A program made the position numbers and the translations under genes. A DNA stretch of 35,608 bases from Deltaproteobacteria bacterium (GTDB lineage Bacteria; Myxococcota; B64-G9): contig JAFDKH010000029.1 of the NCBI GenBank assembly GCA_019307065.1, forward strand, positions 1 to 35,608. The letters run 5' to 3'. Positions 1 through 35,608 of this stretch are shown here, in pieces; the first letter of the stretch is position 1; the number at the start of each line of letters is the position of its first letter. The notes below the pieces were generated by a model, which was given only the letters and a program-made list of their open reading frames with translations, ran no database searches and was not told the DNA's origin.

Positions 1-54
1 TGCGCTGGCTGCTGAACTCTTGAGAAACTTTCTGCGATCAAAACGTTTAGACAT
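1..54 (-). CDS. N-terminus of a Tat-exported protein (partial, runs off the window)
   Basis: Only the first 18 codons lie in the window. On the minus strand the ATG at 54-52 opens MSKRFDRRKFLKSSAASA. This has the twin-arginine consensus (R-R-x-F-L-K) followed by the start of a small-residue segment, so the product is probably folded in the cytoplasm and exported by Tat. A GAGGTG ribosome binding site lies just upstream of the ATG. The gene starts 12 bp after the stop of the PQQ-type propeller gene, in the same direction, so it is probably the next gene of that transcript. Many Tat substrates beginning this way are cofactor-containing oxidoreductases or hydrolases. The function cannot be assigned from 18 residues. 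Confidence 0.7.
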   Translation of the reverse strand, partial: MSKRFDRRKFLKSSAASA

Positions 55-66
55 AATAGCTACACC

Positions 67-1530
67 TCAGTCAGATTTGTCGGTCTTGATAAGCCAGACT
101 TCGCCTTGCCCGGTTTTATTGTGTTTGAATACGACTAGCCGGTTCGCCTTGACTTCGAGCACGCTGAAGCTACCCTTGAAGTTTGCATAAACGCGCCGCT
201 TGAGTCGATCGACGATGGTCAGTTCCTTGCCGTCGTTGGCGACCAGAAGCTTAGCGCCTGTGGCGACTATGTTCTTTCCAAGCCAGTCCATTTGCCAGGT
301 GATCTCGAGCTTGTCCGAATATGAAATAAGTTTGTTACCAACCGAGAACAAGCCGCCCTGGCGGTCACTCAAAAGGCAGGTCTGACCCTCGATTTTAATG
401 CTTTTTTGTACTTTGCCGCTGGCCGGGTCTAACAGTGCAAATTCAAGTGGTCCGCAGATATGCGAATAGCCGACTTTCCAGGCGGGGTCTTTTCTTCTCT
501 CTTCGACAAGCGAAAGGCTTACACCGCGTGGCAGAGTATAGTTCTTGGCATCGAGTTTGATTTCCCAGCGGGCTTGGCCTGTGTCGGCGGCATACAGTCC
601 GGCTTGACCCGGACGAATAACATAAAGACCCTTCGGTTTTTCAACCCAGGCTACCAGGGTTGGCAGTGTGTCGCCGCTGGATTTTGGGCCGCTGCTTTTT
701 TGCTGCCAGAGCAGCTGCCCGGTTTGGCAGGCGAAAACTTTTAGTGCCCCGTCTAAATTCCCTAACCAGCAGACCCGGCCATCGGAACTAATACCGCTCA
801 AATCGCGTACCCAATAGCTGAGGACGGCCTCCTGAGATCGCCAGACTTCCTGGCCGCTCCTGGGGTTGACAGCCACAACCATCTGGGGCCCGGCAAACCC
901 GTGCCGCTCGTCGCTTTTGGGGTTCTCTACCGTGGCCAGCCATAGCTCGCCGGCCTGTCCCAGGGGCTGCCCCTGCGGCCCGAAGCAACCCGACGAGGGT
1001 CCAAAGGTATCGTCTTCCATGCAGGTGTAGCTCAGCGAATATTTCGGGCCCAGGACCGCCCCGTCGGCACATGAACAAAACTGGAACTGGCAATCGCAGT
1101 TGATCGCACAGGTGGCGGCTTGAGTATCCAGGTAGCAGCCACCGGGGTTGTTCCTTCCCTGTTGAGAAGGAACGTCGTAGACTGCAACTCTTTTTCCCGA
1201 GCGGGCATTGAAAGTATAAAGTTGATTGCCGGCGTAGACAAAAAGTCTCTTTCCTGCCAGGTACAACCGATGAATTCCGATAGCCTTTTTCTGAAACTTT
1301 CTTTTCCACAGGCGTTTTCCCGAAGTCAGGCTGGTTGCAGAAATATGCAGGAAGTCCTCGTCCAGAGTTATGATCTGATTGCCATAAACAACACTATCCC
1401 AGGCGGGGACCTTGCTGATGATTTTCAAACTCAGGTTCTTGGGTTCAACGGATTTCGATTCAGCCTGTGCAATCAGAGGAAGTAAAGCAGTTAGTAAAAA
1501 CGCCAGCCATTTTGAACAAGGCTTCTTCAT
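67..1530 (-). CDS. Secreted PQQ-like beta-propeller protein with a Cys-rich insert
   Basis: The product is 487 residues from the ATG at 1530, which follows an AGGG ribosome binding site. The open frame extends further upstream but without a better site. Residues 1-25 form a Sec signal peptide (MKKPCSKW, a hydrophobic core, then a site near AQA). The rest shows repeated blade motifs of the PQQ-like/YVTN propeller type, such as LYTFNARSGK, VVAVNPRSGQEVW and LYAADTGQARWE. An insertion around residues 130-182 holds eight cysteines (132, 141, 145, 147, 152, 154, 170, 182), suggesting a disulfide-bonded or metal-binding loop exposed outside the cytoplasm. No catalytic residues for a quinoprotein dehydrogenase can be recognised, so a scaffold or binding role is more likely. 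It lies 62 bp after the C25 protease gene, same strand, and may be co-transcribed. The specific function is unknown. Confidence 0.85.
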   Translation of the reverse strand: MKKPCSKWLAFLLTALLPLIAQAESKSVEPKNLSLKIISKVPAWDSVVYGNQIITLDEDFLHISATSLTSGKRLWKRKFQKKAIGIHRLYLAGKRLFVYAGNQLYTFNARSGKRVAVYDVPSQQGRNNPGGCYLDTQAATCAINCDCQFQFCSCADGAVLGPKYSLSYTCMEDDTFGPSSGCFGPQGQPLGQAGELWLATVENPKSDERHGFAGPQMVVAVNPRSGQEVWRSQEAVLSYWVRDLSGISSDGRVCWLGNLDGALKVFACQTGQLLWQQKSSGPKSSGDTLPTLVAWVEKPKGLYVIRPGQAGLYAADTGQARWEIKLDAKNYTLPRGVSLSLVEERRKDPAWKVGYSHICGPLEFALLDPASGKVQKSIKIEGQTCLLSDRQGGLFSVGNKLISYSDKLEITWQMDWLGKNIVATGAKLLVANDGKELTIVDRLKRRVYANFKGSFSVLEVKANRLVVFKHNKTGQGEVWLIKTDKSD

Positions 1531-1592
1531 CGTCCCTATTGGACGGCATTTTGCAAAAGATTTCCAGAGGAAAGAAGTCTGGGGGTTATTGC

Positions 1593-4500
1593 TCAGGCCC
1601 GGCGCCTGATTGCTGCCAGTCCGAAAATCAACACAAGCAGTAGATACCCGGCCGGACGATTCGTTTGAGTGGCACAGCTGCATCCCTTGGGCTCATCATC
1701 CGGATTGGGATTGCCGGCCAAGACTTTCAGGGTAAGGTTTACAACTAATGCCTCGGCCCCATCGGCGGTGAGCAGAATTATACCCGAGTACTGACCGGCC
1801 GCCAGCTGCATATCCTTGGGGCTGACGGTCAGGGAGTCCCCGGCTGTTCCCGACAAGCTCGAGACCTCGAACCAGTCGCCCGATGGGGTTGCCGTCCAGT
1901 TGAGTTGACCGCCGCCCTGGTTTTCGATGCTGAGTGATTGCGGATCGGGCAAGGCCTGGCCGGCCGTCATTTCGAAAGACAGGGCTGCCGGGGAGATGGC
2001 AAACAGCGGGGCCGGTTCGGCCACCTCGAAGAAAATATCAATTGTCAGCGGTGAGTTTTTGGCGCCCGGGGCGATTACGGTGATTACTCCGCTATAGGTT
2101 CCCGAGTCCAGGGCACTCGGATCGGCTCGAACTTGAATCGAGCCCGGAGTCGTCCCGCTTGTTTCTGACAAGATGATCCAGTCGGCTGAAGTTTGTAAAG
2201 TGAAATCAAGCTCGCTTGCAGTCGTCACCTGGATATCAAGGTTGCTGGCGGCGGTCGGCTGGGTGCCGGCCTCGGCTGCGAAATTCAACTCATCCGGCAG
2301 AATGAAGAGTCGGTCGGCTTCCAGGCCGAGCTCAACGTCGCCCAGGAAGTTACAATAAGTTCCCCCGACTGAGGCCACGATACTTGGCCAGGCGGCGATG
2401 AAGGAATAGTCGGTGGGAGTCTGATCCCAATAGAGCAAACCCAAACCGATTGATTCGCCGGCCTGAAGCGCAAGTCGGCCGCTGGTCAGGTCGAAACTGA
2501 TTTCGACGATGCGCATTCCCATTTCGTAGCCGAAGGCCACTTCGACTTCAGGGACGTCTTCACTGAAGTCGCCGTACTGGGCGCCACTGCCGTCATCGAA
2601 GACCGGAATGAAGTAGACCGAACCGTCGTCTGCCACATAGTAGACACCTTCGTCGCCAGGCAACTGAGGCCAGTGGTTGTCGTTATTGGCATCAATGTAG
2701 ACGTTCAGGACGTCTCCCTCGTCGATGTCGTGATCGTCGCCGAGTAGCAGGGCCAGATACAATTTCTGATCATCGTGAGTCAAGCGCGCGGTCGATAACC
2801 CGGCCGCAACGAAGCCGACGTCGAGAAAACCGGCGCCCTCGTATTCTGAGCCGGGCACGCTTCCGTCAACGATTGGAGAAGTCGGAGTATGCGGAGCCGT
2901 TATCTTGGGAACGCTGTCAACCAGCAAATAGACTTCGATATATTTGGGCGAGTTGTCAGCATCGGCGGTCGTGACGGTTAGCTTGGCGCTGTGCTGGCCC
3001 TTTTCGAGCCCGGAAGTGTCAACCGACAGACTGATTTCGCCGGGGGCCGTGCCGGTTGCCGGGCTGGCTGTCAGCCAGGCCTGGTTGGAGCTGATTGTCC
3101 ATTCCAGTTCACCGCCGCCATCGTTGCGGATTGCGATGACCTGGTCGGCCGGGTTATCTTCGCCCTCGACTCCCAGGAAATATGGAGTCCAGCTGGGAAC
3201 ACCCAGCACGGGCTGGCTGCTGTTGCTCATGTGCAGTGAAACCTCGGGGTCGCCGAACAGGTTCAGCGAGTAGACCTGCCAGCGGATGTAGCGATCGTCC
3301 ACCCAACCGGCGACTTGTTCGCGAGAATAGGCGTGCATTTCAGAAAGTCTCTTCAGGCCTTTTCCGAAAGCGGCGTTCCAGAAATATCTCGGCAGTGTTT
3401 CACCGACCCCGTAGCGGGTGAACTGAATCGAAGCGAAGGCCCCGTGCTCGCCCAGCAGCAGGTGCTCGACAAACGAGTCTTGCGGGCTGACTTCATTTTC
3501 ACCGTTGAGCGGATCGAATCGGTTGTCAAAGGATCCTGGATAGCAGCCGCCGGTGTACTGAAAGAAGTAGTCGCTGTTGTTCATTCCGGCGTCGATATCA
3601 TCACAGGTCACGCGCATATTGTAGTTGGTATAAGAGTGGCCGACGTGGTGCAGGATATGTAGCGGGCCGTTCATGACATCCAGGATTTCTTGGGTGCCCC
3701 AGCAGTCTTTTTCGCAGACACCCGCATCGTACAATGTGCTGACTTCGAAAAACGGGTTTTCGGCAAAGCCGGCCAGGAAGCGGCCGCCGTCCCAGGTGCC
3801 GGTCCGCAGCGGCTCCATGTAGTGAGCCCCATAAGCTTCCGGGGCGAGCCATTCACCGGCCAGCCAGACATTCTTGATGTAATTGGCGGATCTTGAATTT
3901 TGGTAGGCCAGGGTCTTGCGCACGAAATTGGAAATCTCGGTGCAACTATCGGCCGGTACGCGGCCGACTAAAACCTCGGCCAGTAAATCGGGCTCATCTG
4001 TTTCTTCGCCGAAGACGTCATCCAGGTCGGCGTTGAAAGTGCCGTCTAGGCAGGCATAGTACAGATCCGACGGCAGGTTCAATTCATCACCACCGTATTC
4101 AATGTTCCCCCATAGCCCCCTGACCGGCACGATAACCGCCTCGGTTTCGCCGCCGACTTCTTCCAGATCGGCATCCCCGGCCAACAAAACATAATCGGTG
4201 GCGTGGTTTTCGTACATGTCGCGGATGAAGTTACGTACTTTCTCAGCGTCGTCATTGCCTTCATAGCCGCTGCGAATCTCGGCCATGGTTTTTATCAAAG
4301 TAGAAATTCCGCGTGAGTTCTTCTCGGTCGTCAGGGTTTCAAGAGTATAGTCGCCCTTGCACTCGGCAAGAGCCTGGCTGGTGACGATTACGTAGCGGTA
4401 GTCGTCGTCGAGCAGCGGTTTTTTCACGAATGGATAATCCTCAATGACTGCCGGGTTGACAACCAGGCGCCGGATAGCCGCGTTATCACGCTCGAGCCCG

Positions 4501-5087
4501 CGAAAACGAGCCCGGAAGTTCTTGATCAGACTGCCGGGGATGCCTGACTGCTCGGCTTCGAGCTCGGTCACGATCGTAATTTGCAGGGCCGGGGCGTAAG
4601 CAAGCCTGCCGGAGTGCGGTGCGAAGACTACCGGTCTTAGCTTGACCGGCAATATTTCGAATCCGCGTTTGAATTGCAGACTCTGCGCTTGACCGATCTT
4701 TGCAGGATAGCTGGCCCTGCTAGAGTAGATTGCCGGATCGGGGGCAGTGAATGGTCGCGGTCCCTGATGGGAGGGCGGGTATAACTTTTGAGCGGGAAAC
4801 ACAATATGAGTTCCCGACATTTGGACTAGCTCGGTCGGCAAAACGTTGACTGAAACGACCCTGTGCCCGGGGGGCAGCAAAACCTGAACCACTTTAGAGG
4901 GCAGGGCCGGGGAACCCGGCTGGGCCTGATTCAAATAGCCCTTGATGCGGACATGACTGTAGCCCTGACTGTCCTTGTATTCTTGGACAGCCGGAATAGT
5001 AACCTGGATATCGAACTGTTCGGCCTGGGCCATTGAAGTCCAGACTAGTCCGAGCATGACCAGCCCAATCTTGGATAGCAGTTTCAT
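1593..5087 (-). CDS. Gingipain-like C25 cysteine peptidase with BACON-like domains and a MYXO-CTERM-like anchor
   Basis: The product is 1164 residues. The ATG at 5087 was chosen because GGGAGGAA precedes it and it opens a signal peptide (MKLLSKIGLVMLGL...AQA). Residues ~24-200 resemble the beta-rich prodomain of C25 proteases. The catalytic part shows the clan CD pair: His484 in HHVGHSYTNYN and Cys515 in TGGCYPGSFD. Then follow a BACON-like domain (~645-735), a CBM9/DOMON-like beta sandwich (~740-905), and two more BACON-like domains (~910-1120) with the recurrent WTxxxSxDWxxxSxxSG pattern. The C-terminus has GCSC, a hydrophobic helix (GYLLLVLIFGLAA) and IRRRA, resembling a MYXO-CTERM sorting tail. 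Family knowledge suggests a secreted, probably surface-anchored endopeptidase cleaving after Arg or Lys, but the specificity is not visible here. It stands 124 bp downstream of the lipoprotein gene, so it could share that transcript or have its own promoter. Confidence 0.9.
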   Translation of the reverse strand: MKLLSKIGLVMLGLVWTSMAQAEQFDIQVTIPAVQEYKDSQGYSHVRIKGYLNQAQPGSPALPSKVVQVLLPPGHRVVSVNVLPTELVQMSGTHIVFPAQKLYPPSHQGPRPFTAPDPAIYSSRASYPAKIGQAQSLQFKRGFEILPVKLRPVVFAPHSGRLAYAPALQITIVTELEAEQSGIPGSLIKNFRARFRGLERDNAAIRRLVVNPAVIEDYPFVKKPLLDDDYRYVIVTSQALAECKGDYTLETLTTEKNSRGISTLIKTMAEIRSGYEGNDDAEKVRNFIRDMYENHATDYVLLAGDADLEEVGGETEAVIVPVRGLWGNIEYGGDELNLPSDLYYACLDGTFNADLDDVFGEETDEPDLLAEVLVGRVPADSCTEISNFVRKTLAYQNSRSANYIKNVWLAGEWLAPEAYGAHYMEPLRTGTWDGGRFLAGFAENPFFEVSTLYDAGVCEKDCWGTQEILDVMNGPLHILHHVGHSYTNYNMRVTCDDIDAGMNNSDYFFQYTGGCYPGSFDNRFDPLNGENEVSPQDSFVEHLLLGEHGAFASIQFTRYGVGETLPRYFWNAAFGKGLKRLSEMHAYSREQVAGWVDDRYIRWQVYSLNLFGDPEVSLHMSNSSQPVLGVPSWTPYFLGVEGEDNPADQVIAIRNDGGGELEWTISSNQAWLTASPATGTAPGEISLSVDTSGLEKGQHSAKLTVTTADADNSPKYIEVYLLVDSVPKITAPHTPTSPIVDGSVPGSEYEGAGFLDVGFVAAGLSTARLTHDDQKLYLALLLGDDHDIDEGDVLNVYIDANNDNHWPQLPGDEGVYYVADDGSVYFIPVFDDGSGAQYGDFSEDVPEVEVAFGYEMGMRIVEISFDLTSGRLALQAGESIGLGLLYWDQTPTDYSFIAAWPSIVASVGGTYCNFLGDVELGLEADRLFILPDELNFAAEAGTQPTAASNLDIQVTTASELDFTLQTSADWIILSETSGTTPGSIQVRADPSALDSGTYSGVITVIAPGAKNSPLTIDIFFEVAEPAPLFAISPAALSFEMTAGQALPDPQSLSIENQGGGQLNWTATPSGDWFEVSSLSGTAGDSLTVSPKDMQLAAGQYSGIILLTADGAEALVVNLTLKVLAGNPNPDDEPKGCSCATQTNRPAGYLLLVLIFGLAAIRRRA

Positions 5088-5211
5088 GGGTTCCTCCCTT
5101 TCCATTTCATTTCGTCGCATTCATCGGTTTCTGTTGATTCTGGCGTATTTAGGCGTTGCATACACAGATAGACACGTAAGCTAAGCAATCGGGCAGGTCG
5201 TTAGGAAAAAA

Positions 5212-6438
5212 CTAGAAACAAAGGTCTTCGACGTGTTTTTCCACCCGGAAGGTGGGGAAAATCTCCAACTCCATGGGGAACTGCGGCAGGCATATCCGGT
5301 AGACCGGGTCACATGTGTAATCTTCGTCCTTGCGGCAATCGTCGCGCGATTCGCATTGTTTGAACCAGTAGCTGGTATAGACAATCAGGTAGGTGGCTGT
5401 TTGTGGCATGCAGCCAAACGAAGTATCGGCATGGGTGCAGTATCCATCACTGAAGTCTTCCCCGGCCAGTTGATGCAGGCAGTTTCCATCGTCGAACACG
5501 TTTGCACAATCGGAATCTTGCTGGCAGGAACGGCCCAATTTTTCGCCGCACTCCGGATCGGCATACCAGTTCTGGTAGACCGAGCAGTAGGTGTTGTAGG
5601 GGGGCGTGGCCTGGTAGGGCCAACAGGCTTTACAGGAGTACTCGAGTCGGTAATCAAGATCAATACAGGCGTATCCGGGCCGCAGACAGTCCTGATTGCT
5701 GACACAGCTTTTCAACCAGAAAGCTTCACCTGTTTGGGCAACTGTTCCGCCGGCCGGGGAGCAGCCTTGCTCGGTTGCTTCGAGTGAGCAATAGCCACCC
5801 GGCACTTCGAAGCTGCCCAGGCTTGTCAGACATTCGCCTCCGGCGCATTCTGAATCGGATTTACAGCTGGCCCCCAGTTCGGGACCGCAGTCCTGATCGC
5901 CGGTAGTCGGTTTAAATTCCTCATTGCAGTTGAGCGGGATCGGCACGATGGTGAACCCTTTGGGGACCGGCAGACCGGTCGGCGATTGCTCGCTGGTCAG
6001 GGCGCGGGGGGCATACAGCAGAACATGATCCCTGGCTCCCCCGACCAGTTCCGAAGGCTGGGCATCTTTGGTGAAGCGCCCGTTTTCATCGCGGTCTTCA
6101 TAGACCAGGATCAGGGCCAGGCCGTAGGCTGGCTGACCATCCACCAGGTGGGCTGCCTGAGGCGGATAAAACACATTTATTTCAAAAGTAGACGGGAACT
6201 CGATCGTAACCGAGGCCGAAGTTTGCTCTACCAAATCTTCAGCCGCAACTCTGGTTTGGCCACTCGGGCTCCAAAACAGCGATACACGAAATTCATGTTG
6301 ACTGTCCTGGCTGCCCAAATAGGAAGTTACTTGTCCTTTAAAACTGAACAGCGGTTCGCCCAGATATTCATGGCCGGCCAGTGGATTTCCGCAGCCACAA
6401 GCCAGGATTGCCAACAGGGTTGTCAGTCGGCCGAGCAT
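5212..6438 (-). CDS. Cys-rich lipoprotein with duplicated disulfide-type repeats
   Basis: The product is 408 residues. The ATG at 6438 follows GGAGGTT and overlaps the stop of the caspase gene as TGATG, so translation is probably coupled. Residues 1-14 form a lipoprotein signal with lipobox I-L-A-C (Cys14). An N-terminal beta-rich part (~15-170) is followed by two long Cys-rich repeats. One starts near CGPELGASCKSDSECAGG, the other near CGEKLGRSCQQDSDCANV, and each continues through a W-x-K-x-C block to a D-C...C end. This DxDC pattern is common in secreted proteins of Myxococcota and Bradymonadales and probably forms disulfide-locked modules outside the inner membrane. No enzyme motif is visible. 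Coupling to the caspase/barrel gene suggests that the two act together at the outer membrane; that is inference. Confidence 0.88.
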   Translation of the reverse strand: MLGRLTTLLAILACGCGNPLAGHEYLGEPLFSFKGQVTSYLGSQDSQHEFRVSLFWSPSGQTRVAAEDLVEQTSASVTIEFPSTFEINVFYPPQAAHLVDGQPAYGLALILVYEDRDENGRFTKDAQPSELVGGARDHVLLYAPRALTSEQSPTGLPVPKGFTIVPIPLNCNEEFKPTTGDQDCGPELGASCKSDSECAGGECLTSLGSFEVPGGYCSLEATEQGCSPAGGTVAQTGEAFWLKSCVSNQDCLRPGYACIDLDYRLEYSCKACWPYQATPPYNTYCSVYQNWYADPECGEKLGRSCQQDSDCANVFDDGNCLHQLAGEDFSDGYCTHADTSFGCMPQTATYLIVYTSYWFKQCESRDDCRKDEDYTCDPVYRICLPQFPMELEIFPTFRVEKHVEDLCF

Positions 6439-8021
6439 CAGAACCTCCAGCCCAGCCCGCCGGCTGCCCACCAGGTGAACGGGCTGGCAGTTTTTGAACC
6501 CACTTCGGCACCGGCAACGACTATGCTACGGCGAAAGACGTTTGTCAGCGGGCCGCCTTCGATTAGAAGTGTCAGCTCGGGGATGATCTCGATTTCCATA
6601 CCAACCAACCCGCCGAAGCCGAAGCTCCAGGTATAGCGATAGGGCGCCTGGCCGGAAGTCGAAAACTCCTGAGTCTGATATGCCACTTCGAGCATGATCC
6701 CGAGCGAGAAACTGACCCGCTCGAAGTCTATAAAGCGTTGGGCGGTCAGGCCAATCCCGTACTCTGAGTGAATCATGCTAGTCGGCCCGTCGGGGGATTC
6801 AATGTTTGCTCGCGAAAATCTGATCCGCAACCCGAAACTCAGCCAGGAAAGATCTAAAGAAGTGCCCAGCACCAGATGCGGGCTGACCGATTGGCCGCTG
6901 AGCATGGCGCCCCGGGCGCCGCCCAGGACATAGACCCCGTTGACAACCTTGCGATTACCGCCGCCTTTTCGAAGCAGGCGGGCATATTCGACGGTCTCGT
7001 GACTGACCTTGCTCAGTTCGACTTCCTGTCCCGATTTCAATTCGAGTTCGTATTCCAGGTAATGAGTCTGAGAACGTTTTTGAATGAAGTAGTTGCCGGC
7101 CGGTAGTACCAGACTGGTACCTTCCGGGCCGACCGAGACCTCGGCGGTAACCGGGCCGTTTTCGTCGTCTTCGATTACCAGGTAAAAGCCCGATTCGGCG
7201 ATTACCAGGCGGCCGGAACGGTTCTTATCATTGGCCAGTCTGGTCAGGATCAGCTCGCCTTTGCCCTTGATGTCGTATTGATAGGTCGGGTGCTGGAGCT
7301 TCAATGTCCGGCCGCTCGAGCTAAGAGTTTGTTGATAGGTATAGCGATAGGCTTCGTCAAGAGTTACCCGGCCGTCACGATCACTGTCGGCTGCGCCGCG
7401 CAGCGCATTGGCCAGGTGATGAGAAAAGAACGAAGCCCGCAGTTGCTCGGACTCGTAACTGTCCTCGCCGGCCGCGCTGGAAGTGATGATGGCGAGGCCT
7501 TCGGCCGAGAGGCGGTTGTGCAATTTGATTTCGAACTCTGCAGCCTCAGTTGCGCCTTTGACTCGCGTCACTCCACCCGAGCGGCACGAATCGACGATTA
7601 GCAAGCGGACAGCCGCCGGCGATCCGGCCAGGATGGTTTTAATCTCGTCAAAGACCAGGCTTGTGTCGCCCAGATGCAGGCCGCTGGCGTCCGCGTGGCC
7701 CGAGAAATAAACGATCAGGACTGAATCAAGTGCCACGGCCTTTTTGGTTGCCCGGATACGGGCATTCATGTCCAGAATGACCTTGCGAAAAGTAGTTGAA
7801 TCTTCGCCCAGAGCCAGGACGGTATTCTGAGCCGGAACTCCACCCAGACGTTGCATGATGGCGGCAATCTCGGTGGCGTCTTTCTCGGCATACCTTAAGG
7901 CTGGTTCGCCGGCCAGACCCAGATTGTTGCCGGCCGAAACCATATACAGATCTGTGGCCAGCGCATCGCTAGAAGCGATTAGCCAAGTGATTAGCAAAAA
8001 ACTGCAGTATGCATTTCTCAT
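6438..8021 (-). CDS. Secreted caspase-family (C14) peptidase fused to a predicted outer-membrane beta-barrel
   Basis: The product is 527 residues. The ATG at 8021 overlaps the anti-sigma stop as ATGA and opens a signal peptide (MRNAYCSFLLITWLIASSDALA). The longer open frame starting at 8057 would bury this signal. Residues ~24-270 are a caspase fold with the catalytic pair His109 (YFSGHAD) and Cys146 (IVDSCRSGG). A calcium-loop-like segment DSDRDGRVTLDE lies at 212-223. A beta-sandwich-like section follows (~270-350). Residues ~360-527 are alternating hydrophobic strands ending in GLGWRF, the terminal Phe typical of outer-membrane barrels. The protease would therefore face the periplasm or the outside, tethered by its own barrel. 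It lies between the anti-sigma and lipoprotein genes with overlapping codons on both sides. Substrate unknown. Confidence 0.88.
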   Translation of the reverse strand: MRNAYCSFLLITWLIASSDALATDLYMVSAGNNLGLAGEPALRYAEKDATEIAAIMQRLGGVPAQNTVLALGEDSTTFRKVILDMNARIRATKKAVALDSVLIVYFSGHADASGLHLGDTSLVFDEIKTILAGSPAAVRLLIVDSCRSGGVTRVKGATEAAEFEIKLHNRLSAEGLAIITSSAAGEDSYESEQLRASFFSHHLANALRGAADSDRDGRVTLDEAYRYTYQQTLSSSGRTLKLQHPTYQYDIKGKGELILTRLANDKNRSGRLVIAESGFYLVIEDDENGPVTAEVSVGPEGTSLVLPAGNYFIQKRSQTHYLEYELELKSGQEVELSKVSHETVEYARLLRKGGGNRKVVNGVYVLGGARGAMLSGQSVSPHLVLGTSLDLSWLSFGLRIRFSRANIESPDGPTSMIHSEYGIGLTAQRFIDFERVSFSLGIMLEVAYQTQEFSTSGQAPYRYTWSFGFGGLVGMEIEIIPELTLLIEGGPLTNVFRRSIVVAGAEVGSKTASPFTWWAAGGLGWRF

Positions 8022-8794
8022 TTTGCTTTTCGTATCCTGAATGAACGTACCCTGCAATCTGCGGGGGCTGCGATACCTCCCGGGCCGGTTATCTTGAGTT
8101 GGGCAGCCTCAAATGGTTGTTGACAGTGTACCAGATGAACCCACTCTTCGCCCAGCGAGTCGTCTAACCGAATTGCACCGGGAAGTTTTTGGCCAAGACC
8201 TTTTGAAATCGATTTGGAAGTCTTAGACCCGTCGGTCGGAAACAAGGTATACATCCGGCCCGATTGCTCGACTCCGACAATCAGGATATTACCCGCCCGA
8301 ACCAGATCAACTTCGAAGCGCAGCCGGTCTCCGGGATTGAAAACGTCTCCATTGACTACTTGCTCAACCCGGCCTTTGTGTTCACGATAAATCGATAGCT
8401 GCAGGGTACCTTTGGTGCGCAGCTGATCCTGGCCGGGTTCATGCCAGACAGCCAGGCCGATGGTTACAAAAAGTATCAGGACGGCAGTTGCGGCGATGGC
8501 AATTTCCCATCTCAGCCAATTGAAAGTCAGAAGTCCCGGGCTGGATTTTTCCTCAGGTCGGCAGGCTGCTTCGATCTTGTGGCGCATGGTCTGCCGGTCG
8601 AGTTCGGTGAAGGCATCAAACCCTTTTTCGCGTAAGGTCAGTCTTTGGCGGCACTCTAAACAAGTAGCCAGATGCTCCTTGATTCGATTGTTTTCTTCGG
8701 CAGGTAGCTCACCGAAGTGAAAACGGTCCAGATTGATCTCCGAAGGGCAGTCCGGGTTGCGGCCCAATTTACTCACCAGGTTCAGATCATCCAT
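8018..8794 (-). CDS. Zinc-finger transmembrane anti-sigma factor with DUF4384-like extracytoplasmic domain
   Basis: The product is 258 residues from an ATG preceded by GGAGGAA. The N-terminus carries the zinc-binding anti-sigma signature His41-x3-Cys45-x2-Cys48 (HLATCLECRQR), with Cys16 upstream. One transmembrane segment spans about 96-117 (WEIAIAATAVLILFVTIGLAVW). The outer domain (~130-258) contains the DUF4384-like pattern of a beta-sandwich: FNPGDRLRFEVDLVRAGNILIVGVEQSGRMYTLFP. It begins 57 bp after the ECF sigma gene and overlaps the caspase gene. The cytoplasmic half is expected to hold the ECF sigma factor inactive until a signal is sensed outside. DUF4384-like domains are often found with caspase-family proteins, which fits this neighbourhood. 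Confidence 0.9.
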   Translation of the reverse strand: MDDLNLVSKLGRNPDCPSEINLDRFHFGELPAEENNRIKEHLATCLECRQRLTLREKGFDAFTELDRQTMRHKIEAACRPEEKSSPGLLTFNWLRWEIAIAATAVLILFVTIGLAVWHEPGQDQLRTKGTLQLSIYREHKGRVEQVVNGDVFNPGDRLRFEVDLVRAGNILIVGVEQSGRMYTLFPTDGSKTSKSISKGLGQKLPGAIRLDDSLGEEWVHLVHCQQPFEAAQLKITGPGGIAAPADCRVRSFRIRKAK

Positions 8795-8851
8795 TTGTTC
8801 CTCCAGCTAGATTGACACCTGGGAATATCTTTTGGGTAAAATCGCCGATCA

Positions 8852-9358
8852 TCAGGCACCCCTATTGGACGGGGGTAGATTGATGAATTCGGCTGCCCAG
8901 TTCTTGAATCGCTCGAGCAAATTACCGACTGTCCGCCTCGACACACCGAGAATATCGGCAGCTTCTGCATGACTCATGCCGTCAATAAGAACGTAAATTG
9001 CCGCGCGACCGCATTCTTCATCAGCTTCGGCCAGCAAACGCCGCATCAAGATCAGACCATCGGGAGTCGGCGTGGCCGCAAAGGATTCCGGATGAGGAGG
9101 CATATTTTCTTCCCATAGCTCCTGGCGCCTGCGCCGATCGCGGATCCGGTTGAAACAGTAGTTGGTTGTGATTCTGCTCAGCCAGGTATACAGATCTGAG
9201 CGTTGCTCGAAAGACCCGGCATTTTTATATGCCCGGATGAAAACTTCCTGAGTGGCTTCTTCGGCGTCGGCATGATTGCCCAGCAGATAGCGGGCCCGAC
9301 GATAAACGGCCGGGCCATATTTATCGAAGGCTGCAGCAATATCAATGCTTTTCTTCAA
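8852..9358 (-). CDS. ECF RNA polymerase sigma factor
   Basis: The product is 168 residues. The start is TTG (9358-9356), overlapping the stop of the upstream gene as TTGA. No ATG gives the full region 2, so this start is preferred despite a weak ribosome binding site. Sigma region 2 covers about 9-80, including HADAEEATQEVFIRAYKNA and the -10 recognition stretch TWLSRITTNYCFNRIRDRRRR. Region 4 is about 105-160, with the helix-turn-helix MSHAEAADILGVSRRTVGNLLERFK. The next gene is its likely membrane anti-sigma factor. It probably directs transcription of this cluster and of genes elsewhere. No autoregulated promoter could be identified by eye. Confidence 0.93.
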   Translation of the reverse strand: MKKSIDIAAAFDKYGPAVYRRARYLLGNHADAEEATQEVFIRAYKNAGSFEQRSDLYTWLSRITTNYCFNRIRDRRRRQELWEENMPPHPESFAATPTPDGLILMRRLLAEADEECGRAAIYVLIDGMSHAEAADILGVSRRTVGNLLERFKNWAAEFINLPPSNRGA

Positions 9359-10182
9359 TCCGGCCCCGGCTGGCGCCTGGCTACCCCGATCACATTGGGT
9401 ATCGGCCAGAATTTTTTGTTAGTGTCACTTTCAAAAAAACCCGTTTCATAGCTGCCGAACTTTGCCAGCTTAGTATCGCCGGATGTCAGGAATAGAGAAG
9501 CCTCCGGGCCGCCTTCTAAGTACATCATGTTGCGAATGTCGAGCGGCAGTTTCATGAGCATCTTGATGAAATTGTGCACGCGATAGGGAGAGCGGCTGAA
9601 AATGAAGATAACCCGGTCGTGCTTGTCCATGGCGACGACGACCATGCTCCACTTCTTGGGTTGCAGGCTCCATGTATTTTTCTGATGGCAATCGACCATG
9701 CGGATGCCCTGGATCAGGGTCTCGTACTGTTTGCTGAGCTGAGCGAAGTTTTGACAACGCCGATCGATGATTTGGACAGCCGCCAGATCCTTGTTTTTCG
9801 GGTTGAAGGCTAAAAAGGCGTTTTGGCCTGCCAGCTTCAGGTTATTGACATGCTCGAAATTTTTCATGAAGAAAGTCGCTCTGGATTGATCGCCTTCGGC
9901 TTCGAACATGCCGGCGTTGACCACCAAGGTTAGATCGTGCTGCTTGGCCCAGGCCGGGGCTGTCTGCTTCCGGCCGCCCAATTGGGAGACCATCAAGAGT
10001 TTCAATTGCTGATGCTTAGGGTTGATGCGAACCAAGGTGAATTTTGAATCGGCGTGCGAAGATTTTTTTGAGGCGCTTACAAAAGCCAACTCCAGGCCCG
10101 GTTCCAACTCCTTGAACTGGATCGCTTCAGGGGCAGCCTGGCTGACAACGATCAACAAAAAAGCTGTAAAAAAACCGGCCAT
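9355..10182 (-). CDS. Secreted phosphodiester glycosidase-like protein (NAGPA/DUF2233 family)
   Basis: The product is 275 residues if it starts at the ATG at 10182, which has AGGG about eight bases upstream and opens MAGFFTAFLLIVVSQA, a signal peptide core. An in-frame GTG at 10194 (adding VRVF) would supply a positive N-region, and a TTG at 10233 is also possible. The body shows the family hallmarks: a strand followed by TLVVNAGMF, FFMKN and a late LEGGPEASLFL motif. This fold occurs in the enzyme that uncovers mannose-6-phosphate and in bacterial exopolysaccharide phosphodiester glycosidases. A role in trimming cell-surface polysaccharide is plausible but unproven. Its stop overlaps the TTG of the ECF sigma gene, so it is probably the first gene of that operon. 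Confidence 0.85.
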   Translation of the reverse strand: MAGFFTAFLLIVVSQAAPEAIQFKELEPGLELAFVSASKKSSHADSKFTLVRINPKHQQLKLLMVSQLGGRKQTAPAWAKQHDLTLVVNAGMFEAEGDQSRATFFMKNFEHVNNLKLAGQNAFLAFNPKNKDLAAVQIIDRRCQNFAQLSKQYETLIQGIRMVDCHQKNTWSLQPKKWSMVVVAMDKHDRVIFIFSRSPYRVHNFIKMLMKLPLDIRNMMYLEGGPEASLFLTSGDTKLAKFGSYETGFFESDTNKKFWPIPNVIGVARRQPGPD

Positions 10183-10238
10183 GAAAACCCTCACGAAGTA
10201 TAAAACCAATATCCTTATTGGTGCGCGGCTCAAGTGCG

Positions 10239-10300
10239 TTTGTCAAGATGAACTGAGGTGCTATGCTAGGGGCATGTTCGACATTCTCAGAGCGATCCGG
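10239..10300. repeat. 62-bp direct repeat, left copy (promoter plus start of an mtfA-like gene)
   Basis: This copy matches 11722-11783 at 57 of 62 positions with no gaps, and similarity stops sharply on both sides. It contains TTGTCA-N16-TATGCT and the first nine codons of an MtfA-like reading frame. Together the copies flank the DUF4143 ATPase gene. The five differences indicate an old duplication rather than a recent one. Confidence 0.9.
10240..10267 (+). promoter_or_regulatory. Duplicated sigma70-type promoter in the left repeat copy
   Basis: TTGTCA (10240-10245), a 16-base spacer ending in TGC (extended -10), and TATGCT (10262-10267). It is the same promoter as in front of the intact mtfA-like gene. 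Here it would only transcribe the 26-codon remnant and possibly read on into the ATPase gene. Confidence 0.5.
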
Positions 10301-10354
10301 TTTGAAGAAGATCCCAAATACCTAAGATATTACCTTGATATTTATCCATGTTAG
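10274..10354 (+). pseudogene. 26-codon remnant of an mtfA-like 5' end
   Basis: The frame MFDILRAIRFEEDPKY... begins like the intact gene (MFGILRAIRR at 11757). After the ninth codon it diverges at the exact end of the 62-bp repeat, then meets a TAG stop at 10352-10354. No MtfA catalytic residues are present. It is best read as a by-product of the event that placed the ATPase gene here. A functional micropeptide cannot be excluded but has no support. Confidence 0.6.
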
Positions 10355-10371
10355 AGATATTATTACCTTGA
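10325..10371. repeat. Short direct repeat AGATATT(ATT)ACCTTGA over the ATPase promoter
   Basis: AGATATTACCTTGA (10325-10338) and AGATATTATTACCTTGA (10355-10371) differ only by a 3-base insertion. Their starts are 30 bp apart, about three helical turns. The first touches the -35 box and the second covers the -10 box of the promoter at 10335-10363. This arrangement would suit an operator, but no regulator is identified. Confidence 0.5.
10335..10363 (+). promoter_or_regulatory. Promoter of the DUF4143 ATPase gene
   Basis: TTGATA (10335-10340), a 17-base spacer, and TATTAT (10358-10363) match the sigma70 consensus well within an AT-rich stretch. The predicted transcription start is near 10370, leaving a leader of about 35 bases that includes the GGAG ribosome binding site before the ATG at 10406. 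Confidence 0.65.
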
Positions 10372-10405
10372 CTAAAGTGCCCGTTGATGCTCTTGGAGTT
10401 CATAT

Positions 10406-11734
10406 ATGTACAGGAACAAGCTGAAATATTTGGAAAAATGGAAGTCAAGTCCGGAGAGGAAGCCGCTTGTCATAAAAGGGGCACGCCAGGTAGGGAAGAC
10501 TTGGTTGGTGCGGGAGTTTGGGAAGGGGTTCGAGGGATATGTCGAGTTCAATTTCGAGCGGGAGCCTGAGCTTAATGAGGTGTTTTTACGGGGGCTCGAT
10601 CCCCGAAGGATTGTGTCCGAGTTGTCTGCGGTTGCTGCGGAGCGGATTGTTCCGGGGAAGACGCTGGTTTTTTTCGACGAGGTTCAGCAGTCTCTATCGG
10701 CTATCAAGGCTGTCAGGTATTTCTCCGAGGAAATGCCCAAGTTGCACCTAGTTGCGGCTGGGTCGTTGTTGAATATGGTGCTGGACAAGGTGCCTACCGG
10801 GGTTGGGCGGATCAGTTATCTCAACCTGTATCCTTTGAGCTTCTCGGAGTTCCTTGAGGCTGCCGGTGAGTCGGTGCTGGCCGAGAGGATCCGCTGTCAG
10901 GACGTGGACGAGCCGCTTCTCGATATCCATCACAAGAAGCTTCTGGATCATGTCCGTACCTACATGCTTCTCGGCGGAATGCCGGCCGTGCTGGAGAGTT
11001 TCTTTACGTCCGGCGACATTCTTGCCTGTCAGAAAATTCAGTCGGATCTGTTGCAGTCGTTCCTGGACGATTTTCACAAGTACTCCCGGGAATCGGGTAT
11101 CCAGCACCTGGTCAATGTGTTCCGCTCGGTTCCACTGCAGTTGGGGCAGAAGTTAAAGTACGTCACTGTGGATCCGGCCGTGAAGAGCAAGACCATCTCA
11201 AAAGCTTTGACATTGCTCGAAATGGCCGGCCTGGTGCACAAGGTCTATCACTCGTCGGCGGACGGGGTTCCGTTGTCAGCGCGGATACGTTCTAATCGGT
11301 TCAAGGTGATCTTCTTCGATACCGGTCTGGCTCAGCGCCTGTTGAATGTCGACTTGAAAAAATGGATGACCACTGTTGACATCTCATCCGTCAACCGGGG
11401 AGCCATTGCCGAGCAATTCGTCGGCCAGGAACTGGCTACCTGGCTCGATGCCGGGCCGTTGAGCCCCCTGACTTACTGGCATCGAGAATCCAGGGGGAGC
11501 TCGGCCGAGGTGGACTACCTGTTGGAACACGGAGAGAGGATCCTCCCGGTCGAGGTAAAGGAGGGAACCCAGGGAGGCATGAAGAGTCTGCGGCGCTTCC
11601 TGGATGAGAAAAAGCAGACAGCTGGGCTCAAGATATCCAGGTATGGCTTTTCCAGCGATGGGACCGTCGTTACCATTCCTTTCTATGCTCTGGAACGGCT
11701 GTTTGTCGAGCCTTGGATTCTTTTGTCAAGATGA
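10406..11734 (+). CDS. AAA_14/DUF4143 family ATPase
   Basis: The product is 442 residues, starting at an ATG with GGAG eight bases upstream. The N-terminal AAA domain has Walker A GARQVGKT (25-32), Walker B LVFFDE (87-92) and a sensor-like LVAAGSLL. The C-terminal half is DUF4143, with IFFDTGLAQRLL and AIAEQFVGQELATW, then a nuclease-fold-like block (SSAEVDYLL...ILPVEVKEG) with the D/E-V-K spacing of the PD-(D/E)XK fold. Such proteins are scattered, often mobile and of unknown biological role. The last codons (LLSR-stop) run into the right copy of the 62-bp repeat, and the gene is bracketed by both copies, consistent with insertion at the 5' end of the mtfA-like gene. It has its own promoter. 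Confidence 0.9.
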   Translation: MYRNKLKYLEKWKSSPERKPLVIKGARQVGKTWLVREFGKGFEGYVEFNFEREPELNEVFLRGLDPRRIVSELSAVAAERIVPGKTLVFFDEVQQSLSAIKAVRYFSEEMPKLHLVAAGSLLNMVLDKVPTGVGRISYLNLYPLSFSEFLEAAGESVLAERIRCQDVDEPLLDIHHKKLLDHVRTYMLLGGMPAVLESFFTSGDILACQKIQSDLLQSFLDDFHKYSRESGIQHLVNVFRSVPLQLGQKLKYVTVDPAVKSKTISKALTLLEMAGLVHKVYHSSADGVPLSARIRSNRFKVIFFDTGLAQRLLNVDLKKWMTTVDISSVNRGAIAEQFVGQELATWLDAGPLSPLTYWHRESRGSSAEVDYLLEHGERILPVEVKEGTQGGMKSLRRFLDEKKQTAGLKISRYGFSSDGTVVTIPFYALERLFVEPWILLSR

Positions 11735-11783
11735 ATTGAAGTGCTATGCTAATGGCATGTTCGGCATTCTCAGAGCGATCCGG
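11722..11783. repeat. 62-bp direct repeat, right copy
   Basis: Partner of 10239-10300 (57/62 identical). This copy supplies the last codons and stop of the ATPase gene, the mtfA-like promoter and the first nine codons of the intact mtfA-like gene. It probably represents the original site. Confidence 0.9.
11723..11750 (+). promoter_or_regulatory. Promoter of the mtfA-like gene, probably giving a leaderless mRNA
   Basis: TTGTCA (11723-11728), 16 bases ending in TGC, and TATGCT (11745-11750). The ATG at 11757 is only six bases after the -10 box. Transcription would therefore start at or next to the start codon, and no Shine-Dalgarno sequence is present. The promoter overlaps the last codons of the ATPase gene. 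Confidence 0.55.
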
Positions 11784-12521
11784 CGCAGAAAGTACAGACG
11801 CCTGGAATTTCCCAGCCAGTGGTACGCCATTCTCGAGGAAAAAGTGCCTTTCTATCAGGCATACTCCGACGAGCAACGTGAGCGTTTTTGCACACTGGTC
11901 AAGATTTTTGTCTGGGAGAAACACTTTATTGGCGCACAGGGGATGGAGATTACCGACGAAGTCAAGGTAGTCATCGCCGCTTCGGCTTGTCGCTTGATTC
12001 TCAACCTGGGAATCAAATACTACAATCGCCTGACTGAAATAGTCGTTTATCCCTACGTCTACACTCATCCAGATCAAGAAGGCGTCATTTATGGTGAAGC
12101 TCACGCCTGGGGCACGGTCGTGTTGTCCTGGCCGGCTGTGATGCACGGTATTCAAAATCCCTACGATGGCGAAGCCACCGGGGCCCATGAATTTGCGCAT
12201 GTACTCGATCGGGCCGACGGAGTCTTCGACGGTACGCCGCTGCTTCGAACAGGCGCAGCCTATGGACCCTGGGTACGAGTCATGAGCAGGCATTTTCTGG
12301 CGTTACAAAAAAGAAATAAAAAGCAACGAAAAGTACTGCGTATGTACGGCGCAACCAATGAGGCCGAGTTTTTTGCGGTGGCAACCGAAAGTTATTTTGA
12401 AAAACCCGAGAAAATGAAACGTCTGACCCCTGAGCTCTATCAAGTCATGCTAAGATTTTACGGGCCGGACCTGGGATCTTCTTCGCAAGACAATCCAGAC
12501 TCCGACCAGGAGGAGGGCTAA
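11757..12521 (+). CDS. mtfA: MtfA-like zinc metallopeptidase (M90 family)
   Basis: The product is 254 residues. The ATG at 11757 was chosen because MFGILRAIRRRKYRRLEFPSQW matches the usual beginning of the family; the open frame extends upstream into the ATPase gene without meaning. The zinc site is HEFAH (144-148), with Glu211 in the NEAEFFAVATESYF block as the probable third ligand. Other family blocks are ITDEVKVVIAASACRLIL, IVVYPYVY and VVLSWPAVMHG. In enterobacteria MtfA is a cytosolic aminopeptidase that binds the glucose repressor Mlc; that regulatory role should not be assumed here. Its last 72 bases overlap, on the opposite strand, the end of the MYXO-CTERM propeller gene. Confidence 0.93.
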   Translation: MFGILRAIRRRKYRRLEFPSQWYAILEEKVPFYQAYSDEQRERFCTLVKIFVWEKHFIGAQGMEITDEVKVVIAASACRLILNLGIKYYNRLTEIVVYPYVYTHPDQEGVIYGEAHAWGTVVLSWPAVMHGIQNPYDGEATGAHEFAHVLDRADGVFDGTPLLRTGAAYGPWVRVMSRHFLALQKRNKKQRKVLRMYGATNEAEFFAVATESYFEKPEKMKRLTPELYQVMLRFYGPDLGSSSQDNPDSDQEEG

Positions 12522-14261
12522 GAACAACGTTCTGGGCGTTGTCGGCTTAGACGAACAAGCACAGGCGGTCTCGGCCACCGGTTCGCTGATACAACGGCCG
12601 CGGTTGCCGCAAACAAAGCCGTGCATGCACTCAGTATCGGTAAAACAATCCGACACGCAACAGGCGTCTCTGCAATAGCTCCCGCTGGGACATTGACTGT
12701 CGTAGGCGCAATACTCACACGCAGAATGATCGTTACCGGAACCAGGGTCGGATCCGGCATCTATACCTTCGTCGGCAGCGCTATCCGCTCCGGCGTCAGA
12801 AATACCGTCGGCCTGTCCATCAGCTGAACCGTCTTGTTCTTCCGGCACACAGCGACCGCGTTGATCGCACACAAAGGGAGCCATACAGTCAGAGTTGTCG
12901 TCACAGTCTGAAGTGCAATAGTCGCCGTCGCAGTAATTACCCTGGGGACACTCTACGTCGTCCGAACAAGGTATCAGCGTCGAGCCGCCCCCGTCCTGAT
13001 CGCCACCGGCATCGACTCCGGCATCGGTTCCGGCATCGGTTCCGGCATCGACTCCGGGATCGGATCCGGGATCGGATCCGGCATCGATTCCGGCATCGGA
13101 TCCGGCATCGACTCCGGCATCGGATCCGGCATCGACTCCGGCATCGATCCCGCCGTCTTGTTCGATCTCGAGACAATCGGCCCCACGGATGTCGGTGAAA
13201 TGTGCAATCGGGGCGAATTTATTGTCATAAGAAGCATGTCCGCCGACGATCAATCCTTCACATAAACCAGGCCTGAAGGCTACCGCGTTGAGGTAGGTAT
13301 TGTTTGTAGCGCCCCAGGGAGCGGCGTCGAAACCGGGGATGCTGACTTCCCTGAAGTCGGCATTCAAGAAGGTTCCATTGTCCGCCACAAATTCGTTGAC
13401 CGTCCCGACCAGGTTACTTCCGTAGCAACGCCCGACAATCAGCGCCCGCGACCCGTCAGCGTTGAAGGCGATCCCGGCCATCGAGCTGCCTCCCGGAAGC
13501 TCGGCCTTGGTCCAAACAAAGCCATCCCATTTCAAGGCATTGTCAGACCAATCGACTATCACGCCGTAGCCTTCGAGCGGGTGATGGTCGGCTGCGGAAA
13601 CATTCGAGGCGCTCGGGTTGGTCGATAGCAGACGGTTTTCCCAGGGGGCCGGCGGGCGATAGGCAACCACATCGGCTGCGTTTTCACAGATTGGTATCAG
13701 GGCTTCGAGCCCATCGGGCCGCCAAGATACGTCGCAGGGCCCCGAGAAATTGGCGGCCGCCCCGGTAGTCACCGTCCGGGTTTCGGGGTCGTAATCATAG
13801 GCATAGACTATATGGGCGGTGCTGTTGTAGCCGATGATCACGGCCTTGGCTGCGTCAGGAGTAAAATCCACTCCGCGCAGGGAAATACCTGGTTTGGAGC
13901 AGTCCGCAAGGAGATCGACTGAACCGGTTTCATGATCGTAGCGATAGACGCGACCCTCTTCGGTGTTGCCTGAAGCGTACCAGCCGACAATCAGGGCCCC
14001 GCTGCCGTCTGGATTGAAGTCCATATGATCGGGCCTGAAATTCGTAAGCTCAGTCAGCTGGCTGACGCTCCAGTCGGCGGCTAAGATTTTGAGGATTTTA
14101 CCGCCTGACTCGATCGTCAGGGCATATTCGCCGTCAGGGTGCCAGGCCACGTCAACCAGATGGCCGATTGTGAACATTTGCCCAAGAGCTTCGTAATCAT
14201 AGTAAGCGCCGGCCTTGTTCGACCAGACAACCAGCAAAGCAATCAGCAGCAGTTTGCGCAT
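12450..14261 (-). CDS. Secreted beta-propeller protein with Asp-Ala-Gly repeats, Cys-rich modules and MYXO-CTERM-like tail
   Basis: The product is 603 residues. The start has GAGGAGAA upstream and opens a signal peptide (MRKLLLIALLVVWSNKAGA). Residues ~25-360 are WD/YVTN-like propeller repeats (VAWHPDGEYALTIESG, MDFNPDGSGALIVGW, VSWRPDGLEALIPI). A low-complexity linker of about 50 residues made of (D-A/P-G-x) units follows (~370-418), encoded by a 12-bp minisatellite. Next come two similar Cys modules (DVECPQGNYCDGDYC... and DSQCPSGSYCRDACC...), separated by a second Asp/Gly-rich spacer. The end, ACACSSKPTTP, a hydrophobic helix and LRRRS, resembles a MYXO-CTERM sorting signal, extended by eight extra residues. 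It is probably a surface-displayed binding protein of unknown ligand. It is divergent from the phnP-like gene, and its 3' end overlaps mtfA. Confidence 0.88.
   Translation of the reverse strand: MRKLLLIALLVVWSNKAGAYYDYEALGQMFTIGHLVDVAWHPDGEYALTIESGGKILKILAADWSVSQLTELTNFRPDHMDFNPDGSGALIVGWYASGNTEEGRVYRYDHETGSVDLLADCSKPGISLRGVDFTPDAAKAVIIGYNSTAHIVYAYDYDPETRTVTTGAAANFSGPCDVSWRPDGLEALIPICENAADVVAYRPPAPWENRLLSTNPSASNVSAADHHPLEGYGVIVDWSDNALKWDGFVWTKAELPGGSSMAGIAFNADGSRALIVGRCYGSNLVGTVNEFVADNGTFLNADFREVSIPGFDAAPWGATNNTYLNAVAFRPGLCEGLIVGGHASYDNKFAPIAHFTDIRGADCLEIEQDGGIDAGVDAGSDAGVDAGSDAGIDAGSDPGSDPGVDAGTDAGTDAGVDAGGDQDGGGSTLIPCSDDVECPQGNYCDGDYCTSDCDDNSDCMAPFVCDQRGRCVPEEQDGSADGQADGISDAGADSAADEGIDAGSDPGSGNDHSACEYCAYDSQCPSGSYCRDACCVSDCFTDTECMHGFVCGNRGRCISEPVAETACACSSKPTTPRTLFLALLLVGVWIVLRRRSQVRPVKS
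13009..13152. repeat. 12-bp minisatellite, 12 units
   Basis: Twelve tandem units close to GCATCGACTCCG, with variation mainly in the middle bases (GGTTCC, GGATCC, GATTCC). They encode the Asp-Ala-Gly-x linker of the propeller protein on the minus strand. Unit length is a multiple of three, so gain or loss of units changes linker length without a frameshift. All units are in register and no spacer-type sequences occur between them. Confidence 0.95.
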
Positions 14262-14333
14262 AACTTCTCCTCAATACTTCTACATTATCAGGAATCGGAC
14301 GTCGGGGACAGGATAGATTTACGTCAGGCAGCG

Positions 14334-14362
14334 TTGTCTTGATGTCTTGTTGGTGCTAGGCT
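14334..14362 (+). promoter_or_regulatory. Promoter of the phnP-like/ald operon
   Basis: TTGTCT (14334-14339), 17 bases ending in TGC (extended -10), and TAGGCT (14357-14362). The ATG at 14371 lies eight bases after the -10 box and no Shine-Dalgarno sequence is seen, so the mRNA is probably leaderless. The layout resembles the mtfA-like promoter. Confidence 0.5.
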
Positions 14363-14370
14363 GTTTTGCT

Positions 14371-15162
14371 ATGCGCGTGACTATTCTCGGTTCAGGGACA
14401 TCTTCAGGCGTTCCAATGATCGGTTGTAACTGTCCGGTCTGCACCTCGGACAACCCCAAGAATCGCCGCTTTCGTTCTTCGGTGGCGGTCGAATTCAACA
14501 ATCGGTTGGTATTGCTGGATACGGCTACCGACTTGAGACAACAAGCCCTGCGCTACGAGTTACCGCGGGTCGATGCTGTCCTGTTCACCCACGCGCATGC
14601 CGATCACATCCATGGGATTGACGAGTTGCGCGCATTCAATTTCCGTTTTCTGCGGCAAATCCCTTGTTATGGCAACCAGGATGTTATTCGGCGCATTTGT
14701 AAATACTTTGAGTACATTTTTGACGAGGGTGAACGCGAAAGCATTCGTCCATTTCTTACGATGCATGCGGTCGATGGTTCGTTTTCCCTCTTCGGGCAGA
14801 CAGTCACACCGGTTCCTTTATGGCACGGCAGCCTGTCCGTGCTGGGTTATCGTCTGGGCGATTTTGCCTACCTGACCGACGTCAGTCGCATACCGGATGC
14901 TTCCTGGGAACTGCTGGGCGGGCTCGAACTTGTGATCCTGGACGCTCTGCGACCGCGGCCGCATAAGACTCATTTCAGCATCGATCAAGCCCTGCAAGTT
15001 GTCGAGAGAATCAAGCCGAAACGGGCAGTCCTGACCCATCTGTCACACATGATTGAACATGAGAAAGTAAACAAGGATCTTCCCAAGCCTGTCGAGCTGG
15101 CATACGATGGAATGGTATTGGATCTGACAGAATCGATTGAAACAGAAAGGAGCGAATCGTGA
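14371..15162 (+). CDS. PhnP-like MBL-fold metal-dependent hydrolase
   Basis: The product is 263 residues. The ATG at 14371 opens MRVTILGSGTSSGVPMIGC, the conserved start of this family. A structural zinc site GCNCPVC lies at 18-24, and the catalytic metal motif is HAHADH (74-79). Later ligands are a His in PLWHGS and Asp in YLTDVS, plus LDALRPRPHKTHFS and LTHLSHMIEHE. PhnP proper is the phosphoribosyl cyclic phosphate phosphodiesterase of phosphonate breakdown. No other phn genes are present, so general cyclic phosphodiester hydrolysis is the safer call. It overlaps the alanine dehydrogenase gene by four bases (GTGA), so the two are co-translated. Confidence 0.88.
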   Translation: MRVTILGSGTSSGVPMIGCNCPVCTSDNPKNRRFRSSVAVEFNNRLVLLDTATDLRQQALRYELPRVDAVLFTHAHADHIHGIDELRAFNFRFLRQIPCYGNQDVIRRICKYFEYIFDEGERESIRPFLTMHAVDGSFSLFGQTVTPVPLWHGSLSVLGYRLGDFAYLTDVSRIPDASWELLGGLELVILDALRPRPHKTHFSIDQALQVVERIKPKRAVLTHLSHMIEHEKVNKDLPKPVELAYDGMVLDLTESIETERSES

Positions 15163-16274
15163 TCGTCGGTGTTCCCAAGGAAGTCAAGGTAAGAGAGTAC
15201 CGGGTTGGCATGGTTCCTGCCGGTGTCAGGCAGCTGGTCAACCGGGGACATAGAGTTATTGTCGAAACTCAGGCCGGAGTGGGCAGCGGCTTGCCCGACG
15301 AGTTGTATCGCCGGGCGGGGGCCGAGCTTTGCGACACGTCGGCCGAGGTCTGGAATCAGGCCGACATGATTGTCAAAGTCAAAGAGCCAATTGAAAGCGA
15401 ATATGATCTGATTCGGGAGAATCAAATCATCTATACCTACCTGCATTTGGCTGCCGATCTGACTTTGACCAAACGCCTGATCGAATCGAAATCGATTGCG
15501 ATTGCCTATGAGACAATTCAACGCAGCGATGGAGTCTTACCGCTTCTGAAACCGATGAGCGAAGTTGCCGGCCGGATGTCGATTCAAGTTGGAGCAGCCA
15601 CTCTTGAAAAAGAGCGTGGCGGCAAGGGTATCTTGCTGGGCGGAGTACCGGGTGTTCGCCGCGGCCGGATCACGATTATCGGGGCCGGAGTCGTCGGGAT
15701 GAATGCCTGTAAAATGGCGGTCGGTATGGGAGCCGAAGTGGACATTCTGGATATTAATCTGGATACCTTGAATTACATGGACGATATTTTCCAAAGCCGG
15801 GTGACGACGCTGTTCTCCGACCCTGACACCATCGCGCATTCTGTAAAAAAGGCAGATTTAGTGATCGGAGCCGTTTTGATTCCCGGCGCCAAGGCACCCA
15901 ACTTGGTTTCTGAGGACTTAGTGTCCCAGATGGAGGCTGGCTCGGTAATTGTGGACGTTGCCGTCGATCAGGGGGGCTGTATCGAAACGGTCCAGCCGAC
16001 TACCCACGACAACCGGACTTTTGTGAAACATGGTGTAGTTCATTATGGTGTGACCAATATGCCCGGGGCAGTGGCCTACACTTCAACTTTCGCACTGACC
16101 AATACCACCATTGGCTACGCAACCATGCTGGCTGATTTGGGAGTCTCTCAGGCAATCAAGCGCGATCCGGCTCTGGCTTTGGGAGTCAATGTGTACAAGG
16201 GAGGTGTGTGCTGTGAACCTGTGGCTAGCTCCCTCTCTTTAGAATACACTCCTTTGCCGGAACTATCGAAATAA
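15159..16274 (+). CDS. ald: Alanine dehydrogenase
   Basis: The product is 371 residues, the normal family length. It starts at GTG with AAGGAG seven bases upstream, overlapping the previous stop. It reversibly oxidises L-alanine to pyruvate and ammonia with NAD in the cytoplasm (EC 1.4.1.1). Evidence includes the opening [10 protein letters not shown], the substrate-binding Lys in MIVKVKEP, the His in YLHLAAD, the Rossmann motif GAGVVGMNA with Asp at the end of the second strand (VDILDIN), and the conserved [13 protein letters not shown] and NMPGAV blocks. Co-translation with a PhnP-like hydrolase is not an arrangement I can explain functionally. Confidence 0.96.
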
Positions 16275-16345
16275 ACAGGGGAATACAATAGCTGGCAGGC
16301 CTGTTACATCTATGAACGACAAGAAAATCACCAGGAGTAAAAGGG

Positions 16346-16984
16346 TTGTTTTTTCATAAACATAAGAAATCAGCTGAAAAATTCGAAGAACAGACATTGG
16401 GATATCTGGATGCTCTGTACGGGACAGCCCTGAGAATGACTGGTCAAGAAGCCGCAGCCGAGGATCTGGTGCAGGATACCTATCTCAGGGCAACTCGTTT
16501 TCGCGACAAGTTCCAGCCTGGCACTAATCTCAAGGCCTGGTTGTTCAAAATGATGGTCAACTTGTTTATCAACAACTATCGGCGCGAGAGGCGTTCGCGT
16601 GAGATCAGTCAGGGTACCGAGCGCCAGGACATGGTCGAACGGACAGTAACTCCTGGAAAACTCAGCGCGGCATCCGCACCCGAAGAACACTTTTTCGAGA
16701 AACTGTTCTCCGATGACGTGGTCGCGGCTATCGACGACTTGCCGCACGATTTTAAAATGGTTGTCTTATTGGTCGATATCAACGAGTTTTCATATGCGCA
16801 GGTTGCTGCGATTCTGAGCATTCCGGTCGGCACGGTAATGTCGCGCTTACACCGCGGTCGACGACTATTGCGTTCGGCATTGTACTCCTTTGCGGTTGAG
16901 GAAGGCTACATCAAGCCAAAAGACGAGGCGATCGACCAGCCAGCCGATCTCGCCAGCTTTCGAGAGCGTAAACGTAAAATGTAA
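16346..16984 (+). CDS. ECF RNA polymerase sigma factor (second in the window)
   Basis: The product is 212 residues. It starts at TTG (16346) with AGGAG eight bases upstream; no in-frame ATG occurs before region 2. Region 2 covers ~18-85 (LYGTALRMTGQEAAAEDLVQ, then the WLFKMMVNLFINNYRRERR recognition helix). A linker of about 45 residues follows. Region 4 (~140-195) has the motif FSYAQVAAILSIPVGTVMSRLHRGRRLL. A C-terminal extension of about 25 basic residues (VEEGYIKPKDEA...RERKRKM) follows. The cognate anti-sigma gene begins 15 bp downstream. The pair is probably an envelope-stress circuit separate from the one at 8018-9358. Confidence 0.94.
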   Translation: MFFHKHKKSAEKFEEQTLGYLDALYGTALRMTGQEAAAEDLVQDTYLRATRFRDKFQPGTNLKAWLFKMMVNLFINNYRRERRSREISQGTERQDMVERTVTPGKLSAASAPEEHFFEKLFSDDVVAAIDDLPHDFKMVVLLVDINEFSYAQVAAILSIPVGTVMSRLHRGRRLLRSALYSFAVEEGYIKPKDEAIDQPADLASFRERKRKM

Positions 16985-16999
16985 CTTAGGGGCCAAGAC

Positions 17000-17755
17000 G
17001 TGGATTGTCGGGAAGTTGAAAAATTTATTCAGGTTTATATCGACGGCGAATTGGATACCGAAGATCAAACCATCATTGAGGAGCACTTGCGTCAATGCCC
17101 TGCCTGTCTGGCCCAGGCGGATTACGAGCGAAGATTTGTTGAAGCCGTCAAGATACGGGTGCCCAAAGTCGCGGCCCCGGCTTCATTTAAGACAAAATTG
17201 CTTACGAACATGGAGAAAGCTCCCAAGCAACGGCCTTTTACCCGGCGTCTGATGTGGAGTTCAATTCCTGCGGCTGCAGCCCTGGCTCTAGTGATCACTT
17301 TCACCTGGACCGTAACCAGCGGATTTTCTCCCCTGGTTAGTGCGGCCGTCGAGCAGCATTCCCTGGAGCCGGATGTTGATGTCAACTCGTCCGACTCGGT
17401 AACGGTGGAAAACTGGTTCAAGAAAAAAGTGGATTTCAATGTAACTTTGCCGAGGTTTCAGGCTCGCAAAGCAAATTTAATCGGGGCTCGTCTGAGCCGT
17501 CTGGCTGAGCAACGAGCGGCCCTGATTCGCTATCAATGCGGGCTCCGTCACTTCAGCCTGTTCGTAGTTACCGATAACGGTGGAGAATTAGATACAAAAA
17601 CATGTCAGCGAGTAAAAAACAGGGAATTTTGCGTAACCGAAAGAAAGGGCTATACGGTTGTAATCTGGCGTTCTCGCGGGCTTATTTATTCTATGGTGGG
17701 CGACTCAGCCCCTCAGGAAATGATGGATGTCATCTCTTCTGACTCTTCCTTCTGA
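17000..17755 (+). CDS. Zinc-finger transmembrane anti-sigma factor
   Basis: The product is 251 residues, starting at GTG with AGGGG eight bases upstream. The zinc finger is Cys3 and His29-x3-Cys33-x2-Cys36 (HLRQCPACLAQ). A transmembrane helix spans about 84-106 (LMWSSIPAAAALALVITFTWTV). The outer domain (~130-245) has KANLIGARLSRLAEQRAALIRYQC and GYTVVIWRSRGLIYSMVGD. I recognise this as the sensor-type domain found in a family of zf-HC2 anti-sigma factors, where two cysteines and a His are often present; Cys residues are also visible here (RYQCGL, TCQRV, EFCVTE). It should sequester the sigma factor encoded just upstream. Confidence 0.92.
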   Translation: MDCREVEKFIQVYIDGELDTEDQTIIEEHLRQCPACLAQADYERRFVEAVKIRVPKVAAPASFKTKLLTNMEKAPKQRPFTRRLMWSSIPAAAALALVITFTWTVTSGFSPLVSAAVEQHSLEPDVDVNSSDSVTVENWFKKKVDFNVTLPRFQARKANLIGARLSRLAEQRAALIRYQCGLRHFSLFVVTDNGGELDTKTCQRVKNREFCVTERKGYTVVIWRSRGLIYSMVGDSAPQEMMDVISSDSSF

Positions 17756-17815
17756 TTTATTTGCTTTTTTGTATTTCCGGCCGTTTCTTTTATCAAAAGC
17801 TTTAAGATCAAGATG

Positions 17816-17845
17816 TTGACAGGCATTTAGTTGTTCGACTACACT
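17816..17845 (+). promoter_or_regulatory. Promoter of the FrzS-like gene
   Basis: TTGACA (17816-17821), an 18-base spacer, and TACACT (17840-17845). The predicted start near 17852 leaves a leader of about 40 bases with AAGGA before the ATG at 17893. The gene therefore has its own promoter, separate from the sigma/anti-sigma pair. Confidence 0.65.
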
Positions 17846-17892
17846 AATGCCGCGTAGTTTCGAGCCATTCACGGATACAAGGATTTTTGCAC

Positions 17893-19950
17893 ATGGCCAG
17901 TAAAAGGATATTAGTGATCGAGAGCGAGGATGAGTTTGCAGAATCGCTGAGTTCAATGTTTTCCGGGTACGACACCGAAATAAGTATAATCACCGACGGA
18001 AAATCTGGATTACAAAATGCCAAGCAAGATCCGCCAGATTTGACGATTCTATGCGTCGAATTGCCGAAGATGAGCGGGTACTCGATCTGCAATAAGTTAA
18101 AGAAAGATAAAAAACTCAAATCGGTGCCGCTGATCATAATGTCTTCGGAAGCGACTGAAGAGACATTTGAGCAACACAAGAAACTCAAGACCCGGGCCGA
18201 GGATTATATAATCAAGCCGTTTTCGGCCGAACAGATCCTCGAAAAGGTTACCGCCTTGATCGATCTTCCGGTTCTGGACACAAATGAAGACGAAGATCTT
18301 ATTACGATTGATGACGACGAAGCTTTCAGCATCGACGACGAAGAAGCTTTTAGCGTCGACGAAGACGAAATCCTGATCGACGATCTGCCCGATCTGGAAG
18401 ACGAAAACATCGATATCGAGGGCGAGGACTCAACCGTGATCATGGAAAGCCCTCTTGAGGCCGGCAGTGACGATATGGAGTCATTCGACGATGTTTTCGA
18501 TGAACTTCAAATGGATGACGAGCCAACGACTACCGTTGCAGAATCAGAAGGAGTCGAGGCGGAAGCGCAAGGCAGTGATTCGGACGAGATTACCGATTTC
18601 GATGATGTTCTCGATTCGATAAATGAAATTGAAGTCGAGGACGCTGCCACTGATGCTGTTGGGGATGACGAAGTTGATGTGTCCGACCTGGATTTAAGTC
18701 TGCCCGATGAAGAAGATATTGCCGTCCCAGAAGAAGTTGTTGATGATCTGGAAGTTGCTCCCGATTTGGAATCCGGTCAGGCGGCAGATCTGGATGTCGA
18801 TATCGAGGCTGTGCCCGAAGAAGAAGCAATCGAGAACATCGAGCCCGAACCGGCAGTTGAGCTTGAACCGGCCCCGGCAGAAGAATCTGAGCCACCCCCG
18901 GCGATCGAAGAGGTGGGAACCGAGGCTGCGGCCGCGGAGGATGCGGCTCCAGACCCGGTCTTGACGACCAAGCTGCAAAATGCCGAGGCCGAGTGCATCC
19001 ATCTGAGGGAAAAGGTCGACAAGCTGGAACAGCGCCTGGAAGAAGCCCATCAGACCTACGAGAAACGCGATGCCGAGGCAGCCAGCCTGAAGCGGGATAC
19101 TACAAAGGACAAAGAGTTTCTGGCGCTTAAGACGACAATCAACGCTAAAGACAGAGAGATTCTCGACCTCAAGGAAGAGGTCAACCGTAAAGAACAAGAA
19201 GTTCTCGATATCAAGGAGAAGATTCACGAGCGGGATGAAGAGATTGCAAACCTGCAAGAGAGTGTGGCCAAACGCGACCGCGAAATCAAAGAAAGCTCAG
19301 ACCAGTTCGAGAGCATGCTCCGGCAGAAAAACGAGCTGGATGAGTTACATCAGACGAAAATGGCCGAGTGGGATGACCGCTATACAACCGAGACTGCCAA
19401 ACTCGAACACGAACTTCAGGTTCTCAAGGAAGAGCATGAATCTGCGCTTCAAGGCGCTCAAGAAGAGACCAATGCCATCCAGGACAAACTCGACCAGCTC
19501 AAATCGACAGTGGAAGAGACCAAGCAACGCCACACAGATGAGGTCTATGGTCTGCGAACCCGCTATAAAAACGAGATTGAAACTCTCGAGGATAAGTATA
19601 ACGTCAGCCAACAAGAGCTGGAGCAGACCAAGCAGGCTCTTGACCAAGAGCGTACAGAGCATGTTCAGACGCAGGAAACTGCAGCCCAGGTTCCCCAAAT
19701 GACCGAAGATTTGGAGACAGCCAACAACACGATTACCAATTTCGAGCAGGAAGTGGCTGAATTGAAAGATACAATTGACCAAGGTGAGGAACGCGTGGTC
19801 AAGGCTTACCAGAAGATCAAAAGTGACGAGAAGATAAAAGAGAAAGCCCGCAAGGCAGTTGAAATTGCTTTTACTCTGCTGGCAGATCAGGTATCGACTG
19901 ACGAAGGCGAAGAAATTTCAACAAGCGATCAGGAAGAAATTCATACCTAG
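17893..19950 (+). CDS. FrzS/AglZ-like protein: pseudo-receiver, acidic linker, long coiled coil
   Basis: The product is 685 residues from the ATG at 17893 (AAGGA upstream). Residues 4-125 form a response-regulator receiver fold whose phosphoacceptor position is Cys54 (TILCVELP) instead of Asp; the acidic pocket is IESED and Lys108-Pro109 is kept. The stretch NKLKKDKKLKSVPLI...QHKKLKTRAEDYIIKPF closely recalls FrzS of Myxococcus xanthus (from memory). Residues ~130-345 are very acidic (Asp/Glu, Pro, Ala). Residues ~350-650 are a continuous heptad-rich coiled coil. In M. xanthus, FrzS and AglZ share this pseudo-receiver plus coiled-coil plan and control polar motility complexes. A cell-polarity or motility scaffold is the likely role. 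No motility genes are adjacent. Confidence 0.85.
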   Translation: MASKRILVIESEDEFAESLSSMFSGYDTEISIITDGKSGLQNAKQDPPDLTILCVELPKMSGYSICNKLKKDKKLKSVPLIIMSSEATEETFEQHKKLKTRAEDYIIKPFSAEQILEKVTALIDLPVLDTNEDEDLITIDDDEAFSIDDEEAFSVDEDEILIDDLPDLEDENIDIEGEDSTVIMESPLEAGSDDMESFDDVFDELQMDDEPTTTVAESEGVEAEAQGSDSDEITDFDDVLDSINEIEVEDAATDAVGDDEVDVSDLDLSLPDEEDIAVPEEVVDDLEVAPDLESGQAADLDVDIEAVPEEEAIENIEPEPAVELEPAPAEESEPPPAIEEVGTEAAAAEDAAPDPVLTTKLQNAEAECIHLREKVDKLEQRLEEAHQTYEKRDAEAASLKRDTTKDKEFLALKTTINAKDREILDLKEEVNRKEQEVLDIKEKIHERDEEIANLQESVAKRDREIKESSDQFESMLRQKNELDELHQTKMAEWDDRYTTETAKLEHELQVLKEEHESALQGAQEETNAIQDKLDQLKSTVEETKQRHTDEVYGLRTRYKNEIETLEDKYNVSQQELEQTKQALDQERTEHVQTQETAAQVPQMTEDLETANNTITNFEQEVAELKDTIDQGEERVVKAYQKIKSDEKIKEKARKAVEIAFTLLADQVSTDEGEEISTSDQEEIHT

Positions 19951-19962
19951 TTCAGTTAAACT

Positions 19963-21072
19963 CTAGCGACGACGACCGCTGCGTGCATCAAGCAGCTTTT
20001 TTGCCGCCATGGCTACAGCTGAGGGAATATTTTTGCTCTTGGCCAGACCTTTTAAATCAACCATCCGGATTGTCTGGAGAAAACGCATCGAAAAAGCGAT
20101 CGGTGTCTTGGGATTTTCGACCAATGCTTTTTTTACGGCGTAGGACCTGGTCCACTCACGATTTGCGCAGATGATCCGAATAACCTCGTCGCAGACTGCC
20201 CGACTGCTGGCAATCCCGATCACCTCCGATTCGGACACGCCCGGATTCTTGATTGCTGCCACGGCAACTATCTTGTTGCGATCTTTTATCAAAGAAGTTC
20301 GCACGGTCTTGTTGCCTTTAGAGGCCAGGACGACCTTTTGGGCGGGTGTCATTGTGTAGAGGCGTTGAAGCAGGGGTTTCCTTTTTGCTTCTAGTTCCGC
20401 GGCTTCTTCAGAACCAGGCTCGACTTCATCCTCTTCGCGCAGCATTTCTTCAGGCAAAGAATCTTCGACTACCTTCTGGATTCGTTTGGATTCTTCCGGA
20501 TCGGGCGGGGCTGCAAAAATGCGCTGCCTGGCTTCCTCGAATGCATCCAGGCCGCGGAAGTCCATTCCGGTTCGAACCGCGAAATCCATCAATCGTTCGA
20601 CTTCGGACTTGATAATATTGGGATTGTCTAAGACGGCCTTGGCTATTGGCGGGTGACGCAGAATGCGGACCTGATTTTCAGTGATCAGAGCAAGTAGCCG
20701 TTCTGAAACCCGGTCACCAAGATATTCAAAGGTTTCGTCAGGTGTGTCCCTGTTTGTCAGAATGGCTTCGAGATGGTCTTCATCTTCAGGCAGGGCCCTG
20801 GCCAGGTGATCGAGCACCAGGGGATGGAGTTTTTTTCCCAGGGCACCCTTGACGATCCGTTCGGGCAGTTCGGCCAGGCTCTTGTTCGCGGCCATCTCGA
20901 TTTTTTCATCATCATCAAAAGTCAGACAGGTCAGGATAGTGACCATGTCACTGGGTCCCATCGGGACCATTCCGCGGGAAGCCATCATCCGCAAAGCCGG
21001 AGGTGACTTGGGATCAACGTGCTTGCGCAACGCAGTGGGAACTGTAGAGATCGGGATAGGGCAGGGACTCAT
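19963..21072 (-). CDS. Helical-repeat (HEAT-like) protein of unknown function
   Basis: The product is 369 residues, starting at an ATG with AAGGGG about eight bases upstream. I do not recognise a named family. The sequence is almost wholly alpha-helical, in repeating units of roughly 35-45 residues (for example PERIVKGALGKKLHPLVLDHLARAL, then AILTNRDTPDETFEYLGDRVSERLLALI). A charged Glu-rich hinge near 215-235 separates two helical halves. The second half has units such as VALASKGNKTVRTSLIKDRNKIVAVAAIKNPGVSESE-like motifs with recurrent N-P or N-R turns. No signal peptide or membrane helix is visible, so it is cytoplasmic. It lies 27 bp downstream of the EF-G paralogue and is probably co-transcribed. 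Its end faces the FrzS-like gene at a distance of 12 bp. Confidence 0.8.
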   Translation of the reverse strand: MSPCPIPISTVPTALRKHVDPKSPPALRMMASRGMVPMGPSDMVTILTCLTFDDDEKIEMAANKSLAELPERIVKGALGKKLHPLVLDHLARALPEDEDHLEAILTNRDTPDETFEYLGDRVSERLLALITENQVRILRHPPIAKAVLDNPNIIKSEVERLMDFAVRTGMDFRGLDAFEEARQRIFAAPPDPEESKRIQKVVEDSLPEEMLREEDEVEPGSEEAAELEAKRKPLLQRLYTMTPAQKVVLASKGNKTVRTSLIKDRNKIVAVAAIKNPGVSESEVIGIASSRAVCDEVIRIICANREWTRSYAVKKALVENPKTPIAFSMRFLQTIRMVDLKGLAKSKNIPSAVAMAAKKLLDARSGRRR

Positions 21073-21099
21073 GCTGGGGCCCCTTAAATTGTTTTTAAA

Positions 21100-23190
21100 C
21101 TAGTCTTTACCTTCTTCATCATCGCCAGTTTTGTTGGCGGCTACAATTTTTACAACCAGTTGATTGGGGACTTCCTGGTAGTGTGAAAACTCTTGGGTAA
21201 AGCTGCCGCGCCCGCCCGTGCGCGAGTCGAGATCCGGGGAATACATCAGAATCTCGGCCAGGGGTACCTGGGCCTTGATAGTGCTGCGCTTGCCTTTGGT
21301 GTCCATGCCCGAGACTCGTCCCCGGCGGCTGTTCAGGTCGCCGATGATGTCGCCCATCTTGTCTTCAGGGACAACGATTTCCATTTCGTAGACCGGCTCG
21401 AGCATAACCGGCCTGGCATTTTCCATAGCAGCCTTGAAACCTTTGCTGGCGGCTCGCTTGAAGGCCATTTCCGAAGAGTCGACGTCGTGATACGAACCGT
21501 CGAACAGAGCAACTTTAAGATCGACAACCGGATAGCCGGCCAGAACCCCGAACGGCAGAGTTTCGTTCAAGCCTTTTTCGACGGCCGGAATGAATTGCTG
21601 AGGGACCACGCCGCCCTTGATGCGGTTTTCAAATACGAAACCTTCTCCGCGGGGCAAGGGTGATAGTTCCAGCCAGACATCGCCGTACTGACCACGCCCG
21701 CCTGTCTGGCGCTTGTGTTTACCGCGGGCCTCGGATTTCTTCGTGATGGTTTCCCGGTAAGCCACTTTAGGGGTTTCCAGGACAACGTCCACGCCAAAAC
21801 GACGTTTCATTTTTCCTACCGCGATTTCAACATGCGGAGCACCCATGCCGGAAAGCAGAAAGTCCTTGGTGTCTTCGTGCCGGCTGACCCGCAAGGTTGG
21901 GTCCTCGCTGAGTAATCGATTGAGGCAGGTACCTAGCTTGTCCTCGTCGCCCTTACTCTTGGGTTTGACCGCATATGAGATTGCAGCCTGGGGGACTTCA
22001 ATTCTAGGGAACAGCAATGGCGACTTTTTATCACATAAGGTATGTCCGGTTGAGGTCTTCTTGAGTTTCAATACTCCGACGATGTCGCCGGCGCAGGCTG
22101 AGCTAATCTGTTCCACTTTTTTACCGTTAATAGCCAAGAGCGACCCGAACCGTTCTTCAAAGTCGGTATCGACATTGTAGAATGACGAATCGCTGGAAAG
22201 CTTACCCGACAGAATCCGGAATATTGACAGGGTTCCGCCCTGAGCGTCATTTGTCTTGAATACAAAACCCCAGAATGGTTCATCGTCGCTACGGGCCCGT
22301 TCAGTTTCTTCGCCTTCGGGGCTCGACCCGGTAATCGGCGGCAATTCGCTGGGGGCCGGAAGAGAATCAGCTATGAAATCCATTAATGGCTGGCAGCCGA
22401 TATTGTGACTGGCACTTCCAAAGAAGGTTGGGAACAAAGTGCCCGCTCGAACAGCGTTGGCAAACCCGCGCGCGGCATCTTCTTCAGAGAGCTCACCTTC
22501 CTCGAGATACTTTTCCAGCAGGTCGTCGTCACTCTCGGCGATTTTTTCCATAAGGGCTTCTTTGGCCTGGCTCAAGGTGTCGGCCAGGTCAGCCGGAACT
22601 TCGGTCGTTGACACTGAGCCGGAGCCGTCCTTTTTGAAGACGTAGGCCTTTGATGTCAGGACGTCGACAACGACCTCGAAACCGGCTTCGGCGCCGATTG
22701 GCAGTTGGACCGGAATTGCGTCGTTGGACAGGGCTTCTTTTATCTCGGCCATGACTTTTTCGGGGTCAGCCCGCTCGCGATCCATCTTGTTGATGAAGAT
22801 TACTCGCGGAATACCAAGCTCATCAGCTCGATCCCAAACCCGTTCGGTTTGCACTTCAACTCCATCGGGAGCGCTAATAACTACAATTGCGGCATCTGCG
22901 GCAGACATGGAGAAACGCGTATCAAAGATGAAATTACCGTCGCCCGGCGTGTCGAGAACGTTCACCTTGTGTTTGTTCCATTCGAAATAACCGAGAGATG
23001 TCGAGATAGTCATCCCGCGATCCATTTCCTCCTGCTCGAAATCGAAGGTCGATGTCTTATTGTCTACGCTTCCAAGTCGGGTAGTAGTTTTTCCGTTAAA
23101 TAAAAAAGCATCGGATAGAGATGTCTTGCCGGATCCTTTGTGACCGACAACGGCCAGGTTGCGGATGTCTTTTGCCTCGTATTTCTTCAT
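21100..23190 (-). CDS. fusA: EF-G-like translational GTPase (FusA paralogue)
   Basis: The product is 696 residues with GGAGGGT before the ATG. Domain order follows EF-G: a GTPase domain with G1 GHKGSGKT (16-23), G3 DTPGDGNF (80-87) and G4 NKMD, then domain II, domain III (GMGAPHVEIAVGKMKRRFGVDV), domain IV (RQTGGRGQYGDVWLELSPL) and domain V (EPVYEMEIVVPEDKMGDIIGDLNSRRGRVSGM). The usual catalytic His of DTPGHxDF is replaced by Asp84. The usual rpsG/tuf neighbours are absent. This is therefore the second, EF-G2-like paralogue common in deltaproteobacterial groups rather than the main elongation factor. Its exact role (translocation or ribosome recycling) is open. Confidence 0.9.
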   Translation of the reverse strand: MKKYEAKDIRNLAVVGHKGSGKTSLSDAFLFNGKTTTRLGSVDNKTSTFDFEQEEMDRGMTISTSLGYFEWNKHKVNVLDTPGDGNFIFDTRFSMSAADAAIVVISAPDGVEVQTERVWDRADELGIPRVIFINKMDRERADPEKVMAEIKEALSNDAIPVQLPIGAEAGFEVVVDVLTSKAYVFKKDGSGSVSTTEVPADLADTLSQAKEALMEKIAESDDDLLEKYLEEGELSEEDAARGFANAVRAGTLFPTFFGSASHNIGCQPLMDFIADSLPAPSELPPITGSSPEGEETERARSDDEPFWGFVFKTNDAQGGTLSIFRILSGKLSSDSSFYNVDTDFEERFGSLLAINGKKVEQISSACAGDIVGVLKLKKTSTGHTLCDKKSPLLFPRIEVPQAAISYAVKPKSKGDEDKLGTCLNRLLSEDPTLRVSRHEDTKDFLLSGMGAPHVEIAVGKMKRRFGVDVVLETPKVAYRETITKKSEARGKHKRQTGGRGQYGDVWLELSPLPRGEGFVFENRIKGGVVPQQFIPAVEKGLNETLPFGVLAGYPVVDLKVALFDGSYHDVDSSEMAFKRAASKGFKAAMENARPVMLEPVYEMEIVVPEDKMGDIIGDLNSRRGRVSGMDTKGKRSTIKAQVPLAEILMYSPDLDSRTGGRGSFTQEFSHYQEVPNQLVVKIVAANKTGDDEEGKD

Positions 23191-23234
23191 ACCACCCTCC
23201 AGCAGGGTATTGAATTGGTTGCTAAAAGGAGAAT

Positions 23235-23263
23235 AACTTATGCCAGGCAGAGCGGACTGTCAA
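23235..23263 (-). promoter_or_regulatory. Promoter of the EF-G-like gene
   Basis: On the minus strand: TTGACA (23263-23258), a 17-base spacer, and TAAGTT (23240-23235). The predicted start near 23228 gives a leader of about 38 bases containing the GGAGGG ribosome binding site. The -35 box lies just past the end of coaX, so the EF-G-like gene and the helical-repeat gene form their own unit. Confidence 0.7.
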
Positions 23264-23277
23264 GACCTTGGGGGAGA

Positions 23278-24048
23278 CTAGCTGGCCTGATTACGCGTAT
23301 AAATGATTTGGAGACCTCGTAGGGTCAGCAAATTGTCGACTTCGCGAATGTGTCGTGAAGCGGTGGCAATCAGTTTACCCAGGCCTCCGGTAGCCAATAC
23401 CTTGACTTGCTTATTCATTTCGGCAGCCATCAGGTCGATAATCCCGTCAACCATTCCGACATAACCGTGAAAAAGCCCGGATTGGATGCTGTTGACCGTA
23501 TTGCGACCGATGACTGTTTCGGGACGCACGAAAGGTACCCTGGGAAGCTTCGAGGCAGATTGGAAAAGAGCCTCCATCGAGATATTTATACCGGGTGCAA
23601 TAGCGCCGCCTAAATAGTCGCCATCCTCGTTGAGGGCATCGAAAGTCGTAGCTGTGCCAAAATCAACCAGAATCAAGGGACCGGGATATTTGTCCATTGC
23701 GGCGACTGCATTGACAATCCGATCGGCCCCGACCTCCTTGGGGTTGTCATATAAAACGCGAATACCGGTCTTCACTCCGGGACCGATTACTAGAGGAGTC
23801 GTGTTGCAATAATCCTCGAACATATGAACAACAATCCATTCGATTTGGGGAACGACACAGGAAAGCGCCGCGGCCTTTACGTCAGACAGCTTCAAATCCG
23901 CCGTAGCCAGGAGTTGATCGAGCAGGATGCCGAGTTCATCTGCGCTGCGGGCCGGGCTGGTCCCCACCCGCCAGTTCCGAATGAGTTTGTGTCCGTCAAA
24001 AACTCCGATGACAATGTTGGTGTTGCCGACGTCGATTGCTAAAAACAT
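23278..24048 (-). CDS. coaX: Type III pantothenate kinase
   Basis: The product is 256 residues, full length, with AAGGGG before the ATG. It phosphorylates pantothenate, the first step of coenzyme A synthesis, in the cytoplasm (EC 2.7.1.33). The sugar-kinase/Hsp70-like fold is shown by the N-terminal phosphate loop DVGNTN (6-11), the second nucleotide motif LVDFGTATTFDAL, GGAIAPGI, and the late phosphate/adenine motif VLATGGLGKLIA. It begins 11 bp after the MscS channel gene and is probably transcribed with it. No biotin ligase (BirA) gene, a frequent partner, is adjacent. Confidence 0.96.
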   Translation of the reverse strand: MFLAIDVGNTNIVIGVFDGHKLIRNWRVGTSPARSADELGILLDQLLATADLKLSDVKAAALSCVVPQIEWIVVHMFEDYCNTTPLVIGPGVKTGIRVLYDNPKEVGADRIVNAVAAMDKYPGPLILVDFGTATTFDALNEDGDYLGGAIAPGINISMEALFQSASKLPRVPFVRPETVIGRNTVNSIQSGLFHGYVGMVDGIIDLMAAEMNKQVKVLATGGLGKLIATASRHIREVDNLLTLRGLQIIYTRNQAS

Positions 24049-24059
24049 GTCCGTCCCCT

Positions 24060-25145
24060 TCAGTTTTCCTGTTTGAGATAGACCGTTTGAGTGGGAAAGG
24101 CGATCTCAAGACCCAATTCCTCGATTTTTTCCATTATCAATAGATTAACTTCCTGGCGCACATTCAGGTATTCAGCCCAGACTTTGCTCTTGGAAAAATA
24201 ATATATAAAAATGTCCAGAGTAGAGTCATTGAAATCTGTGAAATAAACCAGCCAATAATCCTGGCTGACACCCTCGTGATTGCGTAAAATTTCACGAATG
24301 GCCTCAACCGCTTCTTTCATTTGCTTGGATTTGGCGTCATAACCGATTCCGATTGTCATTTTAATCCGACGGATCGGTCGGGCATCCATGTTTTCGACGA
24401 CTGAATTGGCCAGTTTGGAATTGGGGATTGTGACAAGTGTTTTTTCGAAAGTTCGGATTCGGGTTGACCGGAAACCGACATCCTCTACGTAACCCTCTGC
24501 CCCAGGCAGTTTAATCCAGTCTCCGATCTGAAAGGGACGATCGGTAAAGATAGTCACCGAACCGAAAACATTGGCCAGCGAATCTTTGGCTGCCAGGGCG
24601 AAGGCCAAACCGCCTAATCCCAGGCCGGCCAACAACGAGCTGACCGAATAGCCCAGGTTTTGGATAATCATGATCAGGGCTAAGGCCAGAATGATTGCTC
24701 TGACTATTTTGCGTACAATCGGAATCAACTGATCGTCGAGCTGAGTTTCGGTTCTGTCGGTGAAACGGCGCAGGTAGACGACTAGAATGTCGACTGCCGA
24801 AAATAAAAACCAAGCTACCGAGACGATTAGTAAACTGTTGAACAACCCGTTCAAGAAGCGAGGCACATTGATCGGTTCGACCGGCAAGGTCAAGATCTCT
24901 AGCGCCAGGTAGAACCCGATTACGTAGACGGCAAACAGAAAGGGTTTGCGGACACTGGTGACGATTCGATCGTCGGCTTCGTTTTTGGTTCTCTTGGCCC
25001 ATTTTTTAAGCCGCGAATCGACAATAAATCGGACGACTACCCGGACTATGAAAGTGGCTAAGATGGCCAGACAAAAAAGAAGATACTGCCATAATGAGTT
25101 GCCCCAGAACGTCTGATCGAGTGTTTCGGCAAATCTCTCCCACAT
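24060..25145 (-). CDS. MscS-family mechanosensitive ion channel
   Basis: The product is 361 residues with GGGAGGAT before the ATG. Hydrophobic helices lie at roughly 18-42, 72-90, 105-125 and 145-165. They are followed by the pore helix TM3 with the Gly/Ala-packed LAGLGLGGLAFALAAKDSLANVFG, then the beta domain (FQIGDWIKLPGAEGYVEDVGFRSTRIRT) and the alpha/beta C-terminal cage. It opens under membrane tension to release solutes at osmotic downshift. It is a close collinear paralogue of the gene just upstream (25237-26328), so the pair is a tandem duplication. It is followed by coaX at 11 bp. Confidence 0.93.
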   Translation of the reverse strand: MWERFAETLDQTFWGNSLWQYLLFCLAILATFIVRVVVRFIVDSRLKKWAKRTKNEADDRIVTSVRKPFLFAVYVIGFYLALEILTLPVEPINVPRFLNGLFNSLLIVSVAWFLFSAVDILVVYLRRFTDRTETQLDDQLIPIVRKIVRAIILALALIMIIQNLGYSVSSLLAGLGLGGLAFALAAKDSLANVFGSVTIFTDRPFQIGDWIKLPGAEGYVEDVGFRSTRIRTFEKTLVTIPNSKLANSVVENMDARPIRRIKMTIGIGYDAKSKQMKEAVEAIREILRNHEGVSQDYWLVYFTDFNDSTLDIFIYYFSKSKVWAEYLNVRQEVNLLIMEKIEELGLEIAFPTQTVYLKQEN

Positions 25146-25236
25146 GCCTAAATCCTCCCTCTATGGCCAAACAGGTTGCCACGAAAGGGATCTAGAATCA
25201 ACGGAATGTGAGTGCCAAGGAATTTTTAGCGGGGGT

Positions 25237-26328
25237 CTAAGCGGCCGATTCTTGTTTGAGGTAGACTGTCTGCGACGGAAAGGCGAACTCCAGGCCCATA
25301 TTGGCGAGTTTGCGCATGATTGCCAGGTTGACTTGCTGGCGAACTTCCAGGTATTCAGCCCAGACCTTGCTCTCTGAGAAGTAGTAGACGAAGATGTCTA
25401 AGCTGGAAGGCCCAAAGTCGGTAAAGTAAACAAGCCAGTAATCCTGATTGACGCCTTCGTGACTGCGTAGAATGGCTCGAATCGCCTCAAGAGCCTCCTC
25501 CATCTGATCGGCCGATGTGTCGTAGGTTACTCCAATGTTAATCTTGATCCGGCGAATTGGTCTGGCATCCATATTCTCAATTGTGGAACCACTGATCTTG
25601 GCGTTGGGTATAGTGACTAGGGTTTTTTCGAAAGTACGGATTCGGGTTGAGCGAAAACCAACGTCTTCGACAGTACCTTCTGTTCCGGCTATCTTGACCC
25701 AGTCGCCAACCTGAAAAGGTCGGTCGGTGAAAATAGTGATTGACCCGAACATGTTGGCCAGCGAGTCTTTTGCCGCCAGGGCGAAAGCCAGACCACCCAG
25801 TCCGAGACCGGCCAGCAACGAACCAACCGTATAGCCCAGGTTCTGGATGATCATGATGAAGGCAATCAGAAAAATGATGACCCGACAGGCCTTTTGCACG
25901 ATCGGTACGAGTTGATCGTCGAGCTTTGACTCGGTTTTTGCCGTGAAGCGTTTCAGGTAGATGTCCAGCACGCCGGTGGCCGAGCTCAGGAACCAGGCTG
26001 CATCGACAATCAGAAGACTAGTAAACAGAGCGTGGATGAAGTGGGGTAAATTGACCGGCTCAATCGGCAAGGTCAGGATCTCTAAAGCTGAATAGAAACC
26101 CAATACCCAAACGAGAAAGAAGGCCGGCTTTCGAACGGCCGCCAGAATACGGTCATCCAGCTCGGTTTTGGAGCGTTTGGTCAGTTTTTTCAACCAGACA
26201 TCGATAACATGCTTGATTATTACTCTGAATATAAAGGTGGCGATGACTACCAGGCCGAATCCCAGGTATTGCCAGAGAGAATTGCCGAGAACTGTCTTGT
26301 CGAGCGTTTCAGTTATTGTTTCCCACAT
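25237..26328 (-). CDS. MscS-family mechanosensitive ion channel (tandem paralogue)
   Basis: The product is 363 residues with GGAGGAAC before the ATG. It has the same architecture as the next gene: four N-terminal membrane helices, the TM3 pore helix with LAGLGLGGLAFALAAKDSLA, the FQVGDWVKIAGTEGTVEDVG beta domain and the C-terminal cage ending TVYLKQESAA. Identity with the downstream paralogue is high across the full length (roughly two thirds by eye) and highest from the pore helix onward. The 91-bp gap between them holds only a weak promoter-like element. It is divergent from the response regulator gene. Confidence 0.93.
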   Translation of the reverse strand: MWETITETLDKTVLGNSLWQYLGFGLVVIATFIFRVIIKHVIDVWLKKLTKRSKTELDDRILAAVRKPAFFLVWVLGFYSALEILTLPIEPVNLPHFIHALFTSLLIVDAAWFLSSATGVLDIYLKRFTAKTESKLDDQLVPIVQKACRVIIFLIAFIMIIQNLGYTVGSLLAGLGLGGLAFALAAKDSLANMFGSITIFTDRPFQVGDWVKIAGTEGTVEDVGFRSTRIRTFEKTLVTIPNAKISGSTIENMDARPIRRIKINIGVTYDTSADQMEEALEAIRAILRSHEGVNQDYWLVYFTDFGPSSLDIFVYYFSESKVWAEYLEVRQQVNLAIMRKLANMGLEFAFPSQTVYLKQESAA

Positions 26329-26370
26329 TTGTTCCTCCTAACATGTATAAGGTTCGATTCTATCGGTTTC

Positions 26371-26399
26371 TTGAATGCCCATTAGTCCTGTGAGATACT
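26371..26399 (+). promoter_or_regulatory. Promoter of the response regulator gene
   Basis: TTGAAT (26371-26376), a 17-base spacer, and GATACT (26394-26399). The predicted start near 26406 leaves about 26 bases with AGGAG before the GTG start at 26432. Confidence 0.5.
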
Positions 26400-26431
26400 G
26401 CAAAGTAGTTGAATTTGTTGTAGGAGATTCT

Positions 26432-27391
26432 GTGTCTCAAAGCAACAAGCCGAAGATTCTCATAGTCGACGACGACCAGCAAGTACTCGATCGTTTTGGC
26501 GGCCTGCTTTTGCAAGAAGGCTATGGAGTTGTCAAGGCTTGCGACGGCAACGAGGCTTTGAGCCAGGTGCGCAAAGAATCGCCGGATCTGGTTCTTTTGG
26601 ATGTTATCATGCCGGGCCTCGATGGTTTGGAAGTCTGCCGGATTCTCAAGGCAAAAAAAAGCTTCGGGTTTCTTCCGATAATAATTCTGACTTCCAAAAG
26701 CGATATGGAGAGCAGAGTCCAGGGGCTGAAGCTTGGAGCCGACGACTATATGACCAAGTCGGCAGATTCAAGGGAGCTCCTTGCCCGGATCGAGGCCTTG
26801 CTTCGGATCAAGCAGTTGCAGGATCGGATTACCACTTCTTTAAAAGAAGTCGAAGATCAATCGGTGACCGACAAACTGACTGGTTTGTACAATGTTCGCT
26901 ATCTCGAGAGTCGCTTGAAAGATGAATTCAAGCGAGCTGAGCGATATTCCGAGCCGCTTTCGTGCATTGTTATAAAAATAGATAAATTCGACGAACTGTC
27001 CGAGGAACACGGACGTGAGTTTATCGAAGAGGTGCTCAAAGATTTTGCAGAAATATTACGGAGCGGCACGCGTGAATTTGATATCGTCGTACGCAGCAAA
27101 GAAATCGAATTCGTGATTCTACTGCCGCGTACTCACTTTACCGGTTCGCTGTCGGTTGCGACACGTATCTGGCAGAGCGTCCAGGATTTTCCGTTCATGA
27201 AAATCGGCCAGAAGGTCAATGTCTATGTAAGCATGGGCGTGGCGTTTTTCCCCAATAAAGATGTTTCTTCCGCCGAAACACTCATGAACCAAGCCCACCA
27301 GGCTTTAGGCAAAGCCGCCGAAGCCGGGCCGAATCAGATATGTCTCTATCAACATACGGCTTACTTCTACCGGCCGGACATGGATAAGTAG
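26432..27391 (+). CDS. Response regulator with a degenerate GGDEF domain
   Basis: The product is 319 residues. The GTG at 26432 was chosen because AGGAG lies five bases upstream and the receiver begins a few residues later; the open frame extends upstream without a ribosome binding site. The receiver (8-125) is complete: acidic Asp13-15, phosphoacceptor Asp57 (LLDVIMPGLDG), Thr/Ser (ILTSKS) and Lys109. The C-terminal domain (~145-310) has the diguanylate cyclase fold, starting DKLTGLYNVRYLESRL, but the active-site loop reads RSKEIEF (221-227) where GGDEF is expected. Cyclic-di-GMP synthesis is therefore unlikely. It may bind a nucleotide or a partner when phosphorylated. No histidine kinase gene is adjacent, so it is an orphan. 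Confidence 0.9.
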   Translation: MSQSNKPKILIVDDDQQVLDRFGGLLLQEGYGVVKACDGNEALSQVRKESPDLVLLDVIMPGLDGLEVCRILKAKKSFGFLPIIILTSKSDMESRVQGLKLGADDYMTKSADSRELLARIEALLRIKQLQDRITTSLKEVEDQSVTDKLTGLYNVRYLESRLKDEFKRAERYSEPLSCIVIKIDKFDELSEEHGREFIEEVLKDFAEILRSGTREFDIVVRSKEIEFVILLPRTHFTGSLSVATRIWQSVQDFPFMKIGQKVNVYVSMGVAFFPNKDVSSAETLMNQAHQALGKAAEAGPNQICLYQHTAYFYRPDMDK

Positions 27392-27403
27392 CACCCGTCC
27401 CGA

Positions 27404-27847
27404 TCAAAAAGCGTTATCTGGCAGTCTATCCAGGAATTTGATTCCGCGCGGAGTCAGAACCAGGGGTAAGCTGCGGATTGCGCTCGAATAGGCACCGCGG
27501 GTCAGGCGGTTAATCGCCATTAGGAGCCCGGGCACAAGTCGGTGACGAGTAACGGCTTGCCGGGCATAGGCAGCACAGGAAGGTTCGTGGGAACAGCGCG
27601 GACCGTCAATCCGGGTAAGTAGATCCGACCAGACCATGAAAGCCAGGCCGAATATATTGGCGTAAGGATTGGCCTGGTGGGCTTTAGCTGGCAAGGCCGA
27701 TTCTATGATGACCGGGTGGTGTGGGTCGGCCGACCAGGGCCCGAAATCTTGCGCCATAGCCATAGAATGTGGCGCCACAGTCAACATTATCCCGATGGCC
27801 GCTGACCAAACGAACGGCTCGATTCTCTTACCGATTGCCGCCCTCAC
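27404..27847 (-). CDS. Secreted YidD-like protein
   Basis: The product is 147 residues from a GTG start preceded by AGGAAGAAG, overlapping the rarA stop by four bases. Residues 1-32 look like a signal peptide or membrane anchor (VWSAAIGIMLTVAPHSMAMA). The core has the YidD/DUF37 signature: GPRCSHEPSCAAYARQAVTRH (82-102), then an aliphatic stretch and INRLTRG. Ordinary YidD is a short cytoplasmic-face protein next to rnpA and yidC that aids membrane protein insertion. This one is longer, apparently exported, and linked to rarA. A different role is possible. The gene ends 12 bp from the convergent response regulator. Confidence 0.75.
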   Translation of the reverse strand: MRAAIGKRIEPFVWSAAIGIMLTVAPHSMAMAQDFGPWSADPHHPVIIESALPAKAHQANPYANIFGLAFMVWSDLLTRIDGPRCSHEPSCAAYARQAVTRHRLVPGLLMAINRLTRGAYSSAIRSLPLVLTPRGIKFLDRLPDNAF

Positions 27848-29184
27848 TCGTCTTCTTCCTCGGTTGAGTTCTTCCAGCCTTCAAGTCTTTTCTTTATTTC
27901 TTTTTCGTAGCCACTTTCGGCGGGCGTGTAATAGACGCGATTTTTCAATTCACCAGGCAAATAGTCTTCTTTGACGTAATGGCCATCGAAATTATGAGGA
28001 TAGCGATATTCGCGGCCGTAACCGAGATTCCGCATTAACCCGGTTGGAGCGTTTCGCAAATGCAAGGGCACTTCAATTGCACCCTTTTCGTGGACGTCTT
28101 TTCGCGCACGAACGTAGGCAGTCAGGGCGCTGTTGCTCTTTGGGGCGCTGGCTAAATAGGTGACCGCCTGAGAAAGGCACAAGGCTGACTCGGGTAGACC
28201 CACCATTTCATGGGCGCTCAGGGTGGCAGTTGCCAGCTGTAATGCTTGCGGGTCGGCATTGCCAATATCCTCAGAAGCGAAAATGATCATCCGGCGTATA
28301 ATAAAACGCGGATCTTCGCCGGCTTCCAGCATACGCGTCATCCAGTAGACGGCCGCATCGGGGTCCGATCCACGCAAGCTCTTTATAAAAGCCGAAACGA
28401 CATTGTAGTGCTCTTCGCCGGCCCGGTCGTAGAGCAAGGTGCGATGTTGCACGGCTTCGGCCACGATCTCTTTCGAAATTTCTTTTGAGTTTTCTGAGGC
28501 GGCCAGATAGGCGGCTGCCGCTTCGAGGGTGTTCAATGCTCGACGGGCATCTCCACGGGCCGCCCGACACAAATCGGCCAGAGCCGGATCGTCGATTCGA
28601 AGCCCTAACTTGCCCAGGCCGCGCTTGCCGTCGGTCAGGGCGCGTTTTACGATGACTGCCAACTGGTCTTGGTCGAGGGGCTTGAGTACGAACACTTTCG
28701 CGCGTGACAGCAGGGCCGAGATGACTTCGAAAGAGGGATTCTCTGTAGTCGCCCCAATCAGAACCACGGTGCCCTTTTCGACGTGGGGCAAAAGGCCATC
28801 CTGTTGGGCCTTGTTCATCCGGTGGATCTCGTCAATAAACAGGATAGTGCGCTTACGATATGCATCCCGGCGGAGTGCGGCCGCTTTGACGATCGTGCGG
28901 ACTTCCTTTACTCCGCCAAGCACGGCCGAGAAGGGGATAAATTCAGCACCGGTTGAAGCGGCAATCACCGAAGCCAGGGCAGTCTTGCCGCAGCCCGGCG
29001 GGCCCCACAAGATCATCGAAGGTAGACTGTCTGTTTTAATTGCCTGCAGCAACATGCGTCCTTCGCCCAGGATCTCCTCCTGGCCGACGAATTCTTCGAT
29101 ACTTCCGGGTCGCATGCGATCGGCCAGGGGGGCGTGGCGTTGATCCTTGGCCGCCTGGGCGCTGAATAGGTCACTGGTAGTCAC
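27844..29184 (-). CDS. rarA: Replication-associated recombination protein RarA (AAA+ ATPase)
   Basis: The product is 446 residues, starting at GTG with only a weak TCTGGAT upstream. The beginning LADRMRPGSIEEFVGQEEIL is the conserved RarA/MgsA start. The clamp-loader-type AAA+ core has Walker A GPPGCGKT (61-68), Walker B ILFIDEIHR and sensor 1 LIGATTENPSF. The C-terminal tetramerisation region is marked by YWMTRMLEAGEDPRFIIRRMIIFASEDIGNADP and the late YLPGELKNRVYY. It acts at stalled replication forks and gaps. It is translationally coupled to the YidD-like gene and divergent from nadK. Confidence 0.96.
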   Translation of the reverse strand: MTTSDLFSAQAAKDQRHAPLADRMRPGSIEEFVGQEEILGEGRMLLQAIKTDSLPSMILWGPPGCGKTALASVIAASTGAEFIPFSAVLGGVKEVRTIVKAAALRRDAYRKRTILFIDEIHRMNKAQQDGLLPHVEKGTVVLIGATTENPSFEVISALLSRAKVFVLKPLDQDQLAVIVKRALTDGKRGLGKLGLRIDDPALADLCRAARGDARRALNTLEAAAAYLAASENSKEISKEIVAEAVQHRTLLYDRAGEEHYNVVSAFIKSLRGSDPDAAVYWMTRMLEAGEDPRFIIRRMIIFASEDIGNADPQALQLATATLSAHEMVGLPESALCLSQAVTYLASAPKSNSALTAYVRARKDVHEKGAIEVPLHLRNAPTGLMRNLGYGREYRYPHNFDGHYVKEDYLPGELKNRVYYTPAESGYEKEIKKRLEGWKNSTEEEDE

Positions 29185-29362
29185 ATCCAGAGTCTACGCC
29201 AGCGGACTGCTGACGGCAATAGACACTTACTAATGACATATCGACTTGTCCTCTTGACGCTGATTGTTCAACGCGGGAACATGCTCGAGAAACCAAGATG
29301 AGTAGCTTCGCTTGACCGGTTGTGATAGGGATTTGGTGAAATTTTCGCTAAGGGGCTTTTTT

Positions 29363-30214
29363 ATGAAGACTGTCGGGATCTTCGGTAAAGAAAAACACCC
29401 TGATGTAATCCAAGTCGCCAGCGTGCTTGCCCAAAAAGCGCAAGATGCCGGATGGCAAGTACTTATAGAGGCTTCGCTGGGGCCGGACCTTGGTTTTGGC
29501 AGCAGCCTTGAAAGCAACCAGGTGGCTGCCCAGGCCGATCTTGTTGTTGTGTTGGGCGGCGATGGCACAATGATTCGGGCGATTCGCCTACTGGACGATA
29601 ATCAAGTGCCGGTTTTCGGAGTCAACTTGGGCTTCTTAGGCTACTTGACCGAATTTACGGTCGAAGAAGCAGCAGGGCAGTTCGCCAAAGTTCTTGAAGG
29701 GGATTTTGAGACAATTGGCCGAGTGCGGCTCAAGGCCGACTTGTTAAGAGCTGGAAAGTCGATCGTATCCGCCAAGGTTCTCAATGATGTGGTCGTCAAT
29801 GTCAGCGGAATAAGCCGCATCATCGAGATTAAAACAGAGATCGACGGCAGCGACGTGACTATTTACCGGGCCGATGGCCTTATTGTTTCGACGCCGACAG
29901 GTTCAACTGCTTACTCCTTATCGGCCGGCGGGCCGATTGTGGCCCCAGGGGTCGAGGCTATTGTGGTTACGCCTATTTGTCCGCACACTTTGACCATGCG
30001 TCCGCTAGTTGTTCAGGCCGATTCCAAGATCAAATTACAGATCGAGCGGTTTACTGAATCTGTGCAAGTTACTTTTGACGGCCAGCAGGCAGAACACCTT
30101 CAAGCGGGCGATCAGGTAGTGATCGAAAAAGCAGCCAACCTGGTTAAATTGGTCAAACCACCGCGCGACTATTTTCAGATCCTCAGGGCCAAGCTGAAGT
30201 GGGGACAAAGCTGA
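29363..30214 (+). CDS. nadK: NAD kinase
   Basis: The product is 283 residues. The ATG at 29363 (MKTVGIFGKEKHP) has AAGGGG eight bases upstream and matches the family start, so the longer open frame is rejected. It makes NADP from NAD with ATP or polyphosphate in the cytoplasm (EC 2.7.1.23). Key motifs are GGDGT (65-69) with the catalytic Asp, NLGFLGYLTE, NDVVV, and the substrate-binding STPTGSTAYSLSAGGP. It is followed after 7 bp by recN, a common nadK-recN arrangement, so the two are almost certainly one operon. Confidence 0.96.
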   Translation: MKTVGIFGKEKHPDVIQVASVLAQKAQDAGWQVLIEASLGPDLGFGSSLESNQVAAQADLVVVLGGDGTMIRAIRLLDDNQVPVFGVNLGFLGYLTEFTVEEAAGQFAKVLEGDFETIGRVRLKADLLRAGKSIVSAKVLNDVVVNVSGISRIIEIKTEIDGSDVTIYRADGLIVSTPTGSTAYSLSAGGPIVAPGVEAIVVTPICPHTLTMRPLVVQADSKIKLQIERFTESVQVTFDGQQAEHLQAGDQVVIEKAANLVKLVKPPRDYFQILRAKLKWGQS

Positions 30215-30221
30215 GCCGATC

Positions 30222-31892
30222 ATGCTCTCCTTCCTGGCCATTCAAGATTTTGCCATCATCGACAAGATGGACGTTGAGTTTACCAAAGGTTTCAACGTTT
30301 TGACTGGCGAGACCGGTGCCGGAAAATCAATTCTGATCCAGGCCTTGCATTTATTGCTCGGGGATCGGGCCAGGGCCGACATGATCCGTACCGATAGTGA
30401 CTCGGCCGAAGTCACAGCTGAGTTTTTGTTGCCGGCCGGGTCATTAATATTGCAGCGTCTGGCCGAGAAAGAACTGACGGCTGACGACCAACTGAATATC
30501 CGGCGTATTATCACTCGCAGCGGCCGCAATCGGGTCTTCGTCAACGGCCATTTGATCAATCTGAACGACCTGATCGAGATCACCAGAGGACTGGTCGATA
30601 TATCCGGACAGCATGAGCACGTACAACTAACCGACGAGGATATTCACCGGGACATCCTGGATGACTTCGGCAGCCTGGGCGCCCTGCGCGCAAAAGTCGC
30701 CAAGGCCGTTACGCAACTCAGGGGCCTTGAAAGAGACTTGCACGAATTGGCGATCAAAGAAAAAAGCCGGGCTGAGAGAGAAGACTACCTGCGCTTTTGT
30801 GTTGATCGGATCAACACCCTAGACCCGCAACCCAACGAAGACAAAGAGCTGCAAAACGAACGCACCCGGCTGAGGAACCACGAAAAACTCGTTGCCGGTC
30901 TCAGCCAGGCTGTTGGTCTGCTGTACGACAGAGATGGCTCGGTGGTCGAAACTCTGGGACAGATCAGCAGGCTGATTACAAACCTGGTCTCTTTTGACAA
31001 TGACTTGAGCGATGTCAATTGTGCAATTGAAACCAATCTGCGTCAGCTCGAAGATCTTTCACGTGAGTTGGAAGGCACTCTCTCCAAGCTTGAATGCGAC
31101 CCGGCCAGGCTGGAGTTTGTTGAAGAAAGATTTGCAGCTATTAAGAATTTATTGCGTACCCATGGTCCCAGTCTGGAAGCAATAATCGAAAACCGGGACA
31201 AAATGACTGGCGAGCTTGATTCTTTGTCGGATTTATCAACACAAAAAAATGAGCTTGAAAAAAAGTGTGAAGCCGCGCAGGAAGTGGCCCTGGATCTGGC
31301 AAGTCAGCTGTCCACCCGGCGGCGAAAAGTGGCTATTAGTTTGGCCCAAAAAATGGTCGTCGAGCTGAAATCGCTTGCCATGGATGGCGCCCAGGTGACT
31401 GTCGAAGTGGTCAGCGGTGAAGCCGGCCAGTTGCAAGAATGGGGCCTTGATCATGTTCGTTTTTTGCTATCGGCCAACCCGGGGGAGCAGGTCAAGCCTC
31501 TGGCACGAGTGGCATCCGGCGGGGAATTGTCGAGAGTATTATTGGCGTTAAAAGTCGTCCTGAGCGCAATCGACAAGGTTCCAGCCTATGTCTTTGACGA
31601 GGTCGATTCGGGAGTCGGTGGAGCAGTCGCCGAGATAATTGGCAAAAAACTCTCAAAAATAAGTTCTGGACACCAGGTTTTGTGTGTCACTCACTTGCCA
31701 CAGATTGCAGCCCATGCCGACAGCCACTACGTTGTGTCAAAACGAACCGCCGGCCAGCGAACGATCTCCGAAATTACTCGTTTGCGCGACAACCAAAGAG
31801 TGGACGAGATGGCTCGCATGTTGGGCGGCACCAAGGTTTCCGAAAAGGCCAGGTTACATGCCAGGGAACTGCTGTGTCAGCGAGAAAAATAA
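30222..31892 (+). CDS. recN: DNA repair protein RecN
   Basis: The product is 556 residues, normal for the family. The ATG lies 7 bp after nadK with no strong ribosome binding site, so translation may be coupled. It is an SMC-like ATPase acting in double-strand break repair. The N-terminal head has the opening LSFLAIQDFAIIDKMDVEF and Walker A GETGAGKS (29-36). The middle is an antiparallel coiled coil (~165-370). The C-terminal head has the ABC signature LARVASGGELSRVLLALK, Walker B AYVFDEVDSGVGG and the VLCVTHLPQIAAHAD switch. No LexA-type operator was seen upstream of nadK. Confidence 0.96.
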   Translation: MLSFLAIQDFAIIDKMDVEFTKGFNVLTGETGAGKSILIQALHLLLGDRARADMIRTDSDSAEVTAEFLLPAGSLILQRLAEKELTADDQLNIRRIITRSGRNRVFVNGHLINLNDLIEITRGLVDISGQHEHVQLTDEDIHRDILDDFGSLGALRAKVAKAVTQLRGLERDLHELAIKEKSRAEREDYLRFCVDRINTLDPQPNEDKELQNERTRLRNHEKLVAGLSQAVGLLYDRDGSVVETLGQISRLITNLVSFDNDLSDVNCAIETNLRQLEDLSRELEGTLSKLECDPARLEFVEERFAAIKNLLRTHGPSLEAIIENRDKMTGELDSLSDLSTQKNELEKKCEAAQEVALDLASQLSTRRRKVAISLAQKMVVELKSLAMDGAQVTVEVVSGEAGQLQEWGLDHVRFLLSANPGEQVKPLARVASGGELSRVLLALKVVLSAIDKVPAYVFDEVDSGVGGAVAEIIGKKLSKISSGHQVLCVTHLPQIAAHADSHYVVSKRTAGQRTISEITRLRDNQRVDEMARMLGGTKVSEKARLHARELLCQREK

Positions 31893-31907
31893 GGAAGGCA
31901 TAGGACT

Positions 31908-31936
31908 TTGATCAGATTTCAATCCTGTGGTATGTA
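31908..31936 (+). promoter_or_regulatory. Possible promoter of the PP2C gene
   Basis: TTGATC (31908-31913), a 17-base spacer ending in TGG (extended -10), and TATGTA (31931-31936). The candidate start codons (GTG 31940, ATG 31946) lie immediately downstream and lack a Shine-Dalgarno sequence, so a leaderless message is possible. The -10 box matches the consensus poorly. Confidence 0.3.
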
Positions 31937-31945
31937 ACTGTGACA

Positions 31946-32845
31946 ATGCGTAGTCGTCCCAAGAAAAAGAAACGCAAGCAAAAGCGAGGTTTGTCAGTCA
32001 GCAACGGCCGCGTGTCGCACTGGGCAAAAAGCGATGTAGGTCTGCGACGCGAGCTGAATGAAGATAGTTATCTGGCCGACTCAAACCTGAATCTTTACGT
32101 GGTAGCTGATGGAATGGGGGGACATGCGGGAGGTGACACCGCCTCGCGCATGGCAGTTGATACTGTTCGTCAGAAGGTACTTGATGCTCGTAAAGATTCT
32201 GATTTATTCACCGGTCAATCGGCGATTGACGAGAACCCGGCAATCTTGAGAACACTGAATGCGGCGATTGGTTGTGCCTCGGAAAATATCTACAAAGAAT
32301 CCAGTCACAATCCGAATCTCGAGGGTATGGGGACTACGATCACCATGATTGTGACCCATGGTGTGCGCTGCTATATCGCGCATGTTGGGGATAGCCGATT
32401 ATACCGCCTGCGCTCCAGGCAACTTGAACTGGTTACCGAAGATCACTCGCTAGTCAATGAACAGATCAAAGCAGGTTTTATTACAGCTGAGGAAGCGGCC
32501 CACAGTCGTTTCAGGAATATTATTACCCGCTCAGTTGGTTTTGAAAGCGAAGTGACTGCCGATACAATGAGCGTAGTAATGCAGCCCAATGATTTGTTTC
32601 TGCTGTGCTCAGACGGCCTGAACGGCATGATCGACGATGAGCAGATTCAGAAAACAATTAACCGCGGTAAATTGGCCACAGTGCCCGCCAGATTGATTGC
32701 GGCAGCCAACAAGGTCGGTGGAGAAGATAATATCTCTGTAATATTAGTAAAATACGAAGAGGATCTCGGCGGAGAAGTCCGGCGGGACCAGGGCAAAAAA
32801 CGTAAGAAAAAGAGACAAAAACACGCCAAAAAGGGGCGCAAATAA
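31946..32845 (+). CDS. PP2C-family serine/threonine protein phosphatase
   Basis: The product is 299 residues from the ATG at 31946; a GTG two codons upstream is an alternative. A basic N-terminal tail (RPKKKKRKQKR) precedes the catalytic domain. The metal-binding motifs of the PP2C/Stp type are complete: SDVGLRRELNEDSY, VADGMGGHAGGDTAS, GMGTTITMI, HVGDSRLYRLR, LLCSDGLNGMIDD and GGEDNISVILV. The C-terminal tail is again very basic (KKRKKKRQKHAKKGRK), which may bind nucleic acid or membranes. It would reverse Ser/Thr kinase signalling in the cytoplasm. No kinase gene is in the window. Confidence 0.93.
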   Translation: MRSRPKKKKRKQKRGLSVSNGRVSHWAKSDVGLRRELNEDSYLADSNLNLYVVADGMGGHAGGDTASRMAVDTVRQKVLDARKDSDLFTGQSAIDENPAILRTLNAAIGCASENIYKESSHNPNLEGMGTTITMIVTHGVRCYIAHVGDSRLYRLRSRQLELVTEDHSLVNEQIKAGFITAEEAAHSRFRNIITRSVGFESEVTADTMSVVMQPNDLFLLCSDGLNGMIDDEQIQKTINRGKLATVPARLIAAANKVGGEDNISVILVKYEEDLGGEVRRDQGKKRKKKRQKHAKKGRK

Positions 32846-32909
32846 TTATTTTATTGACATCGACTCCGACGTATAGCAACAATTTCTATTCTGTACTGAT
32901 GACTTAAGC

Positions 32910-32915
32910 TATAAT
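32910..32915 (+). promoter_or_regulatory. -10 box (TATAAT) upstream of the M23 peptidase gene
   Basis: A perfect TATAAT lies 32 bases before the ATG at 32948. The -35 region at the correct distance is poor (about TATTCT). A TTGACA at 32854-32859 is too far away to pair with this -10 box. The predicted start near 32922 leaves a short leader with GGAA. Confidence 0.45.
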
Positions 32916-32947
32916 AGATCCCTTACTGGGTCTTTATCGGAAAGTTT

Positions 32948-33880
32948 ATGGGTAAACGCTATACCATAATGGTGGTTCCGGATCGTAGCTCGCGCGTTCG
33001 GCGAATACGGGTCTCGAAGAAATCGGTCTGGTCCTTCTTTTTGTTTGTAATTTTCCTCGTGGCCGGGATTTCAGTTGCGACTTTTCATTATTTCTCGGTG
33101 ATTGAGAAGGTTTCCGAAAATAGAGATCTCAAAAATCAGAACCTGCAGTTACGTAACCGTTTGGTAATTTTGCATCAGAAGGTTTCCAGCATCCAGACTA
33201 TTATAGATCGAGTCCAGCGATTTGACACCAAGCTTCGCACGATAACCCAACTACATGATCCGAAACGGCATTTAGCTCTGGGGCCGTTCGAGGCGCAGCA
33301 GACTCCCGAGGGTGTTGATGCAATAGACGGTGTTCCGCCGTTGGTACGGGCAATCGGCGATAATCCACACCTGGCAGTCAACTTGCTCGGAAAACGTCTC
33401 GACGAACTTGCCTCCGAAGCCGAGAAGCGCGAAGGCAGCATCCGGCAACTCGAAACATTTCTACGCGGACAGAAAGCCCGACTCGGATCGACACCTTCGG
33501 TATGGCCTGCTCGCGGTTGGGTCACTTCCGATTTCGGGACGCGAATTGATCCTTACACCGGCAAACGCACCATGCACCGGGGTATCGATATTGCCAACCA
33601 GCCAGGAGTTCCTGTTCTGGCTCCCGCCCGCGGAGTAGTTACTTTCGCTGCCAACAGCGGCGGTTTTGGCAAGATGATTGTTATCGATCATGGGTACGAC
33701 ATTCGCACCCGTTACGGTCATTTGAGCGAGATGAAGGTGCAAGTTGGCGACCATGTTGAGCGTGGAGAAATAATCGGAAGTATCGGAAACAGCGGTCGCA
33801 GCACCGGGCCGCACCTGCACTATGAAGTTGAAGTCAACGGCATGTGTGAAAATCCCAAGAACTACATGCTTGACGACTGA
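32948..33880 (+). CDS. Membrane-anchored M23 (LytM-type) peptidoglycan endopeptidase
   Basis: The product is 310 residues. A basic N-terminus is followed by one transmembrane helix (~28-48, SFFLFVIFLVAGISVATFHYF), a coiled coil (~50-100), a linker, and the M23 domain (~185-305). The zinc site is His210-x3-Asp214 (MHRGIDIA) and His289-x-His291 (GPHLHYE), with His258 in RYGHLSEM as the catalytic helper. All key residues are present, so it is probably active rather than an EnvC-like activator. It cuts cross-links in periplasmic peptidoglycan. It lies directly upstream of secA, an order seen in deltaproteobacteria. Confidence 0.95.
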   Translation: MGKRYTIMVVPDRSSRVRRIRVSKKSVWSFFLFVIFLVAGISVATFHYFSVIEKVSENRDLKNQNLQLRNRLVILHQKVSSIQTIIDRVQRFDTKLRTITQLHDPKRHLALGPFEAQQTPEGVDAIDGVPPLVRAIGDNPHLAVNLLGKRLDELASEAEKREGSIRQLETFLRGQKARLGSTPSVWPARGWVTSDFGTRIDPYTGKRTMHRGIDIANQPGVPVLAPARGVVTFAANSGGFGKMIVIDHGYDIRTRYGHLSEMKVQVGDHVERGEIIGSIGNSGRSTGPHLHYEVEVNGMCENPKNYMLDD

Positions 33881-33924
33881 GATTTTCCTCTTAGATTAAT
33901 ACTCAAGTTATGAAAGGCTTTTTT

Positions 33925-33948
33925 CTTGTTTCCTTGTTTCCTTGTGTC
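33925..33948. repeat. Three 8-bp tandem units (CTTGTTTC) at the secA promoter
   Basis: Two perfect CTTGTTTC units and a third CTTGTGTC run from 33925 to 33948. They overlap the candidate -35 box of secA. Slippage here could alter promoter spacing, but the array is short. Confidence 0.7.
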
Positions 33949-33962
33949 AGGAGTGCTAGAGT
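33934..33962 (+). promoter_or_regulatory. Candidate secA promoter
   Basis: TTGTTT (33934-33939), 17 bases ending in TGC (extended -10), and TAGAGT (33957-33962). The predicted start near 33969 gives a leader of about 45 bases with GGAGGA before the start codon. It shares the TGC-TA feature with the mtfA-like and phnP-like promoters. Confidence 0.45.
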
Positions 33963-34013
33963 TTCGCTCGGCCTCAGGGCGCAAGGCGCTCGATGACGGC
34001 GGAGGATTGTCTG

Positions 34014-35608
34014 GTGGGCTTGGCTAACTACATTTCTAAAAAGATGTTCGGATCAAAAAACCTGCGAGAGCTCAAGAAACTGGCCCCGTTGGTTACACAG
34101 ATTAACCAACTCGAACCAAAGATTCGGGCCCTGTCCGATGCTCAGCTCAAGGGCAAGACTGCCGAGTTCAAGAACTATTTCGCTAAAAGAGTTGCCGATC
34201 GAATAGGTCGGAAAACCAATCTTGTCGATAATGCCCGTTACCTGGCTGAGTATGCTGTTCTCAACGATATGTTGCCCGAGGTGTTTGCGGTAGTGCGCGA
34301 GGCAGCTGTTCGTGTTTTGGGTCAGCGCCACTACGATGTGCAGCTGTTGGGTGGAGTCGTTCTACATCAGGGCAAGATCGCCGAAATGAAAACCGGCGAG
34401 GGCAAAACACTGGTGGCGACCCTGGCAGTCTACCTGAACGCCATGGCCGGCCGGGGAGTTCATGTTGTCACTGTCAATGACTATCTTGCTCGGCGCGATG
34501 CCGAGTGGATGGGTCGCATTTACAACTGGTTAGGCATGTCGGTCGGTGTCATTGTTCACGGTTTGACCGACCAACAACGTCAACAGGCTTATAACTCCGA
34601 CGTCACCTATGGCTACAACTCGGAGTTCGGGTTCGACTACCTGCGCGACAATATGAAATTCCGCCTGGAAGATTATGTCCAGCGCGAACCTTACTTTGCG
34701 ATAGTCGATGAGGTTGACAGCATTCTGGTCGATGAAGCCAGGACTCCTTTGATAATTAGCGGCCCGGCCGAGGAGGCCACCGACAAGTATTACCGCGTGA
34801 ATGGAATCATTCCAAAGCTGAAGCGCGATCACGATTACACTGTTGACGAGAAGAGCCGCTCGGCCGTGCTGACCGAAGACGGTGTTGGACGAGTAGAGCA
34901 GTTACTCAATGTCGATAACCTCTATCACCCAAGTAATATCGAAATCTTGCATCACGTCAACCAGGCCCTGAGGGCACATACTCTTTTCAAACGCGAAGTC
35001 GACTATATCGTTTCGGACGACAACAAGGTCAACATTGTTGATGAATTTACCGGACGCGTGTTGGAAGGGCGCCGTTGGAGTGACGGTTTACATCAGGCAG
35101 TCGAGGCCAAGGAAGGCGTACAGATCGAGAACGAAAACCAGACGCTGGCCACGATTACCTACCAGAACTATTTTCGCATGTATAAGAAGCTGGCCGGTAT
35201 GACTGGTACGGCCGAAACTGAGAAAGAGGAGTTCTCGAAAATCTACAGTCTTGATGTGCTCGTGGCTCCGACCAACGTACCCAATATCCGTATTGATTAC
35301 CAGGACGTGATTTATCGAACTGAAGAGGAGAAATTTGCGGCTGTAATCGAAGAGATCCATGAATTGAACGAACGCGGGCAGCCAATCCTGGTCGGAACTA
35401 TCTCGATTGAGAAATCTGAAGAAATTTCACGGCGTTTGAAAAAGGCGGGCATAAAGCACAACGTCTTGAACGCCAAGCATCACGAAAGAGAAGCTGAGAT
35501 TGTGGCTCAAGCCAGTCGATTTGGGGGAGTGACTATCTCGACTAACATGGCCGGGCGCGGGACCGATATAGTCCTGGGAGGTAACCCTGAGTTCTTGTCG
35601 AAATTGCA
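34014..35608 (+). CDS. secA: Protein translocase ATPase SecA (N-terminal part, runs off the window)
   Basis: About 531 residues are present, up to the window edge; family members have roughly 850-950. The GTG at 34014 was chosen because GGAGGA lies seven bases upstream. In-frame alternatives are ATG 33993 and TTG 34020. Nucleotide-binding domain 1 has MKTGEGKT (around 125-131), [17 protein letters not shown] and the DEAD-like [21 protein letters not shown]. The preprotein cross-linking domain follows, then [11 protein letters not shown] and nucleotide-binding domain 2 ([40 protein letters not shown]). It drives Sec-dependent export of the secreted proteins found elsewhere in the window. The open frame is uninterrupted to the edge. 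Confidence 0.97.

Follow-up and report, generated by a model that had tools for sequence, protein, structure and literature searches.

A myxobacterial sigma factor, anti-sigma factor and caspase module with a motif common to the protease and the anti-sigma factor

The role of the caspase homologues of bacteria is a long-standing question, and myxobacteria have many of them beside sigma factors. The question is raised again by the first 10 kb of the window, the 35,608-nucleotide stretch of myxococcotal DNA analysed here (contig JAFDKH010000029.1): what might such a caspase act on, and which of the surrounding genes belong with it? A run of genes on the minus strand, to which all coordinates below refer, encodes a NAGPA-type phosphodiester glycosidase, an ECF sigma factor, a membrane anti-sigma factor, a C14 caspase/barrel protein, a Cys-rich lipoprotein, a C25 gingipain-like protease, a propeller protein and a Tat substrate.

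The glycosidase gene (9355..10233, starting at 10194 or 10233; PF09992, 47.8 bits) overlaps the sigma gene (8852..9358; PF04542, 66.4 bits) by TTGA, and 57 nt separate the latter from the anti-sigma gene (8018..8794; zf-HC2, 27.4 bits; DUF4384, 22.3 bits, under the cut-off of 27). The next junctions are overlaps of ATGA with the C14 gene (6438..8021; PF00656, 36.3 bits for a cut-off of 21.4), if it starts at ATG 8021, and of TGATG with the lipoprotein gene (5212..6438; lipobox LAILAC, no Pfam family), if it starts at ATG 6438. After a gap of about 91–124 nt comes the C25 gene, which also encodes BACON domains (1593..5120, likely start ATG 5087; PF01364, 151 bits); no terminator-like site was found in this gap, in a scan which overall yields no more sites than shuffled sequences. 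The gene of the PQQ-type propeller (67..1683, likely start ATG at about 1533) and the beginning of a gene for a Tat-exported protein (1..54, signal MSKRFDRRKFLKSSAASA) complete the run; the first base of the window is the start of the contig (C464), and the Tat gene is truncated by this edge. The colinear series from sigma factor to Tat substrate reported in a preliminary description of this DNA is thus present as reported, and so, with the two starts assumed above, are the overlaps and the 57-bp gap that it gave between the glycosidase and lipoprotein genes.

The sigma factor has the Sigma70_r2 and Sigma70_r4_2 regions, no region 3, and an adjacent zinc anti-sigma factor, as in ECF/class I anti-sigma pairs. 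Among Myxococcota, sigma and anti-sigma genes lie upstream of the C14 gene at 64 of the 73 loci having enough upstream sequence, and the genome of the window itself contains at least eight modules of this type. The module also occurs in culturable relatives, for example of Archangium, Pyxidicoccus or Myxococcus. The sigma factor (first gene), the anti-sigma factor and the caspase are the conserved core of a widespread myxobacterial module. The lipoprotein gene is found within 300 nt of the caspase gene in 31/76 loci and comes next after the core in one clade. The preliminary description had proposed a surface unit made of these four components, and their order is indeed kept across families. 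The N-terminal domain of the lipoprotein is conserved but matches no known family and no solved fold: its AlphaFold model is good (90.2), yet no match was found in the PDB (best E 0.028). The gene overlaps and the conserved order place the module among the sigma/metacaspase operons and, as far as sequence can tell, argue for a single operon.

Asplund-Samuelsson et al. (2012, PMC3501461), in the part of their paper that concerns this operon type, described sigma-70/metacaspase operons in Myxococcus xanthus, Anaeromyxobacter, Haliangium and Sorangium, assigned four of the five M. xanthus metacaspases to them and proposed a role in autolysis, with no further mechanism given there. The present module is similar in that a sigma gene and a caspase homologue share one operon; the barrel, the anti-sigma motif and the lipoprotein partner are not mentioned in that description. 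What is new relative to 2012 is the caspase-on-barrel fold and the (R)xK-G motif common to the caspase and the anti-sigma factor.

The PF00656 match, the His/Cys dyad and the fold detected by Foldseek assign the caspase to Peptidase C14. The dyad (His121, codon 7695–7697; Cys158, codon 7584..7586) is intact, and invariant in 93/93 relatives. The protein has a signal peptide, and its AlphaFold2 model (mean pLDDT 90.9) consists of a caspase domain and a C-terminal OmpA-like eight-stranded barrel (6441..6944, ending in GWRF); Foldseek matched the model to caspases, a Ca-bound metacaspase and OmpA. The caspase is therefore predicted to reside in the outer membrane. The caspase domain includes an EF-hand-like loop, D224-SDRDGRVTLD-E235 (7353..7388), between two predicted helices; the loop is modelled as a helix-loop-helix, its first D and last E are invariant in the caspase alignment, and it may be a Ca2+ site.

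Nine residues past the catalytic cysteine, the caspase has the motif RVKG (R165-K167-G168, 7554..7565), whose K is conserved in 92/93 and whose G in 93/93 caspases. In the AlphaFold2 model the motif opens a flexible loop of low confidence. The region after the catalytic cysteine is where caspases are cut on maturation, and RVKG is predicted to be a self-processing or pseudosubstrate site. Caspases without an adjoining anti-sigma factor keep the KG as well, and the motif is therefore a trait of the subfamily. Cleavage after basic residues is described for prokaryotic caspase homologues (PMC6426788).

The anti-sigma factor has an N-terminal zf-HC2 domain with the zinc ligands H41xxxC45xxC48 (HxxxCxxC), a single TM helix and a periplasmic DUF4384-like domain. 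Its periplasmic linker contains, beside the membrane, the sequence RTKG (R126-T127-K128-G129, 8408..8419), in which K|G is the predicted cleavage site; regulated proteolysis of the anti-sigma factor would require, besides the single TM helix, that this periplasmic (R)xK-G serve as site 1. In 84 homologues the G is present in 84, and the position before it is K in 77, R in four and M in three; no other site of the protein is conserved as well, the zinc ligands included. A KG lies within 30 residues of the TM helix in 72/82 anti-sigma factors, compared to 15 in shuffles. The juxtamembrane motif was not found in DUF4384 proteins other than anti-sigma factors; it is also missing from both DUF4384 anti-sigma factors that have no caspase (L272 and L275, n = 2) and from the second anti-sigma factor of the window. 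One anti-sigma factor (L268) retains the KG with no caspase within 2.7 kb, and two other caspases are encoded on the same contig. The motif common to the two proteins reduces the question of the caspase's role to whether the anti-sigma factor is cleaved at K|G, and it points to activation of the sigma factor through cleavage of its inhibitor by the protease. It also favours the earlier suggestion that the anti-sigma factor might be a substrate of the caspase.

Five caspases lack the K of the motif, and 5/5 are paired with anti-sigma factors that also lack it (Fisher 4e-6, uncorrected). On the tree, this P1 covariation amounts to two independent changes only (p about 0.05) and, once corrected for phylogeny, it is only suggestive. 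In seven cases an anti-sigma factor without K (four R, three M) faces a caspase with K; one of the three M cases belongs to the orthologous module of a same-family genome (G005). A covariation at P3 was discarded: the Fisher value is 2e-9, but p is 0.17 on the tree and the signal mostly reflects clade structure.

With middling confidence, we propose from these features that the anti-sigma factor is cut at site 1 by the caspase encoded beside it, C25 being accessory. The gene content and its conservation, the intact active site, the predicted fold and the common motif are what the analysis shows; that cleavage takes place, in which direction and on what signal, and what the lipoprotein and C25 do, we infer as follows. 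The zinc-finger domain of the anti-sigma factor would keep the sigma factor at the inner membrane, while the caspase would be exported and tethered to the outer membrane by its OmpA-like barrel, with the catalytic domain in the periplasm. Self-cleavage at the RVK|G loop would make the caspase mature, after which it would cut the anti-sigma factor at (R)xK|G, in the linker on the periplasmic side just outside the membrane (site 1). The freed sigma factor would transcribe its own operon and its targets. Control might be exerted through the EF-hand-like loop and the lipoprotein.

Several other readings have to be weighed. A protease tethered to the outer membrane may be out of reach of a linker at the inner membrane, and the conserved KG of the anti-sigma factor could instead be a structural or docking site. 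The caspase may be an effector of the sigma factor rather than its activator: the sigma/anti-sigma pair would sense envelope stress in some other way, the KG would be structural, and the genes of the caspase and the lipoprotein would be targets whose products serve in developmental lysis or act on other surface proteins. ECF operons often include their own targets, the caspase gene follows the sigma gene, with junctions that overlap, some caspases have no anti-sigma factor nearby, and a part in autolysis was suggested in the operon-type description of PMC3501461. This reading, which we consider possible but rather doubtful, does not account for the match between the anti-sigma factor's most conserved residues and the loop motif of the caspase, nor for the lack of this motif in other DUF4384 proteins. 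In a further reading, which we think unlikely, the caspase would sense outer membrane assembly and be the protease that responds to it: as long as it is not inserted it would linger near the inner membrane, mature at RVK|G and cut RxK|G, whereas insertion in the outer membrane would take it out of reach of the anti-sigma factor. The signal would then report barrel assembly or a breach of the envelope with no separate DegS, which would explain why an outer membrane caspase is found in sigma operons, in many copies per myxobacterial genome. The gene order also recalls fecI-fecR-fecA, in which a sigma factor and a single-TM anti-sigma factor are followed by an outer membrane protein with an N-terminal periplasmic domain. 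The barrel would then sense the signal and contact the anti-sigma factor through the periplasmic caspase domain, proteolysis being secondary. This is very improbable: eight strands are too few for a TonB-dependent gate, neither AlphaFold2 nor Foldseek indicates a plug in the OmpA-like barrel, and a dyad that never varies in 93 proteins would be superfluous in a domain that only docks.

The preliminary description had favoured a dedicated system for surface proteolysis, with the C14, lipoprotein, C25, propeller and Tat proteins cooperating under extracytoplasmic control. The genes are colinear, the same C14-lipoprotein-C25 order and gap recur in a same-family genome (G005:C387), and C25 adjoins another caspase module in G008:C18. 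However, when the order was compared in homologues, as had been proposed, C25 was found downstream of the lipoprotein gene in just 2/20 testable loci (lipoprotein-bearing, with 3 kb downstream), the window and G005:C387. C14-C25 pairs within 2 kb number three, compared to 0.5 expected for 57 C14 and 54 C25 genes in nine genomes; two of the three are a single orthologous event, and adjacency barely exceeds chance once this event is counted once. The propeller and NAGPA homologues of relatives are located elsewhere, unlinked to the module, and the overlap of the glycosidase and sigma genes is not conserved. The scatter that had been named as evidence against such a system is thus largely what is seen for the downstream genes, and the glycosidase also drops out of the unit. 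Gene order in relatives and the chance estimate lead us to reject a dedicated C14-lipoprotein-C25 system, and wider cooperation of these proteins is highly unlikely. One further point in favour of such a system is that the lipoprotein/C25 gaps of the window and G005 have ten nucleotides in common, ACGTGTCTAT (5168..5177), a weak candidate for a C25 promoter element, as such a word is shared by chance in 58/5000 shuffles. An ECF promoter common to the sigma operon and C25 was discarded, the regions upstream of the orthologous sigma genes having no clear common motif by eye.

C25 is an accessory, local add-on outside the conserved core. Its active-site motifs (HVGHS and GGCYPG) are intact, which makes it a Peptidase C25 member. 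The two peptidases had been called unrelated; they are not, because C14 and C25 both belong to clan CD. The C25 profile also matches one C14 protein of the same genome (G000:C404). A PorU/T9SS sortase role was rejected (NCBIfam PorU model, 33.9 bits for a cut-off of 420). By eye, the C-terminus of C25 is MYXO-CTERM-like (GCSC..., a hydrophobic stretch, RRR) and resembles the substrates of MYXO-CTERM/myxosortase sorting (PMC11980579), but in a search of its own genome the protein falls under the cut-off of TIGR03901, which 44 proteins of that genome exceed; the G005 orthologue passes (21 bits, cut-off 20). Found with this surface-sorting tag downstream of the module in the window's genome and one relative, C25 may be a target gene or a passenger.

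The proposed switch can be compared to three known systems. As in FecIRA, where the outer membrane component is a TonB-dependent transporter, the module comprises a sigma factor, an anti-sigma factor and an outer membrane protein with a periplasmic N-terminal domain; it differs in having an eight-stranded barrel and a protease domain instead of the transporter. In the RseA/DegS/RseP pathway (DegS/RseA are cited in PMC10028731) and related cases of regulated proteolysis, a single-TM anti-sigma factor is first cut on the periplasmic side by a serine protease of the inner membrane. The single-TM anti-sigma factor of the module is likewise predicted to be cut first in the periplasm, but the site-1 protease would be a cysteine protease tethered to the outer membrane and encoded beside its substrate. 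The Csx29/Csx30/CASP-sigma system of type III-E CRISPR is similar in that a clan CD protease, Csx29, cleaves the inhibitor of an ECF-type sigma factor; it differs in being cytosolic, RNA-activated and of the CHAT family, with neither a membrane anti-sigma factor nor an outer membrane anchor (PMC10028731). If the caspase does cut its anti-sigma factor, the module would be a transcription switch that acts across the envelope under the control of a caspase, an independent parallel to the CRISPR Csx29 system.

The source assembly totals 6.6 Mb and has 471 contigs; the window (bases 1–35608) is the left end of one of them, the 61.8-kb C464. All the genes listed in the preliminary description are found there, each with the family assigned to it; the Tat gene is incomplete, as it runs off the contig end. 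The NAGPA and sigma genes overlap by TTGA, the anti-sigma and caspase genes by ATGA (start codon at 8021), and the caspase and lipoprotein genes by TGATG (start codon at 6438). Elsewhere, the window carries a tandem pair of genes for MscS-type mechanosensitive channels of near-equal size (24060–26328, minus strand; 361 and 363 aa).

The window was compared with 79 named genome loci, the named relatives being Myxococcota assemblies. Both within the family (G001, G003, G005) and outside it (G010, G025, G031, G034), genomes retain the gene order sigma, anti-sigma, C14, lipoprotein, contig permitting. The sigma and anti-sigma genes lie immediately upstream of C14 in 64 of the 73 loci with enough upstream sequence, and a lipoprotein homologue lies within 300 nt downstream in 31 of 76. 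The source genome itself has at least eight sigma/anti-sigma/C14 modules. In two variant modules, L118 (G000:C98) and L104 (G004:C591), the caspase gene is upstream of the sigma and anti-sigma genes. Caspase modules with KG in both proteins also occur in two records labelled as other phyla, L212 (Comamonas sp. KCTC 72670) and L142 (a Schekmanbacteria MAG), which reflects transfer, mislabelling or misbinning.

The proposal that the propeller and NAGPA belong to the same system is not upheld, their homologues in relatives being located elsewhere. The C25 protease, also proposed as a component, is a local addition rather than part of the module, because among the loci compared it is present only in the window and in L141 (G005:C387), both peptidases are abundant in this bacterial family (54 C25 and 57 C14 genes in the nine genomes counted), and of the three C14/C25 pairs within 2 kb in these genomes (0.5 expected) two are orthologous. 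It is perhaps a target gene of the module. In L127 (G008:C18, 9523–16937), a C25 gene directly follows a different sigma/anti-sigma/caspase module, in which R-G replaces K-G in caspase and anti-sigma alike. A MYXO-CTERM-like tail ends 10 of 11 C25 paralogues examined in the source genome, the eleventh being cut by a contig end. This genome encodes 44 MYXO-CTERM proteins above the TIGR03901 cut-off and four CPBP-family proteases; in the window, a 603-aa protein with no Pfam family (12450–14261, minus strand) has a C-terminus above the MYXO-CTERM cut-off (25.7 bits).

In the AlphaFold2 model of the caspase protein (77 homologues, mean pLDDT 90.9), a signal helix is followed by a caspase domain, then a small beta domain and finally an eight-stranded barrel with GWRF as its last residues. 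Foldseek matches it to human caspases, legumain, a calcium-bound metacaspase and OmpA/NspA. The catalytic domain precedes the modelled barrel and is therefore expected on the periplasmic side. None of 93 caspases deviates at the catalytic His and Cys. The first D and last E of the loop DSDRDGRVTLDE are invariant, and its EF hand-like placement between two predicted helices makes control by Ca2+ plausible. The lipoprotein model is confident (90.2); its comparison with the PDB gave no match.

The best supported prediction is that the caspase acts as site-1 protease on its own anti-sigma factor, which it would cut at K|G in an (R)xK-G motif common to both proteins. In 84 anti-sigma homologues, the most conserved positions are a glycine (84/84) and the residue before it (K in 77, R in 4, M in 3), ahead of the zinc ligands (82–85%); an R stands two positions upstream of the K site in 61. 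The motif lies in the periplasmic linker following the TM helix, with KG within 30 residues of it in 72 of 82 anti-sigmas, versus 15 in shuffles. In the window it reads L125-R126-T127-K128-G129. In the caspases, the pattern T-R-V-K-G follows the catalytic Cys at a distance of nine residues (K in 92 and G in 93 of 93; R165-V166-K167-G168 in the window) and opens a loop left unplaced by the model. This position corresponds to the cleavage region between the large and small subunits of caspases. A more divergent module group (L265, L266, L269, L271, L278, L279) keeps the pairing. M-G instead of K-G is seen in the anti-sigmas of L117 (G000:C132), L112 (G003:C183), L116 (G000:C377) and L136 (G004:C331), whose caspases have altered linkers (RSRG, RPLG, GRVKG, GRGKG).

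The juxtamembrane motif is absent from DUF4384 proteins other than anti-sigmas and from two DUF4384 anti-sigmas without a nearby caspase (L272, L275). A third, L268, has it, and its contig also carries two caspases. The window's second, unrelated anti-sigma (17000–17755) lacks it; this internal control belongs to an ECF sigma/zf-HC2 anti-sigma pair (16346–17755, plus strand) without DUF4384 or caspase. Main-subfamily caspases retain KG even without an adjoining anti-sigma; the caspase motif is therefore a trait of this subfamily. The P1 residues covary (108 K/K pairs; all five non-K caspases paired with non-K anti-sigmas; Fisher 4e-6). A K caspase faces a non-K anti-sigma at seven loci (R in four, M in three); those with M are the clearest counter-examples. 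On the tree, P1 covariation amounts to two independent changes (p about 0.05) and that of P3 is not significant. The evidence from conservation and from the shared motif is thus strong, that from covariation only suggestive.

Myxobacterial sigma/metacaspase operons were reported in 2012, with no mechanism given in the excerpted text (PMC3501461). Full-text searches joining caspase, ECF, anti-sigma and myxobacteria returned no paper describing the module, which is weak evidence as they cover open-access papers only. What is new is the predicted anchoring in the outer membrane, the lipoprotein as a conserved partner, the EF-hand-like loop and, most of all, the (R)xK-G common to caspase and anti-sigma. 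The site-1 reading of the module caspase has three precedents: prokaryotic caspase homologues, which cleave after basic residues according to the abstract of PMC6426788; Csx29, which cuts Csx30 and thereby relieves an ECF-like sigma factor (PMC10028731); and DegS with RseA, cited in the latter paper.
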